A DNA stretch of 64,000 bases, from positions 2,046,001 to 2,110,000 of the forward strand of contig NC_080577.1 of NCBI RefSeq assembly GCF_029962835.1, given 5' to 3'. Source of the DNA: Magnolia sinica (lineage: Eukaryota > Streptophyta > Magnoliopsida > Magnoliales > Magnoliaceae). How positions within the stretch are numbered: the stretch's first letter is position 1; each line of letters starts with the position of its first letter. Below, one piece after another: positions 1 to 64,000 of the stretch. A model generated the notes under the pieces. It was not told where the DNA came from. It did no database searches and was given only the letters and a program-made list of their open reading frames with translations. The position numbers and the translations under genes are program-made.

Positions 1-52
1 CCGGTGGAGCACTTAGTATTTATTATATTTTTGTTAACTAAAAGCAACAGCT

Positions 53-124
53 ATCAGAGTGGCGTAGCGGAAGCGTGGTGGGCCCATAACCCACAGGTCC
101 CAAGATCGAAACTTGGCTCTGATA
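53..124 (+). tRNA. Initiator tRNA-Met (CAU)
   Basis: A complete 72-nt cloverleaf can be folded. The acceptor stem pairs ATCAGAG (53-59) with CTCTGAT (117-123), with A124 as discriminator. The anticodon stem GTGGG/CCCAC encloses CCCATAA, giving a CAU anticodon. The overall sequence is that of plant initiator tRNA-Met. Compared with the usual sequence as I remember it, the D stem has T in place of C (a G-T wobble pair remains) and the T stem reads CCAAG/CTTGG instead of CCAGG/CCTGG, a paired change that keeps the stem. T-runs after position 134 could end Pol III transcription. The structure looks intact, but the changed B box leaves activity uncertain. Confidence 0.85.
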
Positions 125-140
125 AATAATGTGGTTTTTA

Positions 141-640
141 ATTTTTTCGATGAGCAGCACCGTTGATTCCATATCTTTCTACTCGTGTCCAAATTGTTCA
201 TCTAAAAGTACTTACTTTTTTTCTTTTTTTCTGATTTCAACCAATTGAGATGATCAGCACCGTTCATCTCTTTTCTTCGATTTCAACCAAATGACAGCTG
301 ATAAGCACCGTTCATCTCAAACGTCTATATTTTTGTACTCGTGTCCAAATTGATGGGACACCGTTCATCTCAAAGTTCTTCCAAATTTTTTCCCCCTTTT
401 TTCTGATTGCAACCAATTAAGCTGATCAGCACCGTTCATCTCAACCGTCCATATTTTTGTACTCATGTCCAAATTGATGAGCTGATCAGCACCGTTCACT
501 CAAAGTTCGATGATCATGTTGAATACGAGACTTTGTAGAGCTAGCTTTTGGGCTAGGAGCTGATCAACACCGTTCATGTCAAAGTTCGATGATCATGTTG
601 AATATGGGAATTTGTAGATCTAGCTTTCGGGCTAGGCAGG
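141..640. repeat. Imperfect tandem repeats, CACCGTTCATCTC motif
   Basis: The phrase GATCAGCACCGTTCATCTC recurs about seven times, interleaved with copies of ATTTTTGTACTCGTGTCCAAA and of GTTCGATGATCATGTTGAATA. Spacing is irregular (about 55-110 bp), so this is a decayed higher-order tandem array directly downstream of the tRNA. No coding potential is seen. Confidence 0.7.
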
Positions 641-689
641 TTGCTCTAGGCCTCGCCTGATTAACAACTTAGATGAGGCACATGCGTGC

Positions 690-875
690 TTCGTGTTGAC
701 GTTCGCTTATACTTATTAGCAGAGAAGGTGGGTTCATATTCCTGCCTTTCGCAGACTCCCAACAGTTTCAACACGGAGCTGCGGGTTCGCGGGTTCGAGT
801 ACCCATTGTGGTGAAAACCTATTCTGGTGTGAGTGCGTGGCATGCGTGGGGTGTGAGTGTTTGTGTTAAAAAAAA
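690..875 (+). mobile_element. Possible tRNA-derived SINE 3' part
   Basis: There is a Pol III B-box-like GGGTTCGAGTACCC at 791-804, then a GTGTG-rich body and an A-rich tail from about 868 (AAAAAAAACG). This layout is typical of plant tRNA-related SINEs. No clear A box or target-site duplication was found, so it may be a truncated copy. Confidence 0.4.
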
Positions 876-899
876 CGAAAAGAAAATCTAAAAAAGGTT

Positions 900-3220
900 C
901 CATTACCCAATTTTATAAAAGTAGCAAATATAGAAGATCTCCGGCCCTCGTCAAACCAATCAAAAGCTCTTGAAGCGATCATCCTCCCGACGACATGTGA
1001 TAAGAACACAGGCTACACATATGCAAAATGCCAAGAGAACGCGCATGATTCGGCATACTGCCAAGTCAGTGACATTCAGTGACACATGATCAAACTTAAT
1101 TAGCCACGCACAGCCGAAGACCTCTAAGTAGTACACTAAGATTAGAGTTATATGGAAATAAAAACATGAGTACACACACTAACTCAACGGTTGGCTAGCT
1201 CATTCTCAAAATAAAAGTGTATTGAGCCAAGGCTGCTTACTAATCAAATCGTCCATCTCAAAAGCTATAAGGTTACATCCTAACTTAAGTTTATAAAAGC
1301 AAAAGAGAATGAGGAGCTCTGAGCCTTTGTTAATCTAATCAAACACACATCTGATTCAGCTTAACACTGCCTATAAAATCTTTTTGTCCCACATGGACAT
1401 CTATCTTGGCTTAGCCTAGTTTACCATCTTCAATTCTATCTAAGTATCATGTTGTAAGAAGTTTAAATCAATCAACATAGCTTTAGTTAGTTTCTCCACT
1501 TCTATTTAGTGAATCATTACAAAAAGTCGAAATTAGTTTAATTTTATCCATGACCTTGTACTTGGAAACTCGAATCCTTAAGTTCTTATTTAGTGGTTCT
1601 CTGCTACAACCTATTGGTTAAACCACGACCGTCTTATAACCATCTAGGCTCAAACAACTGTCTCACGACCATTTAAGTCCAGAAGACTATCAACCATTCA
1701 TGACTACTCGTACGATGAAAAACTATCGTTAATAAATTTATCTGTTTTATTTACTTTTCCATCGATTGTACTGTATCCATATTCAGTTTAATAAAATTAA
1801 TATTTTTCCTTATATTTCTTATTTGCTTTCTAAACATTTATTTTGTTGACGAATGCAATAAAGTTACCACCATTGTGATAAATGTTATTGGTTTCAAGAA
1901 AAAAAGAATTCATCTGAAGAATTATCTCCCTCCACAAATGGCTTGATTTCTTGTTAATAGGTGGCCGAGTAGTTAAGTCAATCTTCACAGATCTGATCCT
2001 AATCCAAGTATTTCGATGTCTAATGTCACAAGGTGTTCAATTCAATTCGAGTCAAATATAACTTTGGCACACCCAGTACATACATACTCGTATGCACATA
2101 ATAAAAATTGGGCTATTTATTATACGTGTAGCTACATGTTCGAGTTGAAGCCCAACAAGCTGAACAACTAGTTTTTAGGCTAAGGCAGGTTAGGTATAGG
2201 CTCTCCCTTGATTACAACTTGGATGTGACAAATGTGAGCATTGTGTGAAGTTCATGTTTGCACCTTGGCCCAACCATTATCCAATTATTCATATCCTTGA
2301 TATGTTGTCTTAAAAATAAATGTCAAGTTTTGATTTAGTTATTAAGCATGCTTCAATCGAGTCAAAATAGAAAAGTAGTAAGATTTTTTTATTAGATTTA
2401 TAATTTTAGTTGGATTAGAAATTTAGAGCCCTAGCCTTTATGAGCGCTTGACTAGTATGTTCACAAGATGTGGAAACTCTTTTTTTCTCTTTTCTCATGT
2501 CTTTTATCAAGTAATTTTAATCTTTTAGTATTTTTTTTCCATATTTTTTATTTCGTCTTTTTCTGTCTGCATCTCCATCAATGTTAAGACTCTCCTCTCC
2601 ATAGCCTTCTTTGTGTGATTTTCTATATCATATTAGAGTCACATTGGTGAGTAAATCAAGGTAGAGATAGAACAATGATGCTTTGTTTTCACAAACATAT
2701 GATCAACCTCACGCAAGTGAAAATGGTCATAAAAGGGAAGGAATTCACAAAATTTCACAAAAATCAACAATTGTGAAAACATCTATTGTTGCATTGTTTG
2801 TCATAGTAGTCAAATATCATGTTGCATTGCAATACTAGTTACATGTGAAAATGTATGGTTGGGTACAAATATTGAGAGGCTTAGAAAAAAAAAAAACACT
2901 ATCACATTCACATTATGAGTGACAATATTAGTTCAATCTTACTAGTGTTAAATACCTTTACGAAGCATATGGATGTCTATTACTGTTACGCCTCAAAATT
3001 TGATTACAGAGTGTGCACCATCATACCCGAGTTTCGAGTCGTAACTCGTACATTGTGTACTTAACTTATTCCATTGTACAATTATTCAAGGAAAAGAGTA
3101 ATATTCATTTTTACATTCTAACTACATTAATTCATAATCATTCACACAATGATTTAAGCACCAACATCCATCTATTCTCAAAATCTGACTTTTAGTCCAT
3201 CGCAAAGTACCGCCCAAAAA
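900..3220. other. AT-rich intergenic DNA, no gene seen
   Basis: The longest reading frames are short and have no recognisable protein content. Around 2,160-2,260 a stretch resembles 630-700 (GGCTAAGGCAGGTT, then GATTACAACTTGGATG), so part of this is dispersed repeat. The rest is unassigned. Confidence 0.5.
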
Positions 3221-3221
3221 C

Positions 3222-3784
3222 CAACTTACAAGAACTAGTGATGGATTTTATTTGCTTTTGTGATAAATGATGGTCTGTCGTAAAATACTTTTGCCATAAA
3301 AAAAAAACTTAAGATTGATAAAATGAGATTTGCAATGGATTTGGTCTGTCACAATCTGCGACGAATTTAGTCACAATGTAAAATTTTGTTATTGTAACGG
3401 ATCATGATTTATCGTAAAATCATTCCTGATCTCATTCTTTTTTGTTGTAGAATTTGATGAAAAATTATACTTTGTGTCATGATTGTGACAGATCATTTTT
3501 TTTAAAAAAACTGTAAAATCAACAAAGATTAGCGACGGACTGTATCCGTCGCCAAATTTTGTAATGAATCACCAAGCTAGGTGATGATTTAAAATTTTTG
3601 CGATGGATAAGTTCCATTGTATATTTGCTATGGACGTAAACCATTGCATATTAGTGATGGATCCCATCTATCGTTAAATTTTTTAACAACGGACCATGCT
3701 AGTGTCTGTGTCCGTCGTTAATTGCATTTTTTTGACCGATCTAGTCCGATGCAAATTCACAATTTTGGCATTGTGTTGTAATTG
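3222..3784. mobile_element. Decayed CACTA-like (En/Spm) miniature element
   Basis: The interior has repeated subterminal motifs in both orientations, including GCGACGGA...TCCGTCGC (3532-3552), GATGGATCC and CCGTCGTTAA, a pattern typical of CACTA subterminal regions. The ends, CAACTTACAAGAAC on the left and the complement of CAATTACAACACAA on the right, are degenerate relatives of the CACTACAAGAAAA terminus. No transposase is present. Borders are approximate. Confidence 0.5.
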
Positions 3785-6326
3785 TCCTATCCATGGCTTT
3801 AAATTGTGTGACTAGGAAATAAAAGGCTTAATAAAAGATAGATCAAATCTTTGATTCATAAGATTTTGTAATGTACTTGTGGAATGTGTTTTCGAGTTGA
3901 TTGATGAATGGGATATCAAAGTGACTTGATGCAACTAAGAGCACCGGAGCATTTCTTTAATTTAATTAGGTTTTTTAATTATTAAGATATCTTTGGTTGC
4001 GTTACATTATAAAAGTGGTTAGTTAAGAAAATTGTCTTAGTAGGATTAGTATAATAGGAACAGATTTAAAAAAGTATTTATCTAGTACATGCACAAATAA
4101 AAAAACTATTTCTCTGATGTATCTCTTATTTTATGAATAAAGTAGTTTATCTTTTTAGTTTTCGCTCTCTACATTTTCTTCTTTTGTCTTTTACTTTCTT
4201 CTCCAAGAATGTCAAAGACTTCACTGTCCACTCTCTTGTTTGTGCATTTTGTACATCGTGGCACATAATGAATTAGTAGATCTCTTGAAAAGCTTCCAAA
4301 TTGAAAGTTTCTCATGTTGAGATCTGATCCTTAGATGGGCCACATGTGACATTCGTGTCCAGATGATCCCCCACACGCTATGGTCGTACAATATTCAATA
4401 TTCAATAGGAGTCCAAAGTACGACATTCCTCTTTTTATAAGGTGTAGTCGGATGAATTTCTCTCCGTCGAAGCAAAGGCATGGAGATCATGTTGTATTTT
4501 AAATTATTTTAAGATAAGTTAGTGTTTCAAAACATTCTACGGATGTGTCTTTTCACTGAAAGGTTATATCCTTTCAATTTTTGTTTTAAAAAGTTGTGTC
4601 TTTTGAAGACTAAGGGTCGCACCACTTTGGTTTAAACCCAATAGTCACAACCCTTGTGAAAGGGTGTCTTCACAAAGTCTTTAAATAGACTTCTGATTTT
4701 AAGTTTTTAAATGGATTAGAAAATCAGGTTTCCTTTTAAAAAATGTGTTCAAGTATTTTCTAGTTCGGGTTAAGACTACAAGTGGTTCGAGCCCGTGTAC
4801 AGTGAGTGCATCGCTAGGACCGGGTCATAGTCGTTGTATCCTAGAGGTCGATTGCTCTGGAAACCTGTTGCACTTGGGACGCTGTCCAAGGGGAGCAAAT
4901 TCGATTTCAAGCCGAGTGACTCATGTCACGCCTCGACTTATACAAATTGATAAGTTTTTTTTTTTTTTTAACTTTCTTATTTTAATTTTATATAATTTAA
5001 ATAGTTTTTCAAAATCCAATTTCCAACCGATCATTGTAAACTGGTTGAGAATTTGTCCATAGAAAGGATTCCATCTCCAGATAAATATATAAAAGTAGAT
5101 ACCTTGATTCATCTCCCCTCACCTCTCAATGGGTAAAACACTTTATAAATAGAAGGGTGAGAAAGAGCCGAAGACTAGTGGTTGTTCATCTTCTCCAAGC
5201 TTCAGTGACGAAGTCATTAGCTATGCAATTATAAGCTGAAATCTTCACGGTTGGATGCATGAGATTGATTGGACGCTGCACATCTCAATGTTTACAGAAA
5301 CCTTTCTACAAGCATTGATCCAATGTCGATAAAAACAGAAAATAAATAAATAACAACAATGTTGTAAATAAGGATCAAATGTGGATGGAAAGGAACTTCC
5401 AACCTTAAATAATTTTGAGGGATCTGTGACCAAAGTGCACCATCTAATCAACGGTTTTAATGTAGAGCGGGTTGTGGAAAGTTTCATGGCCAAGATGGAT
5501 CAGAAAAGGCCTGATCGACGACAGAAGTGATTCAGATTGTCTGACCTTAAATTAGGCATATCTCTCAATCCGGAATGAGTTATCGGATGTAAAATATATA
5601 TGATTTTAGCGTAGAACGGGCTACTTTAGCCACCCAACCCAGCTCTGCCGGGTTGTGCAAGCCGGATTTGCAAAATAGGTCGTTTTCCTATCTTAATTCC
5701 GTTTTTACTATAAATAATAAGTTTTAGTTTGATTATAACTCTTCATCCATTATGTCACATAAAATTTACAAGTTGCGAATTCTAAGAGTTTTAGTTTTAG
5801 TTTGATTTTGAAACTTTTCCATTGCTTAGTATCCTTGTTTAAAGGATTATGAACTCGTTTATTTTATTCAGCAATATATTGAGTTTTATGGAATTTATTT
5901 TTTATTCTTTTATTCTTTTACTCATGAATTCGAGAAGCCTCTACAAAAGAGTACAGAGAAATTCCATGGATCCACGTCCTTCCCTGCGTCAATTTTGGAT
6001 GGCTAAATCATGGCTACCCTTTGTTATGAATGAACTGTCAGGTCACTGTCGGAATTGGCCTCCTAAAATTGCCATAAAATCTCCAATTCACGTATTGTGA
6101 CCCACCTGAATTTTTGATCAAGCTGATTTGCACACCTGATGAACGGGCTTGATGAATGATACACCTTATGGTGGCCCTAACACAAACCTATCTTTGGCAT
6201 CCATAGTCATTGTTCCCTGTGGTGAGGCCCACCTTAGTTGTGGATTTGACTGAGTTTTGGCCGGGGCTGCAATCCAGGGGCGCACCTGATGGATGGAGGG
6301 GATTTCACATACACGCCGTGGTGGCT
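3785..6326. other. Intergenic, AT-rich, no gene recognised
   Basis: Only short spurious reading frames are seen. A segment at 4,770-4,940 is more GC-rich and looks like a dispersed repeat, with a tRNA-like GTTCGAGCCC near 4,787. From 6,100 the sequence grades into the GGCCCACC-type repeats. Confidence 0.4.
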
Positions 6327-6564
6327 CCGAGAACCTGGGAGCGGATTAGTTGTTACCTGGATTACACGTTAGTGGGTGTTTCCCTGACCGTTGGGTCACC
6401 TTGATTAGTCTGTTGTATATCCACACCGTCCACCAGTTTTTTCATCTGGTTTTAGGTAATGGTACTAAATCTGAAGTAGATCAAAATCTCATATGGACAA
6501 CACAGTAAGGATTGAATGGTCGCCCTTGAAAACTTCTCCGAGGCCACAAAAGTTTTGTATAAAG

Positions 6565-6568
<4 letters not shown>

Positions 6569-6639
<71 letters not shown>
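6569..6639. repeat. (TA)n microsatellite
   Basis: About 35 perfect TA units. A short run, ATATATATATAT, resumes at 7159 on the far side of the inner MITE, so the array was split by that insertion. Confidence 0.95.
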
Positions 6640-6641
<2 letters not shown>

Positions 6642-7158
6642 GAAAAGGTACTATGCGCTCGACCTCTAGGCCCCACCGTGATGCGTTTCAAACATCTACC
6701 CCATCAGTCAGTTGAACCATTCCATCGTGGGCCTAGGTCTCAAAAATCAAGTCAATCCATGACTTGTGTGGACCACACCACATAGAGAAGTGGGGAGGGG
6801 CCGTGCACCATTAAAACATTCATAATCATTTTTTGGGCCCACCAAGATGTGGTTTGCAAATCCAGCCCATCCATTATGTGTGTCCCACTTGGATGAGGGT
6901 TCAGACCAAGTTTCAGAGAATTCAAAACTCATGGGGGCCCCACCAAATGCTTTTATATGTTTTAACTGTGTCTTCACATGATTTTAGATGGTATGGCCCA
7001 CCTGAGTTCCATATACGTCTGATTTTTGGGATATCCTATAATCTAGAGGGGACCCATCAAATGCACGGTGTTGATCGTTGACAAGCATCACGGTGGGGCC
7101 CACACAGCTCGACCTCACCGGAGCTTCTAGTGAGGTCGAGCGCATAATACCTTTTCCC
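6640..7158. mobile_element. Inner MITE with 27-bp terminal inverted repeats
   Basis: The left end begins GGGAAAAGGTACTATGCGCT and the right end is its complement over about 27 bases (through CTCGACCTC), with one mismatch. The element is 519 bp, lacks coding capacity and lies inside a TA array. Because TA flanks both sides, the target duplication length cannot be read. The termini are well preserved, which suggests a fairly young insertion. Confidence 0.85.
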
Positions 7159-7428
7159 ATATATATATATTCCTTCATCCAGATTCGTGTGATAACATTA
7201 CGGTGGGCCTAGGAAGGTTTCAACCGTGGGTGCCATTATTCCCACTTTTTCATGTGGTATTGTACACTTGAGTTTTGTGTCTGATTCATTTTTTAAATCA
7301 TGACCTAAAATGATAAGTTAAAATGGATGGACGGCGTGGATATACAACACATACATAAATGTGGGCCCCACGGTCAGGGAAATACCCACCAACATGTTGC
7401 CCGGATAACACCTCCGCTCCCCGAGAAC

Positions 7429-8490
7429 TTATGATCATCTGAACCAGAAATTATATGGAATCATACGTTGGTTGACTGTTAGCTATCATTTTCTTGGATT
7501 AGACTATCCTAACCGTATAATAAATGGGCCGTTTTCTCACTTAATATAAGCCATTGCTGGTTTTTGTCTTTCCGTAGTCCTTGTATACCCCAATTAAAGG
7601 ACTAGTGCTGTCCAAACATTGTGTTTTTTGGACCATGGGCCAAACATTTTTGGAAGCACGAAATGGACGGTTCCGATCTGATCCCTATCTGCCACGTATT
7701 CAGAACGACATGGAGGCACGGCATCTGCTATCCGTGGAAGATTCCCGTTCCTAAAAAGGGCTTTCTGTCTTATAGACCCAACGTACTGCCCACCTTTTTT
7801 TATTGGACTCAAAAAAAATTTAAGCACGAAATTAGACCTTATTCGTACGTACTATTTCAGAAATACGAAAACACCCCTGATTTTAATAACTTTCTACTCA
7901 CTTTTGCAAAAAAAAACAGGGGCAATTTCGCCCTAAAGTCCAACTTCGTAACGTAAGGTTTTGGGAAGTCGCCAAATCACTCTGGGTAAAAGGCAGCGTC
8001 TAAAGCCACAATTATTTAATTTATTTCCCCAAGATACACAGAAAAAACTCGAGTACCTCGCGTTTGGTACGTACCGGACTTACTTTTACTTACGTGGGAG
8101 GAACGACTTAACGTGCGCGAAATCAACGCCGTTCATCTCGTACTCCAACCCCTTTTGGTTCTTGAGTAAAAATCAGGATGATTTAACACTCAGTTGGGTC
8201 ACCCCAAAAAATTCATAACTAAAACCTATAAATTCACTTCTTATGGCCCACCTGAGTTTTAGAATATCTTAATTTTTGGATAATACTTTCATCCTGACGA
8301 GGCACGTCAGATGAATGGATTCGATGACATATTAATAAAACAACGACGCCTACACAAAACTAATGGCAGGCGTTCCATCTCAAACGTTTCCTCCGCTGTA
8401 GACTATATGAGTTTTGGATGATCATAATTTTAGTTTTAATGGTTAAAATTTCGAATGCGTACCCGATGGACGGTGTGGATCTCATGAAAG
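7429..8490. other. Intergenic, no gene recognised
   Basis: Frames at 7621-7956 (+) and 7961-8218 (+) are open, but their translations look like random or repeat sequence and show no domain or splice structure. AC-rich and A-run segments are mixed. A GGCCCACCTGAGTTTTAGA phrase near 8,244 marks another dispersed repeat fragment. Confidence 0.4.
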
Positions 8491-8494
8491 TTAC

Positions 8495-8880
8495 TCCCAC
8501 ATGGCTCTATGTTTGCGAAAGTAAAGCGGTGGGTACCTAGCGCGAGTTACCCTAACGAGGCTCCAAAAGAACCTCTCGCTTATATTCATTTCGGGCGAAA
8601 ATCGCGTGAAGCGCCTCGCCCATTGGGCACACGTGTCGCAATATATCGAACGAGATCTCGCCTTTTTAAGCGCCGATTACTAGTAATAAGAGGGCGAGCG
8701 AAGAAACGAAACCCTAGAGAGCGAAATATCGCGATACGTTTCGTCCCGTTTGGGGAAAAAATGGGTGTATGAATGGCGATAAATCGGAATCGATCGCGCG
8801 TCGAGAAAACCGTCTCGAATCCTACTTCGACTGCCTTCAAAATCCGTTCAACTCGTTTTCAGGTTGGCATTTATCTATCT
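8495..8880 (+). promoter_or_regulatory. CpG-rich orphan promoter or leader-like segment
   Basis: CpG dinucleotides are strikingly frequent here (for example GGGCGAAAATCGCGTGAAGCGC) in contrast to the flanks. A telo-box-like AAACCCTAGAGAGCG near 8,710 and a possible intron start after TCGTTTTCAG|GTTGGC at about 8,862 resemble the 5' end of a housekeeping gene. No coding exon was found downstream. The frame at 8509-8772 is Arg-rich and probably a by-product of base composition. Function is inferred only. Confidence 0.35.
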
Positions 8881-9878
8881 TCCTTTCCTTTTGACCTCTT
8901 TCTTTCGTTATTTTTTCTTTTTAAGAATTCTCTGAAAATGAAATCAAAGCGATTTTGAAATCGATTATTTAGAAAATGAATTCAAAGTACGACCGAGTAT
9001 GGAAAACCGAAGAAGAAGAAGAAGAAGAAGAAGAGCTGGAATCCAAACACAAACAGTGCGTTTGGTACAGCCAAACGCACTTTACCCAATTTGCGAACGA
9101 TCTATTTCACTGTGGCCACTTTGAGAACTCGTTGCCTAGAGCCGACTGGAGCCTGTATGCTAACTTGCCATAACCCCATCTTAACATCCGTACCATGAAA
9201 ACGGTGGGTCCCATTATTAAGGTTGCCGGACCGGAAAATCAGGCTGGTGGGCCACATCTGTATGTTGATCGGCTTCTGCTGATTCCGACGTTTGTGGTCC
9301 ACCAGATAGGCCAAGCTGCCTGATTTTTGTGCCAGATACTATTCGTCGTGGGGTCTGCTGCTTGTATGGTCCGGATGCCCCACACGAGTGGCATGGTGGT
9401 GGGAGATTGTGGGGCTGCCTGATTGGTTAGCATACGGCTGGCTGTAGGCTATCAGTGCCGACCACTTCCTGAGATCAGCTAAGTCGCGGTCGTATGTCCC
9501 AACATCACACGTGTATGAGATCCTTGTCGTCCATCCGTGTTTTGAGCCTTGGTCCAAAATTAGGCCGCACAATTCATGGTGGGGCACGTGTACTTACGAA
9601 AATTCATCAACGATCAATATTTAAAGTACGTGTGTGGATGACCTAATTTTGGGCTCATACACAGTTGACCTTCGGGCCTTGAACACGTGTGCATGTGAAT
9701 ATGATCCTAATCCCACCCGTGCAAGCAGTCTTTGCATCCGTAGTCAAACAGTTCTGGGGATCTGGGGCACATGCAGGGCGTTGAAACTCGTCTAGAGGTG
9801 GGGCCTACATTAGATTTTCCACGGGCTACAAATTGTAGGACGGGGATTGTGTAATAATTCACAATGCTATAGCCTGGT
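8881..9878. other. Intergenic with GAA microsatellite and small hairpin
   Basis: A (GAA)n run occupies about 9,010-9,034. A hairpin TGCGTTTGG-TACAG-CCAAACGCA lies near 9,057-9,079. The remainder contains GTGGGCC/ACCAC repeat phrases and no recognisable gene. Confidence 0.45.
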
Positions 9879-9879
9879 G

Positions 9880-10262
9880 AATGAACTCTGTGGCGCCCAC
9901 CATGAATCTATGTTTTATCGACACCGTCCATCTATTTTTCCAGCTCATTTAGGTGATGATCTCAAAATTGAAGAATTCAGAAAGCCCAAGTGAACCATAC
10001 CATAAGAAACAGTGGGAATTGAATGCCTGTGTTACCTTATTCATCCATGTCTGTGTGACCTTATGAACAGGTTGGATAGCAAATAAACATAACTGTGTGG
10101 GCCATAGGAAGGTCTCAACGCTGGACGTTGTTATACCCACTGTTTTCTGTGGTGTGGTCCACTTGAGCTTTGGATATACTTCAATTTTAGGCTCATGCCT
10201 TAAAATGAGCTGGAAAAATGGATGGGTGGCTGGATAATGACATATAAATCACATTAGGCCTG
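9880..10262. mobile_element. Dispersed foldback repeat, GGCCCACC family
   Basis: This contains the ordered phrases ATGAATCTATGTTTTATCG/CACCGTCCATC, CTCAAAATTGAAG, GTGAACCATACCATAAGAAACAGTGGGAATTGAA, GTGTGACCTTATGAACAGGTTGGA and GTGGGCCATAGGAAGG. The same order recurs at 21,598-22,040, 22,150-22,565 and 40,285-40,700, so it is a genome repeat rather than a gene. Confidence 0.6.
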
Positions 10263-10497
10263 CAGAGTTTACTCACCTTGCTATAGTGTAGTGAGTTACA
10301 ACACAATCTGCGTCTCAATTTGTGCTGGTCAGGTTTTTCAAACCATTCATCGAATACTGACCATTGAGTATGGAAAGTTGGCCATTTCAAATTTTCATTG
10401 TCCATATGAGACTGGATGTCATGTAATAGTTGGGCTGGAGGTCAGTACTGGGTGGCTGTGTTGGCATGTGAGTAGCGTCAATCGGCGCCTCTTTCAT

Positions 10498-10835
10498 TAG
10501 GGCTGCAACTTGGGTTTGGGTCAACCTGAAGTACCCGATTGACCTGACCCGAGTTCAGGTTGATTGGGTTGTCAAGGATGTCGGGTTGGGTTCGGGTTGG
10601 AAAATGCCAACCCAATTTGAACTCAGGTCATGTTCGGGTTGAGTAATTTTCCGCCAGTTGGAAATGGTCACATGTATTTGGGTCGGGTCAGGTTGGGTTG
10701 GGTCGCACCAAGTGGTTAAGTACTTCGGGTTTGGCACCTTGGGTTGGAATTCTGGTCAGGTCAGGTTGTGGGTTGGGTCTTCTTGAGATCGGGTTGACCC
10801 TCAACCCAATGCAACCTGCCAGAATTGCACCCCTA
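10498..10835. mobile_element. hAT-type MITE, GGGTTGGGTTCGGGT-rich
   Basis: Termini are TAGGGCTGCAAC on the left and the complement of TAGGGGTGCAATT on the right. The flanks TCTTTCAT (10490-10497) and TCTTCCAT (10836-10843) match at seven of eight bases, as expected for a hAT 8-bp target duplication. The interior is packed with GGGTTGGGTC/GACCCAACC repeats and codes for nothing. Confidence 0.8.
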
Positions 10836-10843
10836 TCTTCCAT

Positions 10844-11766
10844 AGCCGATTCCAAGAGCCTGGATAAAATAGGAAGATGGATGTCTGTTGGGCAGCCAAT
10901 CATAAAACTTTTCCAATTTACCACTTACAAACCAACACCATATTTTGCTTGAAGAAAGGCTAAGATGATGATGATGACAACAGGATCTCGCAACACAGCA
11001 CACTTTTGGTGCATGGCCATCCAGGTTGGGTTGTATCCAATCAATTGTCTTCTTGTCTACTTGGACAAACTGAAACCCAAGCATGTCTACCAACTTTGGC
11101 CCTAACGTTTTGCAATATCTCAAATAGATAAACATTGTTTTACAGCATCCATATGTCGTGAATTCATTCATGATATGTTAGTGTTGAATGATGAATTATA
11201 AGATGGGTAGACCGAGGCCTTTGCGCAATATAGGCAAGTTTTCAATTCCATCAAGATAGGCCCATGTTTTGGTAATCTGGACCATCGGTTTGTTGCATCC
11301 AACATAGGATGCACCATTCCCTAAGAGTCTCCCAAACTGTAAGATCCTAGCCACTTTTTTTCAGTTGAACACAGACCATTGCTAAATTCTCTTCTTAAAC
11401 TGTCTATTTGTAGGCCAGAAATCAAGATGTTATGGTTGTCCCAGAAGAGATTTCAGGCATGGTCCATCCAGGGCGAGTGCAACAGACTGGTAGTCTAGAT
11501 TACTGAACATGGATCCTACTTGTTAGAACTGAAAGCCCATGTATTTTGTGCTGCAAACCTTAAGGTTATGGAGCTATAATTCCTCCTATAGAATTACGAG
11601 TCTTTAGTCTCTCTGCCTTCCATTATTGGAATACTTTAGAAGCTCTGCATGTAGACAGGAGGATGCCATCTAGAACATTGCAATTCTCTAGTCCTCCTTA
11701 TGAATGATGAATTGCAAGCTTTCTAATCCAGGGCAGTCATTATACTTGGTGAGATTTCCAGCTGAG
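10844..11766. other. Intergenic, no gene recognised
   Basis: A 112-residue frame on the minus strand (10833-11171) overlaps the MITE edge, matches no family I know and has no splice context. It is not called as a gene. Confidence 0.4.
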
Positions 11767-12330
11767 TTTTTTTTTTTTTTTGAAAGATGATATTTATTAG
11801 GTAAAGGCCAAAAGAAAACAGAAACAGACAAAGGACAAACAGAAAAAAAACAGCAAAAAACCTATGGAAACTAACAAAAACAAAAACAAAACAAAAAAAC
11901 TAAGGAAGCTAACACAAGCCTAACGTACAAAGAGTACACCAACATTCAACCCTGTGGCTGAAACCCAAGAAACAACATTAAGGCGCCCAGTCCCTTAAAA
12001 GTTGAACAACTTTGCTTAGGACCCCCGCCACCATGGATTTTTTTACTCCGGAAGCAGTGATCATTCCTCTCTCTAAAGGGACCACAATGAAGGCAACAAA
12101 GCAAGTCTCCATCCCTTCCTCCTGAGAGAGCCTCCATCAGAAGCATGCCAAATCATGAAAAAGTCTTCAATGGAGTGAGGGATAACCCAGTTGACCAACA
12201 CCATACTCAGAACCCCTGCCCAAACTCCAGTCGAAAAAGAACAATGCAGGAACAGGTGATCTACCGACTCTGCTTGATTGTAGCAGAGGAGGCAGATGTT
12301 GGGCAAGACAATGACATGTATGACGTGGTC
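11767..12330 (-). mobile_element. L1-type LINE 3' end, antisense
   Basis: Read on the minus strand, 12306 to 11946 gives the zinc-binding region that follows plant L1 reverse transcriptase (ICLLCYNQAESVDHLFLHC, then WRERNDHCF). It is followed by a short 3' region ending in a poly-A tail, seen as T-run 11767-11782 on the plus strand. It is 5'-truncated; only the C-terminal end of ORF2 remains. A similar tail sequence (GAAAGATGATATTT) recurs near 43,160. Confidence 0.8.
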
Positions 12331-12839
12331 CGTCTCATTCTCAAATTATGAAGTGTGTATCCATTAAATTTCTAGCTAATATAATGTGCTGAGTACTAAG
12401 TTACTTTCCCGTGCCCATAATATGATGTGTCAGTTGAATTTGAGTACCTGGGCACATTCTCTTATTTCCATTAGAAATTTGTTTGTGTTGCAGTCACATT
12501 GTTATAATCAACTTTTGTAGTGAATGGTAATGCTTGTGCAGTAATCAGTAGAAAGTATACATAGTCAAGGCAGTGTTAGTTTCCAGGAGTGGCCTCAAGA
12601 TTAATTGGCCTGGATGTGTTGGACAGAAATTAAGATGGCCGAGAAGAATTCTTGGGAGATGGAATCTCGTGTCCAGTTGGCAGCAGTCTTAGTGAAGGAA
12701 TCCGATTCCTTATTGGCAGAAGTCAACAGGACTCGGTTTTGGACAGATTTGTCTAGATCGCACTACCATGGTCAATTTCTTTCTTTCCCTTCTTCTTCTT
12801 CTTCTACTTCTTCTTTTTGGATCAAATCTTTCCAGGCTT

Positions 12840-13945
12840 TGGGATGAGAGGGCTAGGGATTGCGATTAGATGACCGGGGGCTATGTGGCGTGGAATTTTA
12901 ACCTCCGACGAAATCATGATGAAGAGGAGTTAAGATCAAATGGGAGGCTCCTACCTATGATTGATAAGGTCTTCATTGACTCCAATGACAAATGGGAAGT
13001 TTACCGTGATCCTTTTTTTTCTAGATCATTTGCTTAATCGATTGGTTTACCACTTATATCAAAATGTTTGGAGAGTCCCCATTCTTCTACTGAGAGTTGG
13101 AGCTTTTGCTTCAGTTGCCACAATAAATAAAATCCTCGCTATTGAGAATCTTCAAAAGCAAAAGGTAGCCGTCCTCAATATGGGCATATTGTGTCTTAAT
13201 GATGAGGAGATGGTTGAATATCTGCTGCTCTATAACAATATTGCTACTTCCATTGGGTTCTTTGAGTTTTTCAGGGGTGTATTGGACTTTAAATGGGTCC
13301 CTTAAGGGAAGTGGTTGGGGGATGGACATTCGATCCATTCCTGGCTGGAATGAATATGTTATGGAGAATAATCTTGTTTGCTATCATGTGGGGTTCATGG
13401 AAAGAAACAAATGATAATATCGTCGATAATAAGCAAGCATCAGTAGGAGTAGACAGAGGATAGCCTCTATGGTTTTTGGGTGGGCTATCTCTAGTGTAAA
13501 AGGGACATCTTTCTCTGAAGTGGCCAAGGGATGACAGGGTTGGTATATCTGATGGGCTTTGGATGAGGCTATATGGACATCTTGGGTCTCCAACTTCATT
13601 AAATTGGATTTCGGTAGATCCTCTATGGGTAGTCCAACTCTTTCGAAGGTCGGTGGCATGCTCAAACATGATAGAAGGGAGGTGTGGTGGCGTATCTTGT
13701 GGCCTCAAGGTAAGGTCTTGGCGTTATACCCTCTTCCTCTATTTTAAGGAAGCCTATTTTGACGGGGATGCTAGGAATGTATTCGGGTGAGTGTGGGATG
13801 ATCTGACAAGGCTGTGGAGTGTACAAGGGAGGTTAGATCTTTAGTAGCCCATCTAGGAGCTGTGTGCTCTTTAGTTGAAAGGGAAGCAAACAAGGAGGCT
13901 GATGAGCTCCCTTGAGAGGGAGTGAGAAGAGAGTCACTTGCTATC
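12840..13945 (+). mobile_element. L1-type LINE ORF2 3' fragment with RNase H remnant
   Basis: Conceptual frames contain DERARDCD, then GGYVAWNFNLRR, NKILAIENLQKQKVAVLN and LNDEEMVEYLL, the zinc-binding segment downstream of a plant LINE reverse transcriptase. At about 13,820-13,940 follows RSLVAHLGAVCSLVEREANKE, typical of the LINE RNase H C-terminus. Several frame changes and stops are present (for example the frame shifts between 13,150 and 13,300). It lies opposite in orientation to the LINE at 11,767-12,330. The 12,605-12,840 segment just upstream is open but not recognised. Confidence 0.75.
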
Positions 13946-14089
13946 AGTCCCCTGGTTGCTTGAGTAATGCTATGGCAATTCGCCAAGCAATTTGCCGTAT
14001 TACAACAACGCGTGCTCTCATCCCAGCTTGGGCAACAGAAATCTCCATGAGGCCTACCATGACGTATATGTGACGTCTAATCTGTGTGT

Positions 14090-14345
14090 CACTTGAGCCG
14101 GCCCATCCAAAACTCAAGTGGACCACACCATAGGTCCGCCATTGAAATCTACCTTGTGATGTTTATATGGCATCCAAACCCTTCATAAGGTGCGCACATG
14201 GAGGATGAATTGGAAAAATCAAATATTTGCTTTATTCAAGACTTTTGTGGGTCCTACGAAGATTTCAATGGGGCGTGTCCTAACTTGTTGTTCCCAATGA
14301 TGTGGCCCGATGGAGTTCTGGATGGGCCTGGTTTCTGGGATCAAA
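14090..14345. mobile_element. Fragment of the GGCCCACC-type dispersed repeat
   Basis: It contains AACTCAAGTGGACCACACCATAGG, GCCATTGAAATC, TTCATAAGGTGCG and GTGGGTCCTACGAAGATTTCAA in the same order as the fuller copies at 9,880 and 21,598, but it is shorter at both ends. Confidence 0.5.
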
Positions 14346-16139
14346 CCTTACAATGATCTATCGCAAATGATGAATGGAGTGGATTTCACTGTGAGTCGAT
14401 ATATTAATGTTGCACCTGCTACCTCCATACAATTAAATGCAGAGCAAAGGATGTGTTGGTATATGAAGGCGAATCAATGTAGCATCACTCTAGTCGCTTT
14501 GTAATTTCTTCTCTTTATTTTTACTTCTCCAAAAAGCGTATGGTTGTGTTTTATTTTGATGCTTCTGATACTATCTGTAATTATTATTTTTAAGTAGTAG
14601 TAAGGTGTAGTTTGAGCTGGATTCTCTGCATTGTCGTGCTGACATTTTGCTCAAAAGTCAATAGAAGGCAGCTGACTTCTATGGGAATGTTCTCTAGCTT
14701 ATTTTCATGGATGTTGCAGCTATTAGATGCTCATAATTCTCTCTTTGATATCTATTTTCACATGATGAGATTGGGATGCCACTTGCATGAAGAGGACTTT
14801 TATTTTGTGTATTTCTCAGGTTTGGCTTCTTTTTTCCTTTTTCTTTTTTACTGGAAGACATATGTTTTTTAATATAAGGGAGGGGTGCAAGTTTGGGCAT
14901 ATTTTTTTTGTTGCTCAATGACTGATCTGTGAACACTTCTATTCTCTTTTTGGGCCAGGTGAATAATGAATTTCCGCACATACTTCCTGGAATTTGTTTT
15001 TGGTTTTCCATTGAGTTCAATACGGGTCATTCTGTGTATACATTTCTGGTGATTGGGACTTGATAATAACACTTCAGAAAATAGCAGCCACTTCTTTCAT
15101 TTTCCTAGCACAGGGCTTCTAGTGGCAACCTCTGCATCAATTTAGGTGGCAATTGGATATATTGCCTGCTTGTAGTCGGTGGGGCTTCCTGAATGTACTT
15201 AATAAGCTTTGTGTTTAAGGCAGTATAGATACAGAAACTGCATTAAGGGCCTGTTTGGATGCACACTCAAAAGGGACTTTTGACACTGAAATGCCATTTT
15301 GAGCCAAACCCCAGTTTGGCATCTCCATTTGGACACAATCTCACAAACCCCATCTGATACCTCACTCATAGAAATCCGTGCTGAAAAGTCCACTTGCCAA
15401 AAGTATTCGGACTGGTTTTCAGCGAGTAAAAGAAAAAGTCGACCAGCAAAAGGGGTTTGCAAGAAATCCCTTGCACAGAAGTTGTGTCAAGTTGGCTAGC
15501 ATTTTCCTGTCTTTTCTCCCAAAAGTGAGTTAAGAATAGGTAGGTCTGTTCCAATCTCAACCAAAAGTTGATGGTAGCACCTCCTGTCGACCTTGTGAAG
15601 CTTGGAACACCCAAATGTATTCACATCTTATTGATATTCATTTATCGTTTGTTTCTGTCTTCACGTTACAATTACTTCGTTTCTGGCTAGAGGTGCGAGG
15701 ATGCTCAATTTTCTATGTAAATGGAAGAGTAGTTTGTACATAATATTCCGTGGCAATTCTATGTACTAATTAATAGACGGACTGGAAGGAAATCATTATG
15801 AGAATATTACCTGCAACTCCTTTTCATTTCGCTTCAATCCTTGAATTATGTAAATTGCCATGAAACTTTGTATCGGCCAATTTTCTTAATGAAATATATG
15901 ATGAATGTACATTTTCGTTGAATAGGATCTAAAAGTTCTAATAAATCATCTTTTTTTTGGAATTCAAGTTGTAGATTGTAACATTTTAACAGCAGCGGTT
16001 TGTTTAAGACCTCTCTTTATCCTCGGAACGCCATTATACTATTCACCACATTTTATGGTCGATATACTTAGCTTGTTGCAGTTCTTCACACAGTAATTGC
16101 AGTTCTTCACACAGTAATCATTTTCCAATGTCCATGCAG
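14346..16139. other. Upstream region of the hAT-derived gene
   Basis: No protein-coding exon was recognised. A Tourist-like terminus GGGCCTGTTTGGATGCACAC occurs at about 15,246 without a clear partner. Two tandem copies of TGCAGTTCTTCACACAGTAA lie at about 16,078-16,118, just before the non-coding exon. The promoter and any further 5'-UTR exons of the gene probably lie here but cannot be placed by eye. Confidence 0.4.
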
Positions 16140-19100
16140 GCTACATATTGGAAGAAGATATAGTTCAACAATCTTCATCAGTAAGCTTCTCAAACATACT
16201 GCTTTGTATTATGTAAAACGCAGTTTCATATGCAAATGAAGCATGAATTGAGTGTGCATTCATAAATCAGATCAGGCAAAACAAATGTCTTTGACAACTG
16301 AGTTGCAGTTTGCATTTCATATTTGAAATTTAAGGTAGCTTCCACTTGGAAGGCAAAACAAGAATGTCAAAATAAAAATAAAAAATACCTTCTTCGTTAG
16401 CATTATCGAAAATAGGCATTTGGTGACACATTGCTGTTTTGGTATGGAAAGCCATAGTTGTAAAACTCACTGACTCGACTTGAAACTTGGCAAGATTTTG
16501 AGTTGAGTTATCAAGAAATTCGTTTTTGCGACTAGGCCCTGACCCAGCAGACTTGTCGGGTTGATTCGCTAACTCGGTTGACTGAACATGACTCAGGTGA
16601 CTCAGGCCGAGTCACTCAATTTGTTAAGGCACTGCTTAACTAAAATAAAAAGAGTAGAGGTAGGAGTCAAACCCACGGCCCCAATCAATTTGTCAAGGCA
16701 CTGTGCATTTAATATGCTTCTTTTTGGATGGGTTAATGAAGGAAATTTAATCGAAAAGACCAAGTTCCTTTGAAACTCTACATATGGTTTAAATCTTCTA
16801 ATGTATATTTTTTATTTTTCGCAGTGGTTCGTGAGAAAGACATATGCTGGGAATACGCTGAAAAACTAGATGGAAACAAGGTGAAATGTAAATTTTGCCT
16901 TAGAATTTTGAATGGGGGCATTAGCAGATTGAAGCATCATTTATCTCGAGTGCCCAGTAAAGGTGTTCATCCATGTAGCAGAGTAAGAGACGATGTTAGT
17001 GATAGAGTCAGAGCTATAATAACATTGAAGGAGGAGGAGAAGGAAGTTTCTAGCACTAAAAAGCAACAATCAGCTGAAGGTAAGGCTTCTCGAAATACGC
17101 CCGCTTCTAAAGCTCTTGTGTCCATGGACATGATGCCTCCACTAGCAAAAATCTTTCCTTCCAGTCCAACGGTCGTGCCCCCGTCCTCAACTGATTGGGA
17201 AAACGCAGAGAGAAGCATTGCTCTTTTCTTTTTTGAAAATAAGTTGGATTTCAGTATTGCACGATCTTCTTCCTATCAGCAAATGGTGGAAGCAGTTGCG
17301 AAGTGTGGCTATGGGTTCCGGGGTCCATCATTGGAGGCTTTGAGGACAACATGGCTGCAAAGGATTAAATCTGAGGTCAGTCAACAATCCAAAGAAATAG
17401 AGAAAGAATTGGCAACAACAGGCTGTACAATCATTGCAGATACGTGGACAGATAATAAAAGGGCTGTGATAAACTTCTTAGTTTCATCGCCTGGGGGAAC
17501 CTTTTTCCACAAATCTGTCGACGCATCCACGTATTTCAAGAACACAAAATGTATGTCTGATTTATTCGATTCAGTTATTCAAGATGTCGGGCCGGAAAAT
17601 GTTGTTCAAGTGATCATGGATAATGCTTTGAACTATGCCGGCGTGGGAAATCACATCATGCAGAACTATGGCACGATCTTCTGGTCACCTTGTGCATCCC
17701 ATTGCTTGAATTTAATCTTGGAAGAAATTTCCAAGATCGACTGGGTGCACAGATGCATCTCACAGGCGCAATCCATTTCCAAGTTCATTTACAACCATAC
17801 GTGGGTGCTTGATCTGATGAGGAAATTCACAGGTGGGCAAGAACTTGTCCGCACTAGTATTACGAGGTCTGCCTCAACTTTCCTCACCTTACAGTCGATG
17901 TTGAAGCAACGGCCAAGGTTGAGGCATATGTTCAATAGTCCGGAGTATTCATCTTCTCAATATGCCAACAAGACTCAAAGCATTGGTTGTGTTGACATTC
18001 TCGATGATAATGATTTTTGGAGGGTGGTTGAGGAAATAGTAGCAGTTTCAGAGCCGATATTGAAAGTATTGAGAGATGTTGCTGGCGGGAAACCAGCTGT
18101 GGGATCGATCTATGATTCAATGACCAGGGCCAAGGAATCTATTAGGACATATTACATAATGGATGAAAATAAATGCAAGCTGTTTTTGGACATAGTGGAT
18201 AGAAGGTGGCAGAAGCAGCTCCATTCGCCTCTCCATTCCGCAGCGGCATTTTTAAACCCAAGCATCCAATACAATCCGGAGGTTAAGTTTCTCGGACATA
18301 TAAAGGAAGAGTTCCTTGCTGTTCTGGAGAAGCTACTGCCGACGCCTGAATTACGACGTGATATCACCGGACAGATTTTCGCATTTAAGAAGGCGCAGGG
18401 GATGTTTGGTTGTAGCCTAGCTAGGGAGTCGATCAACACGACCCCACCAGGTATGCGCATGCTTCAGGCGAATGCTAAGGAGATTCATGAAATGGCAATT
18501 GAGGGTCTTCATTGCAGTACAACTGTACAAGTGCCATTGTGGTACGCGTTTGAGATTCAGGCTATTCACTATGTGGGACTCACCTTGAATATTCCTGGCA
18601 TAAAGATCAAATCATGATCCACTCTTTAGACAGGCCATGTGTATATGAGAGGAATGGATGGTTGGGAGAAGGAAAACTCCAGTCCAGATTTGTTCCCTTG
18701 TGGCCAACTATGAATGGACTAGGCATGTTCATGGTGAATCTACCTAACGAATGGCCTGGGATCTTGCACATGCATTCCATGTTAGCATGTTTATATGAAG
18801 AAAATCCCCCAATGAAGAAAATCCCCCATCATCTCTGCAAGAATCTCCTTAGCATTTTCTATACCTTTTCTTTCAACTCTACGTGTTGGATTTTGTGTGT
18901 GTGTGTGTGTTTGTTATATTTCTGGGCTTCTTAAGCAACTGAAATTTACACATGCAGCGTTATGGTGGGATCAATATGGCGACTTGGCGCCTGGGTTGCA
19001 ACGGATCGCAGTTAGGATACTTAGTCAGGTTTGCAGCTCTTCTACTTATGAGAGAAACTGGAGCACGTTTCAGCAGATTTATTCTGAAAAGCGGAATAGG

Positions 19101-19364
19101 CTGGAAAAGGAGACCTCAAATGATCTTCTGTTTATAAATTACAATCTCAAAGTAGCAGCCCGAGCAAAAGGGAAGCCTGGAGACGCCGATCCCATTATAG
19201 TCGATGACATAGATATGACTTCTGATTGGGTGGAAGAGACGGAAAACCCAAGCCCAACCCAATGGCTTGATCGGTTTGGTTCTGCTTTGGACGGTGGTGA
19301 TTTGAACACTAGACAATTTAGCGGCGCGATCTTTACTTCAAACGATCACATATTTGGTTTGTGA
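16140..19364 (+). CDS. Domesticated hAT-transposase protein (BED zinc finger, DUF659, hAT dimerisation)
   Basis: Three exons: 16140-16180, 16825-18450 and 18958-19364, giving 677 residues. The start codon is split: A16180 closes the leader exon and TG opens the next (GTAAGC donor at 16181; GCAG acceptor ending 16824), giving MVREKDICWEYAEKLDG, the N-terminus of the AT1G79740 family. The reading frame upstream of 16825 is T-rich intron. Domains: BED finger about residues 8-51 (C22, C25, H38/H39, C51), DUF659 from about 150 to 300, hAT C-terminal dimerisation about 555-610. Acidic residues typical of the hAT core are present in ADTWTD (D206), VIMDN (D266) and TYERNW (E574). Introns, single-copy context, lack of terminal repeats and full-length conservation indicate a host gene, probably a nuclear DNA-binding regulator. 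Its exact function is unknown. Confidence 0.93.
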
Positions 19365-21597
19365 TTGGTTGCTATTGGTATTGGGAAAACGAGTCCAAAA
19401 CAACTGGTTGTGTGACTTGCACCACAGGCTTACAATACAACTAGTTGCTTTGAACATGAGAGACAACTCAATCATCGGTCTGGAATGTACATTCACTACA
19501 TACAACTACTGGCAGGTCACGATGCAAAGATCACACTGGTTGAGTGATCTCGACCCCTTGAATGTTGGTCATTTTGTTATGGCCGTCCATTTTACAGGGT
19601 CATATACTGGATGGTTGACATCATCTATTGAAAACGTTTCTTTAGAATGATGAGCAATCAAAGGTAAGGGGGGTTTTGAATAAATGTTTCAGGCTGATGA
19701 TTTGACCCATTTGCATCCGTTCAATCTTGACCATCTGTTTTTCTCATCTTACTGATCAGCTGGTTAGGATCGTCCAGCTAGGGTGGTTCTTCAATTGTAC
19801 AGTTCAGATTGGTGAATAATTTACTGCGTGCCCTAAAGCAACTACTTACATTGTAAGCCTATGATACAACTAGTTGTATCAGATCCTTTTCCCTTTGTAT
19901 AATCATATTTAAAGTGTAGTTTATTTTGAATGTTTGTCCTATAAGTTGTTTATGTAACTAGTTTCACATTTGTAGCAGTTTAGATGTATAAATATTATTA
20001 CTACCCTTTTTGTGGAAAAGAATACCATCCTGCATCAAGAACATTAACTCGTCTGGTCTGGTCGTTCGTTGATGGCTCCTCTCAAGGCAATCCTGGACTA
20101 ACTAGGATTCACGGGGTGATTATTGTGTAGTTCTATGAGTTGCTGACTCGACCCAAAACTTGGCCGAGTCAACTCGATTCAACAATATTTTGAGCTGAGT
20201 CTTTGGGAAACTCGGCCACGAGCTTGGCTTTGTTTAATCTTGTATTGGTTTGGAAACTCAGCCAACTTGATATGACTTGGTGTGACTTGAACGGAGTCAG
20301 TCACTAACACATGGGCCTTTTGTAATAAAAATAAATATGCAGGGACAATAATCGAAGCTGCCTCAATGCAGACCTATTACCATCATTACATGGTCAGAAG
20401 CTATGTTTTTTTAAAAAAATAAAAAATGAATTTATATATCATTGCTTATATAAGTCAACAATAATACTGAGTCAGGTCAATTTAAGATTCGTTTGACTTC
20501 TTGAGTCAACTTGACCTGACTGGACATTGAGTCGAGCCTAGTTCTCGGGTTTTAGAAATATGGATTAGAGATGATAAAGGTATGATTTCTGTGACTTCTT
20601 TCAAGGCCTGTCAATGTATATCAAGGGACTTTAACAGGGCCCACGAGTACAGGATATGAGACCAATGCTGAGGATTTCATCTTAAGATAAGGGCTACAAC
20701 TGAGTATTTGTTGTGAAGCGCTCTGGTCTGGCCTTTGCTAAAGGTAACTCGGCGGATGTTATAATTTGAGCTGGGAAAAGTCTGCCGTGTGTTTGATGAA
20801 ATTCGCCATGTTGCCTCTAGGGTAAACGTTTTGTGAATGTGATAAACTCGGGTCAGAAAGGGTGTTCCGCTGTATGTTTGAAGAAAATATTTCTAAGATG
20901 TTATAAATTAGGCTCGGAAAGGCTCATCTTCGGCGTCGGTCAGATCTCCTACACATGCAGCTGGCACCCCTTTAGTTTGTAGTTGTTACTTGCGGCGGGA
21001 ATTCTAGCCGAGTCTGATAAACACACGTCCCTCTAAAGGCACGTGCCAATCTTTTGTATTCTCTCGCAACATCCAAACCATCCATCAGGTGTGCCTATAC
21101 ATAAAGATGATGTGGTCCAATGCATGGGCAAACCACACGTGAGAAAACAGTGGATGGTCTACCTGATGCGTAGGCAAATCCACCTAAGAGTGGATTTTTT
21201 TTCAAATCAAGACCTCTACACTGTAAGGCCCACCTGACGCATAAACCTGTCAGATCGGCCCTCACGCTTAGTTTTTTTTTTTTTTTTTAAAAAAAAAAAA
21301 ATTAAAAATAAAAATAAAAATCCTAAACGCAAGAAAGAGAAACGTAATAAGCCATGGAGTAGATGTTTATACCCAAGCTTGATTGATAGGTATGCCCACT
21401 TGCTCAATTTTTGGTAAAACAAGAGTAGAAGTTTGTACTGTAATCTGGAATGCGTATCGTCTGTCTTGAAGGCACCCTGTGCCGTCGCTTTTCATTCTTA
21501 CACGTTATTGCCTATCACAACAGCTCACAAAAACGCGATTTCCTCTCTCCAGAGTAGATTGCTAACCACAACATGACTTTTAATGTGTGAAACTTTT
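19365..21597. other. Downstream intergenic DNA with GACTCG-rich repeat
   Basis: The first several hundred bases should hold the 3' UTR of the hAT-derived gene. At 20,130-20,540 repeated GACTCG/CGAGTC and GAGTCAACTTG phrases form a dispersed repeat, also seen at 16,455-16,620 and 62,300-62,370. A T-run followed by an A-run sits near 21,272-21,302. No gene was recognised. Confidence 0.45.
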
Positions 21598-22040
21598 CTA
21601 TGCCCCATCACGATTTGTGTTAGATCCACACCGTCCATCACCAGATCATTCTAGTTCGTGAACTCAAAAATGAGGCACATCCAAAGCTCAATTGGACAAC
21701 ACCCAGAAAGAGTAGGGATTGAACAAACCACCATTGAAACCTTCTTAGAGACAACGGCAGGGTTTATTTGTCATCTAACTTGTTCATAAGGTCACATAGA
21801 CAGGGATGAAGGTAAGAAACAAGTATCAGCATGATCGCAGCCTTCTATGGCCCAAAGAAGATTTCAATAGTAGGCATTAATTCCTACCGTTTCCTGTGGT
21901 GTGGTCTACTTTATCTTTGAATCCGGCTTCTATTTTGGGTTCGTATCCTAGAGTGATATTAAAAAAAAAAAAAATAATAATAATAATAATAATAACTGAT
22001 GGACTGTGTGGATCCAAGAAACGCATAATCGTGGGGCCCA
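21598..22040. mobile_element. Dispersed foldback repeat, GGCCCACC family (copy 2)
   Basis: It runs from TATGCCCCATCACGATTTG and CCACACCGTCCATCA through AGGGATTGAACAAACCACCATT, GTTCATAAGGTCACATAGAC and TTTCCTGTGGTGTGGTC to GGACTGTGTGGATCC and CGTGGGGCCCACG. The two halves are partial inverted images, as in foldback MITEs. Confidence 0.6.
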
Positions 22041-22149
22041 CGTAAATTTCAGGCCTCGAGAAATTCCGTAGCTGGCTGTGCGGGGCAGCACATTCCGGAA
22101 AGAGGGAAGAAAACCGGAAGTGTTCACTCGTGGAGCTTCCATGGCCATC

Positions 22150-22565
22150 ATAATCTATGTGTCAGATTCACCCCGTCCATCCAATTTTTCATTTCCTTTT
22201 AGGCTTGGAAAAAAAAAAAGGCAGATCTAAGGCTCAAGTGGGCCATACTACAAGAATCAGTGGGAATTTAACATCTACTGTTGAAAACTTTTTTGAGGGC
22301 AGTAGAAGGCTCAGATCAATCTGATAATATTTGTTTTTTCCCTTCATTCAGGTCTGTGTGACCTTACGAAGAGGTTAGACTGCAAATAAACCTCAAGGTA
22401 GACACTAGAAAGGTTTCAACTGTAACCGTTCAATCTTCGTTACTTTCTGTGCTGTGATCAACTTTAGCTTTCGATGTACCTCATTTATTTTTTTATTTTT
22501 TTTGGCTCATATCCTATAATGATACGGAATTTTTGATGGATGGTGTGGATCTAATGAGGGTTGGC
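22150..22565. mobile_element. Dispersed foldback repeat, GGCCCACC family (copy 3)
   Basis: Same phrase order as copy 2 (CACCCCGTCCATCCAATTTTTC, AAGTGGGCCATACTACAAG, GTGTGACCTTACGAAGAGGTTAGA, GATGGATGGTGTGGATCTAA). It lies immediately upstream of the presumed promoter of the XEG113-like gene. Confidence 0.6.
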
Positions 22566-22599
22566 AACGCGTAATTTGTGTCGTGCAACGCGTAATTTA

Positions 22600-23191
22600 T
22601 TGGAGAGAAAATGGATGTTTTTTGTGAGCTGCTGCGATGGGCGATTACACAGACCAATGACAAGCCACGGCCAGAATTAACGTGTGCCTTTCAGCACAGA
22701 CGATCTGCACTTTAAAAGATGCATGCGAGTATGCATAGAAAGTTCCTTTCTAGGGTACACGTGGCAAACATGCCACGTATATAGGCCATATCACAATATC
22801 CAAGGGGACTGAACTGCGGTAGGCATCGTCCAGCAAAAGGAATGATGAGAGCAATAGTCCATATTCAACCAACATAACTCGCAATGAATGGATGGTTAAG
22901 TTTGTCCAATCAGTTGGATCTTTCAGACCATAGCACATGCGCATCTCTACCCACCAGATCAACGGTCCCGATTACCATATATGCTTTCCAAGTGCACCGT
23001 ACGGAAGGAAATGCACAGAACTTCTATGCAGCAACCTTCAAATTAACTATCAACAGCAGTTACAGCACACCACAAAACACTCGTAACGGTAACGGTCATG
23101 GAGAGTGACGCTCAAATAAAATGAAATCGTTCCCTTTGGATTTGATTTGGGTGATGTTCTCTACATGTCCCATCTCATCACCATAATCACC
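22600..23191 (+). promoter_or_regulatory. Probable promoter region of the XEG113-like gene
   Basis: This is the unique-looking sequence between the repeat and the first coding exon. It carries a G-box/ABRE-type ACACGTGGC near 22,755-22,763. No convincing TATA box was identified, and the leader length is not known. Confidence 0.35.
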
Positions 23192-24529
23192 ATGGCCCAC
23201 AAAAACCATAATGTCTTCATGACCGTCTACACCGTTGTGATTGCTGGCATTGCCTTTTACATCCTCTCCATTGTTTACATGAGAAGCCAAATCATCTTTT
23301 CGGGAGTGTGGCCTACCTGCTCAACAGTTGTTAGTAAGTTCCTTTCTTCTCATTATCTTCTTCTTCTTCTGGATTCTGATTTTCTTGTTTGATTGTATTT
23401 TCTAGTTATTTCATATGATGTTTTGGAGAAATGCTGATGTGATCTATGGGATGATAGATTGAAGGGTGCGATTCGTGGCTATATCCAACCTGGAACTTGC
23501 GATGGAGGCACATGCCATTCATTAGGTGGGACCCACCATGAACATGACCTGGACCAAAAAATAGGCCAGTCCACCCATCGAGTGGGCCAGGTGTATGACA
23601 GTTAAGAAAAAAAAACAGATCTCTATATGATTGGACCAACTTTTTTCTGGATAGGGAATATATTCGGTGGACCCCACTTGATGAATGGTTTAGATCTCGG
23701 TCGCACACACCAGATTGGCATGTGTTCTACAAAACGCATCTTGAATCTATCCTCGAACATTTCTCTATGTATCATAAGATTCCTATCAGTAGCTTAATGT
23801 GGAAACTGGGAAGTGTCTGGTTCAGGGAATTACATGATCCTCTGGCAGAGAATGGAGGATGATACCCACCATCAAGATATCTATTCACTGTATACTTGTC
23901 ATATAGATACCCCAATCTAAACCGTTCAAATTGCCGGCCCGCTGAATGGGGTGAAGTCCAAATTCACTTTGATAGGACCTCTGGCCATCTAAGCAGGCAG
24001 TTAAAAGCACAAAGTTCAGCAGTCCAAATTCAACAGAAAAGATCCATTTATCAGACTACTAGGATGCTCAGATCAGTGGGATTTGATCTATGCCCCATTC
24101 ACGGTGGGGCCTATGATTCGGATAGTCTGGATTGAGTGCACGCATATGGCTGTCCAACAGCGTGGAATGCGGTATAATGTTCTGCTCTGTTGTCTTTCTT
24201 ACTTCAATGCAATGCCTTTTTCAGATTCTACTCACATGGATCATGCCTCCAATCTATCTCGACCTGCGGCAACCGAAAATGCTTCATCACAGCGTCATCA
24301 AGTTATATGGACAAGGCCCATATGGGATGGCCCACCTGTTGGGACAAAAATGCCACATTCTGAGGGCTTTCAACTGACCAAAGAAATGGTGAATCATCGA
24401 GTGAAAGACAATGTGATCATCGTAACCTCTGGCAACCATGCATTCATGGACTTCATCTTGAATTAGGTTAAACACCTGACTGATCTTGGACTGTTTAATC
24501 TTCTTGTAGGTAATTTATTTATGATTTAT

Positions 24530-25330
24530 ATGAACCCCCTTGGACCCCTCGTTCGGAGTATCCCCGATTTTATTGAAATATCATTGATATTGTCCGTATC
24601 TCCAGCTCAGAGATAACAATAACACTGGTAGTGATACCGATAACACTGGTGGTCTTAGAAATTCGAGGTATTGGTGATTTATTGCTAAGTATCACCACAT
24701 GTCGCTTGTATCAACAATTTATCGATATCGCCAATATTTACAACTGTGTAAATTCCATTTGTCGCTTTTATCGACGATATTTCAATAATATCACCAATAT
24801 ATCGATATCGCCAAAAATCTATTAAAATTTCCATTTTAAATTATTTTTTTATGGGCGCATGGTTGCATGCAGTGTTCAAATTGTCAATGATAATACCGAT
24901 CGTATCACCATATTATTGTTATCGCAGCATGGGTGATGTCGAGACCGCGATATCAAGACCGCAATCTTTCGTTCCCTCTCTAATTGTCGATGATTTCTTG
25001 GCAAAATATCTTGTGTTGCTGACATTCTTAAATATTGATGGATGTTTGGATGGATGGATGGGATGGTTGGACTGGTTTCTTATGATAACAAGTGCTTTTA
25101 GGCCCCCATTAAATGAAAATTTATTATGTATGCATCATTTTTACAAATTTTTTATTCTTAAATATGAAAATGTGTATTTTAGCATCTCCTAAAGTTTCAC
25201 TGAAAATTTCCACCATTTCCCTCATGTTTCCCTTATTTTCAGTTATCGACATGATTTCCGTATCCCTGGCCAGAGAAACTTGTTGCGATACTGATACTTC
25301 GAACACTGCTAGTACCGCAGATGGGCCATG
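24530..25330. repeat. Dispersed ATCGATATCGCC-type repeat in intron 2
   Basis: Short alternating motifs (CAATTTATCGATATCGCCAA, CACCAATATATCGATATCG, CCGATCGTATCACC) are scattered over the intron, suggesting a decayed palindromic repeat. No termini or duplication were identified. Confidence 0.35.
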
Positions 25331-25523
25331 GCCATAAAATCATTTTGGTCAGATGATCCTGACTGCTTGATTAGCCAATTCTGTAAGTAAATGTGAATTC
25401 TGATTTTTGGGTCATGGCCCATATGTAGAGGGACCCGGCGGTCTTGTGAAAGCTGCCATGTGCTGCCATGGGACATTGAGTGATGATAGTTGCATAGCTC
25501 CCCTCTATGTTTCATATTCTTTA

Positions 25524-25804
25524 GGGGCTGTTTGGATTGGTGGAAATCAAAAGGTGATTGAGGAAATGAAATTGATTTTCTTAGATGTGTGATTTCTTTC
25601 GTTTGTCAGATCGAGGAAATCAATTTTCTTTTCCTCAAATTTTCTCTATGAAGGGTCATCTCCTTTTCTACTCTCAGACCTAAAGAAAAGGAAACATTTT
25701 CCTTTTCGACGATTTCCCACAGATCTCCCTTTCCAGAGTTTTCCTTAGATGTGATGTTTTCCTTTCCTCATTTACTTTCTGATTTCCACCAATCCAAACA
25801 GGCC
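25524..25804. mobile_element. Tourist-like (PIF/Harbinger) MITE
   Basis: The 281-bp element begins GGGGCTGTTTGGATTGGTGG and ends with the inverse, CCACCAATCCAAACAGGCC, giving about 25 bp of terminal inverted repeat. It is flanked by TTA at 25521-25523 and 25805-25807, the PIF/Harbinger target. It sits 28 bp upstream of exon 3 of the XEG113-like gene, so its right end crowds the branch point and polypyrimidine tract. Confidence 0.9.
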
Positions 25805-27127
25805 TTAAAGAAGTTCAAATTGCTGTTTGCAGGTGCTTTGGACACCACACTTTTGGAGGCTTTATATAGGAAAGGCATTCCTGTCTTTGATATTGGAAGT
25901 AATATGACTACAGCTGATATTAGTTGGACATCATATGAATTTCTTGAAATGGGGAGAGAGAAAGTAAGTTTGATCACTCTTTTTCTATCGTTCGGCTACG
26001 AGATATTGATGTGCAATGCAGACATGGTTTGGTTGAAGGTAATCTTCACTTGGTTTTATTCTAAAATCTACTAATATAGTCCATTTCACTGGATTATTAA
26101 GTCTTTCGAATTGGAGACTAGATCGGACATGTATGTGCATAACAGCACTGACTCTAGTCTGGTCTTGATGAATACCATTGACACCTTAGGCCCGATACTA
26201 ATTTGATCCTTTTTAGTCCACTCACCACTAATTTCTGTTAATCTGTTGCCAAGCTAAAAATCATGTTCTACTATGTTATTTCGTGCCAGTTCTACTATGT
26301 TGGCCAACTAAGATAGGTTTAAATGTTTACCGTTGTGAGGTTGATGGATCTATGGTTAGAAAAGAACCAATAGATTGCAATGAGATTCCCACAGTAATTA
26401 AATAGGCCCCACCACAATTCTGACATTCCGTAACGAATCCCATGAAGGATTATAGGTCATTTGCGATCAGATCACCACTTTTGCTGATCCAAAATCATGT
26501 TTTCATACTCATAGTGTATATTAAATTGTGGAATAAATCTCTATTAAGAACCTAGAGATTTATCCTTTGATTTATGAAACATCTTATATATAATGGAATG
26601 CATGCAGGACCTATAATAATAATAATAAGTGCTTTACTAAGCGCAAGCATGGCATGATAGGTCTAAGATCCAATGCATCTATCAGAATGGCACCACCATA
26701 TTGATGCCCTAGCCTAAGAGTTAGGTTGATTCACTGGTCAGGTGGGACATAGTTTGCAAAACAAATGTATGTCAACAAATCATGCCAGATTCAAGCAAAT
26801 ATGCCAAGAAGGAAAGAAGAACTAGCCTTGATAAAGAAATCAAGATTTCGAACCTCCAAACACCAAATATGGAGTTTACGCAATGGACCTGGCCACTTTT
26901 TACTCTATGTGCACAACAATAGTGAGGCTTGTACAAACTGGAAAAGTGTAGAAGGTTCTAGAGTAGGATAGACCGATGTAGTGGTCTGTAGTGAAATCTA
27001 GAAATACAAGCCACTACTAGGGTCTGGCCTATTATAGAGCCTTCTACACTCTTTCAATGTGTACATGCCTCGCTGCTATGTACATGCAGAGCCAAAAATG
27101 TCTAATGGCTAAGTCCATGGTGTAACC

Positions 27128-27279
27128 ACACCCTGATCCATAGCTCAAGTGGTAGACTGAGTGAAAGATACCTCGTTTCAACACTGAGGTCTTGGCATCG
27201 ATCCCTAGTGGGGGTGGCTAACAGTGAAGTGTGAACTGACAATGGGGTGCACTTAACAAGCTAACTAAAAAAAAAAAAA
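27128..27279 (+). mobile_element. tRNA-derived SINE with 17-bp target-site duplication
   Basis: The element starts ACACCCTGATCCATAGCTC. It has an A-box-like TAGCTCAAGTGGTAGA and a B-box-like GGCATCGATCCC and ends in a run of A. The flanks AAGTCCATGGTGTAACC at 27111-27127 and 27280-27296 are identical. The perfect duplication points to a recent insertion. It lies in intron 3 of the XEG113-like gene. Confidence 0.9.
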
Positions 27280-28895
27280 AAGTCCATGGTGTAACCTCCT
27301 TGTCTATGACATTCTGCTCCATGACTACTGTAAATGCACTTTTTGGGACCCAAAATCTCCCTACAAATGACTCTTGTGTATCTTCTTTCTCCTCTTCTTC
27401 TTCTTCTCATTCGCATCAACTGTATCCTTCTCCCATGTAAGTTAATCATTTCTGCAAATGAATTCTTACTCTCGCCGCATATGAATGCACATAGACCTTC
27501 TCATATGGGTCATACCTGAAGGTTCAAGAGGAATATTTTGATACTCTGGCAGACTTAGTCTGGCAGGCTGATGGATGACACACAGGTAATTATAAATTAC
27601 TAAAAAATTGCTTACATGGCATACAAATAATTAGAATTAAAGCGTTCAAATTATGGGGACCAGTTTAGATGTATCATAAACTAATAATTACACTTATCTA
27701 GTTAATGAAACATTAGATCGCTAGACATTTATTGAACGGTTAGAAATGAAAAAAATCCAATGTTCTTATTTCAAAAAATATTTGTCCACGAATCAGATGT
27801 TCGGATTGTTCAACCAGCATGATTTTTATATTGTAACTTAATGACAGTGGGTTCTACAATTTAATCAGTTTAATTTGGGTTAACACATGCCACGTATTTT
27901 AACCATTTCTAAATGCCTGCATATCAAGTGTCATATGCAGCTCGAGTGTCAAATAACTCCCCAAGGTTCAAATATCACAACAATGGGCAGGAGGCCGGAA
28001 TTTTGTGATATTCTAAGCAATACCCAAACACACCCTTATACTGTCTGATTCTTCAAGCACAAAAATAAGCCTATATTAGAATTTTAAATGGTTCCAAAGA
28101 CTTTTTTGGCATGAAACCTGTTCCAATCTTCAAAAATAATATTGCCTTTTAATGGGTCATAGGTGTTGTTTGTAAACTAGATGAGGTGCCATTTTCTGGT
28201 ATTTCAAATACATTGGGAAAATTCAACTCCCCAAGGCAGTCCTGACTTTCCACCTTAATAGTACATTTCATCGAACATTGTATCAAAAACTAATTGAAAT
28301 GCTACATCCGGCCTCAACAGACTTTGTTATTAGCTGAAACTAAATTAATCTTGTGATTCGCTCTTCTTCATCTATTTTTATCATTAATTCAACATCTATG
28401 TCTCTGTATTGTTCTTGGTTCAGAATCCACTTCCGTATTTCGCATGTTTTCCAAAGGCAGACATTTTAACTTCAAGTGATCAGCTGATCCCCACAGTCAC
28501 TGATGACAGCTTGGAGAAATGGGAAGAAGGTGGACATTGTATTACAGTCTTTTGAAGTTTGTCTCATAGATTTTATTTCATTTTCATGTTCACATTTGCT
28601 TTAATGTTTCTAATAATTGTATATGCTGAGTGCCTAACGCATCACGCTGTTATAACTTGTCAGGACTAATTTGTGAACTCATTTAACGGAGTAGCATTGA
28701 CATTATATCTTGAGTCCAGGCCCATATTTAGCTGTCAAGAGCCAGGCATGGAGCTGAATTTCAGGCGAAATAAACTGGGCAGGGCCTGGACCAGATCCAC
28801 CCTAGACTAGCACAATGCTAATCCCTTTATATACATTATGAATTCCAGTTTTTGGGTGTGCTCAGGTATGAATATATAGATGGATATGAAAAAAT

Positions 28896-29283
28896 AGCTT
28901 TGCTAGGCACACACACGTGTGCAATAAAGCTTATGTACACGCCACACATGTAAAAGCATGGCACATGGGTGCAAGATCCAATCATCAGGTTGGTCTGACC
29001 ATGTACATCTTTTCCTAAAAATATATTGTCCACTCGGCATGTGACCCCAATACCAGAAACAGGTGGATGGGTGAGAAAACTTGAACCCAGTTTTTCATAG
29101 TGGTAGATTTCCTGTGCTAATCATCAACCACCTGACGAGTTGATCAACTTGGATCTTGGACTAGGGCATCAATATAGTGGTGTTGTTCTTTTGGATGGAT
29201 TTGACCTCAGACCTGTAGAGCCATGTTGGCACATGTGTGGTGTACTGAGATTTATTGCACACGAATGTGTGCTTAGCAAAGCT
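28896..29283. mobile_element. Foldback MITE in intron 4
   Basis: The left arm AGCTTTGCTAGGCACACA, then CGTGTGCAATAAAGCTTATG and ACGCCACACATG, recurs inverted in the right arm (CACATGTGTGG, ATTTATTGCACACG, TGTGTGCTTAGCAAAGCT). Arms are about 55-60 bp with several mismatches. No certain target duplication was found. Confidence 0.65.
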
Positions 29284-29676
29284 CAGGAATAAATACAAGT
29301 TATACAGACATAGTTTCAGATACTAGATGGGTTATATCTTCCAATCTGGGATATTTTTTAGTTGCATCATTTTTTAGTTGCGTTTGGATGCATTATTAAA
29401 TTGAATCCCAAGCATTCAACTTTAATCATGTTGATATGACCAAATGGTAACAAAGCTTACAGTATTCACAATGAGTGACCCTCAAATTACAGCTACATTT
29501 TCTTTCAAGTCCATCCTGAAATCGATGTAATTTCAATATGGTGCCCGGCACCACAAAATTACTAACTCCTTAGCACCCTCATCCATGCTGGATTTGTGCA
29601 ATGCCTCAACATTGCTCAGGTCAGCCCATCATCCACTTGCACTACTAAGTACTAGACACCAAGGAATTAGTGAGAA

Positions 29677-30053
29677 TGTAAGATAACCCAAAAGAGTGGC
29701 TGTATTAGACTATTTAGAGAAGATTACAACTTCGAGGAGTTTGTCCCAAATGAGGACTCCCCTATTATAGGCTTGAGAACCTTCCAGCTACTTAACACCA
29801 ATGGTTACGATTAATCTATGTGGCATATATCCAATGGTCAAGAATTCTCTAGAATCGTTATATATTCTTCTGCACTTCTCTGGGCTACCAAAAACTCACT
29901 AAAGACAACCTTCCTGAGATATCTACACAAATTTACCATTTTCTAGCTACCTCTACACTTATCTATAGGATTCTAGCCAACTACAAAAGTCTCTGTACAT
30001 TATGTACTAACCTCCTATGTACAAAATGAGCCAGAAATGGCCAAACCCCAACA
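29677..30053 (-). mobile_element. Copia-type LTR (solo or fragment)
   Basis: Read on the minus strand it starts TGTTGGGGTTTGGCC and ends TTACA, and it holds a TATA-like CCTATAATAGGGG near its 3' third, as in Copia LTRs. No internal coding region adjoins it and no matching 5-bp duplication was seen, so it is a relic. It lies in intron 4 of the XEG113-like gene. Confidence 0.55.
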
Positions 30054-31618
30054 TTACCCGTGACACTAATCATTTGATATGAATGCTAAGGAAGGTAACA
30101 GATTGTTGTAGTTCAATTTAATACTTCCTTTCTCTATTTCATTTCTTGAATTGTAGATTAAATCTTCATTTTTCAGAAAATTATGTTTGATTTTGTTTTT
30201 TGTTTCTGCCACTTTCCCCTTAAGATTGGCTTTTCTTGATGACATGCCAATTTACCATAAAATCTGATGCAAAAATGTCCTTATATTTGTAAGCAAAGGC
30301 CAAAATACGAGCTACATGTTTCGGTTGTGATCTGAGTAACTTCTTTTCCTACATTTTTTTAGAACAGATCTTGTTCGTTAACTTCTTCTTTTTTATCTCA
30401 AATCCAACATAATTGTTTTAGCAATCTATCTGCTTAGACAATTCAGTTTGCTCAGACAATTTGGTTTTCACCTTCCACAGTAAAACGTGACTTAAACGTT
30501 GGAATTTTCTACTGGCAACCGGCAGAATCTGCAAAAAGATTTGCAAAGGAATGGATGGATATGATTCAAACTTATGACGGTCTATGAGATCAGTTGAGTT
30601 TTAATCCACTCATGCTCAAAAGTTTGGGACCTTCCATTGATGAAGAAAGCGGACTTTTCTATGCTTTTGATGGTAGCCTTAAGCTGGGAATCTTGCCTGC
30701 AAGTATATTTTGCAGTGGACATACATACTTTGTCCAGGTAAGTCCTAGTGTGCTCTAGTAAATCCAACGGGTGGATCCCACTGTAAATGGGTCACAGTCC
30801 AAAATCATATTATTTGGCAATCCTAGCCTCCAAGTTATGGGTTTTTGTTTTCTATCTGGACCACTGACTCTACTTTGTGTCAACCATCCATTTGATGGCC
30901 ACCAATCCAACAGTTAGGATCACCCATTCAGTGTGATTTTGGGTCTATTACCAGTCAAAATGGGACCCGCAATTTTGACAGTTTGGGTTTTGGTACATTT
31001 AACTCTTCCTAGGAAAATCTTTATGCAAATATCACTTATCATATACCGTTTTCTTTTTTCTTTTTTCAATAGCATGGAATGACTCTATCTGCATTTCTGT
31101 GGTAGTTCACTATTTTTCTAAGCCTTTAACTTCATAGACAGGCAATGTATGAACAGCTCAGATTGGAACCATATGCTGCACATACTACATATCAGCATTC
31201 GGGTACTGACGGAAAGCGCCACCGTCTACAGGAAGCGAGGCTTTTCCATGACCCACCAGAATATTATGATTTGCCTGGTAATCTCTATACATAAGGTCTA
31301 ATGTAGCTTGTGTATTGTATTCCTTCAGATTGCTACTTGTGAATACGTGTTGATAGTACATAATTAAGACTTCCCCATGCGAGGAATGATCACATACAAC
31401 CCATTGCATGGGAACTTTGGATGCAACCCAGATGACATGCCAATGTGTCACGTGTAGGGATCCAAGATATGTGTAAGGTGGGTCCTGCCATGAGGATGAT
31501 CTGGATAACAAAAATAAATAAATCATGCAATCCACTCATCATGCAGGTCCCACTTGTACTTTGAATCCAATCTTTCACAGGTTTGAGTTAAGCCATCCAT
31601 AGTTTTTGTATGTGGTGC

Positions 31619-34600
31619 TGTCACGCCCTGAAAATCCGGGGTCGAGTAGAAGTCCAACTCCCGAGTTCCAACGCATCACTTATGCAACATATTTAATGAT
31701 GATTAAATGTTGTCTGTATTAGTGCATAAAACATGAATAAGATTAAGCCAAATCAGCAATACATAATCCAGGGATAGTTATAAAATGCAAGCGGAAGACT
31801 TACTCAAATATGTTTAGCATTATAACTCAGTATAGGTCCCCAAAGTATGTATGCATTGTCAGGTCAATAATTACATGTATTGTTTCAAATTACAAAAATG
31901 TCAAAAAGGTAATCGTCCACTACAAGTATAACCCTGAAGCCCCGCCGATCAGAACGATCTATGCAAACCCGCCTGAATACTGCATATATGAGAAGGCATC
32001 CTCATCGTCTACGAAGTCCGCCTCTGCCTCATCAGTCGGGTCTCCATCTGCAGCTAAGACAGAGTCTGGTTGGTGTGTACAACACCGTCCCGTAACATGG
32101 GAGTGAGTGATCAACTCAGTGGAACAATAAAGCAAAGGTAAACATGTTCTCAATTCAGTCAAGCAGTAATGATAAAACAATACAATCAAATATCCCTAAG
32201 TACTTTGATTAATGCAAGAATGGTATGAATAAATGATGCATGCCCTCGCCTGCACTCCCTCTGCGATCTTCATCTAATGGTCGCGCATGTCAGTCACTTC
32301 GTCAGTGCTCTGCCCAACACCAAACGGCACATGCAGTGCGGTGCATGAACGTGATTACCAAGTTCTTATTAGTCCTTTTCATACATCAGGATTGGGAAGC
32401 TAAGGTACCTCCCTTATATCAATTCCTAAACGGTGATCCATTCTAGGGTCATCAATCCTAGTAAATCTCATACGATATTACGGTTCTAGGTCACTGCAAA
32501 GGGCTCGTCACCTTATCAGTGCAGGCCTAGTTTGTACTCTTGTTGTTGCGTAAGGGCTCGTCGCCTCTACGTAGTCTTAGCGTGCGCTCGAGGTCACTAC
32601 AAAGGGCTCTTCACCTTATCAGTGTAGGCCGACAGCTCGAATACAGTGTCCCATACCACCGTATTCGGCTCACGAGTCTGGGTTGCTCACTGGTCACTAC
32701 GGGGAGGCTCGTCACCCCAGCGTAGGCCAACAGCTCGACCACGGTGTCCCATACCACCATGCCTGGCTCATGAGTCTTAGCGGATCGAGGTACCAAGGTT
32801 TAAAAGGGTTTTCACTGGTGAGTTTGGTACCTTGGATTCAAGCAATAGCGTCCATACATAGTGAACATACATCGGGTCAATCGGGTTACTTGACGAGCCC
32901 GACTAGTACGAGCGCACATTGAGTTGATCGACATGAAGTGTGTAAACACTCCGTGTGGCCTAACCACTGCCGACATCCCAAGTACGGCTCAGATTCATCG
33001 ATCATGTCCTATGTGGCGAAACAACCTTAGCCACCTATTCAGTGCCTGTTACCGATTGCCTGGACTATTCCGTAGTCCCAAACACATTAAATTATAACAG
33101 ATAATCATACAAGCTAATCAGAACAGTAATGGATCAACAATTCCAATCATACTAGCATATGAGCATTTGATGGATTTCAACTTAAACATGAATTCACACA
33201 TATGTACTCCCTAAGTAAAACAAACGAAGAATGTAAGTTACATGGAGGAAATCATACACATCGTTAAGATAGTTGAGAATCTCTTCTCAACGCCCATATA
33301 AAGTACAATTTATTACACACTTCTTCATTCAGACATTTCTACAAACACTTAGACTACATATTCTAACATACATGACGTATGTTGGTGATAGCATATATTA
33401 GGGCAAATCCTTTCACTAAGGAATTGTCACATATACTTCAACCATATGTCTACAACAGTTAATCATGGCAAATCCATATCCAGAATCCATACACATACAA
33501 ACATTTCAACAAACACAAGAATACACAATATTCAACATAGTTCATATATATGTGTAAAGTGCGGGAACAACGTGTCTAAGCATGTGATAGCAATTCAAGT
33601 CAGTCATAAATCATTAACTGACATTGAAAGCCTTGAAAACTATAACCTAAACATTTATAGTCCGCACCTTTCACCGGTAGACTCGTAGCGAACTCAGTTT
33701 TAAAAGTTAAGTCTTGTCTACGGCACCACAATAACCTATAACAGGGAATAGGTTAGCTAATTCATCTATTACGCTAGTCGAAAACCCTAAGACAAGTTAG
33801 GGTTAGGTTTTCTTACCTAAGTACGGAGTCGGAATCGCCGGATTTGTGATACATGAATGGCGATTGAGTGCGTGGAGTAGCGGGATCGGATCCCAGGAAG
33901 AATCTCCAACTCTCACTCTCACTTTCTCTCTTTTCCCTTCTCTTTTCTCTTCTCTCTCTCCTAGGGTTTCTCAAATTCGTATGGGGTGAGAGGGAGAGGG
34001 TTTAAGGTCCTTATATAGGCCCAGGTTTGATGGGAATGGCCCCAGGGCCAAGGCATACTTAGGTTATATCCAAATACGGACTGTTCCGGTCCAACGGAGC
34101 ACTTCTGGTGGCCCCTTTTCCACGTGCGGTCGGACTTAAGCTCCCTGACCATGGATCTAGGTCAGGCTGAGTTTTCGTTCCGATCGGGTTTGTAGATCAG
34201 CCGTGGCGGACCAGTTTCAGTTCAACGGTCACGGTCACTCGATCAGGGTCACAAGTACACCGACATGTGTGAGACATTTCTCCTGATCCGAGGGTGTATT
34301 TGGGTCAGATTCTGACGGTCTGAATCCTTATATTTGGCCCGCAAGCGACACGACTCAGATTACTTAAATTCGGATTTTATTTCTAAATATTTTCACGTTT
34401 CTCACACACTTTGCTCCGGGCTCAAGTTGTGCATTTCTAGACACAGTTAGGACTTGATTTCCGAGGGAGTTGTCAAGTCCAGTAATGCGGTCATATCCGT
34501 ATAGTTTCGGGGTAATCGGACTTTCGACGTGCGGTCCAGGTCCGATACGGAGTTTCGGTGTGCTCCCGAGAGCAACCGGGTTTAGGGATGGATTCTAGAT

Positions 34601-34797
34601 TTCAGGGTAACGTAGCGTCAATGATACTGCACGGTTTGGGTCTTGCAGATCATATTTAAAGTGATTAGTGCTAATTTCATAAGCACTCTAGTTTAGCACT
34701 TGCTAACATTAACCTAATTTCTAAAGGTTTTGGTCCTGGGTGATTTCTACCTGAGGTGGTACTCAGGTCCTTGTATGGATTTTTCCGAGACGTTACA
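31619..34797 (-). mobile_element. Large solo-LTR-like element (3.2 kb) in intron 6
   Basis: The element starts TGTCACGCCC and ends GACGTTACA (TG...CA), flanked by the 5-bp duplication GGTGC at 31614-31618 and 34798-34802. On the minus strand a TATATAAGG box lies at about 34,010-34,018, followed by a purine-rich leader and a plausible splice donor (CTTAG|GTAAGA, about 33,815). No gag or pol was recognised and no second terminal repeat was seen, so a solo LTR of a large-LTR Ty3-type family, or a large non-coding LTR derivative, is the best reading. It looks structurally whole at both ends. Confidence 0.7.
32480..32785. repeat. About 110-bp tandem repeats inside the large LTR-like element
   Basis: Three diverged units each carry GGTCACT(G/A)C, GGCTCGTCACC, GTGTAGGCC, CAGCTCGA and GTGTCCCATACCACC in order. 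They are internal to the element at 31,619-34,797. Confidence 0.75.
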
Positions 34798-35207
34798 GGT
34801 GCACATCTGATGAGCGGACAGGCCTGACTGTTTAGCTAGGTGATCTTCGTGGCAAGGTCCACCTTATACACCGCTAAGAGGCCCTACACACTGACACTTG
34901 AGCTGGGTTGCAAGAGAGGTTCCCGTGTGAGTTATAGATGATCTTCCCTTTTCGCATGCAGTCCATTTATTTGTGTTTGTATACACTCATGACACTGTAA
35001 TTTGTTGCAGGGAAAACTCAATGGCTGTAACTTGAGTTTAAAATTAGTGCAGGTGGTTTCTTGTCATTTAAACCATGCATTCCCAGGAGTCTGCTGCTAG
35101 ATGGGGAGCATATAATTGAATCGCACTTTTCCCTCATTAATTACCAAGTATGCATTGGTCGTCCATCAGCCTAGTCTCAATACTTTCCTTTTTAAATATC
35201 TCAGTAT

Positions 35208-35312
35208 GGGCGTGTTTGGTTGCACCAAATTTATGAAATATCATGAAAATTCTCACCAATTAGACTGATTGATCATGAAATATCATGATATTTGGTGCAA
35301 CCAAGCACACCC
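35208..35312. mobile_element. Very short MITE (105 bp hairpin)
   Basis: The left arm GGGCGTGTTTGGTTGCACCA and the right arm (complement GGGTGTGCTTGGTTGCACCA) form a 23-bp inverted repeat with two mismatches around a 59-bp core that is itself rich in TCATGATA palindromes. It lies in intron 7 of the XEG113-like gene. Confidence 0.85.
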
Positions 35313-35904
35313 TAAGAAAATACTAATGTCTGTTAATCACTTCTATTCGAAACATCCTTGCTTATACAGTTGAAGCAGATCAGAGCAGCGCTTTTTTGTT
35401 GCTTTGTTGTTGAATCGGACACTGGTGAGAAGTTTGCAAACCTTCAGGCCATTGCCTGCCTTCAAAATGTTTTCCATTTAAATTGCAATTTCTAGACTGA
35501 GAAAATATTGCACTCTTGTTCCAATTTCAAAAGATGACAAGTGAGAACCCCAATGCATTTCGAAATCTGATTTGAACATGTCATGCTTTCAGTATATAGT
35601 TAATGCACACAGCAATGTATAGTATAGTTTTAACAGACTCTAGATAAAACAAATTACTTGTTAGTACAGTGTTTGTCTGGTCATTTATTATCCATGAGTA
35701 TTGGGATCGATAGAAATGCAGAGCAAAATCTCACCCCTTTGACTGTTGAATGTAATTAACTCAAGGATCCTGTTTAATGGACTGGATATAAGATTAAGGA
35801 TTTATACAGGTGTTGAACTGTTGAATCCTTGATGATGAGCTGAAATACTGTGTTTTGTGTAACTTTCTAGACATGGCCCAGTTTATAGTTTATGTCATTC
35901 AACA

Positions 35905-35907
<3 letters not shown>

Positions 35908-35959
<52 letters not shown>
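35908..35959. repeat. (CT)n microsatellite
   Basis: About 26 perfect CT units form a long polypyrimidine tract 19 bp upstream of exon 9 of the XEG113-like gene, in effect an extended splice-acceptor tract. Confidence 0.95.
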
Positions 35960-35962
<3 letters not shown>

Positions 35963-36589
35963 GTATTTTTCTTCCAGGTGATGCCACCATTGTGGTGCAG
36001 ATTCGATAGACTGTGGTCCCGACATCCTGGATTTCTGCCTGGGACATTGACAAGACAGCCTTTTCTCTGCCCCTTGGATCATGTATTTGAGGTATTGCCA
36101 TTTCCAGGATTGATTAACGAAATATGAGTTGGGAATTTTCCCACATGTGATGTAAACAATGGCTGCACTATACTTCTAGGCGGGCCCGCTTGGGCTTGTT
36201 TTGATTACTGTGTTGTGTTTGGTGCATCGGTATGTGACTGATTAATGCTTACATGGTAAATGAAACTGTTTATGAGAATGGATGGTATGTGTCACTACTC
36301 AAATGAGCTGCTGTAAGTTGCAATTTCACCTGATTAGACCAGAACATCTGTTAGAATGATGCTAAAGAGTCACTGCATTTTAAGGCATGCGCTCATCATT
36401 TGCATGCATTGTGCACGTTCGATTACACAATCACCTCGAAATCTAATTGCTAGTCTAGAAAAGTAGAAATAACCAAATCATAATTTCCTTAAAGGTCATG
36501 TTTTGATTTCACCAATCCAATGGAAATAAATGGAATGTGAAAACGTTCTACATTGATAGGACAGATTGAGATGTTTGGATAGCAAAGAG

Positions 36590-36815
36590 AAGGCCATGTT
36601 TGGATGCACAAATCAACTTGAATTGCTAGTGCTAGTCTAGTAAAGTGGAAATAACCAAATCATAATTTCTGAGTACATATTGGCTGGGCATCAAATTGCA
36701 ATCAGGTTACTTTCAAGTTGGATTTGATTTCTAGAAAACATCATTAATCTTTGTCAGCTCTACTTGATTAGACCAAATGTTTGCAGTTCAGCTTGTGCAA
36801 CCAAACACAGCCTTA
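36590..36815. mobile_element. Degraded Tourist-like MITE
   Basis: Left end GGCCATGTTTGGATGCACAA and right end TTGTGCAACCAAACACAGCC are inverted partners. A related GTTTGGAT...AAAGTAGAAATAACC stretch just upstream (36,420-36,590) suggests two adjacent copies. It lies in intron 9. Confidence 0.6.
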
Positions 36816-39157
36816 ATAATCTTTCAAAGCTTAAGAATCTGACGGGTAGCTATGCTGTGACTACAGTTGAAATTCATCTTGAGTGAACACCCAGAAGAGG
36901 AATTTGGCCCAGGGATCAATTTCAGAGAGTACTCTTTCCTTGACAATCCGTTACTGCCCAATCGGGTACAATCCCATCTGAAACTTAAAATATATAAACA
37001 TCGTAAGGAGTTGGGCTTTTTTCACTAGCCTTTCTCATGACCGGAAACATTTTCTTCTTGACGGTTTCAGGTGAAGGAGTCATGGATGGAAGTTCAACTT
37101 TGTGATGAGCGATCTGCAGATTGTCATGTATCCAATAAAACAACCCAACCATGGATACTTAGATTCCCCAAACACAGCAATGAAGAAACGGTATTTAAGT
37201 TTACTGTGCTAATGTGATGCTCTAATGATAAATTGCAACAATTGAAGCTTACGATCATCCCATGTTTCCTAGAGCTGATCAGTTTCCTTTTGCTCATTAA
37301 TTTGTAAATGAGAACATATTTGCTAGTCCTCTCTAACGTTCTCTAATGGTTATCTGAGAGGACTCTGGCCCGCCATTGGCTGCTGAATAAGGGGTGCCCA
37401 GATCCCAGCACTTCTCAGGGTGGGGTCCTTACTTCCAGCCAATGGGGGCTACCGTAGTCCTCTCACTGTAAGTCTGTAACATTTGATAGGACTATGGTCC
37501 CTTATCTAATAGGCAGTACATGATATTATGAAATGTTTAAATTGAAACTGTGAATATGAATTGTGTCAAAACTTCAATGGTGGTTTTGGTAGGAAGCCTT
37601 TGAATGGGCGATCAGGGACAATTAGGACTCTTTTGGGTGTTTTTATGATTTTTGGGGCAACTTGGATTCTCTTTGCCCAGTTCACCATCTAGATAACATG
37701 GGTCCAAGTTGAAGTTATTTGGATGCCAATTTGAGGAAACGTACCCTTTCCAAATGCAGTTTCCATAAAAAGTTCCTTTTTCCAAAAACACATGGAGCTG
37801 ATGGATGTTAACCTGTTTCACCACACGTATCAAACCCAGATGTGATTGGTGATTATTATTATTATTTAATTAGTCTGGCAGCATACAACGTTTGATACAC
37901 GGGCACTCAGTGCATACATGAAACTGGCTAAATTGTGTGGAACCCATTCTCACTAACTGACAATCCCAAAATCAGATTGGTCGAGCAATCCCAACCTCTG
38001 ATTCGCAGTCACTTGTTTGTTAAAATAGGACCATTGGACATTATTCATTTTAATATGTAAACTTTTTAACCTCTGATTCTTTTTTTTTCTTTTTTGTTGA
38101 AATAGTCACTTATTATTATTATTATTATTATTTTGTTGGGGGGTTTTGGTTCATGAGACATCTAAAGTGGGACCAAGTAATTTCTAAATGCCTAGTATCA
38201 TCCATCACACTCTGCCAGAATATCAAAATTTTCTGCATTCTGATTTGGGATACATTCAAACGGGTAGTCATTCAACACCATCTTGGGGATTTGAGAAATG
38301 TTTGGCCATCTTTGTAGGGACTGATTTTCAGTGTACCAAGGCGGTTTTTGCTCTTCAACAGATGTGCCATTTTCTGCTGCAATATCTCCTCAGCTCTTTC
38401 AAGTTGCTGACAACAGAAAATTCTATCTTGCAGTTCACAACAGTATTCTCCGCATATAAAGATGTCAAGGTCTTGCAGTTCTCATCTATGGAGGATGCTT
38501 TCCAAGGTTTTACTGACAAGGCAAGCTCTTATACATTTTCTACATGGTTTTGCCTCAATGTCAGAATATATTGGTGTTGTGATAGACTAAGATGAACCCA
38601 CGGCTCAGCCAGCCACTGCACAAATGACAAACAAGCATGCCAATCTGGGCCATTCGAGTGCTGGGCTCCAATGTGGATATACCATGGCCAAAAGTCACTT
38701 TGTGACCCCAAATGGATGGTTAAAAAGAAAATGGTTGGCAAGTCCTGATTCAAGGGGGTGAAAATCACTCTTGAGATTGTAAAATGAGTGTCGTGTTTGA
38801 AACCCGAGCTATGCTACATCTACGATGGGACCCATTACTTCAACTGTGCAGATTGGCACGCACACTGGCCACATGTACGGTAAGTGGGTTGCATGACTCA
38901 GTGAGTCAAGTCCATTTGATGATACTGCGGTGGGTGATCACAGTATGTGAACTGCAATCAGGTGAGAGAGGCAAAGTTCAGGAAGCGGGTGAAGCGGTAT
39001 GTGGGTATGTGGTGCTGCTTGAAGAGGCACATTGGTCACATATACTATGACATCTACTGGGATGAGAAGCCCGGATGGAAACCATCCCCACCGAACACTG
39101 CAGCAGATGACCATCCCCCACGGTAGACATATTCCCAGCTGAGAATTGATTCATTGT

Positions 39158-39531
39158 GTTTGGATGCACTAGCGAATTGAATTGCAATTACCAGTTTAGT
39201 AGAAGAGAGGAATTTGCCACTTTGGTTTCTTCCACTGTGGAACTGGGTATTATAATTTAATTCAATAGTGCACCCAAACACAGCCATATCAAGAGCTGTT
39301 CCATCAAGGTGAGAGAGAGATGCATAGTTGTACCGTGACCCTTGTTTGCAGTCGAGTAGTGAGAATTTCAGCGTTTGGATTGTTCCAAAATGCAATTATG
39401 TAACTAAAGTTCCTGAATCAGAATGCAAAAGGATTCATTTCTTTGGACTTCTGTAATTTCCATTTTGTCAAACTGGTTATTACAATTCAATTCAATAGCA
39501 CGTCCAAACACAGCCTGAGCTGTTACACCAA

Positions 39532-39571
<40 letters not shown>

Positions 39572-39760
39572 GCATACTTGTAATGTAACACTTGTTTGAC
39601 TAACAGTAGTGGAGAATTCCAAAATGCAATTTATGCAACTCAAGTTCTTGAATAGGACTGCGAAAGGATGAATTTATTTTGCACTATGGTCAGCTCCATT
39701 CTGTTTAACTGGTTACTACAATTTAATTCAATGGCCACCCAAACACTGCCATACCCAAAA
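39158..39760. mobile_element. Row of degraded Tourist-like MITEs with (GA)n
   Basis: Three successive copies follow the scheme GTTTGGAT...AATTCAATT/AATTTAATTCAATGG...CCAAACACAGCC (about 39,158-39,290, 39,372-39,520 and 39,600-39,755). A (GA)n microsatellite fills 39,534-39,568. They occupy the space just 3' of the XEG113-like gene. Confidence 0.6.
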
Positions 39761-40284
39761 TGCAATTTACGTAACTCAAGTTTTTGGATTTGAACGTGCA
39801 AGGATACATTTCTATTTTTTATCTGAAAGGATGTGTATGTTGGTGGATTTCATTTCTCTGATTGAATTTGTGTAGGAGATCTGGACCGTTCGTTTGGTGT
39901 GCCCTCATTGTGGATGGGCTATAGTGCAGAGATCACAATACAATGATGGGGTGATCGTGATTGCCCCACTTAAGGCCTTCTGCCCACTGCATGCAGATGA
40001 TGGTCAACGCTTTTAGCTATCCGTCTGTAGTATTTTGACGAAGTCAACGGAATTTTTTTATGTGGCCCATCAGTGGTGGGGCAAAGCGTTTAAAAAAGGA
40101 TCATTTCCATCCATCCAAGGCACACGTGCGTACATATACTTTAATCCAGACCGTCCAACGAGTGGCCAATAAGAGCCATCAGTTTTTGCCATCTATTATT
40201 GGCCGTTAATCCATTTCAAAGCGTAGGTTGACACGGGACGCGACTTCCATGTCACCGTGTTACGGGAATCCCATATAAACCCTA

Positions 40285-40700
40285 ACCTCTGTGGGCCCAC
40301 TGTAATGTCATTGTTAGATCCACTCCATCCATCTATTTCGTCAGCTCATTTTTTTGATAAAAAGTTAAAAACGAGGCAGATCCAAAGGTTAATTGTGCCA
40401 CACCACCGTAAACAAGGTGGACGGGAAGGTCCACCACTGAAACTTCCCGAGCCACTTATATCCCATCGAACCCGTTCATAAGGTGATTCTAACCTGGATG
40501 AAGGGAAAAGGCAGACATGAGGCCGGTCCAAAACTTTCGTGAACCCAAAGAAGTTTTTTATGGTGGACGGTCAATCCCCACCGCTTCTTATCATGTGGCC
40601 CACTTAAGTTTTGGATGTGCCTGATTTTTTAGATCACGACCAAACATAGGCCGATGTACGGAGTGAATATAACACAGAAATCAAGGTGGGCCCCGCAGAG
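40285..40700. mobile_element. Dispersed foldback repeat, GGCCCACC family (copy 4)
   Basis: It opens with CTGTGGGCCCACTGTAATGTC and CCACTCCATCCATC, passes through ATCCAAAGGTTAATTGTGCCA and GTTCATAAGGTGATTC, and closes with ATGTACGGAGTGAATATAAC and GGTGGGCCCCGC. It ends about 150 bp before the UBA-gene start codon and may form part of its promoter. Confidence 0.55.
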
Positions 40701-40847
40701 CTTAGGGTCATAGGTCATAACTCGGCTTCCTGTAAATCTACTCATTCAGGACCGACGTAAATACGAAGAGATCCTCTCTCTCTCTCTCTCTCTTTTCAAA
40801 GCAGTTCGCCATTAGAACGGGCTGAATCGATCTCTCCCTCTGTCTAC

Positions 40848-43800
40848 ATGGATTACGATTACAGGAACCGGGCAGCTCCGTACGACTCCCATGTGCCCAT
40901 GTACAACAGACCAGCGACGGGTCCTACAAGCCACGCTCACGCCGCCTCCTTCTACCCAAGGGTCGGGCAATCAGGGCAGCCTGTGGGCCCTCCTCCCATC
41001 GGTCGGGCCCCATCTCTCCACCCTACCTCGTCATCGTCCTCCTGTAAGATTTTCCCCATCACTCTTTCCATTTTTTCCACGCCTGAATTCCTCAATCCGA
41101 GAATTCCATCTTTCAATTCCTCATGTGAACGAATCGTTTGGTTGGTCAATCTCAATATTCATTTGAAATGGCTTTGAAGATTCCGTTCTTAGGGTTTCTT
41201 ATCTCGTTCTTTTAACTTGCTGGTGTAAATTTCATAAGAACTCTTATCTTCGTTCGATCGATAAGTAGGTAGATTTGAGAAACAGGGTAATTTCTAGTTA
41301 CGTGAATTAAGTCATTTCTAATTCCTCATGTGGGGCCCACATGCGGAGATGGTTGGATAATTTGAGCTGCACATCGTCTGGGTGCTGGATTGGATATCCG
41401 GTGGTCCAACAATCATGCCGAAACTATGATCCTGATCATTGATTTATGGAATCGGATTGTGATCCACTGAAATTTCCTCTTCCATGGTCTGTGTTCTGCT
41501 ATGCATATTGATGGTCCAAATCGTCATTTATGCATAAGTTTCTTACTGTGGCCCATTCATGGCAGCCCCATAACATGGATGGTCATGGTCATCAGACTAT
41601 CTCTGCATGTGGTCCTGAATGGGGATTGGGGAGGCACATGTTGTTGATCCTGAGCTGCAACAGAAATGAACCTCTTTTTTCCTGTATCATTTAGGCTGAA
41701 AATCTGATTCGTGTAGTGCATTTTTGTGAACTTTTAATTGCGATTGATTTGCAAGTATAATTCTAATACTGTGGACGTAACTAAATTATAATTTCCTTAG
41801 GGCCTGTTTGGTAAACACCTAAAAATGAGTTCATCTCATTGAATTAATCGTAATTATGCATTGGAGATCATATTTCATTTTGGTAAAGATTCAAAATAAT
41901 ATTGATCACCAACAATCATGAAATCTAATACATAATTATGATTAACTAAAATGAGATGAGCATCTACCAAACAGGCCCTTAGTTTTGGATCACGCCTCCA
42001 AATTACAGTCACATTCCTTTCACATTGGACTCCAACGAAACACAACTCAAATATAAGGGCTACTTCCTCATAATGAGTATTGGGGAATGTATCTAGCTTT
42101 TGTTATTCCCTCTTTATTAAACTGAATGTTCACAATTCAATTCATTAGTGCATCCAAATGCAGTCATACTTTTTTGGATAAGGTTCTAAATCTTGACTAC
42201 ATGCGGGTAAGTTTAGAGGGGAAATAAGATACATGACAAGAATCACATGAATCGGTTTGCTAGTTGCAAGTTCATATCACCATTGATGTGATGCTTATAA
42301 AATTTTAAGGTACATCCTTCATATGATGAAGGTTATATATGCAGTTTTCACTGTCTCGTTCCAGATGTCCCTCAAATGGGAACAGGATATCTTCTTCAGG
42401 GTACATTTGGGTGTTTCCTGTTTTCCAATGTGGAATCCATGTTGTTGATATGGTAAATTTTTTATTTTTAATTTTTAATTCCTACACATTCTTAAGAGTG
42501 TCTGGCATTCGAATCTGTATGTCTCTACTTCTGGTTAATTATATCACAAAGCTGATCATCTAAATTTGTTCCACATTCTGAAAATTACAATTTTAATTAT
42601 AAAATGTTAATTCTTTGAGAGAACTAAAATTTTATTAACAAAAAAGGGAGAAAGGAGCAGCAGGGGAAGGGCGGTAATGAGGAATAATAGCTCCCAATAC
42701 AGATGAGAGCCAAAATTTCCAAGAAGACTCAAAACGGATCTAAAGGGACAATTTTAAAAAATCTTTTAAGGGCTTTGGCCGAAGTGATCCCATTCAATCT
42801 GGAAAGGGAAATTCCGATAAAATGTTAAATTCTTCAGTTTTTTTGAGCAATTTGCTGTAAAAGGAAAAACTTTGGACTTTAATTATGGAACTAATTTAAA
42901 AGCAAAGAACCCAGTTGTTTGGAATATGGTTGTCAGTACACAAGTTGCTGGCAAATTTTTATTTAACTTAAGAAATATTGATGAACTGACATGGTACCAA
43001 CGGGAAACATTGTGACACAAATAAATTCACTGAAGTGGTATGGGTTCATGAAATGTACCATGAGGTAGCTACCCTAGTTTTTCCCCTCCCTATGTTTTGT
43101 AGCATGTGAGGATAAAATTTCTGTTATACATTGGGAGAGCTAGATTCCATGATTATTATTTTTTTGAAAGATGATATTTTATTGAAGGAGAACAAAGAAA
43201 TTAAAGTGAGAATTCGATGTGTAAGCTCATTTTGTGTCAGTGCTGTTTGAGATGGATGATTAAAATACTAATGCGGACGTTCCCCCCTCTTTCTTAATTA
43301 TTCCAAGTGAACATTGTGACATTGTGACACATGATGTGTTTTGACTAACTTTTGTGCAATCATTTTCTAGCTGATGTTTTCTTAATTAAATGGCTTAATA
43401 TGCATTTTTTACACTTGCACTCTGTTCTTGATTATGAGTTGTTCCATAGAAAATTAAAGTTCATGCATTGTTTTGCAGCAGGATTGGGCATCAGGGTTGC
43501 AATAAAGCCAGAATACCGAATAACTTCTCCTGTAAGATTTGATGCCAGTTCCTTTAACTCTTTGTAAAAGGTTGTGCTTTGAGCCACTAAGAAATTAAAA
43601 TGAACATTTTTTTTTGACCATTCGGAGAACTGTGATATGGAATGATGCATTTCAATCTTTTTTACGTAAGGATGATCCTGTGTTGCCTTTCTTATTTGGC
43701 AGCCTTCTCTGCTTTTATAACAGGAGAGCTACCTTAGCTGTTCTAGTGGATCCTTTATTTTAGCATAGGGATGGTGGAAGCTCTATAAGACAATAGCTTC

Positions 43801-46800
43801 GGGCTATTTTGAAGCTATGCTATATAGGAAGAGATAGCAGCGGCTGTATACTAGCTTTGCTTTTGCTACTAGCTCGTGCTAGTACTTTAGGAGAAATAGC
43901 TATATGATGATGAATCTATTTTTGAACTTGAGAAGTCCTTATATTCCTTGTTTCTCCCACGTATTAATATTTATCTTTGCTTTATTGGTGAGCCAAAAGA
44001 CGCCAGTGATGGTCGCATCAGTAAACCTGTTATGATTTGTTTTATTTTTTATATCATTAGCTTTAGTGTCAGTTGTCTTGGACATAAATGTTTCTTGTAC
44101 TGCCGTGAAGCAGGGAATATCTCTTATCCCAAGGTGCATAAAATGGTATTTTCAGGTTCTCATGAGCCTTGGGTTCCAGTTCCACTGGTACAATCATTAT
44201 AAACTTTAGGTTTTTATTAGATTTATCTCTTAACATAAGTAGCTAGTGGAAAAATTCCTCGGCAAATAATTTTTGGGAGACAGAACCTCATTTAAAGAAT
44301 TTGGGAAGGGTTTTAGCATAAAGAGAGGGTTTGTAGATAATTTGCTCAGGTGTGGGTGACCTGCTTCGCTTTCTATGACTAGAATTTTTTTTGATACTTT
44401 GGCAGAGTAAGATATTTGATACACAGGCACTGAGCAATTATACAAGTAGTAGATCATGAATGAAAATCAAACCCTTAAAATCATGGTCTTAGAATCAGAT
44501 GTATCTTAAATAGAAAATTATATTGATTTCATTTCCTAACTAGCTGATTAGTCGATATTTAATGGATGGCATAATGAAAACATTCAATGGGCGAAATTCA
44601 ACAAAGAAATGCTTATTAATCAAAGATTAGAAATGTCAAATCAATTTCAATTTTGGATACTTGACCTATCTAATGTGTTTCCAATAACTTGGATGGTTTT
44701 CTTAAGCTAATGTATGCCACATGAACAATTTCAGAGTTTCCGAGTATCAACCGTAAAGGTGATTTTAGTAAAATCTCTTATTTCAGTTCAATGCGAAGCG
44801 ATGAGTATCATAGGATTTCCTATAAACATAAGTTTGTTTTATTGGAATAGAAACCAATCAATCAGTTCTACAATGAATTAATTAACAACTCCGAATAAAC
44901 TAACTAAAATTACTAGTATTTTATTGAGTCAAGTTATTGGCAGATCCTATGATCCATATCCAAATCGAGAGACTATCCCATAGTATAAATACTCCTCGCC
45001 CTCTCTCCCACATTTTGCAAAGTGCAGACCACTTTGTCTCTTTCCACGTGCATCGCACTTGCCACATCCGCTAGTGTGGCATTAGTACAAGGGCCAAGGG
45101 TTCTGTTCACTATACAACACTTATATTTCTTTTACCAACGTAAGAAGAGAAGGAACAAATTCCGAAAAGAGGAAACCTCCAACAGCAACAGGCTAATGGT
45201 TAAGCTACAAGCCAACAACATTTACATGCCTGGGTTGTGCATTTTATGCACTCCGTAATTCCAGCTATCTCCAACATTTGGTTGGGTAGTGCAGTCACCG
45301 GTCAAATCAACTTCCAATAAGACAGAATCATTGGTGATCAGAGAGGTTTTCTGTGTTGTCTCTTCTAGTTTTTCTGGGGAAGTGATTATGCAATTCTCAT
45401 CCTTTGGGAAACAGGTTGAGTCTGATCAATAGAAGTTATCTTTTATGAGATTTGGGTGTTGGCTTTGAGTCCAAACATTTTGTTTGCTTATGTCTGTAAT
45501 CAAGGTAGGCATGACTGGTGATTAGCTATTTATATCTTTAGTCATACGTTTTGCCTTTATGCATCATTTTTCACTCTTTTATAAATTTAATTGTTTTAAT
45601 ATATATAAAAAATATTACTCTTTATGATTGAACTTGTTGGTATTTGGATCCCCATTATGTACTTTTCATAAGCCAACAGTTCTAGCACAACAAACCTGTG
45701 CTCTAGTGGTGTCGCTGCAGTAAATTATTGAGGATAATATTAGTTTCAATTTATAATTGCACAGTATTCACCTAACTTAGTCATATCGTGTATTTTATTC
45801 TATGGCAATGTTGTTAACTTAGCACAGAAGCCCCATATGGATTGTTGATTTACAGTCCCTGGGGATCAACAATCTCAACCATTTTCTGTAGTCCAGGTTA
45901 TTTGCAGCAATGATGGAATGGCAGGCAACTGGAAACACCAGTAGACATCTCAACCATCCTTTGGTGCAGAGTATTTCTCCTTTTTCTCTTGTCTGGACAC
46001 TTGGGGTACTGAGTACTGACTGCTGGACTGTGGTAATTGGTACCAGTTATTGAGGGCAAGGATTGAACAGCAACATGATTGCATTCAATTGGGGTGATTT
46101 CCTCATTTCCTTTATAGCTGTAGCTTGTAAGGGTCACTTCCGTAGCCTTACAATTTTACAGCCAGAACTAAGAAAATGAACAATCATTATATCTTTTCCT
46201 CTTTGTTGACTCAGAATCCCAATCTCTGACATTTCTGGCATCACTTCCTATCGTGACGTGGACGTGATGTTTGCTTCACTGCTTCTATGCTTCCCTGCCT
46301 GGTGAAACAACACAATGCACAGTACTGCCCTCCTGTTTCTCACAGTGAATGCACCCCCTTGGCAATCCATCCTCCCGGTGATATGAGGTCAATGCGGTTC
46401 TTCTGATAATTTCCCCAAAAGATTTTAAAATGGTTATAAGGCTTTAATGTACACTTGGAGCATAATTCTCAAATTTTAGTTTCCAGCGAATCTTTTTTCA
46501 TTTGAAATTGTATCTTAATGCTTACAACTAGTTTCTCTTTTTGCTTGCTTGTTATTGTACTCAATAGCAATTGTGAATGAAGAATGCCACAAATATAAGC
46601 AGCTTTAGAGTTTGAGACAATTCTTCTTCATTTGAAATCATATGTTAAAAAGAAGCAGGTTACCTCGAATCAATGAACAAGTTGTCAGTTTGCTTGTTTC
46701 TTCTACTTTATAGCAATTGTAAATGTGTAACGCCACAAACATAAGCAGCTTTAGAGTGATGTTCACTTCTTGACCTTCAATTTGAACATTTCCGTGCAAA

Positions 46801-49359
46801 TCCAGATCCTTGGATGTACACAAATGCTCTTCTTCTTTCTTTTTTTCCCCCCAGCCAGTGATGTATGTAAATGCTTGCAACTATTTCTTGTGGGTTTTTC
46901 TTTTTTTTATCGGAGTTTGTAGAGGGCATCATAGAAAAGATCTAATATATTGTCTGACCTGATCTGATTTTGTATGGTAAATGCCAACTTTTCAGCCTCA
47001 GCTGGCCCCACTGGTGGGTGATATCCCACGCAGCACATTTCAGTTTGATTTTGATTTTGAGCGAAAGATTCTGGCCGAGGCAGAGAAAGAGAGCCAGAAC
47101 TGGAATAGAATTGCTGCTGCCATGGAAAGTCATTCATCTAAAACTGCAGAGACAACTTCTTCGTCGGTAGGATATTTCCCTCAACTTCTTCCATTTCCCA
47201 CTTGCTAACTATTATTACAGTGCAGATACCAGTACTAATGATATGATGATCGATACCCTTGAATCTTGTCTATATACTATTGAGAAGGTTTTTGTTCATG
47301 GCCTGAGTTTCCAGCATATGTCATGCATAATTATGTCAAGAGTTTCATCATTATCAATATAAAAAAATGTAGGCTAGTAATGCCTTTTGTTTTAGCCTGT
47401 TAGCATTGAACTTAATTTTTACGGGAACATTGTGTAGTGTTGTCGAGTGTCAACTTGTGAAATAACATCTTTTTTAGCATTCTCATTGATATTTTTTTAA
47501 TGTCAATGCATCAAGGCATCAAAAAGGAGGTGTCAGTGCATCAGTTCTATCCATTCCTTTAATCACCTGAAGTTTTTAGGTGGGATCTGGTCATTCATAA
47601 GCCCTAACTAGCAATTGGAGCACCTTTTTTTTTTTTTTTAATTGAGGGCAACGAATGTCCACCCTAAAGCAATGTTACATAATCTGTTTGCCTATGGTAA
47701 CATTTATTAAACATTCTTCAGAGTATGTTAAGAGTTATTTTATACAAAATTGACAAAATGTTGAAGTGTAGATGGGATCCCAATTTTTTGAAGTGGATCG
47801 TTCATTTACCCAAAAAAAAAAAAAAAGGTGGATTATTCTATTATTATTCCTGTGGGTAACATTTCTTGCATTACAAATGGAGAAGACATTTGGATCTGGT
47901 TTTGCCCCTTTGAAATAGAAGGTTAAAGTGGATTTACTGGGATTAGTTCCTTGGGCTCCCTTTCCCAACCTAAGTGATTGCAGCCCTTTAACATGGTCTG
48001 CAATGATGTCATTCAAATTAAGATATTTATAGTTACATACCCATTATTTAGATGATAGCATGCTGTCCAATGTTTATCGATGGCTGCAACATTCTCCCAA
48101 AAATTCTCCAAGGTGATTCAAGCAAACTGATTATCCAATTAAGGAGATAACAATGGGCGGGTCATGTAATTCTTTATTTGACTTGTAGAATAGGGGTGCT
48201 ATCTCAGATTCCTTAAATCTTTATCAATGCAATTTCATGTTTGTGCACCTTCTCATACATTCGTGCAAGCTATGTTTGTGCACCTTCTAGTATTGTTTCT
48301 TTTCCTCTTTCTTTTCTTTTCTTTTTTTCGTTTTGGATTTCTGTACGTTAAAAATCAATGATGGCACCCACTGTCAAACCACGTCTAATCTGCTGTCATT
48401 TTTGGTTGAAGGGCTCTGGCACGGATCCTTTGGTGAGTAAGTATGTTGCTTCAGGTCTTGGCCGAGAAGCCGTGTCCCTTGCTGTTGCAAACTATGGTGA
48501 TAATCCAACTAAGGTAACATAGTACTTTTTCTTCCAAATTTTATTTATTTTAGAACTAGAGGCCAGTTTACTTCCTGTTCTGTGCCTACAACCATTGTCC
48601 CAATGAACAGTGGGATCCTCGTTTCCATCAGCATTATGAATTGATTTGTTTATCCATCTGTTTATACCAAGAGATACCTTATCAACCTTGTGAAACCATG
48701 AAGGTTATTTTTTGGAATTTTCCGTAACAATATATTTGATCCTTCTAATTTAAAAATGTTGATGTTAATTAGTGGCACAGTTGTGATATAAAAAGAACCC
48801 TAGTGCCTATTTCTGGTTGCTAATAGCAGCATACCAATTACATAAAGGTGCATTGAGGAATCCATGAAGTCCCATTGGGTGAAATGGCCATACATGCAAA
48901 TGGCAATGCTTGCTATGTTCATGTACTTCAAGAAATGAGCTCAATTGCCATTTTTGGCTGGATTGATTAGAGAAGCCCAGCCCATCCAGTGTGAACTTGC
49001 ATTCCATTTCCCCAAATGGGTGAAGTGACTATCATGTGGAATGTGCATTTGAGCCTCTTTCCCAACATACCCTAAAGAGATTGATTGACAAATTAGCAGA
49101 CTGACTGACCAACTGGTTGGTTGTCAGTGGTTCAGTACACGTGTTGATCCATCATTTTGTCAATCACTAATAATCTCTTGCTTGCATGTGTAGAGCTCAT
49201 GAATGCTTGATTAATACTTTTCAGGTTCAGGAGTTTGTGCGTGCTTACAATCTTCTTCGGGAGATGGGTTTCTCTTCAAAGAATGTTGCGGAAGTCTTGG
49301 CCATGTATGATAATGACACGGACAAAGCATTGGCGCATTTCCTTAACAGCTCATCGTAA
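40848..49359 (+). CDS. UBA-domain protein (AT5G53330-like)
   Basis: Five exons, all phases consistent: 40848-41043, 43479-43531, 46996-47166, 48412-48513, 49225-49359; 218 residues, close to the Arabidopsis protein length. The N-terminus is a disordered Tyr/Pro/Ser-rich stretch (MDYDYRNRAAPYDSHVP) as in the family. Next come the conserved GIRVAIKPEYRI and GDIPRSTFQFDFDFE segments, then ASGLGREAVSLAVANYGDNP and a C-terminal ubiquitin-associated domain at about residues 174-218 (MGFSSKNVAEVLAMYDNDTD). UBA domains bind ubiquitin; the cellular role of this plant family is not known to me. No stops or shifts were seen. A (CT)n run at about 40,774-40,792 lies in the probable leader. It is convergent with HPGT. 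Confidence 0.94.
41800..41978. mobile_element. Tourist-like (PIF/Harbinger) MITE
   Basis: A 179-bp element starting GGGCCTGTTTGGTAAACACC and ending TCTACCAAACAGGCCC, flanked by TTA at 41797-41799 and 41979-41981. It is in intron 1 of the UBA gene. Confidence 0.9.
42615..43240 (-). mobile_element. Short LINE-tail remnants in intron 1 of the UBA gene
   Basis: Two small patches resemble the 3' end of the L1-type LINE at 11,767, read antisense: AAAATTTTATTAACAAAAAAGG at about 42,627, and TTTTTTTGAAAGATGATATTT at about 43,160. No reverse-transcriptase sequence was recognised between them. The call rests mostly on the tail motif. Confidence 0.35.
43532..46995. other. Intron 2 of the UBA gene, no element recognised
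   Basis: This AT-rich intron of about 3.5 kb contains no readable exon, terminal repeat or RNA gene. A GTATAAATACTCC near 44,983 is TATA-like but has no gene after it. Confidence 0.4.
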
Positions 49360-51638
49360 TCATTTTGAATGTTTTTCGTTGAGTGGTTTTTGTATAGTTC
49401 TGCGATGCTTTCCAGACAATCAGCTTTATGCATGTAGAAACAAAACTGTTGATGTTGGGCTATTGGATTGGTATTATTATTGTTTGGGGTGGTAAGATTT
49501 AAGTCCATAACGGACCTTTTTTAAATAGGTCCTAAGTCTAACCGGTTACACCCTAGGTTATGGTCAACCCAACGGATAGCTTCCAACCTATTAAGCCCTT
49601 GGGAAATCCAATCTGTCCAATAGGTTGGCCCCACCAGGAGGAACACCTTGTGCAAAAGTAGCTATCCACTTCTCAAGTGGACCACACTTGTATTTAGCTA
49701 TTTATCAATGGTTATACACTGTTTCCAATGGTGTGGCCCACTTAATGAGTAGATAGGGCTATTTTTTGCTGTAGGTGATCCTACAAGCACTTAACTTGGA
49801 AGTTATCCACTGGGTGGACTGTAGCCTGTGGTCCAATCGGTTGGACTTGAGACCATCTCTTTAAATAAATTAGATGTCAGGATCCTTTTCACTAGCAAAA
49901 TTTGTCGTGGTTTGCTTGTGTTTCCGGGCAGGTGCAAGCAAGTCTAGCCCGGTTGAACAATCTGCGGTGAACGTGATTGGCTCAAAAAATTTCCCTTGGG
50001 AAGCGTTCATAGAAAATTTCAATAAGTGCTCCCATTTGATTGAATTAATAGAAACTCTTTCATAGTCATGTGCTTCTCCTTTTTTTAAGGGTTGGGCACC
50101 TTAAAAGGGGATACATATGCATTTTGGTGTCTTGTCACCCTGAATCCCACAATTAGATAAACGGTGCAAATATTTGTGGGTGCTTAGCCAGCGCAGCCTG
50201 CCAGAGATCCAGACCTACCCCTGTTGAATGCGAGAGGCTTTGGGTTGCGTTTTACCAGGTTTCGGGAAGTTGGGCAAGGGCGTGGCCTTGTCCTGTACAT
50301 TCGATTGTCCCTGTTTCTGGGCTCAATTTGTGAAAAATAGGCCCAATTTTTACCCATTCATCAACTGGGCCTTTTTGGCCAAGACCTGGGCCTGAATTAA
50401 GACCTGATATTCAAAGGCCTAAGCGGAGCCCAGATGAGGACTGATTTTGCTGAGCATAGGTTGGCCGGCCTGGTCCATCGCAAGCCAAAGGGTATACATT
50501 CAAGGAACTTTTGTGCGGTAGAACTATTTAAGAAGTGGGATGGGTTTTCCAGTAGAAGCATTGGATGGAGACCAGGTCTTCTAGCTCAGACGAGATGCAA
50601 TGATGGACTTTGCAAGCAAACTCTCATGTGCACCAAATCAACAAATACTTGTGAATGGCGCCTGCACTATGGATCACAACCCAAATGCGTTCCGAGAAAG
50701 ATGCAAATCCACCACACCTGGCGCTAAAATATGGATGCTCTTCTACAGCACCATCATTTCTTCTGGCATCCTCCATATTTCACTCCATAAACGAGTCATT
50801 AGAGCACATGTAAAATATAGATACTACGTTTACATATGAATACATTGTTGTTACCTCAAACCTGCTTTTAAGTGTGAATAGAGCCTCCCACCATTCATGG
50901 CCGGCAGACAAGACATCACAGGCTCTATTTATTGATGAGCAGGCACCAAGGTTTAGATCCACTCAGCAGAGTTCTTGTTTTACAGCTTGACAGTGAAAGG
51001 AGTTTCCCCCTTCATTCCCTTGATTTTTTCAAGGTGCCTAACCCACCCCGCCTGTGATACACACATCAGTTCTGGATGCGATTGAAAAAATCTCAAATTG
51101 ATGAAGAGCGGTGATAACAGGGAACAGATTTTTTTTGAAGTCCTGGATAATGGGCACAACACATCCAAATCAATGAATAAGCCAGTTTTTCTCTTCTTTT
51201 TTTTTAGTCCTGGATAATGGGCACAACACGTCCAAATCAATGAGATTTTGTTACATGAATAATTCCTATGCTTGTAACTAGAAGAAAAAGAAGAAGAAGA
51301 AAGAAAAAAAAACTCTTCCTTTTTAGTTTGTTTTTGTGTAAGAATGGTCCAACAATAAAAGGAGAGGGATGCCACTCTGCAGCACAGATCCTGATGCCCT
51401 CCCCTTAAACTACATGAATTCTGCCGTTACCCGCATTTGGAGACCAAATGCTATCGATGTCCTGGTGACCCGTCGCTCAGAAACAGTGGTAGCTAATCTT
51501 CGAGGCAGAACAGGCGAGATTAAAAGGTCGCCATGATGAGATCTGATGTATGCTTTCAGTGTCCTGTCAAATGAACATTTTGAGGGAGACTAAAAAGAAA
51601 GCCCTCATAAGTTTCTATCTTGTGGGTCGTGAGATGGA
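49360..51638. other. Convergent 3' intergenic region between the UBA gene and HPGT
   Basis: The region should hold both 3' UTRs. A GTGGCCCAC-type repeat fragment lies at about 49,640-49,850. A 36-bp direct repeat (TCCTGGATAATGGGCACAAC, continuing CAAATCAATGA) occurs at about 51,142 and 51,208. No further gene was recognised. Confidence 0.45.
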
Positions 51639-52988
51639 TCAAACAGCCGCACATATTGCACCTGAGATACAAGAGATAAAAGGTCAGGTCCAGCTCCTGC
51701 ATCAAATGTTATTATTATGAACATTACTCCAAAATTACATTCAAATTTACCAGTAGTGTCCTTGTTTGTCTTTCTTCTCTTTAAAACCGAAAAATAATAT
51801 GATTAGTAGTTACCAAAAAGAAAATTTGTAGAAGGAAAATGATAGGATTTAGTGATGGCTAATTTCTATTAGAGGAAAGGTTATAAATATTGGTACCAAA
51901 GGGACGCATTGGCCTGGCCTCCAATGACATGATGAGCATATCGGACACCCAGTATCAGCTTTTTCCTTTTTGTTTTCCTTTTCCTTTTTCTTTTTTTTTT
52001 GGCCCAAAAAGTTTTGGTTATTGAAAAATAGGAAAAAACGTAAAACACCAAAGTCTATAAATCTTCTGAGTTATAAATATGAATGGTGTATAAGACAATT
52101 CTTTGATAAGAATGATGCCAGCCAGCTTGACCGGCTGAAACTCAATCAAATAGACCCTAATCAAACATAAATTAAGCATCATTCGATGGATAGGGCTGTT
52201 ACATTGAGACAAAACCAAAAAGGAAAACAGAAAAAGAAAAAAAGGTGTGATGGTTTTACCCTGCTTTCGACCTTTTTTGAAATGGTCCATTCTGTTTTGA
52301 TTTGTCAAGTCTCACTCGGATGTTGTATTTTGATCTCCAAAATAAGCCTAGGACTAGTCTAAATCCAGTTTCTAAGCTTCCTCCATTAAAAAAATTATAA
52401 AAATAAAAAATAAAAAAAAATAAAAAAAAAAGCAGCCAGAGAGAGAGAGGAAGAAAGTGGAAAAATGAGTTATTTATTTATTTATTGGAGCGGGGACCTT
52501 TATGGCCATATCAACCACGTATCCGTGACATTATGGGTTCATATCAGTCCCCACTACATTCCTTCTTCTTCTTCTTTTTAACTGATTTACCCCCATATTG
52601 CGTAATGGGGACAGCCGTATGCAGTCAAATATGGCAACACTGTAACCAGATATTCAAAATCATGATTAGAGGCAACAAAGGACTGGTTGGAAGACATGCA
52701 ATTTGGTTTTAATTACATGATCTGGAATTGTGGCCAATTAAAAAGATCTGGGTTTGTGGAATAGACACCTGAAGACCATGACGAGCAGCATAGCTTCCCC
52801 TCATCAATATGTTTGACATCGAGGCCAATAAACCATGATCCAACACTGACATCATCGTGGGCATATGTGCGAAGAATAGATCTGCCAAATCCAAAATAAG
52901 AGACATGGTTATATTTTATTTATTTTCTTTTGCTTCTGATTCTTTAAGGTTAGTAAACTGGGATTGAACCCATGACTCCCAAGATTGT

Positions 52989-53025
<37 letters not shown>

Positions 53026-56000
53026 GATTGTGACACACCTACCTGTTGATAGAGATAAATTGCGCTAAAGCCCTTGATATTACATATAATTCGCCAGAAG
53101 CATGACGGAAGTACCTACAAGAAAAAATACCGTTAGAACAAAGGGGAACAGGGAGAAAGGAAATTAAAGGAGAAGAATCAAATGGGAAAATAAGTAATAT
53201 GTTAAATATAACACCACTAAGCATGTGCATTTACATTTAGCACAGGCGGAGTTCATGTATACATTTTTGCATGCATTTAAGCATGCCTCAATGTATATGC
53301 ATGGAAAATTAATATGTCAGCTTGCATGAATGTTGAAATAAACAAAATACAGCATTACTCACGATTTCCCATCTCCGAATTTCCACCAGTCCGGTTCATA
53401 CCATTTGTGCTTCCTGGAGAAGTCATAGCATGAAAAGTTTGTGAATATGGAAGACAGAAAATGAACCACCGTTCTTGAATAATTAGCAAAGAGTCAAAAG
53501 TTTCGATGAACTCACGGCTCTGAGAAAACTTCGCCTGATTTCATACACCCGATGTAAACACGAGGCTTGTCCCAATGAGTTGCAAGCATAGCTCCCAATG
53601 CATCTGTAGAGAAAATCAAGCATGGTTTCATATTCTTCTATACATGGTTCTATGTTCTTTCAAAATTTATCCATGTCTTTCTTATTAAAACATGACATAT
53701 ATACAAGTATCTCCAAATAATGGTCTACAAACATGCTATGGGCTTTCAATCTTATCCAACTTCAACTCAAAATCATAACATACAATAATGCAACTAGAAT
53801 GGGTAGAAAGTTAACTGCAGAAATGGTTATATGTTCTTTCGGAATTTATCCATCTCTTTCTTATTAAAACATGACATATACACAAGTATCTCCAAATAAT
53901 GGTCTACAAACATGATATGTGCTTTCAATCTTATCCAACTTCAACTCAAAATCATAACATACAATAATGCAACTAGAATGGGTAGAAAGTTAACTGCAGA
54001 AAATCTAAAAATTACATATCGAAATCAAGAGAGAGGGAGGGAGAGAGGGAGGGAGGGAGATTGGGTAAGATTTGAGTTGGTGATGGGCAGCTTTGTTAGA
54101 CTTTGGGAAGATATGGGGAGTGGCGAGAAGATCCGCTGTACACAAGATTTGCATCGTTATATAGATTGGCTCCTTGAACCCAAGTATTAGTGGAATGCCA
54201 CATGATAGGATTGGTGGTCGAATAGTTTTGTCCCCTTCCATTAGGAGACGCCTTACAAAGGAAGAAAGATGATTCGATCAATCATGAGAAGACAAAAAGA
54301 TCGCTCAAGAGAGGTGGGATCAAAGGAGCTGGAAAATAGCCAAGAATGGATGTCTCTATTAAAACATTTTACAATCATTTGTGGGTCTTAGGGAGAACAG
54401 TGGCAATTTTGGGTTCCCTCAGCTTTGGCTTTGGAAAGTAAAAGCCCTTCCTCGAGTGATTGCATTCTCATGGCTAGAGGGATAGGCCAAGGTCCTAACT
54501 GTCAACCATCTTCACAAGAGACGAAACTATTTTCAATTGATGTTGTATGTGCTCAAGGGAAGGTGAAAATGCGGACTACTTGTCCATTCATTGTGCATTC
54601 TCTTTGGCGGTTTGGGCTTGGTGCACTTTGAAGTTTGGTATCATTTGGTGTTATAGAAGAATCTCTTTCCTTTTAGGTTTGATTATGTTAGCTCTTGTTC
54701 CAAGCTGGGACTCATTAGGATGCTCCAGCTTGAAGTGGAGTGTTGAAAGGTTGATGGATGAATAAGGTCCATTGGGCCCAATTCCATGTAATAAGGGCCA
54801 TAGGCCCCATTCATGTTTTTACTATTATATATAAGAGAGGAGGGCTAAGGTTTCAATATACCCTAAGTATATCATGTTCTTGCTATCTCTCCTCTCTCTC
54901 TCTCATTATTTCTCTCTTCCATCTTTTGCCTCCTTTCTTCTTCTTCTCATTGTAGCTTCTCATGGGCCCTCAAGATTAGCACAATGTAGCCATTTAACGA
55001 TTTGGAGTGTGCCAACATCCAAGTCTTCTCTCCTCTTGGCCTGGAGAGGAGCGCCCCTCAAAGCAAGGTCAAGAAGTTGTGGAATGTCAACTGCTTAGGT
55101 ATTCTTTGGGTGATTTGGAAAGAAAGGAATGATCGCTCCTTCTCTAATTGTTCAAAGTTGGTTCATGTTATGCTGGATTAAAGGAATTTGCTCGGTATTC
55201 TCATCTAGAAAAATAGAGGTGGAGAGGAACCCTTGGTAAGGTTTGGGGCTGCACTGCAGTTAGTCTCCATTGCATGTGACAAAACCATCCGAGTGTACTT
55301 TCCTTTGTCATATTACCTATTGGTGCTACCCTTCCCTTTAGTACAGTCATTTCTACTCTATTCAGTGTTTTAAATAGTGATGACGTGTTTGCATAATGCT
55401 CAACCCTCTACAGCGTGTAGCAGCTACATGATACTTCTATTTTTTAATTTAAAAATAGAAAAAAAAAATGATAAATAGTAAGGAAAAAAGGAAAAACATA
55501 AAAATGCCTAAAAGATTAATCATTTTTTTTTCAAGTATAAGCATGTTCAAGCAAGTTATTAATTATCATTTATCAAAAGTCAATCCACATATATAAACCA
55601 AATCAAATAATTATCACATCAACAACTTTCTAAGCAAATCACCTTAATTAATAATGTATAATTGAAACCACAAGTCACCAATATGAAGAGAAATAAAAAT
55701 CCCATCAGTTAAAAAGTATAATACAAGTGTCACGTTCTTCAACATTAGATACAAAGAAAACATTAAAAATAATAATAAATAAATAAATACATTGTAGCAT
55801 ACACTACATGTTATGTGGCTGTAGCATACACTGACCCGCACAGTGTACACTACAAAGGATTTATGCTATTTAGTACGCTACATGCTACGAGTGCTATTTG
55901 AAACACTAATTCTATTCTTCCTCGTCTTGCCACACATCCATCAAAATGTCCTCATTTCAGCTAAACTCATCCTATAACATATTGTTCCTTAGCAACCCCA

Positions 56001-59000
56001 ACATTGCATGGCTGATCTCTTAGAAAGGCCAAAATGTCTTTACAAGAGAGAGAGAGAGAGAGAGAGAGTAAATTATGTTAAATAATGCTAGACCGAGTTA
56101 TTTGGTCAACAAATTGTGTCAAAGTTCACCCATGTATGATTAGTTCTCACCAGTTCCGATTGCACCATGTATGTTCTGACATGAGCAAAACAGGTAATTT
56201 TCAACTCAACTGCAGAGTTTATGAACCTTGAAATAAATAAATATTAACAAATAACTATGCAACAGAAATACTGTAAAAATAAATAAATAAAACAATTTAA
56301 CATGTAAAGTAGTGTTTGGCACTGCTTGTGGAGTCAAAAGTGTCACACCTCACAGGTCTTATGCACCATTTTTTTCCATGAGTGATAAATAGCTTCAGTT
56401 CGAAGAATCAATTCAAATTTTACTAAATTATCCATCATTTCATCTTCCATCTAATCCATGAGGGTCACTGACCTATATTAACATAGACATCATCATTAAC
56501 CTTAGCATAAAACTCAGCATCCCAGGTATCTGCAGCATGGACAAAGAACAATTTTGACTTTTTGGGAATCTCCTCAGATGCCTCAACATGATCTTCCTGT
56601 CAAGAAACAGGGAAAGTACGATTAATTTTCTGTCAGAGATGCAGAAACCACGAGCAAGCACTCTTAAATCATACAGATTAACCTCTGAAATGGCATTCAA
56701 GATTTCATTAATTCACAAGTTGTGGATAGAAATTTTTTAGTTCACAACTTGAGCAGTTACAGAACAACATGTTCATAGGATGAGTGCAGTTGAGATGAGG
56801 ATGTTGAGATGGATGAGTGGCAAGACAAGGCAGTATAGAATTAGAAATAAATGCATTAGAGCGAACTTAGGAGCAGGGACAATAGGTAATAAGATAGGGA
56901 AAGTAGATGGTTTCATCATGTGCAACGGAGGCTAAGAACTGCGCTGGTCAGGAGTGATTTGGTGCAAGTTGAAGGCTTTAAAAGGGTAAGGGGAAGTCGA
57001 ATGGACATGGGTGGAGGTAGTAAAAGAAGATTTGATGACCTATGGTCTAACTAAAATTTTGGCACTTGATAGAGTGGAATGGGGGGAACAAGATTCATGT
57101 AGCCGACTCCAATTAGTTGGGAATTGGGATAAGGGTTAGATGATGATGATGATGACGACATAGAAATGTTTTAACAATCGAGCAGAGGTTATGTTGCAGT
57201 GCACAACAGTAGATGATTATCATCTACCTAATTATGTCAATGAACACATAGATCTCTGAATCCAACTGATTCTACAACCTAAGAGTTTAGCATGTTTAAG
57301 TAGCAGTTACATGCTTAGTTTTAACACAACTGAAAGTCACCAAGAACCACCAAATACTCTTAGGCAAATATAACTAAGTGAATTTGCAGCATACAATAGA
57401 AGAAAATAGTTGCTCCACTGAACGACAAGCTGAGGGCGTGTTTGGTCCATGGAATAAAATGGTATTGAATTGTATTAGATGGGATTAACATCATTATTGT
57501 ACAATGATTGTATGTCTGGAAATATCATGGTATTTTAGCAATCCAATCCCATGTTTGGGATAAAATTCTTGCTACATGAAAACACTGGATTAAGCAAAAT
57601 CCTGTTTGGTGGACCATGGAATTGTAATCAACGGACCAAATTCACAACGGATGTCGTTCACTTGGACACATATATAACCAGAATGTCATGTGTAAATGGT
57701 GTATGTGGATGGACGGCATTGATAAATGCATGCATCAATGTGGAGCCCACGTGTAGTGGATTTCAAAATCCACGGAAATCCCGCATGGACCAAATGCAAT
57801 TCCATCCCACCTAATCCCAACCTTTCTCATCCTCCCCAAATGCCAGATGGAATTCACACGGGACCAAATGCAATTCTATCCCACCTAATCCCATGTAATA
57901 CCCTGCGCCAAACGCCCCCTAAAGATGTACTTCAAGGAGCAGTTGAACCTACCAGAATAACAAAGTCATTTGTCTGTCTGTTTTCATTGTCAACAGCCCT
58001 GTCCAGGCTATCTCCCCGATTCACACTGCATGTAAATATTGGCCAAAAAATTAAACAAAAAATTACAAGACAATCAGTGAGAATATATTTAATAACGGAA
58101 AAGAAATTGAGACCTTCTTCCGATGATAAATCGTATAACGATGCCCTTTTCTTCTTCCAATTTTTTCAGTGCTTGACCTGCATAGAGTAAAACATGCTAC
58201 AGGTTTAGTATTATTGCAGTTAAACTCCTATTTTTATAGGTGCCACAATCTCGCAAAATGAATGACTACTAAAATATGCTTGACCTGAAGAGAGTAAAAC
58301 ATCATACAGCTTTAGTGCCTGTTGAAATTAACCACTAATTTTCACTCTTTGCAGGCATTGCAATTATTTCACTGGACCATTCAATGACTGGGTACCCTGT
58401 ATCTGCATGCCTTATGATACAGAAACGAAAAATATTTTTAGAACATGATTGGTGGCCCGTTTCCAACACTTTTAGGGAGTACAAAATTGATTAACAATAA
58501 ACAATTCAGGGAACTATTTATTAAGGGCCCATTGGTGTTGCTTATTTAAAGTCTAAAACATTTTGGGCATCTTTTTATTCTCGAAATCACTCTAGTGACT
58601 GATGTGTTTGGTTAGCACCTACCATAATTGCATATTAAACAATTCTTCAACGCCATTGAGATGTTTCTTAGTTGTGTTTTGCGCTAAATGGGAGGAAGGT
58701 CAAGAGTGCAGGGACGAAACATGTCTCATAGATCCGTGCGTACGACACATGAATCAAAGATCTCGGCCATTCATCAGGTAAGGAACAATGTGAAGACGTC
58801 ATGTGCTAGAAATCGAGGTAGCACATTCATCAAGTGAGCCACACATGTACATTTGATATCAACTGGAACTTTTCTCTGATTTCCCTTTTTCTACTAGAAA
58901 TTTGACCCACCGATCAGCTAACCAACATTGTTTTTGGCCCATTGCATGTTCACGGTGTACCTTACTGATGAATGGCTCAAATCTATAACAAGGTGTCCTG

Positions 59001-62000
59001 TCCGCCCAAGTCTCTGACACATGTTCTGCACCCTCACCTGAGGTGCCACTCCTCAGAACCTATTGTAGGAAGCACAGGCAAAACACGAGTTATATGGGGG
59101 CCCACCTTGATGTTCGTGTGACACCTACTCTGTCCATCTGTTGCACCACTTCATGTTCACTGTACATACATGAAAACAAATCAGCTTGATTCAAAACACA
59201 GGTGGGTTACACCACTAGAACGATGTAGAACCACGGCTAGAATCTAAATTCACTCGTTGTGGCCCACCTGAATTTTGTATCAGGCTAATTTTGTGGACGC
59301 CTCTTCATCCAGGTGGAGAAGCAAACGCCTTAAAAGCAGAATGGAATAAGTCTACTACACCTGGATGCTTCAAGACATGTAAGCTATCCATTTCATTTCC
59401 TGCTCAGTATTGCAATTTGTGTAGAATCCTAATCAGGCTGTGTCTGGGTATGGTAGGCAGAAACTATAACTATGTACATGCATCAAAGCATGACAACAAA
59501 GTGATGGTGATGGTTCAGTTCGGGAAGCTTGCATCTAAAAGGATATTCATCTGTGCTTTGACCACTCATCGGGGTTGAAGATTAACCTCTCCAAAAGCAG
59601 TAGGTGATCCTATCGGCAATGTTAGTGAAGGATCAGCGGTCCATTGCAGCATAGCTTCATTTCTGATCAATCGATTTAGGAATTCTGCTCTCGGTAGGGA
59701 ATCTTGGTATCAACATTTGTAATTCATTCAGTTATTGAGAGGTGCAGAAGGAAGGTTAATAATTGAGGCTGTTCTTGCCAATGTGCCCATTTATCTCATG
59801 CCCATGCTTAAATGTCCAGCAGAACTAGAAGCTTAACTCAAATCTATTCAGAAAAAGTTTTTGTTGATTGGGAAGATTCACACAAGTATCTTGTCACTTG
59901 GAAAGATGGTTGCAAACCTTTGAATATGGTGTGATTGAAATTAGACAAATTAGTAAGGTGAATGAAGATTTGCACTTAAAATGGAGGATTGGAAATGGGG
60001 AGGGCTCAATTCTCAGAAAAATCCTCATGGCAAATTATGATGAGTCTGAGAATGGGAGGGATGCAAATTGCACCACTAAGTCAACAGGATCTGCTATTAG
60101 GTGTGCCACTTCCTTGGTTTATGACAGGTTCTCCAGCAACATCAGATACATAATGGGAAATGGGGAATCTATGCATTTTTGGGAAGTTATATGGTATTCA
60201 GACATTCCTTTAAGAAGGAAATTTGATCTGTCATATGTTGTTCTCCCAACAAAGGGGCAACAGTGTGATGCAGGACAATTAACCACTTGCTCTAAAAGCT
60301 CGAACTGTTAGAGTATGGCGAATTAATCCCTTTATCTCATAGCCTAGGCCCCACATCTCATGGGTTTAGGACCTCAGCCGAACCCCCTTTGTGGGCCCCA
60401 AATCACATGGGCCGCCTAACCCGAGTGTGTCCCTGCATCCCACTGGCTACCCCACTCAAGCCCAGTGTGAAATGCGCATTAATCACCCTTGGTGAGGAGT
60501 CTCGAACACGAGACCTCCCCCGTGGCACCCAAATCACATGAGTCACCCACCCCGAGTGTGCCCCTACATCCCACAGGCAACCCCACCTGAGCCCAGTGTG
60601 AAAATGCCCCTACATTAATCACCCCCGGTGAGGAGTCTCGAACATGAGACATCCCCCTCTGATACCAATTTGATGCAAGACAATTAACCACTTACTCTAA
60701 AAGCTCGAGCTGTTAAAGTATGGCGAATTAATCCATTTATCTCATAGCCCAGGCCCCACATCTCATGGGTTTAAGACCTCAGTCGAAGCCCCTTCATGGG
60801 CCCCAAATCACATGGGCCGCCCATCCCGAGTGTGTCCCCGCATCCCACGGGCTACCCCACTCGAGCCCGGTGTGAAATGCGCATTAATCACCCCTGGTGA
60901 GGAGTCTCGAACACGAGACCTTCCTCGTGGGCCCCAAATCACATGGGTCACCCACCCCGAGTGTGCCCCTGCATCCCACGGGCGACCCCACTCGAGCCCA
61001 ATGTAAAAATGCCCCTGCATTACAGTGAGTTGCTTTTTGGCAGCGCATTGGTTAAAACCGTTATGGTGCTATGTATTTAGAAGAAACCTTAGAGACAGCC
61101 AGATGAAATGTTGTCCCAGATGCTCTCTTTCAGAAGAGATTTATATTCCTAACTGTGGGGTAGACAAATGCATTTAGAGCCTTGAAGCTGATTGAGAATT
61201 TAAAGTTGTCTCCTGTTTTAAATTGTTCCAAGATTCTAGGCAAGGTTCAGAAGCTTTTTCCAAGATTAGGTTTACCACTATTCCACCGAAGGTTAATGTG
61301 TTTTGCTGGACTGAATCTTTGAATAAGACAAAGACACTCAATCACATCAAAAACGGTTGTTCTCCCCTCTCAACAGATGTATTTTATGCTAAGATGCGGA
61401 ACAAGTGGTGAATCATGTGCTGCTCTATTGTCCATTTGCTTGGTCAGTTTGGTCCTCTTTTTCTTTTTCTTTTTCCCTTTTTTTTTTTTGAAATTGGAAT
61501 AATGAGGTCATCCCAGCATCTGTTAGGCAAACTGAAGAAGGCTAGTGGACTGAAGCAATGAGTTATACAGGTCTTTTTCTATGGAAGATGGCTCTTCGAT
61601 GACTTTTTAGTGGTTGTGACTAGAGAGAAATCATCATTGTCAAAGACTTATGCTAACTAATTGGGATCAGCTACACAAATCCTATTCGGCCATTCTACTC
61701 TATCACAGACCATATCCTCAATTAAAACATAGGTCATCATGTCTTTTCTCACTACCTCCACTCATGTCATTTTGGGCCTTCCCCTTGCCCTTTAGAACCT
61801 TCAACTTGAACCAACTCACTCGTTATAACTGGTGTAGTTCTTGGTCTCTATTGCACATGACCAAACCATCTAAGTCTACTTCCCGCATCTTATTACCTAT
61901 TGGTGCTACTCCTATGTTCCTTCGAATAAGTTAATTTCTAACTATATCCTTCCTCGTTTGGCCACTCATCCATCTCAACATTCTCATTTCAGATATGTTC

Positions 62001-63680
62001 ACCCTATAAGCATGTTGTTCCTTAACTGCCCAACATTTCGTCCCATAAAGCATGGCTGGCTTATAGCTATCCTACAAAATTTCCCTTTTAATTTGTTGTG
62101 ATCAACAAAAAGATTTTTTTTAGCTAATTACAGATTGGAACAAAGCAAATGTTAACTAGGATGAGATTATTCTTTGAATAGACAATTTCAAGGCTAAAAG
62201 AACAATGGCGAAGCCCCCCGAGGGTTTTTATTTGATGGATTTTGACCGATGCTCCTTAGAGATCCTAGCCAAGCCAGTAGCAATGGAACCATAGTTTGCA
62301 AGCCAAGTGAGTTGACTCAGGACTTGGCCAAGTCAACCTAGCCCAGGCACTAACCTGGTCACTAGCTCGTGTAATATTCGGTGAGGAAAGAAGGGTAATT
62401 GATTAGGGCATTCAAGCACCTGCACGAGAGGAGCATTGAGGCCCCAGCCCCCGCTTTATTATGGATGGATGATCATAACATGGGATCGCAATTCGCATCC
62501 CAGTATATATGTGGGCATCATAGCTTGAAGTCACAGGAAACAGATTTATAACCAGGTAATCTCATGCTGAAATGAACTGCAGAAGCAGAATTCAAGAGAA
62601 TAAAAGTTCAAACAGAGTTTTCTTTTCTTTTCAATGGTGACAAAAGGAAAAATGGTTTTTTTTTTCAATGGTAAATTCGTACAGAAAAGCTCCACATCCT
62701 TAAGAAGAAACAAACCCAATAGGACAACATTTTCTGTTATAAATGGTTGGACACCCATGGCAATCCAATTTAAAATTTGACAAATTCAAATGCCAATGTT
62801 AGTGAGAGAATTTACCATGTTTTTCCAAGGAGACTAATTTCCATAAGGAAATAAATTCACGAAGGCGATGTTATTCTACCTGTTGGCAGCCATGACTTCC
62901 GGATTGCATCCCTATTATTCTTGCGACCAAACTCAGTAACAATTCCTATGACAGCCAACAGCCTTTTTTTAGAATGAGTCACATTAGTCTCTGACAAGTA
63001 CTTTGAAACAAAGCCTTCATGTCTAGCCGCAGCCAGCTCCATCTCAAGTGCTGATAATTTCTTTTGCTGCTCCCTAGAGAAAACATGCCATACTCGAAAC
63101 TCCTCAGAAAGTTCACGAAATGAAATATAATATAAGGCTTAAAATATTGGAATTTACAGTATTGCATTATGATAAATTCATCAGATGATACAACACAAAT
63201 GTCCATGCCGCAACATGGGAACATAAAGAAGCATAATGTACTGGTTAGTATCATCGATACGTTCCAAGATCAACAAACGGTATCAAAATGCAGCGTCTAT
63301 GCTCCTCCCAACATAATTTTAAAGGAGTTAAATGTCATAACCAAGGTCAATAAAATTAGGAGGTAGCACATTGTAAACGCAGCATCAATACATCCGAACG
63401 ATAGTTTGAACCTCGATATAATCCAAACAACATACAGTTCTGCCCAGTCGCAATTGCACCAAAGTACCCAGATGGGAAAAGGTGGAGGGTTGGTGTCACG
63501 TAGGCAGCCTGTCATTGAACTTTCCCCAAGCAATCATGAGAATTAAGCTGACCCCAAATAGGGGGGACAAGGCTATGATGATGGTATAATCCCAACCAAC
63601 CAACAGAAACGATAGCTGTAATCCGCTTACCTGCAAGCTATGATTTTCAATGTGTCATCAACTGATATAGCTGACTGCCC
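51639..63680 (-). CDS. HPGT: Hydroxyproline O-galactosyltransferase (GT31), partial at 5' end
   Basis: Ten minus-strand exons in transcript order: 63680-63631, 63073-62880, 58177-58114, 58025-57953, 56596-56473, 53603-53516, 53413-53363, 53114-53043, 52881-52769, 51661-51639. All junction phases agree and 283 residues are read; the N-terminal exon(s), with about 55 residues including the Golgi membrane anchor, lie beyond the window. The family adds the first galactose to hydroxyproline of arabinogalactan proteins in the Golgi. Visible landmarks are SVDDTLKIIACREQQKK, the start of the GT31 fold RLLAVIGIVTEFG...RDAIRKSW, the DxD region KVNDDVYVN, then YIGCMKSGEVFSEP, HKWYEPDWWKFGD, SYFRHASGELYVISRALAQF and YAHDDVSVGSWFIGLDV, closing with CCSSWSSGAICAAV. 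No stop or shift was found. It matches AT5G53340 (HPGT1) best; HPGT2/3 are alternatives. Introns are swollen by transposons. Confidence 0.94.
52991..53024. repeat. (CA)n microsatellite between short direct repeats
   Basis: Seventeen CA units lie between two copies of AAGATTGTGACACAC (about 52,981 and 53,024), about 19 bp from the 3' edge of an HPGT exon. Confidence 0.9.
53643..54000. repeat. 179-bp tandem duplication in an HPGT intron
   Basis: Two head-to-tail copies with a 179-bp period (for example ACATGACATATATACAAGTA against ACATGACATATACACAAGTA; GGTCTACAAACATG in both), each ending in GAAAGTTAACTGCAGAAA. They differ at about seven positions by eye, so the event is fairly recent. It lies in the 53,604-56,472 intron. 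Confidence 0.9.
54070..55250 (+). mobile_element. L1-type LINE ORF2 3' fragment, split by an LTR insertion
   Basis: Translations give the LINE C-terminal region in order: RLWEDMGSGEK, WLWKVKALPRVIAFSWLEG, REGENADYLSIHCAFSLAVW, then beyond the insertion AWRGAPLKARSR and GILWVIWKERNDRSFSN. Stops and frame changes are scattered through it. A Copia-type LTR piece occupies about 54,690-54,962. It lies in the HPGT intron 53,604-56,472, on the strand opposite to HPGT. Confidence 0.8.
54690..54962 (+). mobile_element. Copia-type LTR fragment nested in the LINE
   Basis: A TGTTGAAAGG...AGCTTCTCA segment (54741-54962, 222 bp) has LTR-like ends, a TATATAAGAGAGG box at about 54,829 and a CT-rich 3' part. 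It is preceded by a polypurine-like AGCTTGAAGTGGAG, as found next to a Copia 3' LTR. No gag or pol sequence remains. It is a broken relic. Confidence 0.55.
55258..56030 (-). mobile_element. RTE-type LINE 3' fragment, split by a hAT MITE
   Basis: The plus-strand text GTCTCCATTGCATGTGAC, CATATTACCTATTGGTGCTA, then CACACATCCATCAAAATGTCC is the antisense of the RTE 3' end, matched by the second copy at 61,640-62,095. The fragment is interrupted at 55,363-55,908 and resumes with the expected sequence. Confidence 0.7.
55363..55908. mobile_element. hAT-type MITE inserted in the RTE fragment
   Basis: Termini are CAGTGTTTTAAATAG and the complement of TAGTGTTTCAAATAG. Flanks ACTCTATT (55355-55362) and ATTCTATT (55909-55916) match at seven of eight bases. 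Removing the element restores RTE sequence colinear with the copy at 61,640. The 546-bp interior is AT-rich and non-coding. Confidence 0.85.
56047..56069. repeat. (GA)n microsatellite
   Basis: About 11 GA units just after the RTE fragment. Confidence 0.9.
56780..57150 (+). mobile_element. RTE-type LINE ORF 3' end
   Basis: Translation gives VEMRMLRWMSGKT, then RIRNKCIRANLGAGTIGNKI, WTWVEVVKEDL and LALDRVEWGEQD, the well-known C-terminus of plant RTE-clade polymerases, followed by a GATGAT-rich tail. Frame changes are present. It lies in the HPGT intron 56,597-57,952, opposite in strand to the gene. Confidence 0.85.
57434..57919. mobile_element. MITE with GGGCGTGTTTGG ends
   Basis: Left end GGGCGTGTTTGGTCCATGGA, right end GCGCCAAACGCCCCC. 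The interior has repeated GGACCAAATGCAATT(C/T) and ATCCCACCTAATCCCA units near the right end. A 3-bp TGA/TAA flank would suit the PIF/Harbinger group, with one mismatch. It ends 34 bp from an HPGT exon boundary. Confidence 0.7.
59530..61470 (+). mobile_element. L1-type LINE ORF2 fragment, split by a TRIM-like element
   Basis: The reverse-transcriptase C-terminal part is readable in pieces: GLKINLSKSS at about 59,575, then LEAVLANVPIYLMPMLKCPA-like sequence, WKDGCKPLNM, RIGNGEGSILRKILMANYDE, RYIMGNGESMHFWEVIW and PLRRKFDL; after the insertion, FTTIPPKVNVFCW and the C-terminal zinc-binding remnant. A T- and C-rich tail follows from 61,457. Multiple stops and frame changes are present. It lies inside the 4.7-kb HPGT intron. 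Confidence 0.8.
60266..61022 (-). mobile_element. TRIM-like element: two 352-bp LTRs around a 53-bp core
   Basis: Direct terminal repeats of equal length lie at 60266-60617 and 60671-61022. On the minus strand the core begins two bases before TGGTATCAGAG, the initiator-Met primer-binding site used by many plant LTR elements. Termini are short inverted repeats (TGATGCAGG/CCTGCATTA). The 5-bp duplication CAGTG flanks the whole at 60261-60265 and 61023-61027. It codes for nothing, as expected for terminal-repeat retrotransposons in miniature. The LTRs differ at roughly 31 positions by eye (about 9%), indicating an age of at least a few million years. It looks structurally whole. Confidence 0.88.
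61640..62095 (-). mobile_element. RTE-type LINE 3' fragment
   Basis: Plus-strand text ACTAATTGGGATCAGCTACA, TTTGGGCCTTCCCCTTGCCC, TTACCTATTGGTGCTACTCC, CCACTCATCCATCTCAACAT and GTTGTTCCTTAACTGCCCAA is antisense RTE sequence, parallel to the copy at 55,258. It lies in the large HPGT intron. Confidence 0.75.
62290..62370. repeat. Short GACTCA/CAAGTCAACC repeat fragment
   Basis: It shares GAGTTGACTCAGGACTTGGCCAAGTCAAC-like wording with the repeats near 16,500 and 20,150. It is a small dispersed repeat copy with no coding potential. Confidence 0.4.
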
Positions 63681-64000
63681 CTGAAAAATCGGATATGCCT
63701 CTCAAAATATGATGAAGAAGAAAATACAGGAATGAGGTGTTGTACGGTGCACAGCCCAGCAATCCAGACCATACCATCTGGTGGGCTCCAAAAGGGATGG
63801 GCCTCCCCACAAAAATCCACGCCATTCGATGATCTTAATTGTCCAAATGGCATCCTGAAATCAGACATTTCAATTTCTAGGTTTTGTCGTAAACCTAATT
63901 GGTTACTTCCAATTGCGTAAATCAATAGTTTAAACTACACTCAAAGGTAGGGCATTTCCCATTGATGTAAGATTAACTTCTGTACCAGAAACAATGGTAT
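63681..64000. other. HPGT intron running off the window
   Basis: Upstream of the 63680 acceptor (minus strand TTTTTCAG) no sequence resembling the HPGT N-terminal exon is present. A GTGGGCTCCAAAAGGGATGGGCC-type repeat fragment lies at about 63,780-63,810. Confidence 0.5.

Follow-up and report, generated by a model that had tools for sequence, protein, structure and literature searches.

An XEG113-like GT77 gene of Magnolia sinica with a disrupted reading frame, probably lost late, and an open-frame copy elsewhere in the genome

Arabidopsis XEG113 (At2g35610), a member of GT77, is described in passages of three papers as the beta-arabinosyltransferase that adds the third arabinose onto extensin hydroxyproline (PMC8012813, PMC5371791, PMC11371136). 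We analyzed a window of 64,000 nucleotides of M. sinica DNA (the window being the whole stretch examined), in which a GT77 gene occupies positions 23192-39126 of the + strand. A PF03407 domain and an extended C-terminal region link this gene to XEG113. When the genome was searched with the exons of this C-terminal region, it was placed at two loci only, bar one weak match: of the 11 matches obtained, five were in the window, five in a paralogue on C8 and one on C13 (E 0.75). The paralogue has an open frame with a DTD motif. Unlike XEG113, the window copy carries two stops and a frameshift and reads NAD where the DXD motif should be; the likeness is known from domain and architecture. The name XEG113, which would imply orthology to the Arabidopsis protein or to tomato FAB2, is given tentatively, from GT77 membership and gene architecture. 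The locus also resembles the non-processed pseudogenes that follow whole-genome duplication and fractionation, as it has kept its introns, has an open-frame sister elsewhere, shows a dS near the family's duplication peak and apparently lost its frame late; it differs from them in having no conserved neighbours in the 150 kb compared. We conclude that the locus is very probably a duplicate pseudogene of the non-processed type, and that it and the C8 gene are the two old copies of a gene for a GT77 (XEG113-like) hydroxyproline-arabinoside arabinosyltransferase.

An exon-by-exon comparison was made with the C8 paralogue (C8:91994964-92029126), which comprises 13 exons encoding 639 amino acids, has no internal stop and carries the DTD motif. 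The window copy, on C5, also consists of 13 exons, in identical order. The features of the window locus are listed below.

23192..23333, + strand, exon 1; begins with ATG, hydrophobic stretch at the N terminus (by eye), donor gtaagt
24225..24509, + strand, exon 2; holds an in-frame TAG
24464..24466, + strand, premature stop TAG in exon 2; TGG (Trp145) in the C8 paralogue
25833..26038, + strand, exon 3; inside the GT77 domain
26015..26023, + strand, position of the DXD motif; N-A-D in the window; the C8 copy reads D-T-D and three GT77 relatives in the genome read D-V-D
28424..28529, + strand, exon 4
30481..30737, + strand, exon 5; holds an in-frame TGA
30585..30587, + strand, premature stop TGA in exon 5; TGG (Trp299) in the C8 paralogue
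31142..31277, + strand, exon 6
31619..34797, + strand, solo LTR in intron 6; TG...CA, flanked by GGTGC at 31614-31618 and 34798-34802
35053..35147, + strand, exon 7
35370..35424, + strand, exon 8; frameshift, 55 nt against 54 nt in the C8 copy, six-T run at 35392-35397
35978..36091, + strand, exon 9
36867..36965, + strand, exon 10
37071..37190, + strand, exon 11
38434..38520, + strand, exon 12; the GC donor after it also occurs in the C8 copy
38962..39126, + strand, exon 13; terminal stop, last residue CGG against TGG in the C8 copy

Exons 3 to 7 and 9 to 12 are identical in length to those of the C8 paralogue. Exons 1, 2 and 13 are shorter by 3, 48 and 3 nt, each a multiple of three, and only exon 8 departs from this pattern, with its 55 nt instead of 54. 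All 12 introns are kept at the parental positions; both copies have GT-AG ends at introns 1 to 11 and GC-AG ends at intron 12, and no splice dinucleotide of the window locus has changed. The original prediction, that the 13 exons had been kept one by one, is thus borne out by their order and their conserved splice ends. Its statement that the splice phases were preserved holds through intron 7 and fails for the later introns, whose phases are offset by one because exon 8 has an odd length. The fully retained splice dinucleotides would suit a C5 transcript with some remaining use, whether as regulatory RNA or through exon skipping. However, the exon lengths imply that avoiding the three lesions would require skipping several separate exons, which would remove catalytic parts, and we regard such use as very improbable. 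The solo LTR in intron 6, 3.18 kb long, is an additional observation that the original prediction did not contain.

The continuous reading frame present in the C8 copy is absent from the window copy, where two stops and the odd-length exon 8 interrupt it. The stops had been predicted at tryptophan codons (TAG at 24464, TGA at 30585), and comparison with the C8 paralogue confirmed both, as TGG stands at each site; the predicted extra homopolymer base was likewise found in the six-T run. Both lost tryptophans align with tryptophan in an RRA-like protein of the same genome, and an RGXT-like protein has tryptophan opposite the first and asparagine opposite the second. Could the gene be intact and the window sequence faulty at all three sites? 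The published assembly is Oxford Nanopore-based and Illumina-polished, and one of the lesions, a single base in a homopolymer, could by itself be a long-read error. At the published error rate of the M. sinica assembly (0.0072%), however, 0.13 errors are expected in 1,867 nt, and the probability of three or more is about 4e-4 if errors are random. Moreover, the loss of the DXD motif and the drop in domain score described below are independent of the exon 8 base and of the first stop. Given the published error rate and these further changes, which such error would not explain, we rejected sequencing error as the sole explanation; a fault at all three sites is highly improbable. If a C5 transcript is made, translation would end after 127 codons, ahead of the catalytic domain, and nonsense-mediated decay would be expected.

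Both copies score above the Pfam cut-off of 22 bits for PF03407 (Nucleotid_trans). The C8 copy reached 179.2 bits and the window copy, with X at the stops and one such X included in the score, 145.5 bits, a drop of 33.7 bits. The three relatives with D-V-D at the DXD motif are the RRA-like and RGXT-like proteins and a protein labelled L006, all encoded in this genome. The presence of NAD in place of DTD in the window copy is new relative to the original prediction. Identification of the window gene as a disabled GT77 gene is supported. A PDB search returned no relative, its single match being a dihydrofolate reductase (E 0.73), and a literature search for XEG113 together with Magnolia retrieved nothing.

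The two copies share 69.3% amino acid identity over 600 aligned codons, exon 8 excluded, or 69.5% over 597 codons once stop codons are removed. The earlier view that most residues had been preserved is correct in this overall sense, but it does not extend to the DXD motif, which is lost, or to the greater protein change on the window branch. Across four methods, pairwise dS was 0.62-0.84 and dN/dS 0.19-0.27 (NG86 bootstrap, 0.18-0.29); a pairwise value near 0.2 means long constraint. At polarized sites, with distant outgroups and few such sites, 21 outgroup residues survive in the C8 copy against 8 in the window copy (P = 0.024), and arithmetic on dN gave branch dN/dS values of about 0.27 for the window copy and about 0.10 for the C8 copy. 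Since the DXD motif was lost and the polarized changes fall mainly on the window branch, constraint on this copy had probably eased by the time its frame was broken.

The same asymmetry would fit a pseudoenzyme phase, in which the C5 protein first became non-catalytic (DXD), its frame being preserved by a structural or regulatory task and broken only later. If the excess change on the window branch were purely neutral decay (0.076 per site), stops should number about 5.6, hits on splice sites 3.6 and frameshifts 12, against the 2, 0 and 1 seen. There is also a plant precedent for a non-catalytic glycosyltransferase in IRX9: PMC4132061 describes residues essential for catalysis in homologues as dispensable in IRX9, and one such residue is changed in the window copy. 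IRX9, however, is a functional GT43-type protein, whereas the window copy is truncated, and the same source reports that IRX14 mutated in its DxD failed to complement. Furthermore, seeing two stops where 5.6 are expected is not unusual taken alone (P = 0.08), the DXD loss and the stops may have come in either order, and a simple relaxation of constraint on an enzyme made redundant accounts for the same observations. We therefore consider a pseudoenzyme phase unlikely. More doubtful still is its specific form, in which the C5 copy turned into a dead GT77 pseudoenzyme once the first DXD aspartate had gone from a still open frame, served temporarily as a non-catalytic partner in Golgi arabinosylation and was silenced by nonsense changes no earlier than the last few million years, perhaps in some Magnolia only.

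The original prediction of a recent loss is supported in the form of a late loss after long constraint, because dN/dS is near 0.2, the length changes in exons 1, 2 and 13 are all in frame, the splice dinucleotides are unchanged and only three lesions affect the frame. The lesions suggest that the frame was lost about 1-14 million years ago, a model-dependent figure. An alternative, a polymorphic or allele-specific knockout carried by a heterozygous tree while intact C5 alleles continue to segregate, would agree with the published heterozygosity of 1.21% and with the small number of lesions. Three lesions and the loss of a core motif on one haplotype would nevertheless exceed a single recent null allele, and we find this explanation improbable. 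For the non-processed pseudogene that we favor, the likely course would be as follows. Both copies would have been under purifying selection through most of the time since duplication. Constraint on the C5 copy would then have relaxed, with drift of the protein and loss of the first DXD aspartate, and two nonsense changes and one frameshift would have been gained within roughly the last 1-14 million years.

The dS between the copies brackets the Ks of the Magnoliaceae genome duplication (0.70-0.75), which passages of the respective papers give as 0.70 in M. biondii (PMC7917104) and about 0.75 in M. sinica (PMC10999834). The copies most likely separated at this event. The evidence for that origin is dS itself, because blastn and ORF tblastn of the window against 150 kb surrounding the C8 copy revealed no collinear neighbour gene, the matches being the gene itself and apparent repeats, and because the next gene downstream of the window gene (UBA-domain) has a single genome location and no second copy. 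A listing of the 40 longest ORFs near the C8 copy, with a minimum of 130 aa, likewise offered no anchor gene.

A second functional copy had been implied by the original prediction, and the C8 gene, with its open frame, is the candidate for the enzyme's task, its protein being presumably active. As this second intact copy is present, the alternative offered, altered extensin arabinosylation, is not needed to explain the loss. Some of 30 PF03407 matches were read, and a partial third copy may exist elsewhere in the genome. Two further candidates were discarded: matches at C5:983 kb (20 kb) and C3:129.9 Mb (10 kb) contained repeats or intron matches and zero exons (blastn, window positions 22001-41000), and neither was among the matches of the C-terminal-exon search. 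By eye, the match at C5:983 kb resembles a GT77 gene of the RGXT-like kind.

Together, these results describe ordinary gene loss, with no new mechanism involved: a duplicate retained for much the greater part of the period after an ancient duplication, probably the Magnoliaceae genome duplication, was apparently lost late. A gene table that lists both XEG113-like genes of this genome as working would give one too many. A readable C5 copy should persist in Liriodendron and perhaps in some Magnolia species, and the DXD state of any such orthologue would tell whether catalysis went before the frame.

We modeled the disabled XEG113-like gene of the window (the window copy) and a paralogue on contig C8 (the C8 copy) by matching exon ends between the two; the window is C5:2046001-2110000, and the genome searched comprised 1.84 Gb in 127 contigs. 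This matching gave 13 exons in each copy. Exons 3 to 7 and 9 to 12 have the same lengths in both, the differences in exons 1, 2, and 13 are multiples of three, and exon 8 measures 55 nt in the window copy versus 54 nt in the C8 copy. Introns 1 to 11 are GT-AG in both copies. Intron 12 is a noncanonical GC-AG intron common to the window copy (38521-38526) and the C8 copy (after exon 12). Reading frames around the guessed exons contained an in-frame TAG at 24464 and an in-frame TGA at 30585, and the C8 copy has TGG at both sites. With exon 8 left out, 13 of 17 aligned tryptophan codons of the C8 copy are kept in the window copy, the remainder being two stops and two arginines. Since the exons match, both stops are present, and exon 8 has an odd length, the observation of a 13-exon gene disabled at several points, made in the original prediction, stands. 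Excerpts of the published assembly description report Oxford Nanopore reads polished with Illumina data, an error rate of 0.0072%, and a heterozygosity of 1.21% (PMC10999834).

The C8 copy was detected, besides the window, as an XEG113-like match in a genome scan with the family PF03407. It spans C8:91994964-92029126 and has a coding sequence of 1,920 nt (639 residues) without an internal stop. The scan returned 30 exon-level matches in total. The part of these that was read pointed to an RRA-like gene (contig C11), a gene of RGXT-like type (C5, 0.98 Mb), and three loci, L003, L006, and L007, classed as GT77 or PF03407 relatives; at L002, L004, and L005 the frames inspected differed from the coding frame. 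A whole-genome search with the C-terminal exons (192 aa) gave 11 matches: five in the window, five in the C8 copy, and a weak one on C13 (E 0.75). No third XEG113-like copy was found in this search or among the PF03407 matches read; a partial copy lacking the C-terminal exons may still be present. It had been proposed that recent loss implied either a second functional copy or a change in extensin arabinosylation. The former proved right, the open C8 copy being a candidate for the function, and the latter is unnecessary as an explanation.

Other features of the window are as follows.
52-125, + strand, tRNA-Met (CAT) gene
16740-19361, + strand, hAT-type transposase pieces (BED zinc finger, DUF659, hAT dimerisation domain)
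31619-34797 (31614-34802 with flanks), intron 6, 3,179-bp insert that starts with TG, ends with CA, and reads as a solo LTR
40848-49359, + strand, UBA-domain gene (PF21267) with five coding blocks identified by eye, every block having one open frame

In the C8 copy, intron 8 extends over 17.2 kb (C8:92002524-92019697), versus 553 bp in the window copy, and contains long reading frames, one of which is similar to the hAT transposase of the window. Shortly beyond it, in intron 9, C8:92020306-92020367 matches the tRNA-Met region (65-127) at 86%.

The intron-6 insert is flanked on each side by a 5-bp target duplication, GGTGC, and leaves the splice sites undisturbed. In a genome search, the best 40 of 19,941 candidates were scored. 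The 45 rows listed comprised the insert itself, 38 near-full-length matches, and 6 shorter pieces; thus, among the matches listed, at least 38 others are of full or near-full length, with 89 to 94% identity. At least four same-strand pairs among them are spaced 7.5 to 14.3 kb apart, as would be expected for whole elements.

An alignment of 600 codons that omitted exon 8 put identity between the two copies at 69.3% for residues and 76.1% for bases. Depending on the method and on inclusion of the fast N-terminal stem, dS was 0.62 to 0.84 and dN/dS 0.19 to 0.27. Excerpts of published work place whole-genome duplication (WGD) peaks at a Ks of ~0.75 in M. sinica (PMC10999834) and 0.70, ~116 Ma, in M. 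biondii (PMC7917104). As our dS is in line with these peaks, duplication at the WGD fits. No collinear neighbor gene was seen between the window and 150 kb of C8, and a genome search with the UBA-domain gene that follows the window copy matched one locus only, with no other at E 0.1.

Neutrality since duplication would have left ~29 stops, 19 splice hits, and 63 frameshifts (indel ratio 0.1) in the window copy, versus the 2, 0, and 1 seen. Assuming indel-to-substitution ratios of 0.05 to 0.15, a kappa of 2, and 3.2e-9 substitutions/site/year (derived from the Ks and date in those papers), the lesion count roughly places the loss between 0.9 and 13.6 million years ago, with medians of 3.2 to 5.7; stops and splice sites alone roughly give 1.6 to 18.5 million years.

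The DXD site in exon 3 reads DTD in the C8 copy, DVD in the RRA-like, RGXT-like, and L006 proteins, and NAD in the window copy. The Pfam score falls from 179.2 bits in the C8 copy to 145.5 bits in the window copy, whose domain contains one X. We polarised differences over approximately residues 101 to 400 against these three in-genome outgroups, omitting the fetched fragments L002 to L005 and L007. The residue matching at least one outgroup was that of the C8 copy at 21 sites and that of the window copy at 8 sites (P = 0.024); per outgroup, C8:window counts were 15:6 (RRA-like), 17:5 (RGXT-like), and 3:1 (L006, partial). Splitting dN by 21:8 gives, by our own arithmetic, ~0.10 for the C8 copy versus 0.27 for the window copy, relative to half the dS. 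Had the window-branch excess arisen by neutral decay alone, the prediction would be 5.6 stops, 3.6 splice hits, and 12 frameshifts, with probabilities of 0.08 for at most two stops and 0.03 for no splice hit. Because this exceeds the lesions seen, constraint probably weakened ahead of frame breakage. The change at the DXD site could be older or younger than the stops; the loss of this motif is the sole mildly interesting addition to the original observation.

The window copy's frame stops after 127 residues, before the GT domain begins at residue 139. The gene most likely does not work, and its transcript would be expected to undergo nonsense-mediated decay. XEG113 adds the third arabinose onto hydroxyproline, according to excerpts of published work (PMC8012813, PMC5371791, PMC11371136). 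In this genome, the candidate for this task is the C8 copy; the window locus is a duplicate pseudogene of an ordinary kind.
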